From Thiothrix sp. (lineage in GTDB: Bacteria; Pseudomonadota; Gammaproteobacteria; Thiotrichales; Thiotrichaceae): a stretch of 60,853 nt of DNA. Shown here piece by piece: positions 1 to 60,853 of this stretch. The position numbers and the translations under genes were made by a program. The notes under the pieces were generated by a model. The model worked only from the letters and a program-made list of their open reading frames with translations. It was not told where the DNA came from and did not search any database. Within the stretch, counting starts at the first letter, position 1. Each line of letters begins with the position of its first letter. Location of the stretch: contig NZ_JAQTLS010000023.1 of assembly GCF_028714775.1 (NCBI RefSeq), positions 1 through 60,853 of the forward strand. The letters are read 5' to 3'.

Positions 1-1
1 C

Positions 2-319
2 GACCCGGCGTGGGACGCTGAACTTCATGGACACCGCTTCCAGTGGGCGCGGGAGGATGCCCGTAAGGCAACGGCCTCCTTTGTGGAAGGCTGGCTGCAC
101 AATGTGGCAGTGGCTGTCCGTGAATTTGCCGCACCTGCACCAGACCAAGACATAAAAAATTGGATGGCGCAGAAGTACGGCAAACTGGGAAGCCACAAGC
201 CGCGCAAGGCTAACCATCTGGATGCCGATGGCGTCCAAGCTGGCTTGGATGCGGGTTCCCGCGTGCGCCTGCACCACGGCGTCAACGGCAAAGCAGAAAG
301 CCAACGTATGTTGGCCTGA
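2..319 (+). CDS. partial CDS, C-terminal end of a DUF2786-like protein
   Basis: The frame is open from the left edge to a TGA, giving 105 residues with no start in the window. The visible part has an alpha-helical stretch (WAREDARKATASFVEGW) and ends with a spaced G...G..VRLHHGV motif. That layout (helix, then D..GVQAG..AG..VRLH) recalls the C-terminal part of DUF2786/DUF7168 proteins common on plasmids and phages; this is recognition by eye, not by search. No function can be assigned. It is the last gene before the first structured repeat. Confidence 0.55.
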   Translation, partial: DPAWDAELHGHRFQWAREDARKATASFVEGWLHNVAVAVREFAAPAPDQDIKNWMAQKYGKLGSHKPRKANHLDADGVQAGLDAGSRVRLHHGVNGKAESQRMLA

Positions 320-457
320 TGTTAACTTACCGCTGAATACCGCCGAATGCCGAAGCTGCGCAGCCAGTGTTACAATCGCAATGACCCAACCAGCCTACTG
401 CTCCGTACTGTAGGCGCGGTTGGTTGCCAAGTGGGCTTTGCCCACTTGCACCTAACA
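320..457 (+). other. intergenic hairpins downstream of the first gene
   Basis: No gene is visible. Two strong inverted repeats are. At 386-423 CCAACC/GGTTGG encloses GCCTAC/GTAGGC. At 429-449 CAAGTGGGC and GCCCACTTG pair perfectly around a TTT loop. Neither has a T-tract, so they are not classical terminators; they could protect the 3' end of the upstream transcript. They are not repeated in the other intergenic copies. Confidence 0.5.
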
Positions 458-700
458 TTGGGCATTACCACACCATTTCAGTGTGGTGGCCTTGCCAGCC
501 GGTGACTGCTTAGCCAGTGCCGGGCGGCAAGGTTTCCTATGTGTAGTGTTCCACCCTGAACACGCCCTAGCTGCCAAGCCTTACGGTTTTGCGGCAAACC
601 CTATAAAGCCCTGACGTGCCACTAGCACAGGACGGCATACCTTCGGGTATGTTGGTGGCCTTCCTTTAACTTCATCCGCCCCTTACCGGGCTTTTACTGC
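458..700 (+). repeat. structured intergenic element, copy A (full length)
   Basis: This roughly 240-bp sequence recurs at 4037-4280 and 8754-8997. Visible hairpins in order are: ACCACAC/GTGTGGT (467-473/481-487); a CCTTGCC/GGCAAGG arm enclosing an ACTG/CAGT hairpin; GTGTTC/GAACAC (546-551/558-563); GCTGC/GCGGC around TTACGG; and GCCAC/GTGGC (618-622/655-659) enclosing CATACC-TTCG-GGTATG. It ends with GCCC/GGGC followed by TTTT, a weak terminator-like end near 690. The 169-bp central part lies between two copies of TGGTGGCCTT (484-493 and 653-662). Stems are kept while loops vary between copies, which points to selection on structure. Whether it acts as RNA or DNA is unknown. Confidence 0.75.
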
Positions 701-712
701 CTTTCTTATTTT

Positions 713-793
713 TAACCCACGCGGGGGCAAACAACCCGCTGGGGGATGTTTCCCCCCAAATTTCCAATGCTTTTCAATCCAAGGGGAAACACC
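713..793 (+). promoter_or_regulatory. Shine-Dalgarno-sequestering leader 1
   Basis: A first stem GCGGG/CCCGC is followed by GTTTCCCC (748-755), which is perfectly complementary to GGGGAAAC (783-790), the ribosome-binding segment of the DUF3275 gene. Compared with leaders 3 and 6-10 (GTTTCTCC with GGAGAAAC), a T-A pair is replaced by C-G on both sides, a true compensatory change. A run of G just before the 5' arm could pair with the same CCCC and release the ribosome-binding site, an alternative fold typical of a switch (inference). Confidence 0.75.
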
Positions 794-1612
794 ATGAAAC
801 CATCTATGAACCAATCTACTGAAGCTGTTGTTGTTAATGGCACACTAATGATCCGCGACATCCCTAAACGTGCTGGTGGGTCATTCAAGGTCGGTAAGTT
901 ATCCACCCATATCGGGCAATTCGAGGTTAAAAACCCTGAATTAGACCAATATGATGCGGGCACTTACACAGGCCAATTCTGCATTGACAAAATTTACCCC
1001 TCCCACTACATGGCTGGCGGGAAGATTGTCATTGAAATGCGTGCTGTCCTGTCGTGCTTTGTCCTTGCCGGTTTCGATGATGAAACAGGTGAGGTGGAGC
1101 CGTTAGAGGTTGATCCGGCAGAGGAGGAGGAAGCTGCACATGCAGCCCAGCCCGAACCTGCCCCAGCAAGCCAGCCTACCCAACAGGAAGCTGTCCCAGC
1201 ATCTGATGATGACGGTGAGCCAACAGAGGAGATGGCGCGGCGCATGGGCTTTGAAGTAAAAACCCATCGGCTTGTCCCCACCCGTGGGGAAGGCTATGTG
1301 GGCGTTGAGGTAAAGGACGGCAACCCAGTTGCTGCCCCAGCCGCCGAAGAAGCCCAGCCAGAACCTGATGCTGCCCCAGCGGACAACATAAAAGTGATGT
1401 CTGTTGAGGAAGAGCAAGCGTTCCGCTTGGAGCAAATGGACAAGGACACGTTTGGGGCTGAACTTTGGGCGCAGGTACATGCAGCCAACGTTGGGGACGA
1501 AGTAAAACTCGACCCAACGGTAGGCCGTAACAAGCTGCGTCCGCAGTGCGACCGCCTGAAAGCCTTGGGCTTCAAGTTCATTGCTGCCCGCCAAGTGTGG
1601 GAAAAACTGTAA
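794..1612 (+). CDS. DUF3275-family protein
   Basis: 272 residues. The N-terminal 100 residues match the pattern remembered for DUF3275 (an ICE-associated family of unknown function): VNGTLMIRDIP, FKVGKLSTHIGQFEVK, PELDQYDAGTYTGQF, IYPSHYMAGGKIVIEMRA. The middle (about 110-210) is a low-complexity Glu/Pro/Ala linker, and the end is a short basic segment. This start follows the leader and its GGGGAAAC ribosome-binding segment; an upstream ATG at 746 lies inside the leader stem and is unlikely. Cytoplasmic; biochemical role unknown. Presence supports an ICE/plasmid origin. Confidence 0.75.
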   Translation: MKPSMNQSTEAVVVNGTLMIRDIPKRAGGSFKVGKLSTHIGQFEVKNPELDQYDAGTYTGQFCIDKIYPSHYMAGGKIVIEMRAVLSCFVLAGFDDETGEVEPLEVDPAEEEEAAHAAQPEPAPASQPTQQEAVPASDDDGEPTEEMARRMGFEVKTHRLVPTRGEGYVGVEVKDGNPVAAPAAEEAQPEPDAAPADNIKVMSVEEEQAFRLEQMDKDTFGAELWAQVHAANVGDEVKLDPTVGRNKLRPQCDRLKALGFKFIAARQVWEKL

Positions 1613-1618
1613 ACCTGA

Positions 1619-1694
1619 CCAACCCTACCGGGGAGTGCCGCTCCCCTGTGGGGCGGTATTTCCTCCCCCATCAAACCGATTGAGGAGAAATGCC
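1619..1694 (+). promoter_or_regulatory. Shine-Dalgarno-sequestering leader 2
   Basis: Stem 1 is GGGGAG (1630-1635) with CTCCCC (1641-1646). Stem 2 pairs ATTTCcTCC (1658-1666) with GGAGAAAT (1684-1691), the ribosome-binding segment. Relative to the other leaders the terminal G-C pair is changed to A-T on both strands, again compensatory; one C is bulged. Confidence 0.7.
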
Positions 1695-1868
1695 ATGACA
1701 GAAAAGACCTATACCGTAGAGGTGCGTTACACCGAGGTGTACACCATCGAAATCCACGCAGGATCGCCAGAGGAGGCCAAAGACAAGGCCGACGACATGG
1801 CAAATGCTGGGCAACTTTCCAAGACCTACGGGGAATGGGATTCCACGGTAGTGGAAGGGGGTGAATGA
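1695..1868 (+). CDS. small acidic hypothetical protein (57 aa)
   Basis: Starts MTEKTYTVEVRYTEVYTIEIHAGSPEEAKDKADD. The pattern of an amphipathic beta-strand pair followed by a SPEEAKDKAD helix resembles small beta-beta-alpha domains that many plasmid proteins carry (for instance DpnD/PcfM-like), but the family is not recognised with certainty. Its stop overlaps the next start (ATGATGA), so the two are probably translationally coupled under leader 2. Confidence 0.65.
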   Translation: MTEKTYTVEVRYTEVYTIEIHAGSPEEAKDKADDMANAGQLSKTYGEWDSTVVEGGE

Positions 1869-2083
1869 TGGCTTCCATCATCAAAGACCCCGGTTCCGAA
1901 TGCGCTGATGACCATATCCTTGTGGTTGAAGACCCTGACAGTTTCGACAATTTGGCATGGGTCAAAGTCGGCGCTGATGTCGTTTACATCCGCAAGGATG
2001 CTGACGGCACATTGGTTGTACGTGCCATGCCGGATGACGGCAGCGATGCCCTGTACGGGGAAATCGTTGTCCCCCATCATTAA
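1865..2083 (+). CDS. hypothetical protein (72 aa)
   Basis: Very acidic, mostly beta-strand prediction by eye (ILVVEDP, AWVKVGADVVYIRK, TLVVRAMP, GEIVVP). It overlaps the upstream gene by four bases and has no leader of its own, consistent with coupling. No family is recognised. Two adjacent ATGs (1865 and 1868) are equally possible starts. Confidence 0.6.
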   Translation: MMASIIKDPGSECADDHILVVEDPDSFDNLAWVKVGADVVYIRKDADGTLVVRAMPDDGSDALYGEIVVPHH

Positions 2084-2098
2084 GCCTTTTTTATTTTT

Positions 2099-2162
2099 TA
2101 ACCCGCTGGGAGACAACTCCCAAGGGGATGTTTCTCCCTAAATGTCCCATAGGAGAAACACC
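2099..2162 (+). promoter_or_regulatory. Shine-Dalgarno-sequestering leader 3
   Basis: Stem 1 is GGGAG (2108-2112) with CTCCC (2117-2121) around a four-base loop. Stem 2 is GTTTCTCC (2130-2137) with GGAGAAAC (2152-2159), a perfect 8-bp pairing that covers the ribosome-binding site of the following gene. AGGGGA between the stems could compete for CTCC. Confidence 0.75.
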
Positions 2163-3344
2163 ATGACTGCCATTGCAAACACAACCATTACCGATACCCA
2201 ATACCTTTTATTTTCTGTCGCCAACATTGAGGCCGGGCCGGGCAGTGATGCCTACTTCCCCAGCAACATCTTTTGTACTGGGGCGCTAACCAACCCTGAC
2301 GGGCAGTTCCTCTACTTGTCCCTAATAGGCCGTGACACCGCCTTGCAGGAACTGAGGGGCAGGATGTCAGCCGGTAAGCTCAGCTCTTTCCTGATCCGCC
2401 AAGATGGCAAGCAACTTGGTAGTGGCAAGCAGGTTGGTAGCGGCTGGTTCAGCCGTGAGTGGCTTGGGCAAATGCAGTACCACGGTTCAAAAATCCCAAC
2501 AGACCTGTTTGGGGAATTGTCCCTGATGGTGCTGTACCACCCGCTCATGACCACGCCAGACAAGTCCAACCAAACAGCAGCCCTGCCTTTTATGGGGGGT
2601 GGGCAAGACCAGTGCTACTACGACCTTTGGAACGTGGTCAGGAACATCAGTGAAGTGCCCTTGCTGGACACTTGGCGTGATGTGGTGATGGCGATGTTAA
2701 CCCCGCTTGGCTGGATGAAACCCTTGGTTGGTTTCAACTGCAATGCACTCTACGCCAAATTGGGGAGCGAAATGTCTGCCATTATCAGCGCCAATGTCCG
2801 TTCCGGCGCATTGTGTGCCGATGGCAGCGCCCACATGGGCAAGCTCACGCTTGACCCCGACTACGGGCGCACACCACCTGAACCCGTACCGTCAGAACCA
2901 CCGCAAGGTGGCGATGGGGGTGATGGTTTCTGGGATGACGCAGAAGTCATGCACACTTACCCACGTGCGCAAGCGATTGAAGACGGTGATTTGGTTGATG
3001 TATCGGATACCAGCGAAGCCCATGAAGCGGGTTTTCGTGTGCCAGTTGCATTAACCCGCGCCGTTTGGAATCGCTTTGTCGAGTGGGATAATGACGAAGT
3101 TGCTGCCGTGCAACGCCGCCTTGGGCAAAGCACTGCCGGACGGTTGTGGGATGTCCTCTACATGGCGAGGTACGGGATCAGTATTGCACCCAAAAACCAA
3201 GGCGGTACATTGCTGTATGAACTGTATGCCATCCCGCGTGACGGACGCAGTGTCAATGCACGCAAGATCAACCTCAAATTGCATTCTGGTGGTGGTGATA
3301 ATGGCGAACATGTCATAACCATCATGCTTCCCGATGAGGACTGA
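2163..3344 (+). CDS. two-part hypothetical protein with DUF6573-like C-terminus
   Basis: 393 residues. The first 250 are not recognised. After a Pro/Gly/Asp-rich linker (about 240-260) the C-terminal 130 residues read YPRAQAIEDGDLVDVSDT..EAGFRVPVALTRAVWNRFV...GRLWDVLYMAR, which fits DUF6573, a family widespread on plasmids and phages with no known activity. The ATG at 2163 directly follows the leader; the earlier ATG at 2142 lies within it. The N-terminal octapeptide MTAIANTT nearly matches that of the helicase at 9081 (MTTIANTT). Confidence 0.65.
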   Translation: MTAIANTTITDTQYLLFSVANIEAGPGSDAYFPSNIFCTGALTNPDGQFLYLSLIGRDTALQELRGRMSAGKLSSFLIRQDGKQLGSGKQVGSGWFSREWLGQMQYHGSKIPTDLFGELSLMVLYHPLMTTPDKSNQTAALPFMGGGQDQCYYDLWNVVRNISEVPLLDTWRDVVMAMLTPLGWMKPLVGFNCNALYAKLGSEMSAIISANVRSGALCADGSAHMGKLTLDPDYGRTPPEPVPSEPPQGGDGGDGFWDDAEVMHTYPRAQAIEDGDLVDVSDTSEAHEAGFRVPVALTRAVWNRFVEWDNDEVAAVQRRLGQSTAGRLWDVLYMARYGISIAPKNQGGTLLYELYAIPRDGRSVNARKINLKLHSGGGDNGEHVITIMLPDED

Positions 3345-3377
3345 GCCTGACCGTTTAATTTTCTAACTTCTTTTCTT

Positions 3378-3459
3378 AACCCTGCCGGGAAATGCTTTCC
3401 CGTAGGGGACGTGTTTGTCCGGCGTAATACCTTTACGTTAATTTTTCTGGAGAAACACG
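3378..3459 (+). promoter_or_regulatory. Shine-Dalgarno-sequestering leader 4 (divergent)
   Basis: Stem 1 is GGGAAA (3387-3392) with TTTCCC (3396-3401); in most other leaders the same position holds GGGAG/CTCCC, so sequence changed on both arms while pairing was kept. Stem 2 is GTTTGTCC (3413-3420) with GGAGAAAC (3449-3456), with one C-to-G mismatch. The stem-2 loop is the longest of the set (28 bases). Confidence 0.65.
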
Positions 3460-3792
3460 ATGACGCCTACTGAACTGCTTAACCAGCAACTTGAGGCGAT
3501 GATGGCTACTTTGGCTGAAATCCCTGAAACGGATATGCCGGGTAATGCCGCCCACTACCTCAACCGCCTCGTGCATTTGGTCGCCAACAACGGCGTGGAT
3601 GAGCCGATGGTCACATCCTACTGGTACACCGAGGACTTTGATTCTGTTTTGGAGGATCGCGGGGAAGAATGTCCCATTGACCGCGACCATGCCCGCAAAC
3701 TGTTTGCCCTGATTGACCGTACCCATAATGCCGAGATCGGCATCAATTGGGATGTCCTCAAGTGCGCATTGGATGAGGGGGTGTCAGCATGA
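3460..3792 (+). CDS. hypothetical protein (110 aa)
   Basis: Acidic, mostly helical protein (NQQLEAMMATLAEIPE, AAHYLNRLVHLVANNG, DHARKLFALIDRTHNAE). No family is recognised. It follows leader 4 directly and its stop codon overlaps the next start by four bases. Confidence 0.6.
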   Translation: MTPTELLNQQLEAMMATLAEIPETDMPGNAAHYLNRLVHLVANNGVDEPMVTSYWYTEDFDSVLEDRGEECPIDRDHARKLFALIDRTHNAEIGINWDVLKCALDEGVSA

Positions 3793-4022
3793 AACTCAAT
3801 GGCATCACTGTACATCCAAAACACAAGCCAAAAACCAAGCCTGTAGTACAGCCCAACGGTCACTGCCGCTGGGAGTCTGCCACAGGAACTGGGGCAAATG
3901 TAACGTTACACCGCCAAAAGCGGCTTGCCATTTTCCGTGCTGCACAACTGCACGGGATAGTGCGGGCTGTGACCTATTTGCCGGATGGGATTGTCCAGCA
4001 TGGCAAATGGCAGCGGGTTTGA
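3789..4022 (+). CDS. small basic hypothetical protein (77 aa)
   Basis: Lys/His-rich N-terminus (ITVHPKHKPKTKP) then a short beta-rich part ending LPDGIVQHGKWQRV. It overlaps the acidic 110-aa gene by ATGA and has no leader. The basic charge next to an acidic partner could mean a complex, but nothing else supports that. The structured element copy B begins 15 bases after the stop. Confidence 0.5.
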   Translation: MKLNGITVHPKHKPKTKPVVQPNGHCRWESATGTGANVTLHRQKRLAIFRAAQLHGIVRAVTYLPDGIVQHGKWQRV

Positions 4023-4036
4023 AGGCGGCTTTAACT

Positions 4037-4280
4037 TTGGGCATTACCACACCTTGTGGGTGTGGTGGCCTTGCCAGCCGTTGACTGGTCAGCACCAGTG
4101 CCGGGCGGCAAGGTTTCCTATGTGTAGTGTTCCACCCTGAACACGCCCTAGCTGCCAAACCTTACGGTTTTGCAGCAAACCCTATAAAGCCCTGACGTGC
4201 CACTAGCACAGGGCGGCATACCTTCGGGTATATTGGTGGCCTCCCTTTAACTTCATCCGCCCCTTACCGGGCTTTTACTG
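4037..4280 (+). repeat. structured intergenic element, copy B (full length)
   Basis: Second full copy. First hairpin ACCACACC/GGTGTGGT (4046-4053/4059-4066) has loop TTGTG, unlike the loops of the other copies. ACTGGT/ACCAGT forms a 6-bp hairpin where copy A has only four pairs. GCTGC/GCAGC is fully Watson-Crick where copy A has a T-G wobble. It runs from just after the stop at 4022 to leader 5. Confidence 0.75.
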
Positions 4281-4295
4281 CCTTTCTTAATTTTT

Positions 4296-4361
4296 AACCC
4301 ACGCGGGGCAAACAACCCGCTGGGGGATGTTTCTCCCCAAATATCCTTTAAGGGGAAACGT
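4296..4361 (+). promoter_or_regulatory. Shine-Dalgarno-sequestering leader 5
   Basis: GCGGGG/ACCCGC stem 1, then GTTTCTCC (4329-4336) opposite GGGGAAAC (4352-4359). Here one pair is T-G, the exact intermediate between the T-A state (leaders 3 and 6-10) and the C-G state (leader 1). Confidence 0.7.
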
Positions 4362-4601
4362 ATGGAACGCACCAAGAAAAACGGCGGGCCTATTACTGGC
4401 AGCATCCCTGAGGCACGGCAAGCAATCGCTGCTGCGCTGGCAGTGTTGCGCAGGCATGGCATATCCAAGGTTGTCCTGAACGCTTTTGCGGCAGACCAAC
4501 CGGAAGATGCCGGTTGGTGGGTAGTCCCCGCTGCTGGGGATGACCCGTCCTTTTATGTGAAGGCTCTGGAGGTACAAGTGCAAGCGGAAACGCAAGCCTG
4601 A
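4362..4601 (+). CDS. hypothetical protein (79 aa)
   Basis: Sequence includes PEARQAIAAALAVLRRHGISKVVLNAF, a clear helix followed by a strand, and an acidic end. It has its own leader and stands alone between two leaders. No family recognised. Confidence 0.55.
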   Translation: MERTKKNGGPITGSIPEARQAIAAALAVLRRHGISKVVLNAFAADQPEDAGWWVVPAAGDDPSFYVKALEVQVQAETQA

Positions 4602-4627
4602 CCATCCCGCCGCGACCTTTCATTTTT

Positions 4628-4698
4628 AACCCTCTGGGAGAAGCACTCCCAACAGGGGATGTTTCTCCCCCGAATGTCAATTCTTAGGAGAAACTATC
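4628..4698 (+). promoter_or_regulatory. Shine-Dalgarno-sequestering leader 6
   Basis: Stem 1 GGGAG (4636-4640) with CTCCC (4646-4650); stem 2 GTTTCTCC (4661-4668) with GGAGAAAC (4687-4694), perfect. The intervening AGGGGA can pair with CTCCCC as an alternative. It precedes the methyltransferase gene. Confidence 0.75.
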
Positions 4699-5832
4699 AT
4701 GGCTAAAGCACTTATGTTCCCGCGCCTTGCGCAAAACTTTATCAAGAACGGTTACTACCCCACTGATGATGTGACCATTGCCCGTACCTTGTCCGCACTT
4801 GTTGCGGCAGAGGATGGGGCAGGCCAACTTCGCATCCTTGACCCGTGCGCGGGTGAAGGTGTGGCCCTGGCTGAATGCAAACACGCATTGGGCAAAGGCA
4901 GTACCGTTGCCTTCGGCATTGAATACGACGCTGAACGCGCTTGGCACGCCAAAACCGTGCTGGACCACTGTATCCACGGTGATTTCAATGGCTGCGTTGT
5001 GTCCCCCGGTTCATTTGGCCTACTGTGGCTGAACCCGCCTTACGGGGATATGGTGAAAGACGATGAAGGCAATGGCGCAAACGGCCTGTTCAAGGACAGC
5101 CGCCCGCGCTTGGAAAAGCACTTTTACCAACGCACCCACGGCCTGTTACAGGTTGGTGGTGTGATGGTGCTGATCCTGCCCTCAACCAGTTACGACAAGC
5201 AATTGTCGGCTTGGGTTGCCACCCATTTCCGGGAAGTGAAGGTATTCTGCGCTGCCACCAACAAGTTCAAGCAAACCGTGCTGTTTGGCATCAAGCAGCG
5301 CAGTAATGGCAATATTGACACCGCTTTGCGCCAGCACCTGCTGGCTATTGGGGTGGGTGATGTTGTGCCAGACGAACTGCCTGAAACGTGGTTTTTCCAG
5401 CCTTATACCGTCCCTGCCGTGCCTGAGACCCGCCGCCCATTCAAGTTTGCTGCGGCATCCTTGGATGCGGCGCAACTGCAACAGGAGCTTGCCAAGCACC
5501 AAGGTGCGCTGGAACAGCAGTTTACCGGGTTGTTCCAGCAGGCTGCTGCCCAAGCCAACCGCCGACCACTGCGCCAGATGACGGGGTGGCACACGGCATT
5601 GGCACTTGCCGCAGGGCAAGTGGGTGGTGTGGTGCGTTCCGACGATGGGCGTGTGTACCTGATCAAGGGCAGCACGCACAAAGAAAAACGCACTGAAACC
5701 CGCATCCATGAAAACCTTGATGGCTCACAAACGGAAGAACGCATCGACACTGACGTGTTCGTGCCGGTGATCCGCGCCCTCGACTTCACCCCCAACAGCC
5801 CTACCTACGGGGACATGCTGATGATCCGGTGA
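4699..5832 (+). CDS. DUF6094-like SAM-dependent DNA adenine methyltransferase
   Basis: 377 residues. The SAM-binding motif is seen as RILDPCAGEGVALAEC (about residues 45-60), followed by GIEYDAERA and the catalytic motif LNPPYGDM near residue 112. NPPY marks amino-group methyltransferases acting on adenine (N6) or glutamine; genomic context favours DNA. A strand-rich segment VMVLILPSTSYD follows, as in gamma-class enzymes. A recognition domain might lie in the C-terminal half, and no cognate endonuclease is adjacent, so a solitary modification enzyme that shields the element from host restriction is plausible (inference). It shares the leader type with the SNF2 helicase downstream. Confidence 0.75.
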   Translation: MAKALMFPRLAQNFIKNGYYPTDDVTIARTLSALVAAEDGAGQLRILDPCAGEGVALAECKHALGKGSTVAFGIEYDAERAWHAKTVLDHCIHGDFNGCVVSPGSFGLLWLNPPYGDMVKDDEGNGANGLFKDSRPRLEKHFYQRTHGLLQVGGVMVLILPSTSYDKQLSAWVATHFREVKVFCAATNKFKQTVLFGIKQRSNGNIDTALRQHLLAIGVGDVVPDELPETWFFQPYTVPAVPETRRPFKFAAASLDAAQLQQELAKHQGALEQQFTGLFQQAAAQANRRPLRQMTGWHTALALAAGQVGGVVRSDDGRVYLIKGSTHKEKRTETRIHENLDGSQTEERIDTDVFVPVIRALDFTPNSPTYGDMLMIR

Positions 5833-5847
5833 TTTTTAACGTTCGGC

Positions 5848-5919
5848 CAACCCTGCTGGGGAGCATCACTCCCTGCGGGTGGTGTTTCTCCGGTGTGCTT
5901 TTACTTTTGGAGAAACATC
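5848..5919 (+). promoter_or_regulatory. Shine-Dalgarno-sequestering leader 7
   Basis: Stem 1 GGGAG (5859-5863) with CTCCC (5869-5873); stem 2 GTTTCTCC (5884-5891) with GGAGAAAC (5909-5916), perfect. The loop of stem 2 is T-rich. This leader heads a four-gene unit. Confidence 0.75.
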
Positions 5920-6300
5920 ATGAATCACCAATACCGGGCAGCCGTTGCCCAAGATGGCAACTTTAAACGCCTGTTTGTCTTTAACAGGGATGGGGTATCC
6001 ACCAACACTGTGTTGGGTGGCTTACTCAATTACCAACCCGACCAGCCGCTTTGGACAACTGAGGCAGTTGGCAAATGTGACTTGAGTGGCACATCCATCG
6101 TTGATGTTGGTAGGGCAGTGTTGGTCTTCGGATCGCACGTCTTCCAATGCAATATGGAGATATTGGAGGATTGGGATGCCAACTCCCTGATAGGCCGCGA
6201 TGATTTCATCGTGTCCTATCTGGATACCTTGTGGCGGATGTTGCCGGACAGTGCCATCACCGAAAGCCAGTATTTTCTGGTTCAAGGGGGTGAAGCATGA
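5920..6300 (+). CDS. hypothetical protein (126 aa)
   Basis: First gene of a four-gene unit. Begins MNHQYRAAVAQDGNFKRLFVFNRDG; mixed alpha/beta, acidic in the C-terminal half. The ATG at 5920 is chosen because it follows the leader; the upstream ATG at 5893 lies in the stem-2 loop. Overlaps the next gene by ATGA. No family recognised. Confidence 0.6.
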   Translation: MNHQYRAAVAQDGNFKRLFVFNRDGVSTNTVLGGLLNYQPDQPLWTTEAVGKCDLSGTSIVDVGRAVLVFGSHVFQCNMEILEDWDANSLIGRDDFIVSYLDTLWRMLPDSAITESQYFLVQGGEA

Positions 6301-6590
6301 GTGCGGCAATCACCATCACCACATTCGTAGGTGTCACATACCAGTTTCAGGCAGTCCCAATGGATCATCTCCCCAGTGCTGACCCGCAGGATTTCTGGGA
6401 TTTTTGGCAAGAAACCGTTGAAGGCACAAACCTTTCAAGGGCGGAAAGCGACCGTCTCCTGCAATTCTTGGTCGAACATAAAACCGATGCCGTTACCGAC
6501 GGGGAAGCGTATTACACGCTGACACGGGCCGGGCTTGCCCGCTGTGACCCGTTTTACCGGGAAAAGCGCCAGCAAGGGGATGTTGCATGA
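6297..6590 (+). CDS. hypothetical protein (97 aa)
   Basis: Acidic, with an Asp/Trp-rich centre (DPQDFWDFWQETVEG) and helix ESDRLLQFLVEHK. Coupled at both ends (ATGA overlaps with neighbours). No family recognised. Confidence 0.55.
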   Translation: MSAAITITTFVGVTYQFQAVPMDHLPSADPQDFWDFWQETVEGTNLSRAESDRLLQFLVEHKTDAVTDGEAYYTLTRAGLARCDPFYREKRQQGDVA

Positions 6591-7003
6591 AACCTGAACC
6601 TTGGAATGCTGAACCCACTGCGCTGGATGAAACCATCGTAGTGGCCGACCATGAGTGGGCGGTACACCGTGAAAGCGGTTTACGTGTCCGTAAATTGAGG
6701 GGGCAAACTGTGCTTAAACAACGTTGGAACCAATGGCTGTTTGAAGTCACGGACGGGCTTTTTTCTGCGGTCTTCCTTTATGACCAGTGGCCTACATACC
6801 ACCAGCCTATAAGGAAGGGGTTGGCTATTTTCAGCGAACTGTTCCCGGTTGGTGATGCCCGTGTCGGGCATTGGTATGAAGTCAATGGGCTTGATGAAGT
6901 CCCTTTGGTTGAAATCACTAGCCTTTACCCTTTACAGGGGCAATACGCAGGCCATTTATACACGTTGGACATTGGGCAGTTGGGTGATTGCCTGACCGCT
7001 TAA
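6587..7003 (+). CDS. hypothetical protein (138 aa)
   Basis: Contains several Trp residues and alternating strands (HEWAVHRESGLRVRKLRG, WNQWLFEVTDGLFSAVFLYDQWPTY). Overlaps the upstream stop by ATGA. No family recognised; cytoplasmic by lack of signal sequence. Confidence 0.55.
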   Translation: MKPEPWNAEPTALDETIVVADHEWAVHRESGLRVRKLRGQTVLKQRWNQWLFEVTDGLFSAVFLYDQWPTYHQPIRKGLAIFSELFPVGDARVGHWYEVNGLDEVPLVEITSLYPLQGQYAGHLYTLDIGQLGDCLTA

Positions 7004-7026
7004 TTTTACTTTGGAGAAATTTGATC

Positions 7027-7236
7027 ATGGTTACGGACATCCCGATTGATGTAGTGGCTGATGGGGAACCCATCACACGCATAACGCCAAGCCAGCTTGG
7101 CACAGGCAAAGCTGTTATCTGCCCAACTGATGCCCCAGAAATGATGGGTTGCGGGGCCGTGGTTACTGGCCTGCCAGATTGGGAAGGGTTTTATGATTGC
7201 CCAAACTGTGGGCTGTTCTTCAAATCCCCCGCTTAA
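7027..7236 (+). CDS. putative zinc-ribbon miniprotein (69 aa)
   Basis: Carries C-x-x-C (CPNC near the C-terminus) plus two earlier cysteines (ICPTDAPEMMGCG), enough for one zinc site. Preceded by TTTGGAGAAATTTGATC, a good ribosome-binding site, but unlike other unit-heading genes no complementary upstream segment is visible. Its stop runs directly into the short repeat copy D. Confidence 0.55.
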   Translation: MVTDIPIDVVADGEPITRITPSQLGTGKAVICPTDAPEMMGCGAVVTGLPDWEGFYDCPNCGLFFKSPA

Positions 7237-7238
7237 CA

Positions 7239-7310
7239 TTGGGCATTACCACACCTTCGGGTGTGGTGGCCTTCCTTTAACTTCACCCGCCCCTTACCGG
7301 GCTTTTACTG
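7239..7310 (+). repeat. structured intergenic element, copy D (central module absent)
   Basis: Contains the first hairpin (ACCACACC-TTCG-GGTGTGGT) and the terminal GCCC/GGGC-TTTT, but the 169-bp central module present in copies A, B and C is missing. The junction holds a single TGGTGGCCTT where full copies have two flanking ones, so this is either a clean deletion by recombination between the direct repeats or the state before insertion of the module. Confidence 0.75.
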
Positions 7311-7324
7311 CCTTTTTTATTTTT

Positions 7325-7392
7325 AACCCACGCGGGGACAAACAACCCGCTGGGGGATGTTTCTCCCCAACTATCAATTCAAGGAGAAACAC
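7325..7392 (+). promoter_or_regulatory. Shine-Dalgarno-sequestering leader 8
   Basis: GCGGGG/CCCGC stem 1; stem 2 GTTTCTCC (7359-7366) with GGAGAAAC (7383-7390), perfect. Follows the short repeat copy D, showing that leader and central module are separable. Confidence 0.75.
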
Positions 7393-7725
7393 ATGACAGG
7401 CGAATACAACGTTGGGCAAATCATTGAAGTGGATGGCGGACGATCCATCATTGTTGAGGTATCCCACTTTTTCTATGACGCAATCCCACTGGATACGGTC
7501 TTTTGGTCAGGTGCCAGTCAGGAAAAAGCGTTAAGCCAAGGCTGGGCAATCGTCGAGGTTGGTGGGAAGCTAGAAATCCAGCGTTATGATGAATCCAAAC
7601 GCTTTGATAGTGACGAAGCTGCCCGACACTTTGTCGAAAACGCGGGTGAGGAGATTTGCCGGAGAGCCATTGCTTTCGTGTTGCTGCGCAATGCGGAAAG
7701 GGCAAATGCGGCGGGGGATGTGTGA
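7393..7725 (+). CDS. hypothetical protein (110 aa)
   Basis: Begins MTGEYNVGQIIEVDGGRSIIVEVS; beta-rich N-terminal half, helical C-terminal half (DEAARHFVENAGEEICRRAIAFVLLRNAERAN). ATG chosen after the leader rather than 7357, which lies in the leader. Overlaps the next gene by TGATG. No family recognised. Confidence 0.6.
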   Translation: MTGEYNVGQIIEVDGGRSIIVEVSHFFYDAIPLDTVFWSGASQEKALSQGWAIVEVGGKLEIQRYDESKRFDSDEAARHFVENAGEEICRRAIAFVLLRNAERANAAGDV

Positions 7726-8108
7726 TGGCAACCGTCAAATCCATCCCTGCCTTGCTGGATATGAAAAGGTACCGCGTCCAATCCATCCGTGCCTTGCTGG
7801 ATGTGCTTGCAGCCAGCAAACAAAACCCCTCCATCCGTATCAATGTCCCCGGTGATTTTCCTATCACTGGGGAGTATTTCCTGCGGAATATCTGGCATAG
7901 GGGGTTACAAACTAAGTGTAGCCGTGGGTTGCCTGCCCTCTCCCAGCGGGGCGGACAGGCTTGCCACGACATGCAGGCGGATGCACGCCATATCAACGCC
8001 TATTACCGTGACCGGGTGCGCCATCCGGGTTGCCGCAACTTATTGCGCAACCCAAAACTGAAACGGCGTTACCCACACATCGACAACCAACCCAAAAGTT
8101 GGGATTAA
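7725..8108 (+). CDS. basic hypothetical protein (127 aa)
   Basis: Strongly basic, with Arg/His/Lys-rich C-terminus (YYRDRVRHPGCRNLLRNPKLKRRYPH) suggesting nucleic-acid contact (inference). The 5' end has an imperfect internal duplication (SIPALLDM and SIRALLDV). Start chosen at the TGATG overlap with the preceding stop; a longer form from 7656 would overlap too deeply. Confidence 0.5.
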   Translation: MATVKSIPALLDMKRYRVQSIRALLDVLAASKQNPSIRINVPGDFPITGEYFLRNIWHRGLQTKCSRGLPALSQRGGQACHDMQADARHINAYYRDRVRHPGCRNLLRNPKLKRRYPHIDNQPKSWD

Positions 8109-8117
8109 CCCATTAAC

Positions 8118-8190
8118 CAACCCTGCCGGGGAGCAACCACTCCCTGCGGGGTGGCTGTTTCTCCGGCGCACTTTACTTTGGAGAAACAGC
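8118..8190 (+). promoter_or_regulatory. Shine-Dalgarno-sequestering leader 9
   Basis: Stem 1 GGGAG (8129-8133) with CTCCC (8140-8144); then GCGGGG; stem 2 GTTTCTCC (8157-8164) with GGAGAAAC (8180-8187), perfect. Nearly the same as leader 7. Confidence 0.75.
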
Positions 8191-8733
8191 ATGAAACCTA
8201 TCGACTTGAATTTAGGCATCCCGATGGATGCCAGCCGTTGTGCAGCATTACATGGCTACTTGGAACTCCACCTGCAACTGTTTGATGTGGTGGATTATGA
8301 GGTAACGGGTGATGGGAAGCCTGATGATTGCCGGTTGTGGTACGTCCACCGCGTGGGTGGCATCCCTGCCCTGATGGTTCAGGAACTTGTCTTCTTTGAC
8401 CCAAACCGGCACTGGCTTGGGCTAGACCGGAAGGGTGAAGCGGAATTGAGCTATGCCAAAGATGTCCATTACGCGGCAGATTGCCCGCTGCGGTTATTGG
8501 CGTTGGCACCTGCCATCAACCACCCGTGGCGGCTTAGCGTCCGTAACTGGTGGAAAACCCTGCTGCGTGAAGGCGTCAATGCCTTACGGGAAGTCCATGA
8601 CTGGTTTGGGCAGCGCCACAACGGTGATGCCCAGCATAACCGTGAATGTGTCCGGGAAAGCATTGCGCGGCTCCGTGAAATACGTGGGGTTATCGCCATG
8701 CGCAAGGGACTCTTGCGCCAATCGCGCAACTAA
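8191..8733 (+). CDS. hypothetical protein (180 aa)
   Basis: N-terminal alpha/beta part (ALHGYLELHLQLFDVVDYEVTGDGKPDDCRLWYVHRVGG) and basic helical C-terminus (VRESIARLREIRGVIAMRKGLLRQSRN). No signal sequence. No family recognised. Structured element copy C follows about 20 bases after the stop. Confidence 0.6.
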   Translation: MKPIDLNLGIPMDASRCAALHGYLELHLQLFDVVDYEVTGDGKPDDCRLWYVHRVGGIPALMVQELVFFDPNRHWLGLDRKGEAELSYAKDVHYAADCPLRLLALAPAINHPWRLSVRNWWKTLLREGVNALREVHDWFGQRHNGDAQHNRECVRESIARLREIRGVIAMRKGLLRQSRN

Positions 8734-8753
8734 CATTACCCACTAACGTTAAC

Positions 8754-8997
8754 TTGGGGCATTACCACACCTGCGGGTGTGGTGGCCTTGCCAGCCGTTG
8801 ACTGGTCAGCACCAGTGCCGGGCGGCAAGGTTTCCTATGTGTGGCGTTCCACCTTGAACGCGCCCTAGCTGCCAATCCTTACGGTTTTGCAGCAAACCCT
8901 ATAAAGCCCTGACGTGCCACTAGCACTGGGCGGCATACCTTCGGGTATGTTGGTGGCCTTCCTTTAACTTCATCCGCCCCTTGCCGGGCTTTTTACT
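8754..8997 (+). repeat. structured intergenic element, copy C (full length)
   Basis: Third full copy. In the hairpin at 8844-8849/8856-8861 the second pair is C-G (GCGTTC/GAACGC) where copies A and B have T-A (GTGTTC/GAACAC): a compensatory double change. The first hairpin has loop TGCG. The GCCCcttgccGGGC-TTTTT end gives the best terminator-like tail of the copies. Confidence 0.78.
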
Positions 8998-9008
8998 GCT
9001 TTTTTATT

Positions 9009-9080
9009 TTTAACCCACGCGGGGGCAAACAACCCGCTGGGGGATGTTTCTCCCCAATTTTCAATTCAAGGAGAAACACC
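9009..9080 (+). promoter_or_regulatory. Shine-Dalgarno-sequestering leader 10
   Basis: GCGGG/CCCGC stem 1; stem 2 GTTTCTCC (9046-9053) with GGAGAAAC (9070-9077), perfect. GGGG just before the 5' arm can pair with CCCC at 9052-9055 as a competing hairpin. Heads the helicase gene. Confidence 0.75.
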
Positions 9081-11411
9081 ATGACTACTATCGCCAACAC
9101 CACCCCTGCCATTTCCTTGGCAGACTTCGTAAAAGACTTCGGCACTGCCTTGCGTGATGCCGTAGACCAACAAAACCCGCCCATCTTCCACCCGGAAGAT
9201 GCCCGCCCGGCCCGCGATGCGGTGATGGATGGGCTGTTGCGAAAGCCGTTTGCGGCGCAACGTGAGGCTGTCCATGCCATGGCTGCATTATTGGTGGATC
9301 AAGGTGAAAAAGCCGGGATCATCAACGCAGAAATGGGGACTGGCAAAACCATGATGGCCATTTGTGCATCTGCGGTACTGCAAGCTGAAGGCTACCCACG
9401 CACCTTGGTCATCTGCCCTCCCCACTTGGTTTACAAGTGGCGGCGTGAGATCAAGGATACTGTCCCCAATGCCCGCGTCTGGGTATTGAACGGTGTGGAC
9501 ACTTTGGCGCGTCTGCTGCAATTGCGTGAAATGGTGAAAACCGGGGGCAACAACAATGCGCCTGAGTACTTCGTCATGGGACGTGTGCGGATGCGCATGG
9601 GCTATGAATGGAAGCACGCTTTTGCCCACAAGCTGGTCAGCGGGCGTAACCCTGACACGGGTGAGTTTTTCGCCCATAAGTTGTTGGCTTGCCCCAAATG
9701 CGGCACGGTTTACCGTGATGCAGAAGGCCAAGTTTACCGTACTGAACGGGGTTTGCCTGACAAACGTCTGGCCTGCAACCACAAGCACGTTGATGATGAC
9801 GGCGTGGAACATACCTGCGGTGAGCAACTGTGGACACTGATCCGCAAGGAACCCCTGAGAGGCAAGCGCAAGCTGGTCTTGGACGGGTTAAAGCAACTCC
9901 CCACCATTGGTGACAAGACGGCAGAACGCCTGATTGCCATGTTTGGTGAGGAGATGTTGGGCAATATGTTGGCTGACAACATCCATGAGTTCGTCAACTT
10001 GATGGATGATGAAGGCAATATGGTGTTCAACGACCGCCAAGCCGACCGCATTGAACGGGCCTTGGGTAAAACCGAGATTTCGTTTGGGCAAGGCGGCTAC
10101 CAGCCAACCGAATTTATCAAACGGCAATTGCCCGATGGTTATTTCAGCTTGCTGGTGACTGATGAGGCGCATGAGTTCAAGAACGGCGATTCCGCACAAG
10201 GCCAAGCCTTTGGAGTGTTGGCAGCAAAAGCCCGCAAGGTGCTTCTTCTGACTGGCACACTGATGGGCGGTTATGCGGATGACCTGTTCCACTTGCTGTT
10301 CCGTGCCAACCCACGCCGTATGATCGAAGATGGATACAAATACCGCAACCGCTCTTTGGGTGGTGCGGTGATGGCATTCATGCGTGACCACGGCATCCTC
10401 AAAGACGTGTTCAAAAGCACAACGGGCGGGAGCCATAAAACCTCACGCGGGGAAAAGGACTCGCAGCGCACCTCCAAAGCACCGGGCTTCGGCCCGACTG
10501 GCATTTGCCGTTTCATCCTGCCTTACACGGTGTTTTTGAAACTCAAGGACATCGGTGGGAACGTATTGCCCAGTTACGATGAGCATTATGTTGAAGTGGG
10601 GATGGAGGACGGGCAGCGGGATGCGTATGAAAGCCTGTCAGCAGACCTGACGTATGAAATGCGTAGGGCATTGGCAAAAGGCGACACTACCCTGCTGGGT
10701 GTGGTGCTGAATGCGCTGCTGCGTTGGCCTGAAACCTGCTTCCGTGATGAAACCGTGCGCCACCCGCGCACTGGGGACATCTTGGCAGGAGCGCCTGCGC
10801 TGTTTGGTGAAACTGAAAGCATCCTGCCGGGCGGCACTGTCCAAGTGGATAGCCTAGCCCGTTGGACGCCGAAGGAACAGAAGCTGCTGGACATCTGCAA
10901 GGCTGAAAAGGCCAAAGGACGCCGCGTGTTGGTGTACACCACCTACACCGGCAAACAGGACACCTCCCAGCGCCTCAAAACGCTGTTGGGTACTGCTGGC
11001 CTGAAAACCGATGTGCTGCGCTCCAGCGTTTCCACTGAACAAAGGGAAGACTGGATACTCGACCGCGTTGACCGTGGTATCGACGTTCTGGTGTGCAACC
11101 CGGAACTGGTGAAAACTGGCCTCGATTTGTTGGAGTTCCCAACCATCGTGTTCATGCAAACCGGCTATAGCGTCTATACGCTCCAGCAAGCTGCCCGCCG
11201 TTCTTGGCGGATTGGGCAGCGGTTGCCAGTTGCTGTGTACTTCCTCGGTTATGAAAACACCGCACAAACCGCGTGCTTGGCGCTGATGGCGGAAAAGATC
11301 GCGGTCAGCCAAAGCACCAGTGGCGACATGCCCGACACTGGCTTGGATGTGCTCAACCCCAACGGTGATTCCGTAGAGGTGGCGCTCGCCAAGCGGATGT
11401 TGGGCAAGTAG
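9081..11411 (+). CDS. SNF2-family DEAH helicase/translocase
   Basis: 776 residues. Motif I is NAEMGTGKTMMA (near residue 82), Ia LVICPPHLVYKWRREI, II TDEAHEF (about 359), III LLTGTLMGG, and the C-terminal lobe has a motif V/VI region VKTGLDLLEFPTIVFM...QQAARRSWRIGQ, diagnostic for SWI2/SNF2-type double-stranded DNA translocases. Two Cys pairs near 200-250 (CPKCG and CNHKHVDDDGVEHTCG) form a likely zinc-binding insertion between motifs Ia and II. Such helicases on plasmids accompany methyltransferases or restriction-like modules; here the NPPY methyltransferase lies 3 kb upstream with the same leader type. Exact substrate and role unknown. Confidence 0.85.
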   Translation: MTTIANTTPAISLADFVKDFGTALRDAVDQQNPPIFHPEDARPARDAVMDGLLRKPFAAQREAVHAMAALLVDQGEKAGIINAEMGTGKTMMAICASAVLQAEGYPRTLVICPPHLVYKWRREIKDTVPNARVWVLNGVDTLARLLQLREMVKTGGNNNAPEYFVMGRVRMRMGYEWKHAFAHKLVSGRNPDTGEFFAHKLLACPKCGTVYRDAEGQVYRTERGLPDKRLACNHKHVDDDGVEHTCGEQLWTLIRKEPLRGKRKLVLDGLKQLPTIGDKTAERLIAMFGEEMLGNMLADNIHEFVNLMDDEGNMVFNDRQADRIERALGKTEISFGQGGYQPTEFIKRQLPDGYFSLLVTDEAHEFKNGDSAQGQAFGVLAAKARKVLLLTGTLMGGYADDLFHLLFRANPRRMIEDGYKYRNRSLGGAVMAFMRDHGILKDVFKSTTGGSHKTSRGEKDSQRTSKAPGFGPTGICRFILPYTVFLKLKDIGGNVLPSYDEHYVEVGMEDGQRDAYESLSADLTYEMRRALAKGDTTLLGVVLNALLRWPETCFRDETVRHPRTGDILAGAPALFGETESILPGGTVQVDSLARWTPKEQKLLDICKAEKAKGRRVLVYTTYTGKQDTSQRLKTLLGTAGLKTDVLRSSVSTEQREDWILDRVDRGIDVLVCNPELVKTGLDLLEFPTIVFMQTGYSVYTLQQAARRSWRIGQRLPVAVYFLGYENTAQTACLALMAEKIAVSQSTSGDMPDTGLDVLNPNGDSVEVALAKRMLGK

Positions 11412-11436
11412 CCTTTACCTGCCCCTTAACAGCCGA

Positions 11437-11461
11437 CCCCGCCTTGTGCGGGGTTTTTTTT
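11437..11461 (+). terminator. intrinsic terminator after the helicase gene
   Basis: CCCCGC (11437-11442) and GCGGGG (11448-11453) pair around a five-base loop and are followed by eight T. It closes the accessory block and separates it from the transfer operon. Confidence 0.9.
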
Positions 11462-11614
11462 GCCTGCCGACAGCCATCCGCCAAAATCATAAGTAAATTC
11501 TATTGTCAAGTTTTCGCCCACGGCATGAATTTTGTGCTGGGGATGAAAAATTGCTTGCCGTTTGGGTGCTTGTGACAATTGCCGGGCTTTTTAAACAAGG
11601 ACATAGGCGAAGCA

Positions 11615-11995
11615 GTGGTGAGGTATCCCAACAAAAGCACATGGGTGCTGATGGCAGTTTTGGCAACAGCGCTGGCAGCTTGCAGCGTTAGCCCCAACCC
11701 ATTCCTTGCGGGTGCAGGATGCCGTGCAGACGGCACTTCCCTCCCGTGGAAACGGCCCACATTCCCCGCCAAACCCCCGGCAAAAAGGCCACCTGTCCCC
11801 GTGTTTGCCTTCCCAGCAGTCCTCCAACGCCCCGCTGGTTACGCAGAAAGGTCGGCAGTGTACGTGTTTGCCGGGGCAGCCCCCGTGGGCGTGCCTGCGG
11901 ATACCCTGCCCCCGCCGATGCCGGATGCTGTTGGGGACAATACCCTCACCGAATTGCCCATCTGGGACAGCATGGCGGCAGAAAACCAACAATAA
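11615..11995 (+). CDS. putative lipoprotein at the head of the transfer operon
   Basis: About 126 residues from GTG. The lipobox LATALAAC (cleavage before Cys near residue 23) follows a short hydrophobic helix; the mature part is Pro/Ala-rich with no recognised domain. Position just upstream of the pilin gene suggests an accessory envelope role such as entry exclusion or pilus assembly, but no sequence motif shows this. Start is uncertain: TTG 11579, GTG 11615 and GTG 11618 are all in frame; AGGCGA is best spaced for 11615. Confidence 0.6.
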   Translation: MVRYPNKSTWVLMAVLATALAACSVSPNPFLAGAGCRADGTSLPWKRPTFPAKPPAKRPPVPVFAFPAVLQRPAGYAERSAVYVFAGAAPVGVPADTLPPPMPDAVGDNTLTELPIWDSMAAENQQ

Positions 11996-12031
11996 AACGG
12001 CCGATTTTTTTAACAACAGGAGACAACCCTT

Positions 12032-12352
12032 ATGGGTACAACATTGCAACTTCCCCCCTTCCACCTGACGCGCACCCAACAGCGGGCGCTGCTGCTGATG
12101 GCGCTATGCCTGCCCGTGCTGGCCTATGCCGGGACAAGTGGCACGGAGTTTAAGGCGTTTTACGACTTCGTTTACGGCGCGGCTACAGGTTACTTGGGGC
12201 GCGGCCTTGCGATCACGGGCGGGCTGATCATGCTTGGCGTGGCAGCAGGTACGGGCAAGGCCACCATTGCCATCTTGGGCGTGGTGTTGGCGATCTTCGG
12301 CTCGATTGGCCCGACCATCATTAACGCAATCTTTGCCTCGGCAACCCTCTAA
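12032..12352 (+). CDS. traA: F-type conjugative pilin TraA
   Basis: 106-residue pre-pilin. A long signal sequence ends ALCLPVLAYA with likely cleavage before GTSG, leaving a mature chain of about 73 residues, close to F pilin. Two hydrophobic helices (GLAITGGLIMLGVAAG and IAILGVVLAIFGSIG) with a short basic turn (TGK) between them match the pilin fold in the inner membrane before assembly. Good ribosome-binding site ACAGGAG. Next to traL, the canonical order. Confidence 0.85.
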   Translation: MGTTLQLPPFHLTRTQQRALLLMALCLPVLAYAGTSGTEFKAFYDFVYGAATGYLGRGLAITGGLIMLGVAAGTGKATIAILGVVLAIFGSIGPTIINAIFASATL

Positions 12353-12373
12353 ACCACCAGTTCCGGGGTAATC

Positions 12374-12664
12374 ATGGACGGGCAAGAAAAGTATTTGATC
12401 CCACGCCGCTTGGATGACATGCCGCAGTTGTTCTTTTGGGATGCGGATGTGGCGGTGATTGCCATTGCCTTCATCCTCTTGGGTGGGCTGTTCGGCCTGA
12501 TTATCCCCGGCCTGATCCTTGGCGTCGGCATTGCGCGGGCATTCTCACGCCTCAAGCACGATGGCGGGAAAGGGATGATGGTGCGCTTTTTGTATTGGTA
12601 CACGCCATCGGATTGGTGGCTAAAAAGCCGTGCGGCCTCGTGGCAACGCGAATTCATCGGCTAG
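12374..12664 (+). CDS. traL: type IV secretion protein TraL
   Basis: 96 residues with the family pattern: N-terminal IPRRLDDMPQLFFWDADVAV, one long hydrophobic segment (IAFILLGGLFGLIIPGLILGVGIA), then a basic stretch and YWYTPSDWW. TraL is an inner-membrane pilus assembly protein of MPF-F systems. Between traA and traE. Confidence 0.9.
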   Translation: MDGQEKYLIPRRLDDMPQLFFWDADVAVIAIAFILLGGLFGLIIPGLILGVGIARAFSRLKHDGGKGMMVRFLYWYTPSDWWLKSRAASWQREFIG

Positions 12665-12673
12665 GGGGGCATC

Positions 12674-13279
12674 ATGAGGCGCAGCCAATATTTATCAAAA
12701 CTGGCGGACACCGGCTACCAAAAGGGGGCATTAAAACTGCTCGCAGCGGGGCTGCTGCTCTCCAATGTCCTGCTGCTGGTAATGTTGATGTCAGCCACCG
12801 GGCAAGCACAAAAGACCATTGTTGTGCCGCCGGATTTCAAGCGCTCCTTCTGGGTGTCAGGTGACACCGCAAGCCCAGAGTATCTGGAGCAGATGGGCAT
12901 GTACTACGCCACTTTAATGCTCAACTACAGCCCTGAAAACATCCAGTACCAGACAAGCCAATTCCTGAAGTTCGCCTCACCGACAGTGTTTGGCGAGTTG
13001 TCCGGCAAATTTACCGATGACGTGGGCAAGGTTGTGCGCAACCAATTATCCTCGGTGTTTTACCCGCAATCGGTGGACATACGCGGGCTGGCAGTCACGT
13101 TCGTGGGCATCCAGACGGTGTTTGTTGGCAAGAACATCACCGAACAAAAGCAGCGCAAATACCGGATTGACATGGAGATGGGGGCACAACAGCCGCTGGT
13201 GATTGCCTTCCAAGAAATCCCCATCGTGGACGGCAAGCCACCTGCTGTGGCAACGCCGACCGCACCGCAACCGCAATAA
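12674..13279 (+). CDS. traE: type IV secretion protein TraE (VirB5/VirB8-position)
   Basis: 201 residues. One N-terminal membrane helix (LLAAGLLLSNVLLLVMLMSATG) then a periplasmic domain with VPPDFKRSFWVSG, DTASPEYLEQMGMYYATLMLNYSPEN, as in TraE of F and SXT. Works with TraL, TraK and TraB in pilus assembly. The C-terminus is Pro-rich. Confidence 0.9.
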   Translation: MRRSQYLSKLADTGYQKGALKLLAAGLLLSNVLLLVMLMSATGQAQKTIVVPPDFKRSFWVSGDTASPEYLEQMGMYYATLMLNYSPENIQYQTSQFLKFASPTVFGELSGKFTDDVGKVVRNQLSSVFYPQSVDIRGLAVTFVGIQTVFVGKNITEQKQRKYRIDMEMGAQQPLVIAFQEIPIVDGKPPAVATPTAPQPQ

Positions 13280-13303
13280 CGTAAACGCATAGGGCTAAAC
13301 GCA

Positions 13304-14065
13304 ATGGCACAGAGGACTTTCAACCGGGCATGGGGCATTGGGCTGCTGCTGTTGCTGGGGCAAACCCCCAGCGCATGGGCAGTGCAGGACTTGACCGTGC
13401 AGGATGGCGACAACGTGGCGGCGGACATCTCCACCAAGGAACTGACGCGCTTCTCAATGGCTTCAGGGCGCATCACCCGCATTTGGGGGCCAGATGACCG
13501 CTTTGCGGTGGAGCCGGACAAGGAAGGTGGGCAACTGTTTGTGCGCTTGCTCGATGGCAAGAAAGAGCCGTTCTCGGTGTTCGTGAAAGATGGTACAGGA
13601 GCCACCTACACGGTATTGGCAACCCCAAAGGACATGCCATCTGACTCGGTGGTGCTGCACGCGCAGGCCAAGCCGGATGCCCAAACGGAAGCCGACAGCC
13701 ACGGCTATGGCGGTGGTGCATATTCTGCCGTTAATGGCAGGCCGTACAACTGGGTCAACACCCTCAAGGGCATGATGCGGGGCATGGCCTTGGGGACATT
13801 ACCCGGTGCGGAGCCAGTAAACGAAACCATCAACATTGACATGCCCGGCACGCTGGTGCTGCTGGAACGCTATAACGGCGACCTGACCGGCGAGGTTTAC
13901 GAATTCACCGCCCGTGGGGCGACCACGCTGGATGAGCGCCAGTTCGAGGCCACCAGCGTCACCAACGGGGCGGACGTGAAGGCCGTGGCGGTTGACGAAA
14001 TGGCCTTGGCTGATGGGCAAACCACCCGCATTTACGTGGTCAAGGCCAACGGGGAGGATTTGTAA
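13304..14065 (+). CDS. traK: secretin-like outer-membrane core protein TraK
   Basis: 253 residues with a signal peptide ending PSAWA. Beta-rich domain with VQDGDNVAADISTKELTRFSMASGRITRIWG and the C-terminal YVVKANGEDL. TraK corresponds to VirB9 and forms the outer core with TraV and TraB. Its stop overlaps the traB start by one base (TAATG). Confidence 0.9.
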   Translation: MAQRTFNRAWGIGLLLLLGQTPSAWAVQDLTVQDGDNVAADISTKELTRFSMASGRITRIWGPDDRFAVEPDKEGGQLFVRLLDGKKEPFSVFVKDGTGATYTVLATPKDMPSDSVVLHAQAKPDAQTEADSHGYGGGAYSAVNGRPYNWVNTLKGMMRGMALGTLPGAEPVNETINIDMPGTLVLLERYNGDLTGEVYEFTARGATTLDERQFEATSVTNGADVKAVAVDEMALADGQTTRIYVVKANGEDL

Positions 14066-15435
14066 TGGATGCCAGCGCCACTGTCAAAACCCGCCAAATG
14101 GCCATCGCCGGGGCAGTGTTGGCACTGTTGGTGGGCTTGGTCATTGCCGGGTTGTGGTGGTCTGACCCCAACCGCAAGGTGGATGCCGCCGCGCAGTCAG
14201 CCGATGCCGGGGCCGTCACCAAAAGCTACACCACGCCCACCGCCGTGCTTGACCCCAGCGAGGTGTGGATCACCCGTTCTGAGGCGCAACTGGCAGACAT
14301 GAAGAAACAGAACGATGCCTTGGCTGCGCAACTGGCGGAACTGGCCAAGGCGGTTAAGGAAGGGAAACCCGTGGACGGGCAAGCGGCAGTTGATGCCAAT
14401 GCACTGCCACCCGCCCCGGATGGCAAACCACCCGCCGACGCACCTAGGGAACAAGGCGCGGGGCAGGCGGAACTGGCAGGCGGCAACTTGGGTGAGCTGC
14501 CACCCGCACCCCAAGACAACATGCCTGCCAACTTGCCACCCCCGCCACCTGCGGCGGGCGCTGCCAACCCTGCTGCCATGCCCGGCATGATGCCAGCCCC
14601 ACCCGGTGGGCAAGCCGACGCGGCAAAACCACCCGGCATCCTGAGCATTGACTTGGGGGCAGACTGGAAAAACGGGCACGATTTGGGTGCGGAAGGCGAC
14701 AAGGGCAAGGATGGGGAAACCCCGGCAGCGGGTGCAGACGGTGGCAAGCCAAGCAACCACAGCATCAACACCTACCTGCCTGCGGGCAGCTTCGTCAAGG
14801 CGGTGCTGTTGTCGGGGTTGGATGCCCCTACGGGTGGGCAGGCGCAATCCAACCCGCAGCCAGTGCTGTTGCGGCTGGTGGACGGCGGCACGTTGCCCAA
14901 CCAGTTTTCCTCCCGCGTGAAATCCTGCCACATGACGGCGGCAGGCTACGGGGACATATCCTCTGAGCGGGCTTACCTCCGGCTGGAACGCATGTCGTGT
15001 GTGATGTTGGACGGCAAGGTCGTGGACAGCCCGGTCAAAGGCTTCGTTTCCGGGGAGGACGGCAAGGCCGGGATGCGCGGCAATTTGGTCAGCAAGCAAG
15101 GCCAGATGATTGCCAAGGCATTGGTGTCCGGGGTGGCAGGCGGCATTGGTTCCGGGATTTCGGAAGCCTACAGCAGCATTTCGACCAGTGCCACCACCGG
15201 CACGACCACCACCGTTGACCCCTCCAAGATCGCCCAGTTCGGGGTGGCGAACGGCTTTGGCAAGACCTTGGAGAAAGTGGCGGACTGGTACTTGCAACGC
15301 GCCAATGAAACCTACCCAGTGATTGAGATTGCCAGCGGTCGGGCGGTGGACATCGTGCTGAATGAGGGCTTTGACTTTGGTGACGTGGACATCCTGAAAG
15401 AGGCTGGTGATGGCGATGCGGCGGGTGATGAGTGA
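14065..15435 (+). CDS. traB: type IV secretion core protein TraB (VirB10-like)
   Basis: 456 residues. A single inner-membrane helix near the N-terminus (GAVLALLVGLVIAGLWW), a coiled segment (EAQLADMKKQNDALAAQLAELAKAV), then a long Pro/Ala/Gly periplasmic spacer (about 105-200), and the conserved TrbI/VirB10 domain (TYLPAGSFVKAVLLSGLDAPTGG, MSCVMLDGKVVDSPVKGFVSGEDGKAGMRG, RAVDIVLNEG). It bridges both membranes. Overlaps the next gene by GTGA. Confidence 0.92.
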   Translation: MDASATVKTRQMAIAGAVLALLVGLVIAGLWWSDPNRKVDAAAQSADAGAVTKSYTTPTAVLDPSEVWITRSEAQLADMKKQNDALAAQLAELAKAVKEGKPVDGQAAVDANALPPAPDGKPPADAPREQGAGQAELAGGNLGELPPAPQDNMPANLPPPPPAAGAANPAAMPGMMPAPPGGQADAAKPPGILSIDLGADWKNGHDLGAEGDKGKDGETPAAGADGGKPSNHSINTYLPAGSFVKAVLLSGLDAPTGGQAQSNPQPVLLRLVDGGTLPNQFSSRVKSCHMTAAGYGDISSERAYLRLERMSCVMLDGKVVDSPVKGFVSGEDGKAGMRGNLVSKQGQMIAKALVSGVAGGIGSGISEAYSSISTSATTGTTTTVDPSKIAQFGVANGFGKTLEKVADWYLQRANETYPVIEIASGRAVDIVLNEGFDFGDVDILKEAGDGDAAGDE

Positions 15436-16280
15436 ATGGCGTTGGCATGAGGCTTAGCGGCCTAGTGTGCGCCTACCTTGCCGCCATTGTGCTGGTGGCA
15501 TTGGCGTGGGGTTGGGCTGGGGAGTGGCAGGCCGGGCGGCATATCCGTACTGCCCTGCCCTCCACCACCATCAGCAGCGTCCAGCCATCCGCCATTGGTG
15601 GGCTGTACGAAATCAAGGCCAGCGGCAACACCCTGTACGCGGATGCCAGCGGGCGTTACTTGGTGGTGGGGCATATCTATGACCTGAAAACCGCCAAAGA
15701 CCTGACCCAATCGGAAGGTGAAGCGGTGGCAAGCGCGGCAACAGGTGCGCCGGATACCCGCCAAGGGCAAGCCACTGCCACCGCAGGCCAAGCGGAGCCA
15801 CAACCAGAACCGGAAGCTGCAACAGCCAACCTAGCCAACCGGATCAGTTGGTACAGCCTGCCACTGGAAGGTGCGGTGCATTGGGGCACGCCGGGCAAAC
15901 CCAAGCTGGCAATCTGGTCAGACACGCATTGCCCGTATTGCCAGCAATTGCACCAAGTACTGCAACCGCTAGCCGCTGAGTTGGACATTTACGAAATCCT
16001 GTTCCCGGTACATACCGAAGCAAAACCTGAAATGGCAGCGGTGCTGTGCGCCAACCGCCCTAAAGCCGCGTTGGATGCCGCGTTCGCAGGCAATCCCCCG
16101 GCAATGGATGCCAATGCCAACCCTTGCTTGGGCAAGTTGGATGCGGTGGTGGCAACCGCACTGAACCTTGGCATTGGTGGCACACCCACCTTGGTGGCGG
16201 GTGACGGGCGGGTACAGGCAGGCGCGGGCAGCGCCCAACAACTGCGGGATTGGCTGCTGCAACCGGCAAGCCCCCCATAA
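15432..16280 (+). CDS. DsbC-like disulfide isomerase of the transfer operon
   Basis: 282 residues from GTG overlapping the traB stop. An N-terminal hydrophobic anchor or signal precedes a DsbC-type dimerisation part (GGLYEIKASGNTLYADASGRYLVVGHIYDL) and a thioredoxin fold with active site DTHCPYCQQLH (CPYC) and a cis-Pro loop GIGGTPTLVAGDGR. In SXT/R27-type systems dsbC occupies the same place; it would fold Cys-rich TraN and TraU in the periplasm. A Gln/Glu/Pro spacer separates the two parts. An in-frame ATG at 15447 is an alternative start. Confidence 0.85.
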   Translation: MNGVGMRLSGLVCAYLAAIVLVALAWGWAGEWQAGRHIRTALPSTTISSVQPSAIGGLYEIKASGNTLYADASGRYLVVGHIYDLKTAKDLTQSEGEAVASAATGAPDTRQGQATATAGQAEPQPEPEAATANLANRISWYSLPLEGAVHWGTPGKPKLAIWSDTHCPYCQQLHQVLQPLAAELDIYEILFPVHTEAKPEMAAVLCANRPKAALDAAFAGNPPAMDANANPCLGKLDAVVATALNLGIGGTPTLVAGDGRVQAGAGSAQQLRDWLLQPASPP

Positions 16281-16358
16281 CTTTCATTTCCCCTAGCGCT
16301 TGGGGAGGCTTGCTTGGCGGGCTTCCCCTCTTTTTAACCGATTGGGCAGATACAAAAA

Positions 16359-16865
16359 ATGGCACTGACACGGCACAACACACTTATCCCCCTCCTGCTG
16401 GTTTTGTCCAGCTTGGCAGTTTTGCCGGGCTGTTCCGTCTTGGGTGACATGAAACCGGCAAAGTTTACCTGCGGCCTGCCCAACGGGGTGGGCTGCAAGC
16501 CCGTCAGTGACGTGTACAAACTGTCCACCGCTGGCAGGCTCAAGGACAGCAAGGCGGCAACAAGCGCCAACAGCACGACCGGCGGCGGCATCACCTTTGC
16601 CACCTCCACTACCGATGCGGATGATGTCTTGGGTATTGGCGGCAATAAGGCCAGCAGCCATCCTGCCACCCTGCGGGCAAGCGCCCGTGTGCCAGTGGGG
16701 GGCAACAGCGGCGTACTGGAGACGGTTGCACCCGGCAACCCGATCCTGACCCGCCCGCGCCAAATCCGCATCTGGGTTGACCGTTGGGAAGACAAGGATG
16801 GCGACCTGCACGATGAAACCTACCTTTACCTGCGGTTGGACAGTGGGCGGTGGTTGCTGCAATGA
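16359..16865 (+). CDS. traV: outer-membrane lipoprotein TraV
   Basis: 168 residues; lipobox LAVLPGC near residue 25, then two conserved-type cysteines (FTCGLPNGVGCKPVSDVY), the hallmark of TraV. C-terminal IRIWVDRWEDKDGDLHDETYLYLRLDSGRW also fits. Part of the TraK-TraB-TraV core. Overlaps traC by ATGA. Confidence 0.9.
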   Translation: MALTRHNTLIPLLLVLSSLAVLPGCSVLGDMKPAKFTCGLPNGVGCKPVSDVYKLSTAGRLKDSKAATSANSTTGGGITFATSTTDADDVLGIGGNKASSHPATLRASARVPVGGNSGVLETVAPGNPILTRPRQIRIWVDRWEDKDGDLHDETYLYLRLDSGRWLLQ

Positions 16866-19381
16866 GCCTAAGAAGACTGCGTGATTGGGTCAGCGCCCAT
16901 ATCCGCCAACTGTTCAAGGAAACCAGCCCGGCGGATGCCTATGCCGCCGGGGCAATGCCCGTTTCCATCAGGGAGGCCAAGCGGTTGGTGGATACGCACC
17001 GTCTGGCTGAACTGTTGCCGTATGAGGCGTATGACGAACAGACTGGGCTATTTTATGCCGAGGACAGCGTGGGCTTCCTGTTGGAGGTTGCCCCGGCGAC
17101 AGCCTTGGGCGAGGCACAAATAAAGGTGCTGACCGGGCTGTTCACCCAAGGCTTGAAGGAAGGCACGGGCATACAGGTGATGCTGTATGCCTCCCCGGAC
17201 ATCCACCCCAAGCTGCAACGCTGGGCTGATGCCCGCACCAGCGGCGGCATTTTCCGCGAGCTGGCACAAAAACGCTTGGATTATTTGCAGCATGGCAACT
17301 GGCAATCGCTGTTGTCGGGACAGCCCATGCTGTTGCGGAATTTTAGGCTGTTCATGTCGGTGACACGCCCCTTGGGGGTTGCCACCCACGGCGGGGCTGA
17401 CCCGGAAGAGGCCGCATGGCTGCGGCGTACCCGTGCCTCGTTCTTGGGCATCCTGCAATCGGCGGGTATGCCCGCCATAGACATGGATGCGGGGGGTTTG
17501 GTCAACCTGCTGGACACCATCCTCAACCCCAAAGACCGCCCGCGCCGCCATCTGGATTGGGATGGGCGGCATTTGCTGCGGGAGCAGGCGGTAGACCCTG
17601 ACACGGTGCTGATGGTGGGGCGCGACAGCTTAGGGCTGGTGCATGAGGGGCATGAGGTGGAAGTGATCCCGTTCTCGGTGCGCCAGTTCCCCACGGCATG
17701 GCCTGCATGGCGGATGGGCGACCTGATCGGCGACCTGTTCAGCAACACCTTGCGTTACACCGGGCCATTCATCGCCAGTGTCACCGTTGATGTGCCTGAC
17801 CCCATGGGTGCGGCGGGCAACGCCAAGATGAAGGCGGCACGCGCCACCCAGATGGCGGATTCCCCGGTGGGGAAATTCCTGCCGCAATGGCGGGAACGCA
17901 AGCAAGAGTGGGAGTTCGTTGACCGCATGTTAAGCGCAGGCCACAAAATCCTCGACACCCATTTCCAGTTGGTGCTGTTTACCCGGCAAGGCGACGCGGA
18001 ACAGGCGTGCCAACGCGCACAGGCATTGTTTGAGTCACAAGGTTGGGTGTTGAGCCGTGACCGCTTTATTACGTTGCACGCCTTCCTGTCAGCCCTGCCG
18101 CTGATGTCGGGGCCTGCGTGGCACGGGGAGATGCGCAGGATGGGGCGTTTCCGCACCTTCCTTACGTGGTCAACCATCAACACCCTGCCGCTGGTTGGGG
18201 AGTGGCAAGGCACTGCCACCCCGCTGCTGCAATTGGTGGGGCGGCGTGGGCAACTGATGTACCTCGACCCATTCGACAATGAGAAGGGTAACTACAACGT
18301 GGCGGTTGCCGCGACCTCCGGGGCGGGCAAATCGTTCTTCACCCAAGAAATGGTCGCCAGCACCTTGGGCACGGGTGGGCGCTGCTGGGTAATCGACTCC
18401 GGGCGTTCATACGAGCAGTTGTGCACACTGGTGGGCGGGACATTCTTGGAGTTTTCTGAATCCGCCCATATCCGCCTGAACCCGTTTACATGGGTTGCAC
18501 GCATGGACATGGAAATGCCGTTGCTGAAAGACCTGCTGGCGCTAATGGCATCACCCAACAAACCGTTGGACTCGGCACAAATGTCAGACCTTGAAACAGC
18601 GATCAAACAGGTGTGGCAGGCCAGCGGGAATGATGCTGACATCACCGCCGTGGCAGCATGGCTGTCCGCATCAGCTGACCAATCGGCGAAGGAAGTGGGA
18701 AAGATGCTGTACCCCTATACCCGCGAGGGGACATACGGGGCAATCTTTGATGGCAAGGCCAACGTTGACTTGGACAATGCCTTCGTGGTGTTGGAACTGG
18801 GCGAGCTGGATGCCAAACCCGACCTGCAACGGGTGGTGTTGCTGATCCTGATGATGCGCATTACCGAGGCGATGTACTTGGGCGACCGCCGCCAGCGCAA
18901 GCTGTGCATCATTGATGAGGCGTGGCGGCTGATGGGCAGCGGCAATGCGGGGGACTTCATCATGCGTGGCTACCGCACGGCACGCAAATTTGGCGGCGCA
19001 TTCATGACCATCACCCAAGGGATTGATGACTATTACAGCTCCAACACCGCCAAGGCAGCACTGGCAAACTCCGACTGGAAATTCCTGATGCGCCAATCGC
19101 CAGAATCTATTGCGGCAGCACAACGGCAAGGGCAAATGATGATGGATGACAGCCTGAAAGAACTGTTGTTGAGCATTGACACCCAAGCAGGCCAGTACTC
19201 CGAAATCGCCATACTGGGGCCGGGTGGCACAGCGGTGGGGCGGCTGATCGTTGACCCGTTCACCGAAAAACTTTACTCGACCAAGGCGCAGGAAGTGCAG
19301 GCCATCCGTGACATGCAGGTGCGGGGCTTGTCCTTGACGCAAGCGGTTGGGCAACTGGTGGCGCAAAGCCGCAAACGTTAG
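16862..19381 (+). CDS. traC: type IV secretion ATPase TraC (VirB4 family)
   Basis: 839 residues. N-terminal TraC/VirB4 domain, then Walker A SGAGKS (Lys490) and Walker B LCIIDEAWRLM (Asp685/Glu686), followed by GYRTARKFGGAFMTITQGIDDYY. Supplies energy for pilus extension and retraction at the inner-membrane face. ATG at 16862 is chosen for its ATGA overlap with traV; a GTG at 16850 is also in frame. Confidence 0.95.
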   Translation: MSLRRLRDWVSAHIRQLFKETSPADAYAAGAMPVSIREAKRLVDTHRLAELLPYEAYDEQTGLFYAEDSVGFLLEVAPATALGEAQIKVLTGLFTQGLKEGTGIQVMLYASPDIHPKLQRWADARTSGGIFRELAQKRLDYLQHGNWQSLLSGQPMLLRNFRLFMSVTRPLGVATHGGADPEEAAWLRRTRASFLGILQSAGMPAIDMDAGGLVNLLDTILNPKDRPRRHLDWDGRHLLREQAVDPDTVLMVGRDSLGLVHEGHEVEVIPFSVRQFPTAWPAWRMGDLIGDLFSNTLRYTGPFIASVTVDVPDPMGAAGNAKMKAARATQMADSPVGKFLPQWRERKQEWEFVDRMLSAGHKILDTHFQLVLFTRQGDAEQACQRAQALFESQGWVLSRDRFITLHAFLSALPLMSGPAWHGEMRRMGRFRTFLTWSTINTLPLVGEWQGTATPLLQLVGRRGQLMYLDPFDNEKGNYNVAVAATSGAGKSFFTQEMVASTLGTGGRCWVIDSGRSYEQLCTLVGGTFLEFSESAHIRLNPFTWVARMDMEMPLLKDLLALMASPNKPLDSAQMSDLETAIKQVWQASGNDADITAVAAWLSASADQSAKEVGKMLYPYTREGTYGAIFDGKANVDLDNAFVVLELGELDAKPDLQRVVLLILMMRITEAMYLGDRRQRKLCIIDEAWRLMGSGNAGDFIMRGYRTARKFGGAFMTITQGIDDYYSSNTAKAALANSDWKFLMRQSPESIAAAQRQGQMMMDDSLKELLLSIDTQAGQYSEIAILGPGGTAVGRLIVDPFTEKLYSTKAQEVQAIRDMQVRGLSLTQAVGQLVAQSRKR

Positions 19382-19391
19382 GGGGATTAGC

Positions 19392-19964
19392 ATGAAAATA
19401 CTGGCAAGCGTCTGGGCATCCCTGAAGCCCATGGCAAGTGGCTTGGCTTTTGGATTGGTGGGCGGCTTATTGGCCTTGCTGGTTGCCCGGCTGGCCTTCC
19501 CACCACCGACGTTTATCGCCTTGGATTTGGCAGGCGTGGTCAAGGAGCAAGCCCAAAGCCTCGTGGCACACCAAGACATGGACGATGCAGGCAAAGCACA
19601 AGCCAGTGCCACCTTTGCCAAGCAGCTTGATGTCCAGTCCCGCGCCATGGCTGCGGATTACCATGCCATTGTGCTGGCAGCACCGGCAGTGGTGGGTGGC
19701 GTACCCGACCTTACCCCAGAACTCCGCCAGCGGGTGGCAGTGGCGATGGCAACCCAAGGGATCACCGCTGCTACCCCACCCTCTATCATGAAACTGGCAA
19801 CACCTGTTGCCGCCCAACCTGTCCAATCTGGCGCGGCTGCCCCTGCACTGGCTAACCCCATGCAGGGTGCAACGCTTCCAGTTCCCCCTTCCAGCACCAC
19901 ACCCAATGCCTTTTGGGGAACCCCTGCCGTGGGTAGCGCCAGCCCGCAAGGGGGGCAACCATGA
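19392..19964 (+). CDS. trbI: TrbI-type conjugation accessory protein
   Basis: 190 residues. One N-terminal membrane helix with Gly-rich face (LAFGLVGGLLALLVARLAF), then FIALDLAGVVKEQAQSL and a helical region, the layout of F TrbI (pilus retraction/outgrowth control). The C-terminal 60 residues are Pro/Ala-rich. ATG at 19392 follows AGGGGGATTAG. Overlaps the next gene by ATGA. Confidence 0.75.
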   Translation: MKILASVWASLKPMASGLAFGLVGGLLALLVARLAFPPPTFIALDLAGVVKEQAQSLVAHQDMDDAGKAQASATFAKQLDVQSRAMAADYHAIVLAAPAVVGGVPDLTPELRQRVAVAMATQGITAATPPSIMKLATPVAAQPVQSGAAAPALANPMQGATLPVPPSSTTPNAFWGTPAVGSASPQGGQP

Positions 19965-20479
19965 ACCGCAAGGCGGTACTGGCACGTTTTGCCCGGCTGG
20001 TAGCACTGGCTGGCAGCATAGCGGCCTTGCTCTGGTGGGGGTCATGGCAGCTATCCCCATACATCCGCATCGGCATCAATGCCAGCGACAGCCTGCCCGG
20101 TTGGGTGTACGTGGCCTACCCCGGTGACAAGGCGCACCTGCAAGTGGGTGACACCATTGGTTTCTACCCAGCACCCAACCGTTTCTACCCACCCAGCTTC
20201 CTGTTTATCAAGCTGGTGGCAGGCATTGCCGGTGACAGGCTGACATGGGGCAAAGATTACCCCGCAGGGACAACGTTCTACATTAATGGGCAAGAATTTG
20301 GCAGGGCAAAGCCCCAAGCCCGCACGGGTGAGCCATTGCAGCACACCCCGGCAGGCACGGTTCCTGATGGCGCGGTGTTTGTCTGGACACCGCACCCGGA
20401 TTCGTTTGATTCACGCTATGCCGACATGGGGCTGATACCCAACAGCCAAGTGGTGGGACGTGCACAGCGCCTGTTCTAA
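19961..20479 (+). CDS. trhF: S26-family signal peptidase of the transfer system (TrhF/TraF type)
   Basis: 172 residues. Membrane anchor at 14-32; catalytic Ser44 in NASDSLPGW and Lys84 in FIKLVAGIAGD, both in the S26 spacing. In R27/SXT (TrhF) and RP4 (TraF) such peptidases process or cyclise pilin, so this enzyme likely matures TraA. The F plasmid itself lacks this gene, which places the operon nearer to the SXT/R27 branch. Confidence 0.85.
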   Translation: MNRKAVLARFARLVALAGSIAALLWWGSWQLSPYIRIGINASDSLPGWVYVAYPGDKAHLQVGDTIGFYPAPNRFYPPSFLFIKLVAGIAGDRLTWGKDYPAGTTFYINGQEFGRAKPQARTGEPLQHTPAGTVPDGAVFVWTPHPDSFDSRYADMGLIPNSQVVGRAQRLF

Positions 20480-21131
20480 ACCCAGCGTGTGGCTATTGCC
20501 TTGCGCATTGCTGTTGCTGCTGGCTGGCAAGCTGTTTGCTGCCCAGCCGTTGGTGGTGCAGGCAAGCACCGATTTGGGGGTGGTGGGCAAGGTCTACCCG
20601 GTTGCCGAACGCAGCTTTTTGGACGTGCTGATGCAGCGCCTGCAACAGGCACAAGCCTCCGGGGAGCTGGCAAAAATCGAAGGGGATGCCCGCCAAAAGT
20701 GGCAAAGTTACACGCAACAGCCCCCCGGCAAACATTTCCCGCGTGCGCCCAAGGCGCGTACCCGCACCCTCGACATGACCCTGACACTCGACCATGACTT
20801 GTCTGACCAAGACGGCAATGTGTTTGCCCCGGCAGGCACTACCATAAACCCCTTGGCGATGATGCAACTGTCCAAGGACATCCTGCTGTTTGACGCTACG
20901 GATGCGGCGCAAGCGGCGTGGGCGAAACAGTACATCACCACCAGCACCAAGCCGGTCAAACCGATCCTGACGGATGGCAAGGTGCTGGAACTGATGCAGG
21001 ATTGGAAAACCCAACTGTGGTTTGACCAAGGTGGCTACCTCGCACAGCGTTTCCGGGTGGAATACGTGCCGGTGGTGTTGCACCAACGCGGGGAGATGCT
21101 GGAAATGCAGGAGGTATTAGTCCATGACTAA
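20460..21131 (+). CDS. traW: pilus assembly protein TraW
   Basis: 223 residues from GTG; signal sequence ends AGKLFA. Conserved-type segments: DLGVVGKVYPVAERSFLDVL and ILTDGKVLELMQDWKTQLWFDQGGYLAQRFRVEYVPVVL. Periplasmic, acts with TrbC and TraU. Overlaps the peptidase gene by 20 bases and traU by eight. Confidence 0.9.
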   Translation: MHSACSKPSVWLLPCALLLLLAGKLFAAQPLVVQASTDLGVVGKVYPVAERSFLDVLMQRLQQAQASGELAKIEGDARQKWQSYTQQPPGKHFPRAPKARTRTLDMTLTLDHDLSDQDGNVFAPAGTTINPLAMMQLSKDILLFDATDAAQAAWAKQYITTSTKPVKPILTDGKVLELMQDWKTQLWFDQGGYLAQRFRVEYVPVVLHQRGEMLEMQEVLVHD

Positions 21132-22125
21132 GCGCCTGACCCAACTGCTGTGTACCTTGCTGGCACTGCTGCTGGTGTTGCCTGCCCCGCTACAGGCCAA
21201 CACCTGCAAGGGCAAGTTCCCCAACCCAATCACCGACATTTACTGGAAAGGCATTTTCCCGCTGCGCATTGGGCCACTCAATGCCAGTTTTGGGCAGGAA
21301 GATTCAGGGGACAAGCCGTCCCTCCTGTGTGCCTGCCCTGCCCCCGCGCCGCTGTTTATCCGTATTGGTATTGGGGTGAGCTTTTGGGAACCGGCGCGGG
21401 TATCCGAGGTGGTGAAAAAGCCGTTCTGCTCGCCGTTGTTGGGTGGGGTCACATTCGGTGATTTTGGGGTGGCGCAAGGCACGAACGATGCCAGCGGTGA
21501 ACGTAAGGCCATGTACCACGCGCATTTCTATATCTATCCACTGCTGGCATGGATGAACCTGCTGACCTCAATCACCTGCCTGCAACCGGAAAGTTTTGAC
21601 ATGCTCTACATCACCGAGCTTGACCCTTTGTGGCAGGACGATGAGCTGAACATACTGATCAGCCCGGAAGCGGCCTTGTTTGCCAACCCCATTGCCCAAG
21701 CCGCCTGTGGGGTGGATTGTGCCGCCGCCACTGCCGGGTTCCCGCAAGACAAACTGTTTTGGTGTTCCGGTTGCCAAGGGGCGAACTACCCAATGGGTGG
21801 CAGCAGCCACCACCATACCGGCGGGGTGGAGTCTTCCACCTTGCTGACACAGCGGATGCTGACCAAGATGCACAAGCAATTGCTGGCACGCAACACCAGC
21901 ACCAATGCCGCGATGTGCCAGACACAGCCCGCACCCATCGTGATGAAGAACCAGTACAAGCTCCAGATGCTGTACCCGATCCCTGCCACCAAGGGTGGGA
22001 TACCCGGCAAAGGATTGAACACCTTTGGGCGCAGTACCCTCCTCAGCGGGGCTGGCAAGGAGTACCCGACCCGCGAAGATTTTGCTTACCTCATTTTCAG
22101 GAAACGCCTATGTTGCGCCTTCTGA
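21124..22125 (+). CDS. traU: DNA transfer protein TraU
   Basis: 333 residues, signal peptide ending APLQA. Cys-rich (CKGKFPNPITDIYWKGIFPLRIG, LLCACPAP, CGVDCAAATAGFPQDKLFWCSGCQG), typical for TraU, whose disulfides need DsbC-type folding. Required for DNA transfer more than pilus formation in F. Overlaps trbC by 16 bases. Confidence 0.92.
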   Translation: MTKRLTQLLCTLLALLLVLPAPLQANTCKGKFPNPITDIYWKGIFPLRIGPLNASFGQEDSGDKPSLLCACPAPAPLFIRIGIGVSFWEPARVSEVVKKPFCSPLLGGVTFGDFGVAQGTNDASGERKAMYHAHFYIYPLLAWMNLLTSITCLQPESFDMLYITELDPLWQDDELNILISPEAALFANPIAQAACGVDCAAATAGFPQDKLFWCSGCQGANYPMGGSSHHHTGGVESSTLLTQRMLTKMHKQLLARNTSTNAAMCQTQPAPIVMKNQYKLQMLYPIPATKGGIPGKGLNTFGRSTLLSGAGKEYPTREDFAYLIFRKRLCCAF

Positions 22126-22832
22126 CCCTGCTATTGCCCGCCTTCCTGCTGTCTGGGTTGCCCACCGAAGGGCTTGGTGCGGATACGCACAGCCCGGATT
22201 GGCAGGCAACCCTCCAACGGCTCGACCAACAGCCCGTACAGCCCGGCACGGCAATGCCCGACATCAGCGCGATCATGCAGGCCGGGGCAAAGCAGCAGCA
22301 ACAAGCCCAGTCTGTCATTGACAAATTGTTGGCAAGCGCCAAATCCCCTTCACAAGCCCCCAATGCGCCTGAACCGTTAGTGCCGCTGGTGTTTGTGTCG
22401 TTTTCTATGCCCGATGCCAGCCTCAAGCAACTGCTCAGTGATGCCGGGAAAATCGGTGCACAACTGGTGTTGCGTGGGTTGGTGGATGATGATGTGAAAG
22501 CCACTTCCCGCAAGCTATTGGCAGTCCAAGGCATTGACCCGCAAGCCACCGCATTACCTGCGGATAGGCAAGATGTGGCAGGCATGGGCATTGACCCCAC
22601 CTTGTTTGAGCGCCTCACTATCCAGCAAGTGCCGACCTTCGTATTACCGCTTGAACCCGTACAAACCTGTGCGCAGGACAGCGGATGCCCGGCTTTCCGG
22701 CATGTCCGCCTCAGCGGGGATGTCAGCCTTGCTTATGCGCTGGAAAAACTGGGCGGGACGCTGGATAGCTACCCTGCCCTAAAACAACAAAACCAACAAT
22801 GGCTGGATGCCTTGCAAGGGGGCAAACCATGA
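22110..22832 (+). CDS. trbC: conjugation protein TrbC
   Basis: 240 residues from the ATG in the traU 3' end. Signal peptide, Gln-rich helix (AGAKQQQQAQSVIDKLLASA), then a thioredoxin-like domain (PLVFVSFSMPDASLKQLLSDAGKIGAQLVLRGLVD, IQQVPTFVL). TrbC pairs with TraW in MPF-F systems. ATGA overlap with traN. Confidence 0.85.
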   Translation: MLRLLTLLLPAFLLSGLPTEGLGADTHSPDWQATLQRLDQQPVQPGTAMPDISAIMQAGAKQQQQAQSVIDKLLASAKSPSQAPNAPEPLVPLVFVSFSMPDASLKQLLSDAGKIGAQLVLRGLVDDDVKATSRKLLAVQGIDPQATALPADRQDVAGMGIDPTLFERLTIQQVPTFVLPLEPVQTCAQDSGCPAFRHVRLSGDVSLAYALEKLGGTLDSYPALKQQNQQWLDALQGGKP

Positions 22833-24718
22833 CGGTGTACGGGCGCGTGGCTACCAGCCGGACTTTTGCCCTAAAACTGGCGGCATTGGCTCTGGTGTTG
22901 TGGCTGGTGCTGGCCTTGCAGTCCGCGTGGGCGGAAGGCATGACCCAAGCGCAAGCCTTGGATGCGGGCAAGCTTATGGGCAGCAGTGGCGCAAGCATTG
23001 CCCTGCCTGCGGTGGATGCCAACACCCTGCCGGGCTTCACCACCGCCAGTCCCCCCGAAACCGCCTACCAAAGTGCCGGGATCGGCTTGGAGGACACTGC
23101 CCGTTCGCACCTGTTGGTTGCCAGCCCTGACAGCCCGGAAGGGTCAACCTTCAACAGCATCACCACCCGCCCCACCTTTAGCCTTGACCGGGAAGACCCG
23201 TTGGTGAAGCACACCGACAACCTGATCACTGACGCGGAAAACAACCCCGGCACGGGCACAGGCACTGCCTGCAAAACCCTGACCATCAAAGACCCGCCGG
23301 TTGTTGGCACTGACACCTGCATGGAATACCTCAAGGCCGTTGACAACACCTGCAAGCGCACCTTGGGTGTGGCGTGTGCTGGGTGGGGGAACCCCACCTG
23401 CACCAACCCCGGATCGGTGAGCGCCAGTGGCTTTTACTGGTCAAGCAGTTTGCCCGCTGCCAGCATCAGCAACCGCATGGTGGGGGCAAACCTTGTTATC
23501 CGGGCATCGGGTGGTGAAGGTGCAGCCGCCTATTTCACCATCAGCAATTACTCCAATATCAAGTCCATCAAGGTCACTGCCCAAGCTGGGCTTGCCTACA
23601 GTTACGGGAGCTGGAATATGTATTTCCAGCGGCCACCGGGAGGTGGGGGATATTACAGCGTCGTCCCCAACGGTTCGGACATAAAATCCACCCTGTACAG
23701 TTACCCCCGTGTGACGATGGACTTTGCTGGGTCGGGTTGGGTGGATTTCACCGTTGAATTTAACAGCCCCTCCTGCACCTATGCCTGCACCAGTTGGCAA
23801 GACACTTGGACAAACGGCTGCGGGGCTTATGCCACCAACCCGCTGTGTGAGGCCAAATCCAGCACCTGCACCAACAGCAACAACCCCCGGATCGTGGATG
23901 GGGTTGCCGTCACCCGCACTTGTTGGGAATACACTGACACGTACCAGTGCTACAACGACACTGGCAGCAAGGGCGAAGATGACTATTGCGCGGAACTCCG
24001 TGCCGCAGGCTGCACCCAATCCAGTTCCACCTGCAACGATTCTGTATACGGGCGTTGTGTGGCGTGGGAACAGGCTTACCAATGCAGCGTACCGGGCAAA
24101 GACCGTACTGTGGAGGATTGCTCCGCCGCCAATTACTGCCAAGACGGCAACTGTTTTGATGGCGCTTATGAGGCCAACGGGGACTTTGGCGTTGCTGCCA
24201 GCAACCTTGCCGCTGCCGAGGCAATGGCAAAGGACTTTGACGGCAGCTTCAATATTTTTGCTGGGCAGGGGCTGACGTGCAAGCAAATGCCGTTTGGCTT
24301 CAAGAACTGCTGCAAGAATTCAGGCTGGGGCATGTCCATCAAACTGACCCAGTGTTCGGCGGATGAAAAAATCCTTGGGCAAAAGCTGGCAGCGGGCTTA
24401 TGCCATTACGTGGGGGATTACAAGGACAACTCACTGTTCAGGAACCGTTACAAGTCGTTCTGCTGCTTCAACTCCAAGCTGGCGCGGATCATCCACGAAC
24501 AGGGACGCCCTTATGTCCCCTTGGGCTGGGGGGATGCCAAGAACCCTGTTTGCCGTGGGTTCACGCCGGAGGAGCTGGAGAAAATTGACTTCAGCAAGAT
24601 AGATTTCAGCGAATTCTTTGCGGATGCCTTGGCGAATGCGGACAAGGCCATCAAGCCGGGCAGCAGCGACCTTGGCAACCTGATCAAAGACAAAGTTATC
24701 CGGCTGTTGCCCAAATGA
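22829..24718 (+). CDS. traN: mating-pair stabilisation protein TraN
   Basis: 629 residues with a signal peptide ending SAWA and many cysteines, densest in about 170-200 and 320-530 (for example CSADEKILGQKLAAGLCHYVGDY, KSFCCFNSKLARIIHEQGRP). The C-terminal part matches TraN; the central region (220-320, YWSSSLPAASISNRMVGANLVIRASGG) is the variable part expected to contact a recipient receptor. Outer-membrane adhesin stabilising mating pairs. Confidence 0.92.
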   Translation: MTVYGRVATSRTFALKLAALALVLWLVLALQSAWAEGMTQAQALDAGKLMGSSGASIALPAVDANTLPGFTTASPPETAYQSAGIGLEDTARSHLLVASPDSPEGSTFNSITTRPTFSLDREDPLVKHTDNLITDAENNPGTGTGTACKTLTIKDPPVVGTDTCMEYLKAVDNTCKRTLGVACAGWGNPTCTNPGSVSASGFYWSSSLPAASISNRMVGANLVIRASGGEGAAAYFTISNYSNIKSIKVTAQAGLAYSYGSWNMYFQRPPGGGGYYSVVPNGSDIKSTLYSYPRVTMDFAGSGWVDFTVEFNSPSCTYACTSWQDTWTNGCGAYATNPLCEAKSSTCTNSNNPRIVDGVAVTRTCWEYTDTYQCYNDTGSKGEDDYCAELRAAGCTQSSSTCNDSVYGRCVAWEQAYQCSVPGKDRTVEDCSAANYCQDGNCFDGAYEANGDFGVAASNLAAAEAMAKDFDGSFNIFAGQGLTCKQMPFGFKNCCKNSGWGMSIKLTQCSADEKILGQKLAAGLCHYVGDYKDNSLFRNRYKSFCCFNSKLARIIHEQGRPYVPLGWGDAKNPVCRGFTPEELEKIDFSKIDFSEFFADALANADKAIKPGSSDLGNLIKDKVIRLLPK

Positions 24719-25722
24719 CACGCAAGCACCACCATAACCCACCCCTCCCCCTATACCTGCTGCTGGTATTGTTGGCATGGCTGGCCTGTGCCTGCGTGCC
24801 AGTGGCAGCAGCTACTGGCCCAACAGGCACGGATGCCACAACCGCCGCCACCACTGTACCGGCTGGCACGGATGCCGCCGAAGCCCTGCCTACCCTACCC
24901 CCAACCCCGTACTACAAGGCTGGGGAAAAAGGCTGGTTTTGGTACGAGCAAACACCCACCAAACCTGCCAAGAAAAAGCCGCAGGAACCCAAGCCGGTGG
25001 TTGCCGCCGCTGCCGTGCCTGCCGCACCGTCCCCCAAGCCGGAAGAAGACCCTAATGACCCGTTGGTGCGCATGAAGCTGTTCCAAGAGGAGTTAGAGCG
25101 GATACAAGCGCGGGCAGTATTAGACCCGACCCCGGCAAACGTGCAGGCATTCATGCTCATCAATGCCCAAACCCAAGCGCGGGCAGGCAAATTCGCCGAA
25201 GTTTGGCAGCAGGTGCTGTTGGGCACGCCGCAACTGGATTACCGGCTGGTGAAACCCGTGGATGACGCCGCTATCCATGCGGTCAATGATGCCAAGCTGG
25301 TGATCAATGAGGAGGGGATGCGGGCAGCTTCCAAAGAATACGGGCTGTTTTTCTTCTTCAAGTCCACCTGCCCGTATTGCATCAAGATAGCGCCGGTCAT
25401 TAAGCAGTTCTCAGCCCAGTACGGCTTCCATGTCGTGCCGGTTTCCTTGGACGGGGCGGGATTGCCGGAATACCCCGAATTCAAGAGTGGGCAACAGGCA
25501 GGCATTGCCCTGAAGGTGGAATCCACCCCGGCAATCTTCCTTGTGAACCCCAAAAAGCGTGACATCCAGCCGATCAGTTACGGTTACATCACTTGGGATG
25601 AATTGCGCAGCCGCATTTACACGGTGCTGAACAAGCACAGCGCCAACCCGTTGCAGGCGCAAGAACAACAATACAACCACTACCTGCAAAGCCAACCAAC
25701 CCCCAAGGGGATGACACCATGA
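24715..25722 (+). CDS. traF: thioredoxin-fold pilus assembly protein TraF (F-type)
   Basis: 335 residues. Signal peptide, Thr/Ala-rich stretch, Pro/Lys linker, then GEKGWFWYEQTP typical for TraF. The C-terminal thioredoxin domain has FFFKSTCPYCIKIAPVIKQF with an intact CPYC pair, whereas F TraF has lost its Cys pair; so here it could be an active oxidoreductase. Overlaps traH by ATGA. Confidence 0.9.
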   Translation: MTRKHHHNPPLPLYLLLVLLAWLACACVPVAAATGPTGTDATTAATTVPAGTDAAEALPTLPPTPYYKAGEKGWFWYEQTPTKPAKKKPQEPKPVVAAAAVPAAPSPKPEEDPNDPLVRMKLFQEELERIQARAVLDPTPANVQAFMLINAQTQARAGKFAEVWQQVLLGTPQLDYRLVKPVDDAAIHAVNDAKLVINEEGMRAASKEYGLFFFFKSTCPYCIKIAPVIKQFSAQYGFHVVPVSLDGAGLPEYPEFKSGQQAGIALKVESTPAIFLVNPKKRDIQPISYGYITWDELRSRIYTVLNKHSANPLQAQEQQYNHYLQSQPTPKGMTP

Positions 25723-27152
25723 GCGAGAAACTTAAAAAAGCCCTGCAAGCCATTGCGCTGGCAACCCTGCTGTTGGGCATGGCCTTGCCCGCCACGGCAG
25801 GCAGCAGTTTGGAAGGCGATATGAATAGCTTTTTTGGCGACCTCAATTACGCCAATGTCACCCCAGCCGGTGAGTACCAAGGGCAAGGGGCAAGCTATTA
25901 CACCGGGGGTTCCGTATTCCTGCGTGTCCCGTCGCGCAGCTACACCTTGGGGAGCATCCAGTTCCCTTCCTTCCGTGCCGGGTGTGGCGGGATTGACCTG
26001 TTTGCCGGTGGTTTTTCCTTCATCAACAAGGAACAACTGGTGGCGATGTTACGTAACATAGGCTCGGCAGCAGTGAGTTACGCCTTCATGGTGGGGATGC
26101 GTTCCTTGTCACCGCAACTGACCGCCACCTTGGAGAAGCTCCAAGATTGGGCGCAGAAGTTCAACAACTTCCAGATCGACTCCTGCGAATCCGGGGCGCA
26201 ATTGGTGGGTGGTGCGCTGTCCATGTTCAGTAAGGAAAAGGGCGAGTGCATCACCGCCAAAACCAAGGGCGGCAGCAACTACGCCGATGCGCTACTGGCC
26301 TGCACCTCCGGGGGTGAGCGCAACAGCACCCTGAACAACAAAGACCCCAATGCGGCGGGCAATGCCATCAACGCCACCAAAGGCAACATCGCGTGGCGGG
26401 CATTGATGAAGAATGGCTTCTTCCAGACCAACACCGACATTGCGCAAGTGATGATGAACTTGTCCGGCACGGTCGTCACTTACAAGGACGGTGGTGGGGA
26501 AGATGCCCTGACGGTTTCCAACACCCTGCCCTCCATCCTGACGGATAACCGGGGGACGCAACTGCTCAATGCACTGCTGCGCGGTGGGAGTGTGCCCATC
26601 AAGGGCTGTGCCGATGGCAAGGGGGAAATGGAGTGCCTGCAAGTGACCTCCAACCTCACCATCGCCATTACCGAAAGCAATGGGCTGGTGAAGAAGGTGG
26701 AGACGATCCTCACCGCAATCAACAACAATATCATGGGTGACACCAAGCTGACCGCCGAACAACAGGGGTTGCTTGCCGCCACCTCCTTGCCGGTATTCAA
26801 GTACCTGACGGTGCAGGCGGCATTGCTGCCCTCCAGTGCCAGCAATGAGATCACCCAGTACGCCACCCTGATTGCCAAGGACATTTTGGCGACCTACTTA
26901 AGCGACTTGCTGGGCAAGATGGTGGCGGCTTCGGCGCTGCTCAAGGCCAATGAGAAAGATGACGACAAGCTGGCACAGTTCAAGCAAGGGCTACTGGATG
27001 CCCGTTCCGAAGTGCGCAGGTACAAAGATGATGTGGTGAAGGCATTCGACGAGTCATTGGCGTTCACCGAGCGTACCCAGCAGCAGGAAAAGCAGATCAT
27101 CACGCGGCTGTCACCCAGCATCTTCAAATCCGTCATGTTTGGCACGAACTAA
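25719..27152 (+). CDS. traH: pilus assembly protein TraH
   Basis: 477 residues, near the usual length. Signal peptide ending ATAG; then [45 protein letters not shown], strongly diagnostic of TraH, followed by helical regions. Periplasmic/outer-membrane protein acting with TraF, TraW and TraU. Confidence 0.95.
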
Positions 27153-27169
27153 GGCAGGGGGTAAGCAAC

Positions 27170-30100
27170 ATGGCAAGCCCCACTTGGGAAGTCTTCACTT
27201 ACGGCGGCGGTGAATACCTTGGCACGGTGTTCAACGCCGTCGCCGCGATCACCCAAAACAGCAACTACACCGGCCTGTTGGCAGTGGTGGCAATGGTGGG
27301 GCTGATTTGGGTGATGTTGGAGGGTGCATTCGGTAAGGAGCTTAACTACAAGTGGCTGCTGATCATGATCTTTGTCTACATGGGCTTCATGGTCCCCAAG
27401 GCCAATGTCACGGTGGTTGACCGCGTGAACCCGGCCTTCACCCGTGTGGTGGCGAATGTGCCGTTTGGGTTGGCGGCAACCGCCGGGACAACCAGCAAGA
27501 TCGGCGATTACCTCGCCCGCACCTTTGACACGGTGTTTGCCTTGCCGGATGACCTGAGCTATTCCAAGACCGGGCTGCTGTTTGGGCAATCACTGGTGAT
27601 GGCCTCCACCCGCTTTGAGGTGACGGATTCGCGCTTGGCGGCAAACCTGAGCGAGTTTTGGCAGGATTGCGTGTATTACGACATCCTGCTGGGGCTATAT
27701 GAGTGGGATACCCTGCTGTCCGCACCCGATACGTGGTCATTCATCCAAAGCAACACCTCGCAATCCCGCAGTTTTGCTTATAAGGACAGTTCCGGGAGCC
27801 GCGCCAATATCCTGAATTGCCGCGCAGGGGCTGTATCGGCACTGACACCTGACTTGACGGCGGCACTGGCAACCGCCAAACAACATTACGGGCAGAAGCT
27901 GGGGAAAGGGGCAAACCCATCCGCCGCAGCGGCACAATTCGCTGCCGCGATGCCATCCTCTTACCAACGGCTCACGGGCATGAGCCTGTCTGCCGAGCAG
28001 ACGATCCGCCAAGCGTGGATGGCGAATTCCATGAGTGGTGGCTTGCAGTCATTCGCCACACGGGTGGATGCAGGCGCTGCCGCACAGGACTTTGCTGTGG
28101 CACGGGCAGAAACCGAACGGCGCAGGACTTACGCAGTACTGGGGGAGCTGGCAGGCCGGGTACTGCCGCTGACCCGCAATATCTTTGAGGCGTTCATTTA
28201 CGGGATATTCCCGTTTGCCTTTGCACTGATGCTGCTGCCTACAGCAGGCAAGGTGGTCATGAGCTACATCAAGGCAATGCTGTGGCTGCAACTGTGGGCA
28301 CCGCTGTACGCCATCCTTAACCTCGGGGTGACGCTCTACAGCACCCATGCCGCCACCAGTGCCGTAACCACCATTGCAGGTGGCACGGCCTTGTCGATGG
28401 CGACCAATACTGGGCTGCACCAAGCCTTGGCGGATATGGGGCTGATTGCTGGCTACCTCTCCATGTCGATCCCGATGATCAGCTACATGGTAATCAACCA
28501 AGGTGGGGCAATGATGGCACAGCTTGCCGGTGGGGTGATGAACTCCTATGCAGCACCTGCCGCAAAAGGGGCAGAAGAAGCGACTACTGGCAACATCGCC
28601 TTAAGTAACAGTAGCCTTGGCAATGCCAACCACTTCGCACACAACACTGCACCGTCCAGCAACGTTGGTACGTTCACCCAAACTGATGGCATGGGGACAA
28701 GGAACATCTTTACCGGCGATGGTGGTGCGATAACCCAGCAGGCCGTCAGCAGCTACGCCATGTCGGCAAACATGAGTGATGCGGTCAAGTCGAGCATGGC
28801 AACACAGGCCAGCCAGTCCATACAGGCTGCGCGTACCGACGCGGTGGAACACATGGCGTCCTCATCGGCGGTATTCAGCAAGATGCAATCGTTCAACCAT
28901 CAAGTCCAGCAGTCACTGGGGACATCGGATACCGCTACACAGCAGCAATCCACCCAATTGTCGCAATCACTCGACAAGATGCAGTCAGCCGCTGAAACCC
29001 TCTCCGCCCAAACAGGTTTGAGCTTCAACAGCAGTATGGGGCTGTTGGGGAGTATTGGTAAGGGGATCGGCTTATCGGGCAAAGCAGATGCCCAAACCAA
29101 AGAAAACTACGCCAAAGCCGCTGAGGTCGCCGAACAGACTGGCTTTAAGGAAAACTGGCAAACAGCTACCCAGTTGTCCAGCCAATTGGCTGCCACCAAA
29201 CAGGACGGGGTTTCGGATGCCGCCGCCAATAACCTCCAAGCAGGTATCCAGCAAAATGATGCACTGGCCCAGAAGGCCGCAGCATCCCTCCAACGCTCCG
29301 AAAGTTGGTCACAGGTACAGTCACGCATGGAGGAACACGGGATTTCCTTCAGTGGGGACATCAGTAATGCAGTGCAAGATGCCTCGGGCATGTCCCGCAC
29401 TGAGTTCACTGCCCTTGAACAGCGGGCAGAGCGGGGGGACATGCAGGCAAACCAGCAACTCAATGGTCTGGTGGATCGGTTTGTGGCGCAGCATGGTGGT
29501 GAATTGGTGGGGCTGCAAGGTGCTGCGGCAGACAGCGCCGTGCATAACTTCAATGCAGCCAACCAAGCCGATATCACCGCACAAGGCCATTCCGGCATGG
29601 ATGCCTTGCAGGCCGAAGGTACGGGCAAGCTGGGGCAAGCCACGGGAGCTGCCAATTTGGATGTGGGCAGCACTTCGCCTGCTGGCTATCAGGCACTCAG
29701 GGGGAATACGCAAGCGGGCATGGCAGATACCCAAGGGACAATCCAAACAGGCAAAGCCAGTTTACAGGGCGAACATGACCACAAGGCGGCATTAATCGGT
29801 GACATGGCAAACCGTTCTGCATCTGAGGCGGGTTTTGAGCGCACCTCTGATAATGTATTGGCGGCAGTACCGGAACCTGTCGGTGATGCGCTCAAGTTTG
29901 CCAATAAGGGTTTGGTGGACATCGCCGCCACCGCGTCAGGGCTGTCCCAAGGGATTGCGGGTGCTGTTGGACGTGCTGCCACAGGCCGGGAACAGGATTG
30001 GGGTACGGATTATGGGGCTGGCTTTAACCGGGTTGTTGGCAGCGATATGTTAAGTGCATCTGAAAATGGTTCTACCCAGCAAATCAGGGGTGAAGTGTTT

Positions 30101-30664
30101 GGTAGCAGGGCAGAACACCAACCCCAGCAATTCCAATGGGGGGCTGGTGGCAGTCATCACCCTACGGCATCGTCCGGTGATGTGGGAGGGACAGTGAACA
30201 AAAGCCTCCCAGCAGAAGCACGGGCATTGCTTGATACGATAGCAGGTACTGAATCACCCGGTTATAACGTCATTTACGGTGGGCAACGTTTTGAAAGTTA
30301 TGATGACCATCCGCGTATTCCTGTAAGGATTGAGTCAGGGCCGAATGCAGGCTTGGACAGTACGGCTGCTGGACGTTATCAAATGCTCCAAGGTACGTGG
30401 GATAAGCAGGCGGGACAGTTAGGCTTAAAAGACTTCTCACCAGCCAACCAAGACGCAGCGGCTTGGAACCTTGCCCAGCAAGATTACCACCGGAACACGG
30501 GTGGGCGGGATTTGTTGGAGGATTTGCGTTCTGGTGATCCTGACGACATTGCGCGGGTAGGCCGTGCCTTGAGTCCCACTTGGACATCCTTGCCATCCGG
30601 CATTGAAGCAGGAACAAATGAGGCCAAATTTACCAAGGCGTTTACAGGGAACCTCAACACATAG
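27170..30664 (+). CDS. traG: TraG with C-terminal GH104 endolysin-like domain
   Basis: 1164 residues against about 940 in F. N-terminal TraG domain with several membrane helices (residues about 30-110 and 330-460). The middle is Gln/Ala/Ser-rich and helical. After a short linker, residues about 1015-1160 resemble lambda endolysin R (GH104): [58 protein letters not shown], with Glu1028 at the position of the catalytic Glu of R. A cell-wall-cleaving end on TraG could open peptidoglycan for the transfer channel (inference). No separate transglycosylase gene is seen in the operon. Confidence 0.88.
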
Positions 30665-30680
30665 TAAGGCGGATACAGCG

Positions 30681-31019
30681 TTATTCCACGATTGCTTGGA
30701 CTCTCGCCAACGCCTCATCAACAATGTAACTGGGCACTGCTTCCACAAAGCGTGCCTTACGCGCCGTGTAATCAATGGTGCGGGGTTGGTTACACATGAC
30801 AACACCTTGGGTATCCATGCCAGTGTTCATCAACGGTACGGCAAAACCGGCAAAGCGTGACTGGTTGCCGCCTTGGGTAACAGGGCATATCACCATCAAG
30901 CCTGACTGGTTGAATGTCTTGGTGGATATGACCAGAACTGGCCTTCCGCCTTGTTGTTCCTTACCAAGGGTGGGGTTCAGGTCAGTGAACCAGATTTCAC
31001 CACGTTCAGGTGTCCGCAT
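30681..31019 (-). CDS. mazF: MazF/PemK-type endoribonuclease toxin
   Basis: 112 residues. MRTPERGEIWFTDLNPTLGKEQQGGRPVLVIS is the canonical PemK/MazF start; catalytic-type Arg in GGRPVLVIS and Thr/Pro in VICPVTQG are present. Would cleave mRNA and arrest growth when its antitoxin is lost, stabilising the element. Its ATG overlaps the mazE stop by ATGA, so a longer start at 31058 is rejected. Confidence 0.92.
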   Translation of the reverse strand: MRTPERGEIWFTDLNPTLGKEQQGGRPVLVISTKTFNQSGLMVICPVTQGGNQSRFAGFAVPLMNTGMDTQGVVMCNQPRTIDYTARKARFVEAVPSYIVDEALARVQAIVE

Positions 31020-31276
31020 CAGATGTCCTCCAAGCCAACAGGGGGGGCATCCAACCACTCACGTTCTTCTTGGCTAATAGGTTGTGACAAATCACACTGG
31101 GCCATCAACTCACCTAAAGAGTAGCGGGGTTTTACCCTTGGTATTATCACCAACTGCCCATTCTGGACGTTGACATTGACCTGTGAACCCGCATGAAGCC
31201 CCAGTAATTCCAACACCCGTTTGGGTATAGCCATCACGATTGAGCCACCAACAGCCCGCAATGTTGCTGTAGCCAT
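31019..31276 (-). CDS. mazE: MazE-type AbrB-fold antitoxin
   Basis: 85 residues. Swapped-hairpin AbrB domain (TLRAVGGSIVMAIPKRVLELLGLHAGSQVNVNVQNGQLVIIP) followed by a C-terminal tail that would occupy the toxin. The AbrB fold binds palindromic DNA, and two palindromes lie just upstream, so autoregulation is likely. Confidence 0.92.
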   Translation of the reverse strand: MATATLRAVGGSIVMAIPKRVLELLGLHAGSQVNVNVQNGQLVIIPRVKPRYSLGELMAQCDLSQPISQEEREWLDAPPVGLEDI

Positions 31277-31318
31277 ACTTTGGTATCCTCACCACTTAAA
31301 GGTTATACTTTAGTATAA
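31275..31318 (-). promoter_or_regulatory. two candidate MazE operators
   Basis: TTATACTTTAGTATAA (31303-31318) is a perfect 7-bp inverted repeat with a two-base centre. ATACTTTGGTAT (31275-31286), a related partial palindrome, overlaps the mazE start. Both contain the ATAC..GTAT arms, spaced about 28 bp centre to centre. The first overlaps the stop codon of the recombinase-like gene. Role as antitoxin operators is inferred from position. Confidence 0.65.
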
Positions 31319-31897
31319 TTTACTGGGTTCAGCAATCCCCGCCCATCCTAACTGCCCCTCCTGAACCAACCTGTATAAGCTGGAACGGTGTATCCCATAT
31401 TTCTTTGCCAGCGCCGCCTTGTTGACGCCCGGTGTATTAAACTCCTGCCGCAGCAACTCAAGTTCTGCCGCAGCCAACTTGTCTTTGCGCCCAAATTTCA
31501 CGCCAGCCGCCTTGGCCTTCGCCACACCTTCGGCAATGCGCCCATTGATCAGGCTACGGTCAAATTCTGCCACAGCCAACATTGTCTGGTACATGCCCGC
31601 TTGGGATGAACTGTCTAGCCCCTGATCCAACACCACCAACCGTACTTGCTGTTGGCTTAGCTGCTGGCTGACCTGCCCTAGCCCGTGCAGGGAGTGGGCT
31701 AACTGGCTGAGGTGCGTGACTACTAAGACATCACCTTGCTGTGCATATCCCAGTGCCTCCGTCAGTTCCGTGTGCCCTGCCCTACCGCCAGCACTTTCCT
31801 TTTCTTGGAACAGCCTTTCACAGCCATACTGCCGCAGCTTCCCTATCTGCACCTCCAGACCTTGCCCAGAATTGTCCCTTGCATACCCGATGAGCAT
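31310..31897 (-). CDS. serine-recombinase homologue lacking catalytic residues
   Basis: 195 residues with the whole resolvase fold: MLIGYARDNSGQGLEVQ, KESAGGRAGHTELTEAL, GDVLVVTHLSQLAHSLHGL, AEFDRSLINGRIAEGVAKAKAAGVKFGRK, and an HTH end (VNKAALAKKYGIHRSSLYRLVQEG). Active enzymes have ARVST with the nucleophilic Ser and DRLGRS with two essential Arg; here these are ARDNS and SQLAHS. Ser is displaced or lost and both Arg are gone, so strand exchange is unlikely. It may serve as a DNA-binding regulator. Overlaps the repressor stop by one base (TAATG). Confidence 0.8.
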   Translation of the reverse strand: MLIGYARDNSGQGLEVQIGKLRQYGCERLFQEKESAGGRAGHTELTEALGYAQQGDVLVVTHLSQLAHSLHGLGQVSQQLSQQQVRLVVLDQGLDSSSQAGMYQTMLAVAEFDRSLINGRIAEGVAKAKAAGVKFGRKDKLAAAELELLRQEFNTPGVNKAALAKKYGIHRSSLYRLVQEGQLGWAGIAEPSKLY

Positions 31898-32442
31898 TAT
31901 GAAACCATCTCCACCATCCGCCCCAGCACCCGCTGGGCAAACTCCGGTGCGGCCTGCTTTGCCGCCTCCATCGTCAGGAACCCGGTGGCACTGAACCCCA
32001 GATAGCGCAGCCCAAAGCGGTCGGCATCGTCATCCTCCTTGATTACAATCATTTCCTGCCCGGCGAACAAGGCACGTTGCATTATCTTGTCACTTGCACC
32101 GCCCTCCCCTCGCCATGCCTGCTGGGGCGCTTCCAGTGTCCATTTCCCTGCCGCAGAAATATGAATCTGCATCTGCGTATTGGCTGTTTCTGTTTCATGC
32201 CTGTTTGCATTGCCTTGACCTGCCAAGAGCCAGTCAAACGACACCCCTCTCAGGAATAAACGCTCACACTCCGCATAGGGGATCGCTTTCCGCCGCCTCC
32301 AGTTTCCTACTGTAGACCGAGGCAGTCCATACATAGCCGCATAGGCTGAGTCGCTGGATACGCCACTAACGAGTAGCATCCTGTCGATTACAGCATCTGC
32401 ATCCGGCTTCCATATCCCTGCATCAGTAACCTGTATATCCAC
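31897..32442 (-). CDS. CI-type phage repressor-like regulator
   Basis: 181 residues. N-terminal HTH of the phage CI repressor family: VIDRMLLVSGVSSDSAYAAMYGLPRSTVGNWRRRKAIPYAECERLFLRGVSFDWLLAGQG. The C-terminal half has no visible S24 Ser/Lys dyad, so self-cleavage is doubtful; it carries strands and RFGLRYLGFSATGFLTMEAAKQA of unknown role. Probable regulator of this operon or of the element. Confidence 0.8.
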   Translation of the reverse strand: MDIQVTDAGIWKPDADAVIDRMLLVSGVSSDSAYAAMYGLPRSTVGNWRRRKAIPYAECERLFLRGVSFDWLLAGQGNANRHETETANTQMQIHISAAGKWTLEAPQQAWRGEGGASDKIMQRALFAGQEMIVIKEDDDADRFGLRYLGFSATGFLTMEAAKQAAPEFAQRVLGRMVEMVS

Positions 32443-32463
32443 CTTTACCCTCCTTTGGCTAAA

Positions 32464-33219
32464 TCAAAACGGGCTGGAAAAATTATCTGTACCACCCATT
32501 CCCACCACCAACTTACCACCCGGCGCATCCCAGTAAATGTCTGGCGGTTCTGCTGATGCCAAGGGCAAATAGGGCTGTGACAGTGTGATGGATACTACAC
32601 CTGACCAAAAAACATGGGGTATCTCCCATTTCCTTGCATCCTTGGAAAGGTAGGCTGTGACAGGCATGGGTTCCCGCCCAAGGACATCAGCCACCAGTGC
32701 ATAGAGCGGTGCATGGGCATAGCTGGTATTTCCCAACCGGACTAAAACGACTTGCTTTTGCTCCCCATCATGGGCAACTGACGCATGTTTTATTGTGCCG
32801 CCGCAGACACGGCAAGTAACGTGGCCTTCATCCGCCTCATCCCAACTGAACACCGTACCATCAAGGCAGTGGCAACCGACCATCGAGGGTGGATTGAACT
32901 GGTAGTTATCAACCATCCCATAGTTTGCATAGTTTGGGTCATCAAGAAGGAAACCGTCATCAAGGTCTTCAAAGGCGTTCAATGACCGATGGTTTTGGTA
33001 CAAGAAAATTTCTTCCAAATCATATTGGGAACATGGCTGGCATCCAAGAACCTCACCTTCGACCATTTCTGCCGGTACGCGCAACGTGACGTTACCATTA
33101 GTGGCATAGTAGTACCCATCCACCAAGAATGGCGTAACAAACGGAGAATTTGACCCTACCCCGCAAAAACGCCCTAACATTTCTGCATCCATTGCCTGTT
33201 TCCCTATGAGATTAGTCAT
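32464..33219 (-). CDS. hypothetical protein with a Cys/His cluster (251 aa)
   Basis: Beginning MTNLIGKQAMDAEMLGRFCGVG. A CHC...CRVCGG cluster about residues 115-145 could bind zinc. Much Asp/Tyr/Pro. No membrane segment. It overlaps the upstream gene by eight bases and lies 21 bases before the repressor gene. No family recognised. ATG 33219 is preferred over TTG 33231. Confidence 0.6.
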   Translation of the reverse strand: MTNLIGKQAMDAEMLGRFCGVGSNSPFVTPFLVDGYYYATNGNVTLRVPAEMVEGEVLGCQPCSQYDLEEIFLYQNHRSLNAFEDLDDGFLLDDPNYANYGMVDNYQFNPPSMVGCHCLDGTVFSWDEADEGHVTCRVCGGTIKHASVAHDGEQKQVVLVRLGNTSYAHAPLYALVADVLGREPMPVTAYLSKDARKWEIPHVFWSGVVSITLSQPYLPLASAEPPDIYWDAPGGKLVVGMGGTDNFSSPF

Positions 33220-33433
33220 CTGTAGACTCAAGCTGTCCCGGAAGTGAAAGGCTTATAGGGCGCTTATCTTCTTGGAACTGCTGAGCCTCAACTTGCCGGA
33301 GAATATCCATGGCAAGGTTAAACGCCTCCTTATGGTCAACGATCACCAGGGTTACGAAGTCAGGCCACTGGCTTTTCCCTTCTTCAACCATTTCATGCCC
33401 GCCATTAAGTACCAGTCGTTTGAATTCAGCCAT
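33212..33433 (-). CDS. small hypothetical protein (73 aa)
   Basis: First gene of the minus-strand operon. MAEFKRLVLNGGHEMVEEGKSQWPDFVTLVIVDHKEAFNLAMDILRQVEAQ; the strand-helix pattern is like small plasmid proteins. Start at 33433 has a good AGGA ribosome-binding site; the longer form from 33541 does not. Confidence 0.6.
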   Translation of the reverse strand: MAEFKRLVLNGGHEMVEEGKSQWPDFVTLVIVDHKEAFNLAMDILRQVEAQQFQEDKRPISLSLPGQLESTDD

Positions 33434-33541
33434 GACCTGTTCCTCATAATGCAAATAAAAAAGGCTGCCAGCCCTTGGAGAAACACCGCTGCTGCCCTTG
33501 GGGGGCTTACGCATAAGAGTTAAAGCCTCAGCCAGTAGCAC

Positions 33542-33846
33542 TGGTTGCGACCAATGCCTATCATGTTAGGCACCAACTGTCCTATAAATATTATATAATT
33601 TCAAGACGAATTAGACCAATGGTTTTGTTGCCCTATCACAATGAGGCAGAATATTACCTGAACCTGTTGAGTGAAGCGCACCCACAGCCAATCAAGGCTG
33701 CATTTGCACCATCTTCCATCGCCACCGCTTCCGCATTCAAGGCACGACTGCTTTCCTCCGCGCTAATGGATACCCGTTGACCTTTTTTCAGCCAATGTGC
33801 CACTTTCGCCTTGAACGGGATGATTCACTGTATTCGATTGTGCAGA
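33542..33846. other. AT-rich promoter-like stretch and unassigned short ORF
   Basis: 33580-33610 is AT-rich (TATAAATATTATATAATTTC) and could hold the promoter of the minus-strand operon. A 53-codon open frame (33619-33780, +) has no ribosome-binding site or recognisable product and may be a remnant. Confidence 0.3.
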
Positions 33847-34014
33847 GGTGTCCCTGTAGCGACGTTTGCGACTGGCGAAGCAGGTACGGCGAATGCAGTG
33901 CTGTTTGCGGTAGCAATGTTGGCGAATAACGACCCGGTTGTGGCGGAAAAGCTGAAGAAATTCCGCGAAGCGCAACGCCAGAGCGCGATGGCTATGAAAC
34001 CTCCACCAGAATAA
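33847..34014 (+). pseudogene. purE: purE 3' fragment
   Basis: The frame reads GVPVATFATGEAGTANAVLFAVAMLANNDPVVAEKLKKFREAQ, clearly the last third of PurE (N5-carboxyaminoimidazole ribonucleotide mutase). Sequence upstream of GVPV is unrelated, so two thirds of the gene are missing and there is no start. A chromosomal housekeeping fragment here marks a recombination or insertion scar, possibly a boundary. Confidence 0.85.
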
Positions 34015-34035
34015 CTTGTCATGTGCCGTTTGGGA

Positions 34036-34180
34036 GGATGTGAACAAAAGTGTGGCTTTAGCCATCCATTGCGCTCCGAACAACCCCTCATCCCCCAACC
34101 CCTTGAGGGAGAGGAACTGGGGTGGGGGGGGGGGGTAACGGCGAAGCCGGATGAAGAAAGTCACACTTTTGTCCACACCC
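34036..34180. repeat. MITE-like element with 24-bp imperfect terminal inverted repeats
   Basis: 34036-34059 and 34157-34180 are inverted copies differing at three positions (core ACAAAAGTGTG). Between them lie C-rich and G-rich segments that can fold on each other, including a run of 12-13 G near 34124-34136. No ORF of its own. Looks like a non-autonomous element; transposase family and target duplication not recognised. Confidence 0.5.
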
Positions 34181-34303
34181 ATGTAAAGGTTGCCGCTGCT
34201 GTCCATCACGACAAATAATTTAATTTAGTGACAGATAAAAAAGCGGCGGAACAGCTCAACACTGCCCGCCGAATATTGCTAATAGCGACTCATGAAAAGG
34301 TAT

Positions 34304-34753
34304 TTAGTTACCCATCTTCACGCCCAAGCCGTCATCAATATATTTCTGCAAGCGTGCGGTGCGGGTATCGGTCAATTCCTTCAACACCTCGTTGCGTAAC
34401 ATACCTTCCATGCTGCCCCAGCAGTTACCGCCTTCACAGGCAAACTGTGCTTCGACTTCGGCATCGCGGAAAGCAACCCAAGCTTTTTGGGCTTTTTTCA
34501 GTTGGGCGGGTACCTTTTCTTCATGCTTGTGTATGGACATCAATGCTTGCCACGTATCGTTCAGCTTTTTGTCTGACGCGGCGTAAGCATCCGCTGCACA
34601 TTGGCTCAATTCGGCTTGGTTGCCATTCGGGTTGCACTTGAAAGCGGGTTCTGCTGCACCAGCACTCGCCGCGCTTTCTATTGCACCAGCGGTTGCCGCA
34701 GTCACAGAGAACAGCAGCAGGGTTGCACCGATAACGGTGTTTAGGATTTTCAT
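34304..34753 (-). CDS. LprI-type (DUF1311) secreted protein
   Basis: 149 residues. Signal peptide (LLLFSVTAATAGA). Mature part CNPNGNQAELSQCAADAYAASDKKLNDTWQALMS, AQKAWVAFRDAEVEAQFACEGGNCWGSMEGMLRNEVLKELTDTRTARL fits the LprI N-terminal family, some of which inhibit lysozyme. Four cysteines could form two disulfides. Periplasmic. ATG at 34753 chosen for the signal peptide. Confidence 0.85.
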   Translation of the reverse strand: MKILNTVIGATLLLFSVTAATAGAIESAASAGAAEPAFKCNPNGNQAELSQCAADAYAASDKKLNDTWQALMSIHKHEEKVPAQLKKAQKAWVAFRDAEVEAQFACEGGNCWGSMEGMLRNEVLKELTDTRTARLQKYIDDGLGVKMGN

Positions 34754-34818
34754 TGGGGTATTCCTCGTGTGTGTAAATTTACTGGACTGGCACGCTTCCT
34801 TGATGCCCGTTCGGAAAA

Positions 34819-34841
34819 GAAACCCCGCATTGCGGGGTTTC
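34819..34841. terminator. bidirectional hairpin terminator
   Basis: GAAACCCCGC and GCGGGGTTTC pair around ATT. It lies between the LprI-type gene and the downstream relic; the T-tracts are short. Confidence 0.6.
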
Positions 34842-34861
34842 CTAGTTTCATCCAAGGGTAT

Positions 34862-34942
34862 TTAGTTGCCCATCTTCACGCCCAAGCCGTCATCAATGTA
34901 TTTCTACAAACGTGCGGTGCGGGCATCGGTCAATTTCTTCAA
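34862..34942 (-). pseudogene. duplicated 3' end of the LprI-type gene
   Basis: Nearly identical to the last 27 codons of the gene at 34304, but one CAG codon has become TAG. It is fused to the 3' end of the gene at 34939; its first bases provide that gene's stop codon. A partial duplication followed by decay. Confidence 0.85.
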
Positions 34943-35574
34943 CGAATTGTAACATTCAGCGAATATTTATCATCGTTGGGTGAACGCATAAGCTGAAATA
35001 CGTTAATTTGATAAGTCTTCTTTTTCGTTAAAAACTCGAAGTGGTCGCGTGCATCACCAACATCCAAGATAGTTGCAACGGTATTTTTGTCACGCGAAGT
35101 TACCGTAACATCCATCGTTTGATTTGCCCCTGTCGCTACAGTGTAGCATTGGGTGGCTTCTGGTTTAATAGAGCCATTAACCGTTCCAGAAACATGTCCA
35201 CGCTGAAATTTTATTGGTGTGCATTTATTTGAAGTGTTCTGTGTGGTTTTAGCCGATGATGCCAGTGTTACACGGATTTGGGAAAGCGGAACTGTTGTTT
35301 TGTACAGTACATCAACTCTTTTTAGTTCTTCACTACTACTTCCATCATTTAAAAGTAAGGCCATTTTACATTGCCCCTTTTTTAATGTGGTAACACCATC
35401 AGACCCTTTGACATCCATGTCAGAATAAGGGGAGGGGAGGTCATTTCTGGCACTTTCCATGACAGCCAAATAGACTTGTTGGTCATCGCAAGCTCTAGGC
35501 TCTGCCGCACTAGCACTAATACTAATACCAACCAATACAGCCGCAGCCAAACCATTCAGAAATGCCTTATTCAT
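34939..35574 (-). CDS. secreted hypothetical protein (211 aa)
   Basis: Signal peptide ending ISASAAE. Mature part has four cysteines and beta-rich composition (TCYTVATG-like segment CYTVATGANQTMDVTVTSRDKNTVATILDVGD). The C-terminal segment resembles bacterial pre-peptidase beta-sandwich domains in style, without certainty. Its last residues (NVTIR) come from the junction with the duplicated LprI fragment, so the native C-terminus may have been altered. Confidence 0.6.
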   Translation of the reverse strand: MNKAFLNGLAAAVLVGISISASAAEPRACDDQQVYLAVMESARNDLPSPYSDMDVKGSDGVTTLKKGQCKMALLLNDGSSSEELKRVDVLYKTTVPLSQIRVTLASSAKTTQNTSNKCTPIKFQRGHVSGTVNGSIKPEATQCYTVATGANQTMDVTVTSRDKNTVATILDVGDARDHFEFLTKKKTYQINVFQLMRSPNDDKYSLNVTIR

Positions 35575-35622
35575 AAATCACCGTTAAATTAGAAAATTAT
35601 TAAACAATCACCGATAAACTTT

Positions 35623-36270
35623 TTACTGGACTGGCACACATTCCTTTGTTCCAGTCTTAGTGAGTTTTCTAGTTGACAGATTGAGTTGCACTTGCTCGGC
35701 AAGCACCACATCCGGCATCATTGCCTTGAGTGCGTCGCTGGCGTTGGGACATTCGGTGATCGACTTGACTGGTCCCAGCGGTTGCAGGAAAGACAGCGTT
35801 GCGCCGTTTTTCAGGGTCATTTCCCCCTCATAAGCACTGCTGTAGGGAGGTTTGGTGGTGTCGCTGAGGTCAGTGATAGCCAAGGTTCTGCCACTGGAGC
35901 CAGTGCCGTTATCAAGAAACAAGTAGTTGCCTGACAGACCTGCAAACGAAACCGCATCGCTGTTATCGTCTAATCCCCTCTTTAACTCAAACAGTGTTGC
36001 TGACTTGGGGTCGCATGAAGTCCCCTCGCCTTGGCGTGCCGTTACCCGAATGTCCTCGCCCACTGCGTCCGTGGGTACTGTCGTTTGGACGAGGTATTTG
36101 CCGTAAACATAGCAAGTGCTGGTATCGGACTCCTGAATAATGGGGGATTCGGTGCCTTCGATGCCGTAAGGCGTACCCGCTGCCCACAGGGAGGATGGCG
36201 TTAATATGGCGAATAGCCCAGTCAATATGACCGAGCGTAGCGTATTCGTGTGTGTGGAAAATGATTTCAT
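35623..36270 (-). CDS. secreted hypothetical protein (215 aa)
   Basis: Signal peptide ending SSLWAAG. Mature domain with four cysteines and mainly beta strands (TCYVYGKYLVQTTVP, GNYLFLDNGTGSSGRTLAITDL, GEMTLKNGATLSFLQPLG). No family recognised. A 20-bp palindrome shared with the tpsB/kinase intergenic region lies 84 bases upstream, linking it to that regulon. Confidence 0.6.
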   Translation of the reverse strand: MKSFSTHTNTLRSVILTGLFAILTPSSLWAAGTPYGIEGTESPIIQESDTSTCYVYGKYLVQTTVPTDAVGEDIRVTARQGEGTSCDPKSATLFELKRGLDDNSDAVSFAGLSGNYLFLDNGTGSSGRTLAITDLSDTTKPPYSSAYEGEMTLKNGATLSFLQPLGPVKSITECPNASDALKAMMPDVVLAEQVQLNLSTRKLTKTGTKECVPVQ

Positions 36271-36353
36271 TGAAAATATCCATTAATGCAAGCTGAATGA
36301 CCATTCATTATACAGCCGCATTGCTGGGCAGCAATTACCCGAACGACCCAGAA

Positions 36354-36373
36354 ACTACAACTAAAGTCGTAAT
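36354..36373. promoter_or_regulatory. shared palindromic operator, site 1
   Basis: ACTACAACTAAAGTCGTAAT, core ACAACT-AA-AGTCGT. Differs from site 2 at 46204-46223 at three positions over 20. It lies upstream of the secreted-protein gene at 36270. Candidate binding site for the NarL-type regulator encoded at 48926-49546 (inference). Confidence 0.6.
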
Positions 36374-36484
36374 TTGCAGGGCTTTTTATACCGTCTATCC
36401 CTAAAAAATCGACAATCTGTCATCTTGGGCGGCACAAACTTGTGCTAGATTAGCCAAGGCATAACGATACGGGGTGACTAGCTT

Positions 36485-36521
36485 GCGGGTATTTTAAACT
36501 CCCCATTGGGAAGATACCCGC
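36485..36521 (-). terminator. hairpin after tpsA
   Basis: GCGGGTAT (36485-36492) and ATACCCGC (36514-36521) pair perfectly around a 21-base loop, 29 bases after the tpsA stop. There is no long T-tract, so termination strength is uncertain. Confidence 0.5.
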
Positions 36522-36549
36522 CAACCAAGAAGAATGCCGCCAGCAAACC

Positions 36550-39500
36550 CTACATGAACAGAGGTGGTGTTTGTTGAACCCCACGCCCCTGACCTGATGG
36601 GGGACTAGGAGCCTGATCCTTAGGACGACCCGAAGGAAGACCACGCTCATCAGTGCCAAGACTATTAACATCTGGTCCATCACCATTCTGATCTGGTGGT
36701 TTTCCGGTGCCAATACTAAGAAGACGACGCTCAAGATTACGCTCAAGATCAAGATCAGGACGACCACCACCGACAACATCCTTCACTGGTACACCACGAC
36801 TCTGAAGTGGTGGTGGGGGACTAGGAGCCTGATCCTTAGGACGACCCGAAGGAAGACCACGCTCATCAGTGCCAAGACTATTAACATCTGGTCCATCACC
36901 ATTCTGATCTGGTGGTTTTCCGGTGCCAATACTAAGAAGACGACGCTCAAGATTACGCTCAAGATCAAGATCAGGACGACCACCACCGACAATATCTTTC
37001 ACTGGTACACCACTACCTTGATCTGGTGGTTGATGTATGAACTGAGGTGGCGGGGAACTATTTGAACTACCACGAACTGGGTCTATGGCACTAGGCTGAA
37101 GTGCAGCACCACCACGAACTGGAGCCATAGGAGTAATGGCGTTGTTTATACTAATATTTCTCCCTTGACTTGGTGGCTGGATATTATTTTCAGAACCACC
37201 ACGAACTGGGGCAATTACAGCACTAGGCTGACTTGCAGCAACACCCTGAACTGGGACCATAGGAGTAGTGGCGTTGTTTATAGTAATATTCCTCCCTTCA
37301 ATGATGCCAGACCGCCGAGTGGTCGACCCATCTTTGCTCTTGCTTTCTTCGGAGTTAGAACTGACCTCCCCTTTGCCCTTAAACGTAACACTCCCTGACA
37401 TATTAGTGTTTGTTGAAGATGATGTGCTGCTTGTGCTATCACTCGCATCCTGATAATCAAGTGAACCTGCCGTTATATCGACATCTCCATTCGCTTTAAA
37501 GTTGGTACCAACCAACGTTGTTTTTTCGGTGGATTTTGACGTAATACTGCCACCAGCATTGTACTTCGAGGTCACGGCGGTACTAGTATCGCTATTCTTG
37601 CTGCTGCCCGATTCTTGGTAACTACCTTTCACGCCGTAACCTTCCCCTGATTTATAAGAAGCTCCAAGTCGTGCATCATAAGAAGCCGCACTGGCACTTT
37701 TAACGGTGGTGTCATGAATGGCAACATCCTCAATCACACGTGCAGATTGTTCAATATTACCTCCTGCATCAAGGGACGTTCCCTCATCGCGAATAGTATC
37801 TTGTGCTACACGTTTAATGTTACCACCTGCTTTAAACGTATTGGTAATACTGGTTTCTGAGCGGCTTGATGTTTTACTAGATTCGTGGTCTTGGCGGATA
37901 CCAGCAGTCGCCTCTGCGTTAACAGCTCCTGAAGCTGCGCGACTCGAAGAATCCACATTGCCATTGGCATTTGCCTCAGCACCAACATAGAGTCCTGAAG
38001 TAGTTTGCGTGTTTGATGATGTAGAAGTAGAAACATCCCGCGCAGCAGAATTTCTGATACTTTTGGCATCAATGCTCATGTCACCACCGGACTCAATATC
38101 TGAACCAACAAATGATGCATCGTTTTTAGCTTTAATAGCCATGTTGCCACCAGCCTTGATGCTGGATTTGGAGTTAGTTAGGTTGTACCTAGATGTCCTT
38201 GATTCCTCTGTACGCCCCCCAATGGTCGCAGCACCTGCTGCATTACCAGAAGCACTACCAGAAGCACTGCCGGAAAGACTACCAGAATCAGTATCAGAAG
38301 CACTACCAGAGGCACTACCAGAAGCATTGCCTTTTGCGTAAAGGCCCGTTGATTCTGTGGTCGTGTGGGTATCACTGAACGTTTCATTACGCCCCGTGAG
38401 GACATTAATATTTTTTGCATCAAGATCAAGGTCACCACCTGCGCTGACATTGGAACCCTGAACGGTTATCGTGCCATCAGTTTTAGCACGGAGATTACCA
38501 CCAATATTCAAGTTCGATGCAACGCTACGTTTGCTGCCTGAATTAGTCTTAGTGGTACTTGTCTCTGTAAGTTTCATATTGTAATCAGCAGAAGCACTAC
38601 CAGAAGCACTACCAGAAACAGCGGCAGAAGCAGTGTCAGAAACAGTCTCAGAAGCACTACCAGAAGCAGTGCCATCTGCCTGACTTCCACCACCATCTAG
38701 CTTCATAAATGTCGAGGTAGTCGTGGTGCTAGTAGTACGTGTTTCATCCAGTCCGTCGAGAATGTTAATACCTTCTTTAGCATCAATGTCTGCGTCGCCT
38801 GCCACGTTCAAATTGGAGCCTTGCAGTGTCATGGAATTTTCAGCTTTGACCTTCAAATCTCCTGATGGAATGGCATCAAGCTGCACCTGTATATCCTTGG
38901 ATTCGGCAAGTTGTGTTTTGTACGTGGCAAGTTCTGCTTGGTATTTCTCCTTAATGGCAACCGCTTCGGGTGAACCGGGTGTGGCTTTCTTGTAGTCGGC
39001 CTTAAGTGCCAATAGACTATCTGCGGATGAAGACAACTCCTTACTCTTGTCACGCAATGATTGCAAAGTCGAAATACGTGTCTCCTGATCTTCAGCACTG
39101 CCTACTTGGATGGTAGACCCCTTGTTAGTGCCTTTAAAATTATCAGTAGTGGTGGCGGTACTGCCATAAAGCCCTCCACCGACACCAAATCCTGATTCGG
39201 TTTTTGTGGTATGGGTTGTGGTTTTGTCCTGACGTGCCAGCACATTGAAGCTACCACCTGCATCAACATCCATACCACCGCCTGCTACTACATTACTCCC
39301 TGCAATGGTTGTGTCACCACCGCTTTTGGTTGTTAGCGTACCGCCTGTTTTCAAATTAGAGCCAACATTCTTCTCCGTGCTTGTAGTAGTGATTGTGGTA
39401 GAACTTCCTAACCACGAACTAGAGCCACTTCTTGATGTGCTTGTACTCTTATCCACAATCGTATCAAAAGTAATACCTTTTCCTGCTGAGAGTGAGGCAT

Positions 39501-42500
39501 CACCACCAGCTTCAACATCGCCACCGATTACTTTGATGTCTTTCTTGGCATCTAAATTAAGATTGCCTGTGGCTGTTATGCCTGCTGTTCTAGCGATGGA
39601 GGTTCTGTACTCTTTGTCGTTACCACTGCCGGAAGTGACCGTTTCATTATTGATACTGCCCTCGGTAGATTTCAGGCTAACATCTCCACCTGTGATAGTG
39701 CCGCTGGTGTTGGTTATATCACCCTTGGAAGCGATGTCTAACTTATCACTGCCTGCTATCGTGCCACCCGTATTTCTCAGTGAGGTTAAATCCATCTTAA
39801 CGTCGTTAGCAGCAATGACTGCACCCGTCTTAATCATGTCCTTAGTCGATTGTGCGAGATAGACACGGGGAACCAATACTTTCTGCCCTGCAACGATGCT
39901 TTCCTCCATCCAAACCAAATCTTCCTTAAGAGCCGCGCTTTGGCTGGGGCTGAGTGCCTTCCCATAAGTAAGACCTAATTCTTTGCCTTGTTTGACTGCC
40001 TGATCCATCAGGCGTTGCATTTGTGCCGTTTCACTGCCATAACCCTTGAGCATATTATTGCCTGTTTGCTGGATCAATTGCTGGCGAATCAGATAAGCCT
40101 CATAGTTGGAATCCCCCAGACGTTTGATAACAGTATCCGGGTTATAGCCGTAACGTTTTGCCATGTAGTCTGAGCCGACAAAAACAGACCCTACTTTGAA
40201 TAACGGATTGCTCTCAATAAGGTATTCAGCACTCGGATTGACGATGGCAACGAAGTAACCATTGGGACTGGAAGGCAACGTCAAATTAAGCCCGGCGAAT
40301 GATAGGCTAGCTCCAGCCACAACAGTGTTCCTGCTACCCATTCCTAAACTACTGACGGTATCTACACCCGTAGCACTTGTACCTGTACTCGCACTTGCTG
40401 AACGGCTACCTACTGACGGCCCCCAAACAGAGCTTTGGTTGACCAGCGCAAATCCTGTCGCCGTCAGGTTTCTTGCGAAGATACCTGCACCCTGACCCGT
40501 CCCCGCTGCATAGTACGATGACAGGGGGGTGTCGCCACGCACCTGATCATATGTACCCCAAGGATCGTTACCGTCGTCCTGCCTCCTCCACGTCTCCCAA
40601 GGAGCCATTCTTTGTAGAGAAAGGTCATCATTGGTAAAAGTGCTACCATTCACACCACTAATGGTCATGTTGCCAGAACTTGCTGACAACAGTGCCCCGG
40701 TATTGTATGCGGAGCTAAAACCAGTAATACCCATATTGCGCCCGGCAATAATCTGCGGCTTAGTATCAGGTAGGGGCGTTGCAAAGTACTGTTGCGTGTA
40801 GCCTTCTCTGTGGTGACAGTGGTTGCCGTCCCCACAGTTCGTATAAGGTGCACCATCAAACGTAGCATTCCAAGAAATTGGTGTCCATAACCGTGATGGG
40901 ACACCGCCCGGAACTTCATTGCGGAAGACAGGGGCTGTAATGGCAATATCATTGCTTGCGTTGATCGCACTGTTATTGGTGAAGGTATTGCCTGCTGTCA
41001 ACGTCATGCTACCAGAGGAGTCCATCCTCCCTGTGGAAACATAATTAGTCAGGTTGCCCAAAGTAGCACCAGCGGTCAATTGCTCACCCGCATACAACGC
41101 CCCGTAGTTGTCCAGATTACCCGTATTAGCAGTCAGCCCCAGTGTTTTAAGTGATGACACCCCCCCCGTATCGCGGTTAGTAATGCCCGTTCCGCTGATG
41201 GTGAAGTTATCATTGGAATGGATAGCCCCGTAATTGTTGATAATACCTCTGGAAGCTATATTACTGACACCGTTGTCCATCGCTCCAAAAATCAACGCAC
41301 TACTGTTACTTGCCCCCCCATTAGTTAAGCTATCCACGTTTAAAGTTGTACCAGAATTAGCGTACATTTTCCCCTGATTGTTGAGGGTGCTGCCGATCAG
41401 GGATAAAGTTCTGTTTGAGAATAAAACCCCCGCAGCCTGATTGACTAGCGATAAGAGATGGTTTGCGCTGCCCAGTGCCATTGCCTCACCGGATTGTACC
41501 CGCCCACTGTTGTCAAGGTTGAAACTGCCCTGACCCGTGATGAGGGAGAGTGCCGCATCACCGATGATGCTGCCCGTACCCGTATTCACTACATTGCCGC
41601 CGCTTACCAGTGAGAGTGCGCCGTCGCTGTGCAACTGCTTACTATTGTTAATCGTTGTGCCACTGGTATCCGTTGCGGTAAGCATAGTTAAACCGCTGCT
41701 GTCGATAAAGCCACTGTTGGTCAATACCGTTCCAGTTAGTGCCAAACCGCTGCCCGTACCTTTGATTGTGCCGCTGTTATTGAGGGTGCTGGCAGTGTTG
41801 ACATCCAAGAGGCCAGCCGATTGCAGTGTACCCTCATTGTTAACAGCACCGCTAAATGTCAGGTTGTCCTCTGAACCTGCCGTGGTTGAGCTTAGGAACT
41901 TGGCAACAGCCCCGGTATTGGAGAATGTTGTACCGCTCGCCGTTGTACCTCTCGCTGCCTGCACTGTTCCCGCATTGCTGATTGCACCAGCAGTCAGTGC
42001 CAACGTGCCACCAGACTGGATAACACCTGCTGACTGGTTACTGAGTGCCAAAACGTGGTTTGTGCTACCCAATGTCATTGCCCCACCGGATTGCACCCGC
42101 CCGCTATTGTCAACACTGACGCTGCTTTGCCCCGTAGTAAGGGATAGGGCAGCATCACCAATAATACTACCCATATTATTTAATACCGCCTCTGTATTGA
42201 GCATCATTGCACCGACACCTTGCAAAATACCGCTATTGGTAAATACGGTGCCGCTGCTACCCGTTGCACTCAGTTGCGAGATGCCTGCCGCGTCAATTGT
42301 ACCGCTATTTATAAGCGTTTTTCCCGATAACGTCAGTGCGCCCGCACTCCCTCCATTGGCGACCGAACGTGTCAGCAATTTGCCGTCATTGTTCCATGTA
42401 TCAGTCGCATTAACGGTCAGCGCACCTTTAGACTGCAACGTGCCTGAAATCTGGTTATCAAATGTGCCGGACAGAGTAAGGGACGCATCCGCTCCCGCAG

Positions 42501-44298
42501 TATCTGATGCAATGAAAGTGCCAGAATTGGTCAGATTATTTGCACTCAGTACTGTTCCAGTCGTCGCTTGTATTGAGCCAGAATTAGTGATATTGGCAGC
42601 ACGGGTTGTCATCGCACCGTCTGCAAGCAGCACACCACTGTTGGTGACGCTTTCTGTGCTGCCGTTAGCTTGGTCAGCAATATCCAGCATCGTTTTCGCA
42701 TGGATAGAACCGCTATTGTTTAACGCTCCGCTAACGCGGGCAGTCACCTTTCCCGAATCAGCAGTAATTGTTCCTGCATTGGTGATTCCGGTTGCTGCGC
42801 TCAGAGTCAGGTCTCCAGCCGTAGTTTGTATACCTTGCTCTGTTCCGTGCTCCGTACTGATTGCAGCATTGTTGGACGAAAGCTTCATGTCCCCTTTAGA
42901 GCGTACTTTAGCTTTAGCCAAGGCAAGGTTGTGGGTAGTTTTTAATTCCAGTGTTCCTTCCTTGGCGTAGATAGTGGCTCCTTTCGTCCCGATGGCAAGG
43001 CTATCTGAGGTACTCGATAGTGTATTTCCGGCACCCCATGTTCCGCCGTCTATATTGGTAGCCCCAGTGGTTGCCAGTGTATTGTTACCCCCAGCAAATC
43101 GGGTTTTCCCAGTGGTAGAAACATCCGTCAGCGTTGCGCTTGTGAGGTTGAGGTTATTCGCTGCATACAGTTCCCCTTCGTTTAAGTTGACCTCCCCCAC
43201 TGCCGCAGATAACGCAAGGTCATGGTTAGCAGACAGTTTGCCATTGACACCGCTCACCGATATATCTTGGCTACCACTGTCCGAACTTGATGTTATTTTT
43301 ATATCGCGAGTAGCACTGATTGCCGACTTAACTTCGACTTTGCCTGCACTGTCCAACGTAAAATCATCAGCACTGGCAGCCGCATCCCCCAATGTGCGCA
43401 CGCCAACTCCCGCCTCTGTGGCAACGATGCGGATACGCCCTGCGTACATACCACCCAGCGCGGTAGAATCAACCGCATAAGAAGGGGCTGCACCATTTCC
43501 CGCCGTCGTACCCGTTACATTTCGGTTCTTGTAATCCCAAACATTTTTACCTGTGGTTATGCCAAGGCTACCGCCCGCTGCTGTGTTAATTTTTCCATTC
43601 ACTTTGGTTGATCGTGCGACAATATCAAAAACTTGCTGCGTACTGGCATTTGCACCGTCCCCTTCCACTAATACGTCACCACGGTTCACCGTAAAACCGT
43701 TCAGACTGCCATCAGCAGCAATATTGGATGTGCCAGTGGTGAGAGTGGCTCGATCAGTGTTAATGAATCCACAACCTTTGCAAGTGATACCGTTAGGGTT
43801 AGCGACAATCACATCAGCGTTGCCCCCGACCACTTCCGTAAAACCAGCGAGTGTGCTGCGGTTGGTGGATGTCACCTCATTAAGGATGACTCTGGCTTCT
43901 TGCACCAAATTAGGGTTAGCAATCACTTGCCCTGCCAACTGGGATTGACGTGCTATTTGAGCATTGTTGCCATTATTAAGTACTAAGCCATTCGCCTCGA
44001 CATCGTAACGGGTATAGCGGTTATGGGAGAGTCCAGCGGCATTTGCCGTCTCGATGTTCACGACAGGTACGCCATTAGCTGATATATAGGCATTAGTTTT
44101 ACCGCCATCAGGTATAACCGTGGTGGCAGGTAATTCAGCATACACGGAGGTTGCCAAAAAACCAGAAATTGTCAATACGGCAAGGCTTGCTTTGCAGGCA
44201 GAACGACGACCTCCCTTGTGTTTGGAACGTGCTATTTCCGCAACAGGAACCCAAGAACTAAGGCTTTCATTCCAGACAAGATTATAGATATGATTCAT
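36550..44298 (-). CDS. tpsA: TpsA-type filamentous haemagglutinin exoprotein
   Basis: 2582 residues. The start shows the extended signal peptide (ESPR: MNHIYNLVWNESLSSWVPVAEIARSKHKGG) then a hydrophobic core to VYAE. The TPS domain (about 55-300) has NPNGITCKGCGFINTDRATLTTG, the hallmark recognised by the TpsB transporter. The body is made of beta-helix repeats (ALTLSGKTLINSG-like). Regions near 1890 and 2005 are Ser/Ala/Gly tracts (SGSASGSA). The end carries Pro-rich duplications: two about 37-residue units, then a 72-residue unit repeated twice. No VENN motif or toxin tip is seen, so an adhesin fits better than a CdiA. Ten bases after tpsB. Confidence 0.92.
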   Translation of the reverse strand: MNHIYNLVWNESLSSWVPVAEIARSKHKGGRRSACKASLAVLTISGFLATSVYAELPATTVIPDGGKTNAYISANGVPVVNIETANAAGLSHNRYTRYDVEANGLVLNNGNNAQIARQSQLAGQVIANPNLVQEARVILNEVTSTNRSTLAGFTEVVGGNADVIVANPNGITCKGCGFINTDRATLTTGTSNIAADGSLNGFTVNRGDVLVEGDGANASTQQVFDIVARSTKVNGKINTAAGGSLGITTGKNVWDYKNRNVTGTTAGNGAAPSYAVDSTALGGMYAGRIRIVATEAGVGVRTLGDAAASADDFTLDSAGKVEVKSAISATRDIKITSSSDSGSQDISVSGVNGKLSANHDLALSAAVGEVNLNEGELYAANNLNLTSATLTDVSTTGKTRFAGGNNTLATTGATNIDGGTWGAGNTLSSTSDSLAIGTKGATIYAKEGTLELKTTHNLALAKAKVRSKGDMKLSSNNAAISTEHGTEQGIQTTAGDLTLSAATGITNAGTITADSGKVTARVSGALNNSGSIHAKTMLDIADQANGSTESVTNSGVLLADGAMTTRAANITNSGSIQATTGTVLSANNLTNSGTFIASDTAGADASLTLSGTFDNQISGTLQSKGALTVNATDTWNNDGKLLTRSVANGGSAGALTLSGKTLINSGTIDAAGISQLSATGSSGTVFTNSGILQGVGAMMLNTEAVLNNMGSIIGDAALSLTTGQSSVSVDNSGRVQSGGAMTLGSTNHVLALSNQSAGVIQSGGTLALTAGAISNAGTVQAARGTTASGTTFSNTGAVAKFLSSTTAGSEDNLTFSGAVNNEGTLQSAGLLDVNTASTLNNSGTIKGTGSGLALTGTVLTNSGFIDSSGLTMLTATDTSGTTINNSKQLHSDGALSLVSGGNVVNTGTGSIIGDAALSLITGQGSFNLDNSGRVQSGEAMALGSANHLLSLVNQAAGVLFSNRTLSLIGSTLNNQGKMYANSGTTLNVDSLTNGGASNSSALIFGAMDNGVSNIASRGIINNYGAIHSNDNFTISGTGITNRDTGGVSSLKTLGLTANTGNLDNYGALYAGEQLTAGATLGNLTNYVSTGRMDSSGSMTLTAGNTFTNNSAINASNDIAITAPVFRNEVPGGVPSRLWTPISWNATFDGAPYTNCGDGNHCHHREGYTQQYFATPLPDTKPQIIAGRNMGITGFSSAYNTGALLSASSGNMTISGVNGSTFTNDDLSLQRMAPWETWRRQDDGNDPWGTYDQVRGDTPLSSYYAAGTGQGAGIFARNLTATGFALVNQSSVWGPSVGSRSASASTGTSATGVDTVSSLGMGSRNTVVAGASLSFAGLNLTLPSSPNGYFVAIVNPSAEYLIESNPLFKVGSVFVGSDYMAKRYGYNPDTVIKRLGDSNYEAYLIRQQLIQQTGNNMLKGYGSETAQMQRLMDQAVKQGKELGLTYGKALSPSQSAALKEDLVWMEESIVAGQKVLVPRVYLAQSTKDMIKTGAVIAANDVKMDLTSLRNTGGTIAGSDKLDIASKGDITNTSGTITGGDVSLKSTEGSINNETVTSGSGNDKEYRTSIARTAGITATGNLNLDAKKDIKVIGGDVEAGGDASLSAGKGITFDTIVDKSTSTSRSGSSSWLGSSTTITTTSTEKNVGSNLKTGGTLTTKSGGDTTIAGSNVVAGGGMDVDAGGSFNVLARQDKTTTHTTKTESGFGVGGGLYGSTATTTDNFKGTNKGSTIQVGSAEDQETRISTLQSLRDKSKELSSSADSLLALKADYKKATPGSPEAVAIKEKYQAELATYKTQLAESKDIQVQLDAIPSGDLKVKAENSMTLQGSNLNVAGDADIDAKEGINILDGLDETRTTSTTTTSTFMKLDGGGSQADGTASGSASETVSDTASAAVSGSASGSASADYNMKLTETSTTKTNSGSKRSVASNLNIGGNLRAKTDGTITVQGSNVSAGGDLDLDAKNINVLTGRNETFSDTHTTTESTGLYAKGNASGSASGSASDTDSGSLSGSASGSASGNAAGAATIGGRTEESRTSRYNLTNSKSSIKAGGNMAIKAKNDASFVGSDIESGGDMSIDAKSIRNSAARDVSTSTSSNTQTTSGLYVGAEANANGNVDSSSRAASGAVNAEATAGIRQDHESSKTSSRSETSITNTFKAGGNIKRVAQDTIRDEGTSLDAGGNIEQSARVIEDVAIHDTTVKSASAASYDARLGASYKSGEGYGVKGSYQESGSSKNSDTSTAVTSKYNAGGSITSKSTEKTTLVGTNFKANGDVDITAGSLDYQDASDSTSSTSSSTNTNMSGSVTFKGKGEVSSNSEESKSKDGSTTRRSGIIEGRNITINNATTPMVPVQGVAASQPSAVIAPVRGGSENNIQPPSQGRNISINNAITPMAPVRGGAALQPSAIDPVRGSSNSSPPPQFIHQPPDQGSGVPVKDIVGGGRPDLDLERNLERRLLSIGTGKPPDQNGDGPDVNSLGTDERGLPSGRPKDQAPSPPPPLQSRGVPVKDVVGGGRPDLDLERNLERRLLSIGTGKPPDQNGDGPDVNSLGTDERGLPSGRPKDQAPSPPSGQGRGVQQTPPLFM
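36604..37035 (-). repeat. 216-bp tandem duplication in the tpsA 3' end
   Basis: Two nearly identical 216-bp units (36604-36819 and 36820-37035) encode two copies of a 72-residue Asp/Pro/Arg-rich segment including VGGGRPDLDLERNLERRLL. The period is a multiple of three, so the frame is kept. Near identity indicates a recent duplication or ongoing copy-number change. Confidence 0.9.
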
Positions 44299-44307
44299 GA
44301 GATGCTC

Positions 44308-46071
44308 CTAAAATGAATACGCCATACCGACCCAAGTCTGACTAGATTCTTTGGTCATTGAGGAAGGTAGTTTGAGTGGGCGGGTATTGAATAAGTCTAA
44401 GGAGGCATTACCCCGCTTTGCAGATAGGCCGACCACCATGCCATCCATGCGACCCTGTGGAATATTGGGGGCAATATTTTTCACCTCACCCGTGTCATAG
44501 CCAGCATAGAAGCGGGTGGGAACAGCTTCACCCCCGATAGATAGCGGTTGATGGACAGATACCTCGTTGCGCCAGTAGTAACCATCATCACCCGCCAGTG
44601 TATTACGGACAGAACCACGCACTGAAGACAGGCTACCAATGGATATTTGCTCGGAACCATAAAGCACGTCCTCAGCTTTCTGGGCAGTTAATTGACTGGT
44701 AACACTGAAATCCCTATTAAAGAGTTTGAATGGGCGTGCATAGTTAATCCCAGCCTTGATCTTGCCGAACTGGGCGTGCGGCATATCAGCCAACAAATTA
44801 TCTGGGTCACGTAGCGCACCCGCTGATTTCAAACCTTTGGCATAGCCAATATCCAGCGTCAGTGTTCCTCCAGCAAATTTAGTATTGATATTGCCATCTA
44901 AATCAAGCACGGTAAGGTCACGGCTGCTGACCCCCAAAAATTGGTCGTCTAAGTAATTCTTTGATTGTTTTGTGGTAATTGTTGCAGCCAATGAAGCGCG
45001 GGTCGATTGATCACGGTACATCACCCGATCAATACGGATATTATCAGTCTTGTTATTGCCACTTGCCACCAATGCAAGACCACTCGGCATGGGAACCGTG
45101 CTTGCATATTCTGAATGGCTCGTACCCATCGACAGGGTAGTGTAACCGAAAGGGATGCTAAAATTTAGATTGTCACTCTTGGAATTTTTATGACCCGGAT
45201 CGCTTGGGGTGGATTCCCTGTGAGTAGCAGAAAACAGTTCATTAAAACCAAGCAAATTATCTGCACTGGCAGTAAGGCCAGCTTGTGTAGCACCTGTAGA
45301 TTCAGAACCTTGGTTGTCTAGGGCGATATTAAAATGAAAAGGAGAACTGGGTTGGTTATGAACTACCAAATTACTCACTCCCGGCTTTTCTCCGGGTTGG
45401 ATGTCGATCTTGGCATTATTAGAAGAGAGCCTATTGATCTGATCAACACCCTGCTCTATATCCCGCAAATTAAATAAATTTCCTTCGAGATTTGGAAATA
45501 CATTATTAACTGAAACGCTATTGGCATTATCATCATCTATTGTAATTTCCCCTAGAACCCCCTCAACAACAAGAATTTTAAGATGACCTTTACTTAAATC
45601 TTGTGATGGAAGGTAGGCACGAGCGGTGATATAACCCCGGTCAATGTAATCCTTAGTAATTTCAGCCATTACGCGCTCAATATCACCCGCATTAAGGCAA
45701 CGACCACTAAACTCATCGGCAATACGTCGGCGTACCGAAGGGGTAAGATTGGGAGCATTATTGATAACAACATTACTAATAGTACGGCAAGATGTACCGA
45801 TGGCTGGCACTTCAATCTTCGGTTGTAATGTTTTAGTATCTATGCCATCGACACGTTCAGTCCGTTGCCGGACTTCTTCTTGATCACGCCGTAGCCGTTC
45901 CTGTTCTTGACGCTGAATTATCTCTGACTGACGTTGTGCTGCGTCAACATCTGCTTGGGTTTGTGCCCAAGTAATCGTAGGAATTAATAGGCTCGCCATA
46001 AAAAAGCATCTGATAAAACTGCGGGGATTGATAGGAAAGCCACCCTTCTGCGGGATTATTCTGTTGTTCAT
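44308..46071 (-). CDS. tpsB: TpsB outer-membrane transporter (ShlB/FhaC family)
   Basis: 587 residues. Signal peptide near residue 37, a charged helix (QRQEQERLRRDQEEVRQR), two POTRA-type domains (about 85-235; GHLKILVVEGVLGEI, RLSSNNAKIDIQPGEKPGVSNLVV), then the 16-strand barrel with the conserved SSVRGSVRNTLAGDDGYYWRNEVSV (VRG motif) and a terminal F. Secretes TpsA across the outer membrane. First gene of tpsBA. Confidence 0.93.
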   Translation of the reverse strand: MNNRIIPQKGGFPINPRSFIRCFFMASLLIPTITWAQTQADVDAAQRQSEIIQRQEQERLRRDQEEVRQRTERVDGIDTKTLQPKIEVPAIGTSCRTISNVVINNAPNLTPSVRRRIADEFSGRCLNAGDIERVMAEITKDYIDRGYITARAYLPSQDLSKGHLKILVVEGVLGEITIDDDNANSVSVNNVFPNLEGNLFNLRDIEQGVDQINRLSSNNAKIDIQPGEKPGVSNLVVHNQPSSPFHFNIALDNQGSESTGATQAGLTASADNLLGFNELFSATHRESTPSDPGHKNSKSDNLNFSIPFGYTTLSMGTSHSEYASTVPMPSGLALVASGNNKTDNIRIDRVMYRDQSTRASLAATITTKQSKNYLDDQFLGVSSRDLTVLDLDGNINTKFAGGTLTLDIGYAKGLKSAGALRDPDNLLADMPHAQFGKIKAGINYARPFKLFNRDFSVTSQLTAQKAEDVLYGSEQISIGSLSSVRGSVRNTLAGDDGYYWRNEVSVHQPLSIGGEAVPTRFYAGYDTGEVKNIAPNIPQGRMDGMVVGLSAKRGNASLDLFNTRPLKLPSSMTKESSQTWVGMAYSF

Positions 46072-46203
46072 AAATATTAGTGCTTATATCCTGCTGTATT
46101 TTGAATCTCCCCTTTGCCGAGGAGAATGCTATTCATTGTTTCTATAGATTCCATAATTCTAACAAATTCACATTGAATGAAAAATAAGCATTAAGTACCA
46201 GCG

Positions 46204-46223
46204 ATTACAACTAAAGTTGTAGT
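46204..46223. promoter_or_regulatory. shared palindromic operator, site 2
   Basis: ATTACAACTAAAGTTGTAGT, with a perfect core ACAACT-AA-AGTTGT. It sits between divergent tpsB (133 bases away) and the kinase gene (about 97 bases away), so one bound regulator could control both. Confidence 0.65.
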
Positions 46224-46319
46224 TTCCGCCAAAGGGGAGCAATAGTTCCCATAAATTTCCTGTTCTCTGAGATCATCATTGATATACTGGGCATTAACCT
46301 TTCCCCAAGAGATGATGCA

Positions 46320-48707
46320 GTGCGCAAGACAAAAGCTACTCTCTGGTCATGGTGCTTGTTACTGGGCTGCTTTGCCTTGAACGTTGCCGTAGCGACCAAT
46401 CTGCCCCCCGTCGTGCTTACCCCGCATACATTGTCACTATCGGCGGCAAAATCTGCGGAAGTCCTTGAAGACCCCACCCGCCACCTGACACTGCAACAAA
46501 TCATCTCCCCCGCCACTGCCGCCCATTTCACCCCTAACACCAACGACCGTCTGAACTTCGGGCGCACCCGTTCCGCGTGGTGGGTACATTTTGCCGTGAT
46601 CAACCAGACTGGCGAAAAGTGGTATCTGCGGCTGGATGCACTATTGGGCGATGAGTTTGACTTGTACCTATTTCCATCCGGTAGCCCGCAAGCGGGGAAT
46701 GCCACGACTACCGCCCGCTACGCCAAACCGCTGGACGATTACCGGCGCAGGGCATGGTTGCTGGATTTGCCCAAGGGCGAAACCTTCGATGTCTACATGC
46801 GTGCCACCAACGGCGATGCCATCCTCCAACTTCCCATCGAATTTTTGTCCAGCAGTGCGATACTGGAACGCAGCGCTGCTGAACACCTGTGGCTGGGTAG
46901 CCTGTATGTCACCATGCTAATGCTGGCGGTCTACCAACTGCTGATGTTTTTCAACTTGCGCGAAACCAGCTACCTTTTGTTCGCGTTCAATATCCTGATG
47001 GTGATGGCGACCATCCACCGCACCAACCCAGTCTTTGCCAGCCTCGCCTTTTTGGGCAATACCCATTCCTATTTTTTTACCACCCCGGCATTACTGGGCG
47101 ATGCCTCTCTGCTGTGGTTCAGCCGCGTCTTGCTGGACATTAAGCAGCACCTCCCCCGTCTGGACAGGCTCTATCAGGTGCTGGCGTGGCTTGTCCTTGC
47201 CCTGATCGGTGTTATTGGAGCCATTCCGGGGGGGACTGTACTGATCGTGTGGATTACCGCCGCAGTATTTTTTTTGAACTTGGGTGTCGGGGCGGTCTTG
47301 GCGCAGCGGGGCAACAAGATTGCCACGTATTTTTTCCTCAGCTACCTCGCTGCCCTGTTGTTGCAGATGGGGAATGGGTGGGCACTCGCCTTCAATAACA
47401 ACCGCTGGGACACTTCCCACGACCTAAGCATTGCCGTGGCGAATTTGATCCTGATGTTCTTGGTGTCATGGATTCAGATGTTGCGCGTCAGTGGCTTGCG
47501 GGAACGGATACAACATAGCGAAGCCGAACACAAGGTCAAGGATGAGTTTCTGGCGACGATGAGCCATGAATTACGTACCCCCTTACACGCGATTGTCGGC
47601 TTGGGGGAATTGCTGCGGCTGCAACCGCTGCGGGGGATTGCCGCAGACTATGTGGAGCGCCTGAACCGCACTGCCCGCTACCAGTTGCAGTTGGTGGGTA
47701 ACGTGCTTGACCTCGCCAAGATCGGCAACCAATCGTTCCATCTGGAAGCGCAGCCCTTCCGCTTGGATATTGCCGTCCATGCCGTTATCGGGCTACTGGG
47801 GCAACAAGCCACCCAGAAAGGGCTGGAACTGACTTTGGCAAATAATGCTGACTGCAATAGTAGTCTTGCGGTGGCCGTCGTGGGTGATCGGGTGCGTTTT
47901 TCCCAAGTGCTGGTCAATTTGCTGGGCAATGCCATCAAGTACACCGACTACGGGGAGGTGACACTTACCGTGCAAGTCAATTCGGCGGTGGGGGCCGGAA
48001 TGGTGAAGGTGCGTTGTGAGGTCACGGATACCGGCGTTGGCATTGCCGCAGACAAGCTGGAGCAGTTGTTTGAGCCGTTTTCCCAAATCCGGGCGGTAGG
48101 CACGGCAAGGCAGGAAGGCATTGGCTTGGGGCTGGCGATCAGTAAACAATTGGTGGAAGCCATGGGCGGGCGGCTAAGCGTTGACAGCACCGTTGGGGAA
48201 GGTAGCCGCTTTGCCTTCGAGGTGCAACTGGGGCTGGTTTCCGCCGAAAGTATTTTACCGGACGCACAGACAATGACGGAACTTCACCTGCCACCGGGCT
48301 TGCGGGTGTTGGTGGTGGATGATTCAGAAACAAACCGCTTTGTCGGCGGGGAAATGCTTCGCAATATGGGTGCTGAAGTCGAATTTGCGCCGGGCGGGGA
48401 AGAAGCAGTGCTGCAACTGGGGCAGCAGGACATCGACGTGTTGCTGCTGGACATCAACATGCCGGGGATGAACGGTTTTGAAGTGGCACGGTGGGTACGC
48501 CATTACGGGCGCAACCGTAAACTGCCAATCATTGCCCTGACCGCCCATACCCTGCCGCAGATTGAACAGGCAGGGCGGGCGGCGGGCATGGATGCGTTCC
48601 TAAGCAAGCCGTTTGAGTACCCCGAGTTGTATGAGTGCATCTGCCAAGTGTTGGGAGTCGATACCCTCAGCAGCAGCCGTTTCAACGGTTTGCAGGTAAG
48701 GCAGTAA
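46320..48707 (+). CDS. hybrid sensor histidine kinase with 7TM-DISM sensor
   Basis: 795 residues from GTG. Signal peptide, periplasmic 7TMR-DISM extracellular-type domain (about 30-185), seven membrane helices (190-395), HisKA with MSHELRTPLH (His416), HATPase with N, G1 and G2 boxes (NLLGNAIKYTDYGE, DTGVGI, GIGLGLAISKQL), and a receiver domain with Asp711 in LLLDINMPGMNG. Phosphate would go from His416 to Asp711, then to the separate Hpt protein and the NarL-type regulator. The last 108 bases overlap the Hpt gene on the other strand. Confidence 0.93.
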   Translation: MRKTKATLWSWCLLLGCFALNVAVATNLPPVVLTPHTLSLSAAKSAEVLEDPTRHLTLQQIISPATAAHFTPNTNDRLNFGRTRSAWWVHFAVINQTGEKWYLRLDALLGDEFDLYLFPSGSPQAGNATTTARYAKPLDDYRRRAWLLDLPKGETFDVYMRATNGDAILQLPIEFLSSSAILERSAAEHLWLGSLYVTMLMLAVYQLLMFFNLRETSYLLFAFNILMVMATIHRTNPVFASLAFLGNTHSYFFTTPALLGDASLLWFSRVLLDIKQHLPRLDRLYQVLAWLVLALIGVIGAIPGGTVLIVWITAAVFFLNLGVGAVLAQRGNKIATYFFLSYLAALLLQMGNGWALAFNNNRWDTSHDLSIAVANLILMFLVSWIQMLRVSGLRERIQHSEAEHKVKDEFLATMSHELRTPLHAIVGLGELLRLQPLRGIAADYVERLNRTARYQLQLVGNVLDLAKIGNQSFHLEAQPFRLDIAVHAVIGLLGQQATQKGLELTLANNADCNSSLAVAVVGDRVRFSQVLVNLLGNAIKYTDYGEVTLTVQVNSAVGAGMVKVRCEVTDTGVGIAADKLEQLFEPFSQIRAVGTARQEGIGLGLAISKQLVEAMGGRLSVDSTVGEGSRFAFEVQLGLVSAESILPDAQTMTELHLPPGLRVLVVDDSETNRFVGGEMLRNMGAEVEFAPGGEEAVLQLGQQDIDVLLLDINMPGMNGFEVARWVRHYGRNRKLPIIALTAHTLPQIEQAGRAAGMDAFLSKPFEYPELYECICQVLGVDTLSSSRFNGLQVRQ

Positions 48708-48926
48708 CTCATCCATGCCCAGCAGTTTGACGATGGCTTTTAGCTGGTGTGCGACCTTTGATGCTTCCACCCACTGCTGGTTTTCCAGATGCAGACAAAG
48801 CTGCGCATAATCCCGCTTCAGTTCCGGGATAGCCTTACGCATGAAAATGGCTAATTGTTGTTGGTTAAGCCTGCCTCCGAGGGCGTTTTTCAGGCTTAAT
48901 GGTACTGTTGTTCCGCTCAGGGTCAT
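48600..48926 (-). CDS. stand-alone Hpt phosphotransfer protein
   Basis: 108 residues, helical, with VAHQLKAIVKLLGMDEL (His60), the Hpt phospho-acceptor motif. Overlaps the regulator stop by ATGA. Its 3' third is antisense to the kinase receiver domain. It would relay phosphate from the kinase receiver Asp to the NarL-type regulator. Confidence 0.85.
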   Translation of the reverse strand: MTLSGTTVPLSLKNALGGRLNQQQLAIFMRKAIPELKRDYAQLCLHLENQQWVEASKVAHQLKAIVKLLGMDELLPYLQTVETAAAEGIDSQHLADALIQLGVLKRLA

Positions 48927-49546
48927 CAGGCGATAAGTCCCCTACGCCGCGAAGCCTCAATCGCTTCAACCCTATTTGTGGCATTCAGCACTTTGAAAAG
49001 GTCATAAACATGCCGTTTAACCGTATTCTCCGTCACACCCAACGTTAAGCCTATTTGCTTATTGCTATTGCCGCGTGCCAGCAAGGTGACAATCTCTTGC
49101 TGCCGCCGTGTCAATAGTGGTGGGCTAGCAGCAGGAACGGCAGCTTGGGCGGGGAAAAATTGGGGTGGAAAGTAGATACCACCTGCCATGATTTTCACCA
49201 AGGCGGCCTGCATTTCCTCAATATCCATCAGTTTGGTGATATAACCCTTAACCCCCAATTGGAAAGTTTCTTGAATCACCTGAGGTACTGCGCACGCAGA
49301 CAGTATGCAAAATTTTACCGTGGAATATTGCTGACACAAACGCGGCAACTCTTCCTGCCAAGCACACTCACTGGGCATGGATAAATCCAGCAACGCCAGA
49401 TCAACCGAACGTTGTTGCAAAGTGCTACGCACTTCCCCCCATGTGCTGACTTGATACAATTCCATTTGTGGAAGCAATGCATTGAAGACCATGGCTAGCC
49501 CCTCCCTAAACAATGCGTGGTCATCTGCCAGTAATACTTTGATCAA
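48926..49546 (-). CDS. NarL/LuxR-type response regulator
   Basis: 206 residues starting at TTG overlapping the preceding stop. Receiver with acidic pair in LLADDHALFREG, Asp54 in LALLDLSMP and Lys in GYITK; C-terminal LuxR HTH LTRRQQEIVTLLARGNSNKQIGLTLGVTENTVKRHVYDLFKVLNATNRVEAIEASRRRG. Probable final target of the phosphorelay; NarL-type dimers bind palindromes like those at 36354 and 46204. Confidence 0.93.
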   Translation of the reverse strand: MIKVLLADDHALFREGLAMVFNALLPQMELYQVSTWGEVRSTLQQRSVDLALLDLSMPSECAWQEELPRLCQQYSTVKFCILSACAVPQVIQETFQLGVKGYITKLMDIEEMQAALVKIMAGGIYFPPQFFPAQAAVPAASPPLLTRRQQEIVTLLARGNSNKQIGLTLGVTENTVKRHVYDLFKVLNATNRVEAIEASRRRGLIA

Positions 49547-50292
49547 AAGCGTTTACTCACTTCTAAATGGATACCCTCACGCTCCCCCAATTCGGCACTG
49601 GTGCGCAGGTATGTTTCACTTCCCAAATGGGTGCGGTAGGAAACCAACCAACTGGCATTGTGTTTGTTTTCGGCAGTAACGTCGGCCGTTACACTGCCCA
49701 ACAAGGGGACATTCATCTGCCCGGCATAATGGGCTTCTGCCTTCTGATAAAGCAACCCAAGGTTAATAGTGCCATCACCCAACCCCCGTCCAACACTGGG
49801 AATAAGCGTTTGGCTGGTATCCGTCTTGCCGCTGGCATCAGCGGTATAGGTGGTATGGATATACGTCAACGCACCAAACAGTTTGTCTGACCCCGCCACC
49901 ACTGTTGCCCCCGCATTGTAGGTCGTGCCATCCGCGTTAATGGTCACGTCCGGCAATGGCGCAAAACTAGGCAGCGAGGGGAATTTCACGATAACATTCC
50001 CAGTGATTTTATTGGCAGCGGCAAAAACATTGACGTGGGGGGCAATCCAATAATCAGCCTTAATCCCCGTGGACTGGATGTCGCTGCGGGTTTGAATTTG
50101 CCCCTGAGCGGCAACCAAGGGCGCAAGTAGGGGATTGCTCAACGCCAGCGCCGACAACCGGAGGTCTTGTTGCTGGGTATCCATACTATAGGAAATACCA
50201 AAAGGCTTTTGGGGACGCACCGTACTTATGTCGGCAGCATTGACGACCCCAGAAAAGCCCAAGACAAGAGCACTTGCCACGTAGCAGGGCAT
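49543..50292 (-). CDS. outer-membrane beta-barrel protein
   Basis: About 249 residues from ATG 50292 (a longer form starts at 50337). Signal peptide ending GVVNAAD. Alternating strands (IKADYWIAPHVNVFAAANKITG, KLFGALTYIHTTYTAD, HNASWLVSYRTHLGSETYLRTSAELGEREGIHLEVSKRF) and a C-terminal Phe fit a barrel. First gene of the barrel-regulator-Hpt operon. Possibly a sensor partner or export-linked porin; not determinable. Confidence 0.7.
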   Translation of the reverse strand: MPCYVASALVLGFSGVVNAADISTVRPQKPFGISYSMDTQQQDLRLSALALSNPLLAPLVAAQGQIQTRSDIQSTGIKADYWIAPHVNVFAAANKITGNVIVKFPSLPSFAPLPDVTINADGTTYNAGATVVAGSDKLFGALTYIHTTYTADASGKTDTSQTLIPSVGRGLGDGTINLGLLYQKAEAHYAGQMNVPLLGSVTADVTAENKHNASWLVSYRTHLGSETYLRTSAELGEREGIHLEVSKRF

Positions 50293-50337
50293 TGATATGA
50301 CCCTCAAATTAAAGTCCCTTCTCGATACAGAACACAT

Positions 50338-50681
50338 CTCATGATCAAAACACCATCACATTGGCATTTTGACGCGGAGTCTACCAAAAACATGGCATAT
50401 AATCAGCCATCAAATACATACCAGCCATTTTTGTTCTTCGGGAATTCCCGTGATGAAGCACAAGATCATAATATCGGGCGCACAGCAGTTCTCGGTCAAA
50501 TATCGCCGCACCCTAGCTCTGAAGCCATGTCAATGAAAAATTTGCACGGTGATGAGATTCTGAACCCCTTACTAAGTGTATTGCAGGCTGACCCGGAACT
50601 ACTGTCGGGCGTATCCAGATCATCTAGCAGGCATCCAACCTATTTTCGACCACTCAAAAGCTATCCGACGTATTGCTACCA
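50338..50681. other. no clear gene
   Basis: An ORF spans this stretch but has no recognisable content or convincing ribosome-binding site. The right part is probably decayed IS110 sequence. Confidence 0.3.
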
Positions 50682-51522
<841 letters not shown>

Positions 51523-51540
51523 TCAGGGCGGTCATTGTAG

Positions 51541-51585
51541 GAGGTGGGTCAGTTTTCAATTGATGGGGTGGGTCAGTTTTATATC
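51541..51585. mobile_element. IS21-type end with repeated terminal motifs
   Basis: GTGGGTCAGTTTT occurs twice 21 bp apart (near 51544 and 51565), the multiple-terminal-repeat layout of IS21-family ends. It lies just upstream of the istA remnant, so this end is kept while the other is lost. Confidence 0.7.
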
Positions 51586-51715
51586 GGTGGTGACATCGCC
51601 CTCGCAAGCATGGGGAAGGGCGTACCAAATTCAATAACTGGTTGGCAATTTGCAGATAATCAAATACATAATAGACATTATCTCAAAAATACAACTTATT
51701 GATAAATAGATAGAT

Positions 51716-52651
51716 TCAATAGTTTCGGATTCGCATGGCAGTATGCAAATTGTGCAACCCACAAGCGATTTCCATCACTAAATCATCAAAGTCTTCCACG
51801 TAATTGCGGAAGATGTCCTTGACGCACCGACACCGCTTGATGCCGCTGTTCACATGCTCAATGACCACCCGAATGCTGGAAATGGCGCGGTTATGCGCCT
51901 TATCCTTATCGCTCAATAGCTTACCCCGTGGCTTTTTCTTGGGTTGATGGACAACTGCCCCGTCACCAGGATCATGCCCCTGATAACCTAAGTCACGGTA
52001 AACCTCATACCCTTCCGGCACTTTCACGCCTTCCTCATCTGCGATACGTTTGTCATGGTCTTTGCCGCGCCGCGTTTCACCCAAATACTTGATTTCACGG
52101 TCTTCCAAGCCTGCTATCACGTTGTTCTTCACTGAATGGAATTTTTTTTCCGCTGTAATATTCCTCCTGCACACCCCTATCAACCGGACGCTGGATGCGG
52201 CGTTCTGTTGCGTCCAACCCAAGGGCTTGCGGCATTTCATGGGAAAGGCGCTCCAATACCTCTTCCGGTAGCCGCGCTGGGGCATGTCCCATGCTTTTTA
52301 AGCCCGACTGCAAAACGGGGCACAGGCGATGTATCCAGCGGTTGGCTAACCCTTGTGACAGGTTGAAGGAATAACCCAGCACTTCTTGCAGCGGGTAAGC
52401 CTTCAAATAATAGAGAATAACTTATCTTCTATCGTTGCCAAATTACCGGGGCGACCACGCTTTGTTTCACTGTCATGACCGTCAACAATTAACTGTGCCG
52501 TGTATGCCCGGTGAAAATACGGCAACAGTTTGTTGAATTCACCCAGATCAATGCCTGTCATGGCGCGGAAGGTTTTAGCCTTGCCTTTGATGGCGTTGTA
52601 GCTGTACTCTGCCATGAGTGTCCCGTTCCCTTGGAGAAGATCATTGATCAT
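51716..52651 (-). pseudogene. IS5-family transposase broken by two frame disruptions
   Basis: Three frames together give one DDE transposase: FRAMTGIDLGEFNKLLPYF (52651-52403), LKAYPLQEVLGYSFNLSQGLANRWIHRL (to about 52140), then FHSVKNNVIAGLEDREIKYLGETRRGKDHDKRIADEEG...INSGIKRCRCVKDIFRN-like end (to 51716). The first break, near 52405, needs an indel; the second lies at a run of eight A (minus strand). No single intact product exists, though slippage at the A run cannot be excluded. Confidence 0.85.
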
Positions 52652-53091
52652 AGGTTGTAGCGCATTTCCGTTGATTTTTCAAACAATTCGCTGATTGGGG
52701 GACAAGTACGGGATTTTGGAATAATGTCTAATGTGCAGCAACAACAGTGCAGGCTTTACTATTCAGACAAGCATTTCCGCCTGATGTCGAATGCCTTGGC
52801 ATTGCCGGTATACCCTAAACTCCTCCAGTGAAGTAAAAAGGAAAGGGTAAAAGGGCTTGTAAGGGAAGGGGGAATTAAAGGAAGAGGACTTACCCAGAAA
52901 GGGCTAAGAATGGCAAAGGGCATATGCTGCCGCAATTCTCTTTTTGCCCCCTGCTGATCAAGGCTAACTTTACCCATCCCCCGAAATTGTAAAATCCGCT
53001 AAAATCATCTGCTCTTTAGTACGTGTCACGACAGTCCTAGCCTGTTTTGTCAGGAGCAAGCGCCATAAAGCAAATAACAGGAGCCACACCC
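52652..53091. other. intergenic, no gene seen
   Basis: Purine-rich tract at 52830-52920 on the + strand; ORFs here are spurious. AACAGGAG at 53076 serves the next gene. Confidence 0.4.
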
Positions 53092-53385
53092 ATGCATACC
53101 ACCCTTGTCCATGTCCATGTCAAGCCTGATTGCCTTGATGCCTTCATCGCTGCCTGCCGCAGCAACCACGAACAGTCGGTGCAAGAGCCGGGCAACCACC
53201 GTTTCGACATCCTGCAATCAGCCGATGACCCCTGCCGGTTCGTACTGTACGAAGCTTATGCAACGGCTGCCGATGCTGCTGCCCACAAGACTACTGCGCA
53301 TTACGCGCAGTGGCGTGACACGGTGGCTGGGATGATGGCGCAGCCCCGCCAAGGCGTGGGGTATATTGGGATTTGTCCGGCTTGA
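53092..53385 (+). CDS. LsrG-like antibiotic biosynthesis monooxygenase (ABM) domain protein
   Basis: 97 residues, dimeric ferredoxin-like ABM fold. Pattern TLVHVHVKPDCLDAFIAACRSNHEQSVQEPGNHRFDILQSADDPCRFVLYEAYATAADAAAHKTTAHYAQW is close to LsrG (phospho-AI-2 isomerase), including HKTTxHY. No other lsr gene is nearby, so quinone or small-molecule handling is as likely as AI-2 metabolism. Confidence 0.85.
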   Translation: MHTTLVHVHVKPDCLDAFIAACRSNHEQSVQEPGNHRFDILQSADDPCRFVLYEAYATAADAAAHKTTAHYAQWRDTVAGMMAQPRQGVGYIGICPA

Positions 53386-53538
53386 ATTTGGTACGCCCAT
53401 GCATGTCATGGGGTTATTGTCAGGGGACAGTAAGGGGGGAGCCAGTCAGCCCCGTTTGCCGTTGGTCGGCTGGCTCCAGAATAGGCTGGCGGGTGTTGCC
53501 GCCGTTGGCTATCTTCGTCCCCAAACGAGGAAACCCCC

Positions 53539-53619
53539 ATGACGAAAGATATAAAAATAATCCTATTAGTGATCGCAGCCAACTTTGTACTGTTGTTGTT
53601 GACCTTTTACTTTTGGTGA
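53539..53619 (+). CDS. 26-residue single-helix membrane peptide
   Basis: ATG after GAGG (8-base spacing). Product: charged start MTKDIK, then one hydrophobic helix (IILLVIAANFVLLLLTFYFW) to the stop. Too short for usual gene finders. Such peptides can be membrane regulators or toxins; nothing here decides. Confidence 0.5.
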   Translation: MTKDIKIILLVIAANFVLLLLTFYFW

Positions 53620-53672
53620 CTAGGCCAGAATAGGAATTGCCCAACAATCAATCATGTGCTTATAATCCGCGC

Positions 53673-53915
53673 ATGAGAGGGGATGTGTTAGACCAAGAGG
53701 CATTGGGCGAAATGGCGGGTGAGATTGCCGCGCTGCTGCGTGGGCGTTCCGGCCTCCCTACGGGGGGCGGGTTGACCACCAACGTCGGGGCAGTGACAAC
53801 CGGGAGCGGGACACTGGTACAAGTGTTTGTCAGCGACACCTCCGGGAATGCCTTGCTGTCCATCAGCGTTGAATTGCGGGTCTCCCGGAAGAGTCTCCCC
53901 CACAACTGGCCCTGA
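53673..53915 (+). CDS. hypothetical protein (80 aa), possibly from a leaderless transcript
   Basis: MRGDVLDQEALGEMAGEIAALLRGRSGLPTGGG, then a strand-rich end. TTGCCC (53637) and TATAAT (53661) are spaced by 18, placing transcription start at or near the ATG at 53673; no ribosome-binding site is present. A longer form from 53637 would start inside the promoter. No family recognised. Confidence 0.5.
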   Translation: MRGDVLDQEALGEMAGEIAALLRGRSGLPTGGGLTTNVGAVTTGSGTLVQVFVSDTSGNALLSISVELRVSRKSLPHNWP

Positions 53916-53961
53916 TAAACACGGTGCACCACTGATGACCCGGTACTTTCGGATGAAACAT

Positions 53962-54001
53962 AAAAAATCAGGCAAATGCCATCCATAAGCCTGATTTTTT
54001 T
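53962..54001. terminator. bidirectional intrinsic terminator
   Basis: AAAAAATCAGGC and GCCTGATTTTTT pair, with T-tracts on both strands. Confidence 0.85.
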
Positions 54002-54458
54002 CTACCATTCAATTCTCAACCAAGGGAATGACAAAATAACATGGAAGTTTCCCTAACTGGCTTCCTACATCTTGGATAGAGAGGGAATTGGGCGGTACTC
54101 CACTTTTACCGTCCAGTGACACGATGCCGGTGCAAGCCCATCACCGGCATCACCCGTCACGAACTGAAGCCAACATATCCAACATCCATTGAAGCCCCGC
54201 CGATTATTTTAACCCTTTGGGGTACGGACTCACTGCCTGTGCCCCTTTTTTTGTCTGCCAGCAGGCATTAATGGGGATTGCCATCCCGCGCCAATTACTT
54301 TGTCCTGTTGGCGACGACCGTCTTGAAAAACACTGTCCCCCCCAGCCTTGAATGCTGGCCCAGATAGCGCCGTGCTTACGGGGTCATGCGGCTTGCAAGA
54401 TGTTTATAATGGTGCTAAAAAAGAAAGCAACATAACCCACCCCCGCAGAAGAATCCCC
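54002..54458. other. intergenic with one strong palindrome
   Basis: No gene seen. GATGCCGGTG (54123-54132) and CACCGGCATC (54142-54151) are perfect inverted repeats with a nine-base spacer, a candidate operator or hairpin. A GGGG...CCCC-T7 sequence near 54224-54255 may be a weak terminator. Confidence 0.45.
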
Positions 54459-55316
54459 ATGACATCCAAGGCTTCCCCCCTGTTGTTGGTTCTATGGCTC
54501 CTATTGTTCCCCTTGTTGCCATTTGCACAAGCAGCCAGTGACGGGCAACCCCCGTCAGCACTCCCCGTTGTACCCATTGAGCCGGGGATGGTGACAATCC
54601 CAGCAGGCACTTTCACGATGGGTTGCAAACCAGACCGTGATAATGGGGTTGGCAATTGTAGCGATGATGAAAAGCCCGCGCATGAAACCCGTATCAGTGC
54701 CTTCCAGTTAGCTACGGCTGATGTGACGTTTGCACAGTGGGATGCCTGTGAGGCAGCAAACGCTTGCCCCCATGTGGATGACGTTGGCTGGGGGAGGGGC
54801 AACCGGCCTGTGCTCAATGTCACTTGGGGGGACACCCACACCTATATCCAATGGCTTAACAGGATGACAGGTAAAACCTACCGCCTGCCAACGGAAGCAG
54901 AATGGGAATATGCCGCAAGGGCGGGGGCTGCCACAACCTATCCATGGGGCAACCAAGCTAGCCATGAGTTTGCCAACTACGGTAAGGGGGATTGCTGCGG
55001 AGGGGAGGCCAGTGGCAAAGACCAATGGGAGTACACCTCTGAGGTGGGTAGTTTTGCGCCAAACCAGTTTGGCCTGTATGACATGCTGGGCAATGTGTCC
55101 CAATGGGTGGAGGATTGTTATGTAAACAGCTATAAGGATGCCCCAAACGATGGCAGTGCCCGTACTTGCCCCAGCGATGCGGCTGCCCCGCATGTATTCC
55201 GGGGCGGGTCATGGGACAACGGGCCATGGTTCCTACGTGCCGCCAGCCGCAACTACAACACGCCTGAATACCTTAGCAGCTACGTTGGCTTCCGCCTCGC
55301 CAAGACAAACCCATAA
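54459..55316 (+). CDS. secreted formylglycine-generating-enzyme-fold (SUMF1) protein
   Basis: 285 residues. Signal peptide ending PFAQA. SUMF1 fold markers in order: GMVTIPAGTFTMGC, KPAHETRISAFQLATADVTFAQWDAC, RPVLNVTWGDTHTYIQWLNRMTGKTYRLPTEAEWEYAARAG, NQFGLYDMLGNVSQWVEDCY, HVFRGGSWDN, RAASR, VGFRLAK. Many bacterial members are not sulfatase activators; no sulfatase is nearby and the protein is exported. Function open. ATG 54459 chosen because it directly starts the signal peptide. Confidence 0.88.
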   Translation: MTSKASPLLLVLWLLLFPLLPFAQAASDGQPPSALPVVPIEPGMVTIPAGTFTMGCKPDRDNGVGNCSDDEKPAHETRISAFQLATADVTFAQWDACEAANACPHVDDVGWGRGNRPVLNVTWGDTHTYIQWLNRMTGKTYRLPTEAEWEYAARAGAATTYPWGNQASHEFANYGKGDCCGGEASGKDQWEYTSEVGSFAPNQFGLYDMLGNVSQWVEDCYVNSYKDAPNDGSARTCPSDAAAPHVFRGGSWDNGPWFLRAASRNYNTPEYLSSYVGFRLAKTNP

Positions 55317-55505
55317 AAGATGGGCACAATGCCGTGCCTTTTCACAGCCCCATTGGGGTGGCCTGTTGCTGGGGTAAATGACAAATATCAATGGATTGGT
55401 CAATAGCAATTGTCGCTTGGTAGGGTAGGGCGTATCCTGCCGCGCTTCCATTTACTCCTTCCAAAATAACAAAAACGATGTGGTTTACCACACCCTCAAC
55501 CTTCA

Positions 55506-55544
55506 GCAGCTTAGGCAGTTTCCCCTGCTAAGCTGCCGTTTTTG
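55506..55544. terminator. long hairpin terminator
   Basis: GCAGCTTAG-G-CAG pairs with CTGCTAAGCTGC (12 pairs, one bulge) and is followed by TTTTT. About 190 bases after the SUMF1-like gene. Confidence 0.75.
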
Positions 55545-55907
55545 GGGAGGCAGTTATGCCCAGTCCCTGATGTCCCCCGGCACTTACACACTTCCGCCCA
55601 TGGCACTGTGCCAATTGAACAAAGTTTCATCTATTCCGCAAATGGGCATAACAAAATCCCTTATCCGGCCTACATTCAATTGCGTGCCAATGTGATGACA
55701 ATAAAAATAGGCAGGAGACCCAAGCCCCGTAGTGGGTTTTGCGTATTGAGGGAAAGCAAGCAGTACGATCCTTGCCTTTCCCGGATTTGTTGCTGCCTTA
55801 TTAGGTTATGCCGGGGATGCCCGCCCCGGCAACCATTTTCACGCCCGATCAGGATACCTGAAGCCCATCAGCATTCACGACGGGTGTATAGCGCTATTTC
55901 GTGGCAA
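55545..55907. other. intergenic, no gene seen
   Basis: ORFs in this stretch show no family features or ribosome-binding sites. Confidence 0.35.
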
Positions 55908-56078
55908 TTAACCAGATAAAGCTACTGGGTGTGGGGCCGCAACAGGGGGGAGTTGTGATGCTATCACCCTCATCATCCAGCGCATGGCACCTGCATCCCC
56001 GCGTTTGTACAAACTTGCCAGCCGCTTTTCCATTTCCCGGTTGCTTACTGGAGTGGCTAGTTGTGCATTGTTTTTCAT
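55908..56078 (-). CDS. small hypothetical protein (56 aa)
   Basis: MKNNAQLATPVSNREMEKRLASLYKRGDAGAMRWMMRVIASQ; basic helix then Pro/Ala tail. AAGGAATAAATC before the ATG is a fair ribosome-binding site. Family unknown. Confidence 0.5.
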   Translation of the reverse strand: MKNNAQLATPVSNREMEKRLASLYKRGDAGAMRWMMRVIASQLPPVAAPHPVALSG

Positions 56079-56457
56079 GATTTATTCCTTATTTTGGCTT
56101 GTTTTATATATTTATTAGTAGGCTCAGCATGATTATAGCTTATAACCGATGGGGCAAGTACCTACCGGGAGCCATCCCCTCCTACAGGGCGCTGATGCTG
56201 ATTAAATTATATACAAATTATATTGCAGGCGTAAACCCTTAAGTGATGGAGGCTTGCACAAGCAGCATTAAAGCCCCATCAGGGCATCGGATGCCCAGCC
56301 GTCGCCATGATATTGCCCTAAACTATGCGCTGCCGTCGCCCTATACGTATTTCTTCGGTAGGGTTTGGCGTCAGGTTGATGACACTTTGAACCAATAAAA
56401 ATAATTTCCTGATAAATTTCTAAAAAAACATCATCAGAAATATAAGGAAGTATTTAC
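56079..56457. other. intergenic, divergent promoter space
   Basis: AT-rich, no ORF of note. AAGGAAG before 56458 is the ribosome-binding site of the next gene. Confidence 0.4.
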
Positions 56458-56706
56458 ATGACCAAACTTACCGTTGGACAAACGTTCCGTGAGAAACTGC
56501 GTTCACTTTACCAAACAACAAAAATCCAGCCTGCCGGTATCCCTACCAGTAGTGGGCATCTGCCAAATGTTGGGGGTGTCAAGACGCTAGCAGCTTTATC
56601 GGAAATACCGGGAAGGGAGTGCGGCAGCCTGAATGATTTCTTTGCCAGCCTTAACAATGGCATCGCCCAGCGTGCTGAAAAGGCGGCGGTGGTAAAGGAT
56701 ACGTAA
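56458..56706 (+). CDS. hypothetical protein (82 aa)
   Basis: MTKLTVGQTFREKLRSLYQTTKIQ; basic N-terminus, helical C-terminus. Good ribosome-binding site AAGGAAG. No family recognised. Confidence 0.5.
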   Translation: MTKLTVGQTFREKLRSLYQTTKIQPAGIPTSSGHLPNVGGVKTLAALSEIPGRECGSLNDFFASLNNGIAQRAEKAAVVKDT

Positions 56707-56802
56707 ACTTAGATAAAATATTGCTTAGTTCTTCATCACATTGGGCTGGCGCTGACTATACTCGTGTCAGTTTGTCGTTTTTTTGGCCTGTGGATGTGGA
56801 TT

Positions 56803-56925
56803 ATGGATGCTTTCGTGAATATCTTTATTTTCGCTATGCTCATTTTGGCAGTTGGCTATTCAGCTTACGCAGGACGTGGGCGCAAGACGTTGCCGCCAGA
56901 AATTGAAAAGGCGATTGACCATTGA
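56803..56925 (+). CDS. 40-residue membrane miniprotein
   Basis: MDAFVNIFIFAMLILAVGYSAYAGRGRKTLPPEIEKAIDH: one membrane helix, then a basic then acidic cytosolic tail. A start three codons earlier (56794) is possible. Too short for standard calling. Confidence 0.5.
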   Translation: MDAFVNIFIFAMLILAVGYSAYAGRGRKTLPPEIEKAIDH

Positions 56926-56985
56926 CGAAACCCAATGGTTGCCAAGTCACCGCAGTATGGTTCCCCCTAAGCGTTGAGGCAGGGT

Positions 56986-57183
56986 TTATCCCTGCCTGTA
57001 AAAGTGTTCCCCGCATTGGCGGCAATGGAATCTGCCCCGGCGATCCCCTAACAAGCGCTGCCACCAAGCAGGGCTGGAACGCCTGACAAAACCATTGCAG
57101 GTTGGGCAGGCTGCCACATTAGCCACAAAATAAGGGCTGAGTGGGGAAGTATGCATCAGGGGTTGTGCTGCTATTTTGTTCAT
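56986..57183 (-). CDS. zinc-ribbon miniprotein, copy 1
   Basis: 65 residues. Two Cys pairs, CPTC and CRQC, separated by RRSSPAWWQRLLGDRRGRFH, then GEHFYRQ. AGGAGAAC before ATG 57183. It is paralogous to the 49-aa protein at 60148: both have CPxC, WWQRL and CxxCG in the same order. Possible nucleic-acid or protein-binding adaptor. Confidence 0.65.
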   Translation of the reverse strand: MNKIAAQPLMHTSPLSPYFVANVAACPTCNGFVRRSSPAWWQRLLGDRRGRFHCRQCGEHFYRQG

Positions 57184-57364
57184 TCTAATGTTCTCCTGAT
57201 AGTCCAAAAATCAACCATAGATTATAGCTCATTAAGCTGGCATTAAGTTTCTGGCCAGATGAATAAAAGGGCCATTCCCTGGGGATGGGTAGGATAGTGC
57301 TGGCGCGATATTACGCAGTGGTGATTTTTTGGTTAGACTATGGGGAAACAAGAGGGACAATGCT

Positions 57365-57601
57365 ATGGACGTGCTCGGGACTAAAAAAATAGCAGAACTG
57401 CAACAACAAATAAAACACTTAGAACAGAAAATCAATGACTTGAAGGACGCACTGGGAAAGGCAAAAAAGGAAGCAGTCATTGCCGCAGCGGTATGCCACC
57501 ACCGTTGCGGTAGGACTGATGCGGTTCGCGCTGATGGTGCTAACCTGAAAAAAGTGGGTGTGGCGGCGGTACGTACAGCGCAGCCCCCGCTACCCTCCTG
57601 A
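57365..57601 (+). CDS. short coiled-coil protein (78 aa)
   Basis: MDVLGTKKIAELQQQIKHLEQKINDLKDALGKAKKEA shows clear heptads; the rest is basic. Resembles the coiled-coil part of KfrA-like plasmid proteins only in general style. Confidence 0.5.
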   Translation: MDVLGTKKIAELQQQIKHLEQKINDLKDALGKAKKEAVIAAAVCHHRCGRTDAVRADGANLKKVGVAAVRTAQPPLPS

Positions 57602-57631
57602 AACTTGCGGCTTCGTTTGCACCCTTTGCTG

Positions 57632-58192
57632 TCAGGATAATACCGGGCGGCATACCCCCGGAATGCGCCCAAAACCGACCAAATGCTTTTCCCAATAACC
57701 GCTCAAGCTGCTGGTCGTTATGGCCTTGCCTGTCCGGGGGGCATGGACGAACTTGCCCTGCCCAATATACAGGCCAACATGGCTGACCTGCTGCCCATGG
57801 GTGCGGAAGAACACCACATCCCCTTTCTTTGCCTGTGCTGCGGGTATCTTAACCGCTGCCCCATACTGGTCTGCTGCCGTGCGGGGTATTTGGACGCCAG
57901 CACCTTGCCTGAAAGCGTATTGGGTCAGCCCGCTACAGTCAAAACCCGCAGTGGGGTTAGTGCCGCCCCACTTGTACATCTTGCCTTTCTGCTTTTGTGC
58001 GTTCCAGACAATCCTGTCGATAAGGGTGGGGTACGGTTTGGCAGACGTTGAGCGGATATGGGCAGCTTTGTGGGGGCTGGCGGTTTTGCCGGGTGGTTGG
58101 CTAACACCCGTGCTGCACCCGGCAATTGTAACCAACAGGGCAAACACCAGCTTTCCCCCTTGTGTTGTTGGGGGGGTAGTCTTGTACATCAT
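57632..58192 (-). CDS. NlpC/P60 peptidoglycan endopeptidase lipoprotein
   Basis: 186 residues. Lipobox VTIAGC. NlpC/P60 catalytic motifs: Cys86 in FDCSGLTQYAF, His138 in SHVGLYIGQGKFVHAP and His150 as likely third residue; all present. Cleaves cell-wall peptides at the outer-membrane face. AAGGAG precedes the start. Confidence 0.92.
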   Translation of the reverse strand: MMYKTTPPTTQGGKLVFALLVTIAGCSTGVSQPPGKTASPHKAAHIRSTSAKPYPTLIDRIVWNAQKQKGKMYKWGGTNPTAGFDCSGLTQYAFRQGAGVQIPRTAADQYGAAVKIPAAQAKKGDVVFFRTHGQQVSHVGLYIGQGKFVHAPRTGKAITTSSLSGYWEKHLVGFGRIPGVCRPVLS

Positions 58193-58382
58193 GCATACTC
58201 CTTGACCTTCGATCCTTTACCTGAATCTAGCCAAGATGCCGCACAATACAAACGCTATCGTCCTCTTAATTGACCACGGAACTGATGGCTAACAATACTG
58301 TTCACGGGGGCTTGCTTTCAAAACGGCATTGATGCAGCGCATGGATTGATAATCCGGTAAGGGTAAATACGGGTTAACGCAA

Positions 58383-58412
58383 TTGACATTTGACCCTATG
58401 CCCTGACATATT
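58383..58412 (+). promoter_or_regulatory. candidate promoter of the H-NS-like gene
   Basis: TTGACA at 58383 and CATATT at 58407 spaced by 18, ending about 30 bases before the ORF. Confidence 0.45.
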
Positions 58413-58442
58413 GCTGCACTGTTTAGAAAAGAGGCAGAATGA

Positions 58443-58760
58443 ATGAGCAATATTGATATTTCATCCCTAAGCGTTGCTGAACTTGCCGCCTTAAAGGGAA
58501 GCATTGACAGCATTATTGAAGGCCGCCGTGAATCAGAATTGTTGGATTTGCGCGAAACCTTTGAGGCGATGGCAGAAAAGGCTGGTTTTACCCTTGAGGA
58601 AGTCATGCAGGCAACCTCCAGCAAGAAACGCCCGGCAGTCCCCACGAAATACCGGAACCCGGACAATCAAATGGACACGTGGAGTGGGCGCGGCAGGAAA
58701 CCACTCTGGGTTGTGGCATTGTTGGAATCAGGCGGTAGCTTGGAAGCTTGCCTTATCTAA
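58443..58760 (+). CDS. H-NS-family nucleoid protein
   Basis: 105 residues. N-terminal helical oligomerisation part (SSLSVAELAALKGSIDSIIEGRRESELLDLRETFEAMAEKAG), linker, and the DNA-binding motif YRNPDNQMDTWSGRGRKPLWV, with the conserved TWSGRGRxP loop that enters AT-rich minor grooves. Plasmid H-NS copies silence AT-rich accessory genes in the new host. Confidence 0.93.
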   Translation: MSNIDISSLSVAELAALKGSIDSIIEGRRESELLDLRETFEAMAEKAGFTLEEVMQATSSKKRPAVPTKYRNPDNQMDTWSGRGRKPLWVVALLESGGSLEACLI

Positions 58761-58863
58761 AGCAGGAACCCAAGCGGGCAACGCCAATGGGTTTGTTCCC
58801 ATATTCTTGTGCTACAGTTATCTTGCAGGCAACAAAGCTACCGCAAAGACGCCTCCTACCTGC

Positions 58864-58901
58864 GAAGCCGCTAACTTGTTGCAAGCCGGGTTAGCGGTTT
58901 C
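58864..58901 (+). terminator. hairpin terminator after the H-NS-like gene
   Basis: CCGCTAAC and GTTAGCGG pair, flanked by GAA/TTTC, followed by TTTCGTTTT. Confidence 0.7.
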
Positions 58902-58915
58902 TTTCGTTTTGGTCT

Positions 58916-59546
58916 TCACCTCTTGATCCAGTAAGCACAAAACTGCCGCAAGCCACCGCATTTAGGGTGGGAAAAAGTGAGGGAGGCAGCATGATTTTTG
59001 CGACAACTACCTTGAAAAACACCGCACTTGACCAACGCCTTGTTGACGTGCCGACACATGCTGTACAAAGCCGACCGGGTATCCACCCGTTTATTTTCGG
59101 ATTGAGCCATGTGGCTATTTCCTCAATGCTCAGGTCTGTTCTCAGCCGGACACGCTACTTGCTGACCTTCAACCGCATTACCTTGATGCCGCCCTTGCTG
59201 ACCACTGGTGTGAAGTTGAAAAACAGGCTGTCCCGCCTGTTGCTCTTACACACGCACCGCCGGAAGGTGTAGCCAAGAAAGTCGAAGGCGGTATGTTCAT
59301 ACTGCCATTTACGGCTTCCATCTAGGAGTCAGGCAGGAAGCACGCTTCCGCCTGCGGTTCAAATTCGAGCTTGACTACCGTTTGGGCGATACAGTCGTTC
59401 ACTGTCGGCATCCCTAATAACCGCCCCCCACCTGATTTCTTCGGTATCGCCACCGCTTTGACGGGCGGGGGGAAGTAGCTGCCCGATGACAAAATGCTGG
59501 GCGCTGATGGCTTTCCCCCTACCTGCCGGGATTTTACCAAGCACAA
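58916..59546 (-). pseudogene. decayed group II intron reverse transcriptase/maturase
   Basis: Segments in several minus-strand frames match the RT: SSGSYFPPPVKAVAIPKKSGGGRLLGMPTVNDCIAQTVVKLEFEPQAEACFLPDS; then AFDFLGYTFRRC, VMRLKVSK, LRTDLSIEEIATWLNPKINGWI, and SALYSMCRHVNKALVK. The YADD catalytic core is missing and stops and frame changes break it. An inactive relic. Confidence 0.85.
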
Positions 59547-59760
59547 CCATTGTTGCCCTAGGAAATGATCGTCCCATAGCAGTCAGCCGTGAAAGTGCGG
59601 CGGCATGTATGCTGACCAGCTTGCCCCCAGTTTGTTTGCCATGTAAGGACATGCTTACCGTACCGCGTGTAAGTACATGAGCCTAAGTTTTCGTGCATTC
59701 GCAGCATGAAGATTCAACGAGTTACGCTCATGGAATGTGTGAAAACTTCAGCTCGGCTAC

Positions 59761-59895
59761 TTACATACTGTAATGCGGTACTCCCCAGCGTGACACTAGT
59801 TCTGTTTCCTGATGCCCCAACCAAGCATCCATCGCCATTTTGGTAGTCGCACAGCCTGATAAAATGATGACAAGCCCAACCATGACCTGTTTCAT
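59761..59895 (-). CDS. short lipoprotein, probably truncated
   Basis: 44 residues: MKQVMVGLVIILSGCATTKMAMDAWLGHQETELVSRWGVPHYSM. Lipobox ILSGC; the WLGHxExELVSRWGVPH part matches the N-terminus of longer small lipoproteins I recall from many proteobacteria, so the C-terminal part seems lost. Ribosome-binding segment GGGGGAA. The intron RT relic lies downstream and might be the cause. Confidence 0.6.
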   Translation of the reverse strand: MKQVMVGLVIILSGCATTKMAMDAWLGHQETELVSRWGVPHYSM

Positions 59896-60147
59896 GTAAA
59901 TTCCCCCTATATCCCTTCACCCTAAATTGCATGTTACAACGTGGTCAAAAACCAATCTATCCGGGTATAGTCGATATTGCCACTGACTGGTAAACCTGCC
60001 ATTAAGTGTTGAAGATGCGTACACATACTTGGGTTCTTGCGGTGATTTATCGGGATTTGGCAGATACCCAATAGGGGAATACCAACCAAAGCGGGGGGCA
60101 GCCATACTTCCGGCTATATTAGACAGCCAAGTAACTACCCCCGAACC

Positions 60148-60297
60148 ATGACAACCCGAACCCATATCGCCCCTTGCCCACGTTGTGGGGCTTCCTCACG
60201 CCGCCAACCACCGCGCTGGTGGCAGCGCCTGTTCCACCGTGGGCGGTTGTGTTTTTATTGCCATACTTGTGGTCAGCAGTTCTGGTGTTATGCTTGA
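60148..60297 (+). CDS. zinc-ribbon miniprotein, copy 2
   Basis: 49 residues: CPRC, RRQPPRWWQRLFHRGRL, CHTCG, QQFW. Same layout as the protein at 56986 (CPxC - WWQRL - CxxCG). Too short for usual callers. Confidence 0.6.
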   Translation: MTTRTHIAPCPRCGASSRRQPPRWWQRLFHRGRLCFYCHTCGQQFWCYA

Positions 60298-60374
60298 TTT
60301 GCGCTATTATTAGTCATTTCATCCAGCCACACCGTTATGCCATAGACACCCAAATAAAATAGGAAGGGAACGCC

Positions 60375-60587
60375 ATGATGCGGAAAACTCCCCACAATAG
60401 GGATCACAGGCACATCCACAGGGCTATGTACCTGATGCTAGAGGGAGACCTCCTCAACCATCTGAGGGAGGCGCAGATAGCCTCAGACGCTGGCGACTGC
60501 AAGCGAGTGTGGCAACACCACGAGCAGGCACAAACGTTGTTGGATGCATTGAGGAAGGCACATACGGAAATCAGCGAAGCACTCTAA
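60375..60587 (+). CDS. small hypothetical protein (70 aa)
   Basis: His/Arg-rich start then a helical hairpin (MLEGDLLNHLREAQIASDAGDCKRVWQHHEQAQTLLDALRKAHTEI). AGGAAGGGAACGCC before the ATG. No family recognised. Confidence 0.55.
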   Translation: MMRKTPHNRDHRHIHRAMYLMLEGDLLNHLREAQIASDAGDCKRVWQHHEQAQTLLDALRKAHTEISEAL

Positions 60588-60630
60588 CGGCAGGACAGCA
60601 CAGGGATGCCTGATATTTATTGCCTTCACC

Positions 60631-60853
60631 TCACTCCAACTCCACCACCAATATCCCACGTTGGTGGCGTACCACCACCGCCTGTTTGGGCTGCTGTGAA
60701 GCATCAGCCGCGATTGTTGCCACAGGCTCAGGTTCCGGTTGCTTCCCCAAACCTTGCGCCACTTGCCTGTCCAACACCTTCCAGACCTTCCGCGCATATT
60801 TCAGGCGTGCGGCGGCTTTGTCTTTTTTTGTACCCGCACCATACGCCCCAACC
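60631..60853 (-). CDS. partial CDS running off the right edge
   Basis: Minus-strand open frame ends at TGA (60631-60633). Visible C-terminus: GAGTKKDKAAARLKYARKVWKVLDRQVAQGL, a basic helix, then a Pro/Glu linker and VVVRHQRGILVVELE. Start lies outside the window. Family not recognised. Confidence 0.5.
   Translation of the reverse strand, partial: VGAYGAGTKKDKAAARLKYARKVWKVLDRQVAQGLGKQPEPEPVATIAADASQQPKQAVVVRHQRGILVVELE

Follow-up and report, generated by a model that had tools for sequence, protein, structure and literature searches.

Each of ten leader RNAs encoded in a 60,853-nucleotide stretch of Thiothrix sp. DNA (contig NZ_JAQTLS010000023.1, positions 1–60,853; hereafter the window) is probably a two-state translational switch composed of six short strands, which are linked as a chain of pairing partners, S1–G–A′–A–B–SD. 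The strands follow one another along the leader as S1 (AACCC), A (the 5′ arm and apical loop of the first hairpin, H1), A′ (the 3′ arm of H1), G (GGG), B (the 5′ arm of the second hairpin, H2) and the SD arm. The family extends beyond this DNA, with members in three proteobacterial classes and on well-known plasmids. H1, H2 and the alternative helix A:B are based on covariation; the switch energies, the A′:G pairing and the release of the Shine-Dalgarno segment (SD) are predictions from folding.

Ten leaders with a common predicted fold

All ten leaders lie on the forward strand, within 0–3 nt of the positions given by an earlier, sequence-only reading of this DNA. Leader 1 (714–796; S1 716–718, A 722–733, B 747–755, SD 783–786; 49.9 bits with covariance model R1) precedes a DUF3275 gene starting at 794, and it begins where a repeated intergenic module ends; this module is approximately 257 nt long (460–713, forward strand), further copies of which are located at 4039–4294 and 8755–9011, with a short form at 7250–7324. 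Leader 2 (1621–1697; S1 1623–1625, A 1629–1636, B 1657–1666, SD 1684–1687; 23.9 bits with R1, 46.4 bits with R2) is followed by a gene starting at 1695, and leader 3 (2100–2165; S1 2102–2104, A 2107–2114, B 2129–2137, SD 2152–2155), by a DUF6573 gene starting at 2163; the latter leader scores 86.5 bits with R1, being among the four training sequences of that model. Leader 4 (3378–3462; S1 3380–3382, A 3383–3394, B 3412–3420, SD 3449–3452; gene start 3460; 31.9 bits with R1) has a single mismatch in the middle of H2. Leader 5 (4296–4364; S1 4298–4300, A 4304–4314, B 4328–4336, SD 4352–4355; gene start 4362; 61.5 bits with R2) is the only one of the ten for which folding predicts no favoured alternative fold before the SD arm. 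A DUF6094 methyltransferase gene, starting at 4699, follows leader 6 (4628–4701; S1 4630–4632, A 4635–4645, B 4660–4668, SD 4687–4690; 65.4 bits with R1). Leaders 7 (5849–5922; S1 5851–5853, A 5854–5866, B 5883–5891, SD 5909–5912; gene start 5920; 34.2 bits), 8 (7325–7395; S1 7327–7329, A 7333–7344, B 7358–7366, SD 7383–7386; gene start 7393; 49.9 bits) and 9 (8119–8193; S1 8121–8123, A 8124–8136, B 8156–8164, SD 8180–8183; gene start 8191; 29 bits), all scored with R1, are followed by leader 10 (9012–9083; S1 9014–9016, A 9020–9031, B 9045–9053, SD 9070–9073; 55.5 bits with R1), which precedes a SNF2-type helicase gene starting at 9081.

When each leader is folded alone, all ten form H1 and then H2, which buries the SD before the start codon, consistent with the complementarity to the SD segment that the sequence-only reading had claimed. 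Fold energies correspond to z-scores of −2.6 to −6.2 against 200 shuffles each; a fold as good as the native one is reached by 5 of 200 shuffles for leader 1, by one for leader 7 and by none for the other eight. In the window, TGTTTCTCC-N(10-35)-GGAGAAAC occurs 11 times, of which 6 lie on the forward strand and the 5 on the reverse strand represent the same sites; 100 shuffles contain no occurrence of this pattern. The pair changes pointed out by the earlier reading are present, with C-G in leader 1, U-G in leader 5, U-A in leaders 3 and 6–10, a terminal A-U pair in leader 2, and GGGAAA/UUUCCC as the stem-1 variant of leader 4.

Distribution and placement of the family

Model R1, built on four copies, recovers all ten window leaders together with more copies in the same Thiothrix genome. 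A model rebuilt from 73 copies finds hundreds of leaders in related gene blocks on plasmids and in genomes of gamma-, beta- and alphaproteobacteria, so that the covariance-model search which the sequence-only reading had proposed extends the family beyond the window to three proteobacterial classes. The matches include pKLC102 and an IncC plasmid, the latter with 13 sense-strand matches at E ≤ 0.01, and are placed before ssb, bet, exo and other genes. The genome loci were found by a contig search with a DUF6094 alignment as the query; the same kind of search with the DUF3275 protein of the window gave no matches.

The 3′ ends of 144 of the 150 best matches fall on the ATG or GTG of an open reading frame of at least 40 amino acids, or of one cut by the end of the locus, and 257 of 258 matches in 78 loci are oriented with the gene strand. 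Across 173 leaders, the tract immediately 5′ of H1 is poor in G and rich in pyrimidines. Wide covariation (below), start-codon placement and gene-strand bias together strongly support the proposal that this is a cis-regulatory RNA family hiding the ribosome-binding sites of many accessory genes of one element.

Covariation of the two-hairpin fold

Both H1 and H2 covary strongly in the wider alignments, which bears out the view that the paired double changes reflect selected pairing. Among 73 leaders (71 distinct), 14 of 18 pairs have double changes, with 95 double-change cells versus 20.1 ± 6.7 in shuffled alignments; among 150 leaders (146 distinct), the corresponding values are 16 of 18 pairs and 315 versus 94.8 ± 9.6 cells. 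Fitting both alignments to the structure works in its favour, and the shuffles leave relatedness in place. The covariation score of the 150 leaders is 0.376, versus 0.154 when shuffled and 0.04–0.10 when partners are slid by 1–3 columns. GU pairs exceed AC pairs (170:68), consistent with folding of the sense RNA. For the S1:G part of H1, a leader-specific signal is seen in two tests (z −6.3 and −3.3), with z −1.3 under a third segment definition; S1 and G hardly vary.

A second helix that excludes H2

The A strand imitates the SD arm and is complementary to B. Over 190 leaders, A:B has a mean energy of −13.75 kcal/mol with a leader's own partner versus −10.14 kcal/mol with swapped partners; for 134 non-redundant leaders, the values are −13.68 versus −9.83 kcal/mol (z −19, 0 of 200 swaps), and for 40 further non-redundant leaders, −13.69 versus −9.19 (z −12.1, 0 of 500). 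The H2 arms behave equally, both helices giving z of about −19 in the 134 leaders, and −13 (H2) and −12 (A:B) in the 40. H2 and A:B are thus mutually exclusive helices, each kept by covariation, as in a sequestor/antisequestor pair.

When the alignment register is kept fixed throughout, A:B gives only a weak signal (mean excess pairing 0.049), because the length of the H1 stem varies, and the fixed-register test was replaced by the energy test and a core-anchored covariation test. In the core-anchored register, three positions show covariation between B and bases of the H1 apical loop, which are unpaired in the OFF fold (z 6.0, 7.8 and 4.3; within elements 4.1, 4.8 and 2.9).

These data bear on a static arrangement, in which H1 and H2 do not switch but only reduce translation of genes whose transcription is strong, and A resembles the SD arm since H1 originated from an H2-like sequence. 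Folding strongly favours the OFF state at equilibrium, which fits such an attenuator, and a review (PMC4542580) states that a translational attenuator restrains bet and exo of SXT. However, the apical-loop bases covary with B despite having no pairing role in the OFF fold, and A:B fits leader by leader when swaps are confined to the same element (z −10.7) as well as in the further leaders; we therefore consider a static attenuator unlikely.

The alternative fold suggested by the sequence-only reading, in which the G-run pairs with the 5′ arm of H2, did not hold: the leaders' own G and B segments pair no better than swapped ones (z −1.0, +1.1 and +0.4), and it was rejected as an alternative helix. 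A′:G shows no leader-specific covariation (z −1.1), A′ and G hardly varying, and no clear signal was found for A′ with the SD arm, the H1 loop with the SD arm, or A with the H2 loop (z −2.2 to +0.3). A′ with B gives a small signal in the 40 further leaders (z −2.1, 16 of 500).

Predicted energetics and folding path

With the SD arm absent, A:B is predicted to fold better than H1 in 164 of 190 leaders (112 of 134 non-redundant and 35 of 40 further leaders). With H1 swapped among 75 leaders of the genus Thiothrix, A:B is favoured in a mean of 51 (range 45–56) instead of 66, and in 57 (53–60) when swaps stay inside single elements of this set. Once the SD arm is present, the SD-hiding fold wins over the ON fold by a median of 7.7 kcal/mol, the ON fold being equally good in 13 of 190. 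Along the minimum-free-energy path by transcript length, the ON fold is visited in 156 of 190 leaders and never in 34; 19 end in it. Forcing A:B raises the mean probability that GGAG is unpaired from 0.09 to 0.43 (174 leaders), such that it is still less than half free on average.

Timer-type leaders are known from hok and MS2, and the young transcript might likewise pass through A:B with the SD free, later refolding to the OFF state. The preference for A:B before the SD arm is made and the passage through the ON fold on most computed paths both favour such a timer. Against it, H1 forms first, and the barrier from H1 to ON, estimated for 147 leaders, has a median of about 18 kcal/mol, with 16 kcal/mol from ON to OFF; pseudoknotted toehold paths, including invasion through the loop, were disallowed in this model. 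A timer seems a rather unlikely reading. The high barriers in both directions imply that spontaneous switching would be slow and that an opener would be needed.

Proposed mechanism and its trigger

In the proposed switch, the OFF state would consist of H1, formed from S1:G and A:A′, and of H2, formed from B:SD, with the SD buried. In the ON state, B would be captured by the SD-imitating A, A′ would be able to pair with G, and S1 and the SD arm would be set free, presumably allowing translation. As the partners form a chain, a disruption of H1 that starts on the 5′ side would reach the SD in a domino-like manner. The opener may act on the tract immediately 5′ of H1 that is rich in pyrimidines and poor in G; candidates are an sRNA, ribosomal protein S1 or 30S standby binding, or some other RNA-binding protein. 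Standing before single-strand-DNA, antirestriction, methylation and helicase genes, the switch would let transcripts be made but translated only in the permissive state.

A search of eight plasmid records for regulators found ProQ/FinO in none and CsrA in one, so that neither is generally supplied by the element; a host-encoded protein may still serve as the opener.

H1 might instead be opened by a ribosome terminating on the upstream gene. Some leaders fill short intergenic gaps (for example IncC bet–exo), and in 76 of 196 the upstream stop lies at most 24 nt from the leader or just inside it, whereas in the other 116 of 192 leaders with an upstream reading-frame end within 400 nt it is at least 25 nt away, and in only 9 cases is it within 3 nt. 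These distances do not support coupling as a general mechanism, and we regard it as improbable. Timer and coupling are variants of the trigger within the switch model, and the odds assigned to them overlap with those of the switch.

A stem opened by a ribosome stalled on a short upstream reading frame, as in leader-peptide attenuation of the cat/cmlA kind, has precedents among phenicol-resistance genes (PMC5890775). Short ATG reading frames ending in or next to H1 are, however, no more frequent than in shuffled upstream DNA (17 in 174 leaders versus a mean of 19.4; with an SD-like signal, 6 versus 5.5), making this mechanism highly improbable. An RNA thermometer, to which the U-rich strand opposite the SD might point, is similarly very hard to reconcile with the predictions: computed GGAG accessibility is 0.09 from 15 to 37 °C and 0.16 at 65 °C (174 leaders), with no SD opening in the physiological range. 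A metabolite riboswitch was rejected, no conserved unpaired aptamer core being found in the flank, the start region or the H1 loops, or, by eye only, in the H2 loop.

Implications

Taken more broadly, we tentatively suggest that the leaders may represent a widespread RNA class that is as yet unclassified. Its members would be six-strand domino switches that imitate the SD arm, and single elements, both ICEs and plasmids from gamma-, beta- and alphaproteobacteria, would carry them before as many as 13 genes or more. Together, the switches of one element might form a translational regulon that a single shared event opens, for instance a factor available at establishment or transfer. The control known for conjugative elements acts mostly on transcription, for example through SetCD and AcaCD (PMC4542580 and PMC4207636). 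If correct, our proposal would mean that in major families of plasmids and ICEs, IncC and pKLC102-like elements among them, a second layer of control, at translation, is shared by many genes for antirestriction, recombination, methylation, SSB proteins and helicases; our literature searches found no description of such a layer. The covariance model allows leader genes and their true starts to be annotated, and would bring many DUF genes into one regulon. The switch would also be a natural example of one RNA strand bound to stay complementary to two others, and it raises a direct question, namely what opens H1.

Relation to known systems

Translational riboswitch expression platforms also use mutually exclusive sequestor and antisequestor helices; the leaders differ in that no conserved unpaired aptamer was seen, the conserved unpaired parts being the 5′ pyrimidine tract and AA. 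One leader type common to several genes is likewise a property of the translational operators of phage and ribosomal-protein regulons, which differ from the present family in having an assigned binding protein.

The attenuator upstream of SXT bet was reportedly mapped in its primary paper, Garriss 2013. According to the section of PMC4542580 that treats it, SXT/R391 ICEs, and IncA/C plasmids as well, have a translational attenuator in front of bet. The bet leader of the IncC plasmid pM214_AC2 fits our family model (locus L139, 13925–14003; bet start 14001; 30.7 bits, E 4e-5). Both are leaders before bet of a conjugative element that hinder translation, as stated in that section for the attenuator and as predicted for the family; in a comparison made via the IncC sequence rather than SXT, they differ in that the section concerns one gene, whilst the family has 13 matches in one IncC plasmid, spans three proteobacterial classes and has the A:B fold. 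The 'translational attenuator' mentioned beside SXT in PMC5890775 concerns floR, and was rejected as a description of the family leader.

No Rfam 15 family reaches its gathering score over a window leader; in the other loci searched, radC RNA is the only family that does so beside leaders or over H1. A 'DUF3577' RNA motif may have been described in a 2017 paper; an Rfam search over the DUF3577 leader of locus L065 gave no match. The radC RNA (RF01754), listed as a candidate motif in Weinberg 2010 (PMC2864571), occurs in the same gene blocks, but is a 149-nt structure with no RBS hairpin. It has no gathering-score matches in the window or in loci L139 (IncC), L141, L149 and L109, and is not among the 7 Rfam matches up to E 5 within positions 1–12000. 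Elsewhere, its 3′ end lies directly 5′ of some leaders (pKLC102, an E. ludwigii plasmid and seven DUF6094 genome loci). In L136 and L137, five of seven radC matches end 10–34 nt before a leader, no leader being found near the other two. Four genome-locus matches overlap a leader by 29–31 nt, about the length of H1, with the last radC hairpin over H1, so that, judged by length, H2 lies outside the radC match. Since its matches adjoin the leader or overlap H1 only, radC RNA was rejected as the same element. On the strand opposite leader 9, there is a hairpin-ribozyme match below threshold (E 1.3).

Structure and covariation of the leaders

Each of the ten leaders (66–85 nt), all of which lie within the first 9 kb of the window, comprises two successive hairpins. 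H1 is formed by AACCC, an inner hairpin (e.g. GGGAG...CUCCC) and GGG; H2 consists of a 5′ arm, B (typically UGUUUCUCC), a loop, and then GGAGAAACA, with the Shine-Dalgarno (SD) sequence within the 3′ arm and the start codon after it. Every leader out-folds nearly all its shuffles (z −2.6 to −6.2), and all ten, plus others in two more contigs, are detected by R1, a covariance model trained on four copies, one of them leader 3. The ten leaders hiding the ribosome-binding site that were proposed in the sequence-only reading are real, and the sequence changes between copies that it cited are all present.

Across 150 leaders (146 of them distinct) pairing is kept in 94.4% of cells (82.3% when shuffled), double changes occur at 16 of 18 pairs, with 315 double-change cells (94.8 shuffled), and the covariation score is 0.376 (0.154 shuffled; 0.04–0.10 with slid partners), in an alignment that was fitted to the structure and with shuffles that do not remove relatedness. 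For this reason partners were swapped inside single elements as well, giving z −10.1 for the H2 arms and z −11.2 for those of H1. GU pairs outnumber AC pairs (170:68 in H1/H2 and 70:12 in the A:B pairing described below), as expected if it is the sense RNA that folds.

A conserved antisequestor

Many pairs of leader segments were compared by duplex energy, each segment with the partner from its own leader and with swapped partners. The single unexpected pair to stand out is that of A (the 5′ arm and apical loop of H1) with B, an arrangement predicted to release the SD arm (ON), whilst H1 and H2 together bury it (OFF). The alternative fold suggested earlier, in which the G-run opposes the H2 5′ arm, gave no such signal in either the first leaders or a further set, and is not supported.

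The first set comprised 200 aligned rows (150 of alignment A10 and the top 50 of A11), of which 196 are distinct and 190 have all anchor columns; A:B played no part in fitting the alignments. A:B duplex energies are −13.75 kcal/mol for own and −10.14 for swapped partners in the 190 leaders, and −13.68 and −9.83 in 134 non-redundant ones (z −19, 0/200); swaps within elements give z −10.7. Later loci supplied 104 distinct usable rows among 150 in alignment A13, 40 of them non-redundant both mutually and against the first set, and in these the values are −13.69 and −9.19 (z −12.1, 0/500). Because A also pairs in H1, the apical loop, which is unpaired in the OFF state, was tested alone: positions 4–6, mostly apical loop, covary with B (z 6.0, 7.8 and 4.3), in a register set by the CUCC/GGAG core only. 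Leaders of RadC genes change in all three strands together, with A CGGGGAUACA, B UGUGUCCCC and SD arm GGAGACACAA at locus L066, and A CGGGGGAUCA, B UGGUCUCCCG and SD arm GGAGAUCAG at L062.

In transcripts ending before the SD arm, A:B is predicted to be better than H1 in 164 of 190 leaders (112 of 134 non-redundant; median −4.7 kcal/mol), in 35 of the 40 further leaders and in nine of the ten from the window, where A′ (the H1 3′ arm) pairs with G inside the A:B form. With the SD arm included, the best fold lies a median of 7.7 kcal/mol below ON, which equals the best in 13 of 190. Followed by transcript length, the best fold passes through ON in 156 of 190 leaders and finishes there in 19. Since computed barriers are high, on paths without pseudoknots, we favour a model in which the leader would act as an assisted switch. 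The flank 5′ of AACCC is pyrimidine-rich and G-poor (G 1–16% at −10 to −1 vs 16–25% further up), which would suit S1/30S or another binder of single-stranded RNA. There is no excess of short upstream ORFs that end at H1.

Distribution across genomes and plasmids

The host genome (4.30 Mb in 70 contigs, the window being all of one, C23) has 21 matches at E ≤ 0.01 in five contigs. Matches, often clustered, occur in 12 of 95 genomes searched, own included; 89 were taken from 16 loci and, four antisense mirror matches having been removed, 85 are listed; among these, two end away from a start codon and one more is set a base late. R2, a model trained on 73 copies, matches 36 of 369 genomes sampled across the class (35 of 272 genera; E ≤ 0.01), and 16 of 397 sampled across the phylum (E ≤ 0.001), own included in both. 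A set of 54 loci, mostly picked for having hits, yields 266 matches (E ≤ 0.05), a few of them antisense.

A DUF6094 alignment gave 464 relatives in named genomes, from which 80 loci were kept and 78 searched, two already-used Thiothrix loci being set aside. Here 73 loci carry 258 matches (E ≤ 0.01), 257 on the gene strand, in a set with many near-identical copies where at least two loci (L146, L150) appear to repeat earlier ones (L129, L063). Hosts include Bordetella hinzii, Achromobacter, Cupriavidus, Pandoraea, Thauera, Pseudomonas, Acidomonas and Gluconacetobacter.

R2 detects leaders in each of the eight plasmid regions examined (75 matches at E ≤ 2, a figure that counts weak and antisense ones): pKLC102, an IncC plasmid of E. 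coli, and plasmids of Enterobacter ludwigii, Stutzerimonas stutzeri, Tistrella mobilis (alpha), Nitrogeniibacter (beta), Shewanella baltica and Pseudomonas veronii. When whole records were scanned with stricter filters, matches gathered in one block per plasmid (pKLC102 40.8–43.2 kb; IncC 78–105 kb; the 1127-kb Tistrella replicon 65–76 kb), except in Shewanella, the only plasmid with a second site, at 30 kb. The earlier reading of a cis-regulatory RNA family is broadly right, and the finding is larger than was then described: the RNA family is widespread and its antisequestor conserved.

Genes behind the leaders

Of 150 best hits, 144 end exactly on a start codon (ATG in 141, GTG in 3) whose ORF spans 40 aa or more or is cut by the locus end; the ATG lies within the model, so that ending there is partly built in, which does not hold for the open frame that follows. 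Five others end on an ATG whose frame is shorter, and one is not on a start codon. Clustering of the 142 leader-gene proteins with 40 aa or more gave 52 clusters, the names being taken from one or two proteins of each: RadC (16), DUF3577 (11), SNF2 helicase (10), DUF6094 methyltransferase (10), DUF6573-like (9), DUF3275 (8) and, among smaller ones, ArdC (3), RecT (3), DUF932 (2) and a VWA/CobT protein. Single proteins make up 33 clusters, and most of those scanned lack a Pfam match. An SSB, from the longer list of 85 matches, also follows a leader. Plasmid leading regions are reported (PMC11541004) to be enriched in SSBs, methyltransferases and anti-restriction genes.

IncC leaders precede ssb, bet, a lambda-type exonuclease, a VWA protein, yfaE and others. 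After the ssb leader (L139 13314–13381) stand two tandem ATGs; the match ends on the second (13379) and the annotated start is the first (13376).

Relation to known RNAs

No Rfam family reaches cut-off over the window leaders. The radC RNA (RF01754) lies directly 5′ of some leaders elsewhere, at L136 (pKLC102; three cases), L137 (the E. ludwigii plasmid; two, with two more radC RNAs having no leader found nearby), L164, L174, L179, L189, L190, L196 and L216. Seven DUF6094 loci have 20 radC RNAs beside 28 leaders (E ≤ 0.01); by coordinates 13 leaders have one just upstream, overlapping H1 in four, and seven radC RNAs have no such leader. Wherever a radC RNA adjoins a leader in this way, the two form a compound 5′ leader of two structured RNAs. 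Leaders without a radC RNA are common, and it is therefore a neighbour rather than the same thing. Weinberg 2010 (PMC2864571) lists radC in a table.

A review (PMC4542580) describes SXT bet and exo as repressed by a translational attenuator that precedes bet, also found in IncA/C plasmids with a putative function there. The leader before IncC bet fits R2, so that one member, the bet leader, probably has experimental support. A literature search found no description of the family in titles or abstract openings, subscription papers and supplements being outside its scope.

The window and its element

An F-type conjugation gene set lies at 12–31 kb; TraC exceeds its NCBIfam cut-off, whilst TraE, K, B, U, N, F, H and G match at E 1e-12 to 1e-118, under theirs. 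The leaders are followed by genes for DUF3275, DUF6573, a DUF6094 methyltransferase and an SNF2-type helicase, and by six without a Pfam match over cut-off. Contigs C17 and C25 of the same genome (loci L009 and L008) hold related copies of several leader genes with the same leaders, which suggests two related elements, or one that is split.

An intergenic module of ~257 nt with several hairpin-like repeats immediately precedes leaders 1, 5 and 10 (460–713, 4039–4294 and 8755–9011), with a short form before leader 8 (7250–7324). It has ten sites in this genome and further copies in five other genomes of the genus; of the 30 genomes searched, none outside the genus had a copy. It is possibly a promoter/terminator or a counterpart of the radC RNA, which Rfam does not call there.

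Elsewhere, the minus strand at 36550–46071 encodes a two-partner secretion pair, in which a ShlB/FhaC-type transporter accompanies a protein of 2582 aa that carries TPS and haemagglutinin-repeat domains, and the leader-bearing locus L063 contains a group II intron (Rfam D1D4-7, 128 bits) at 774–923 on the minus strand.
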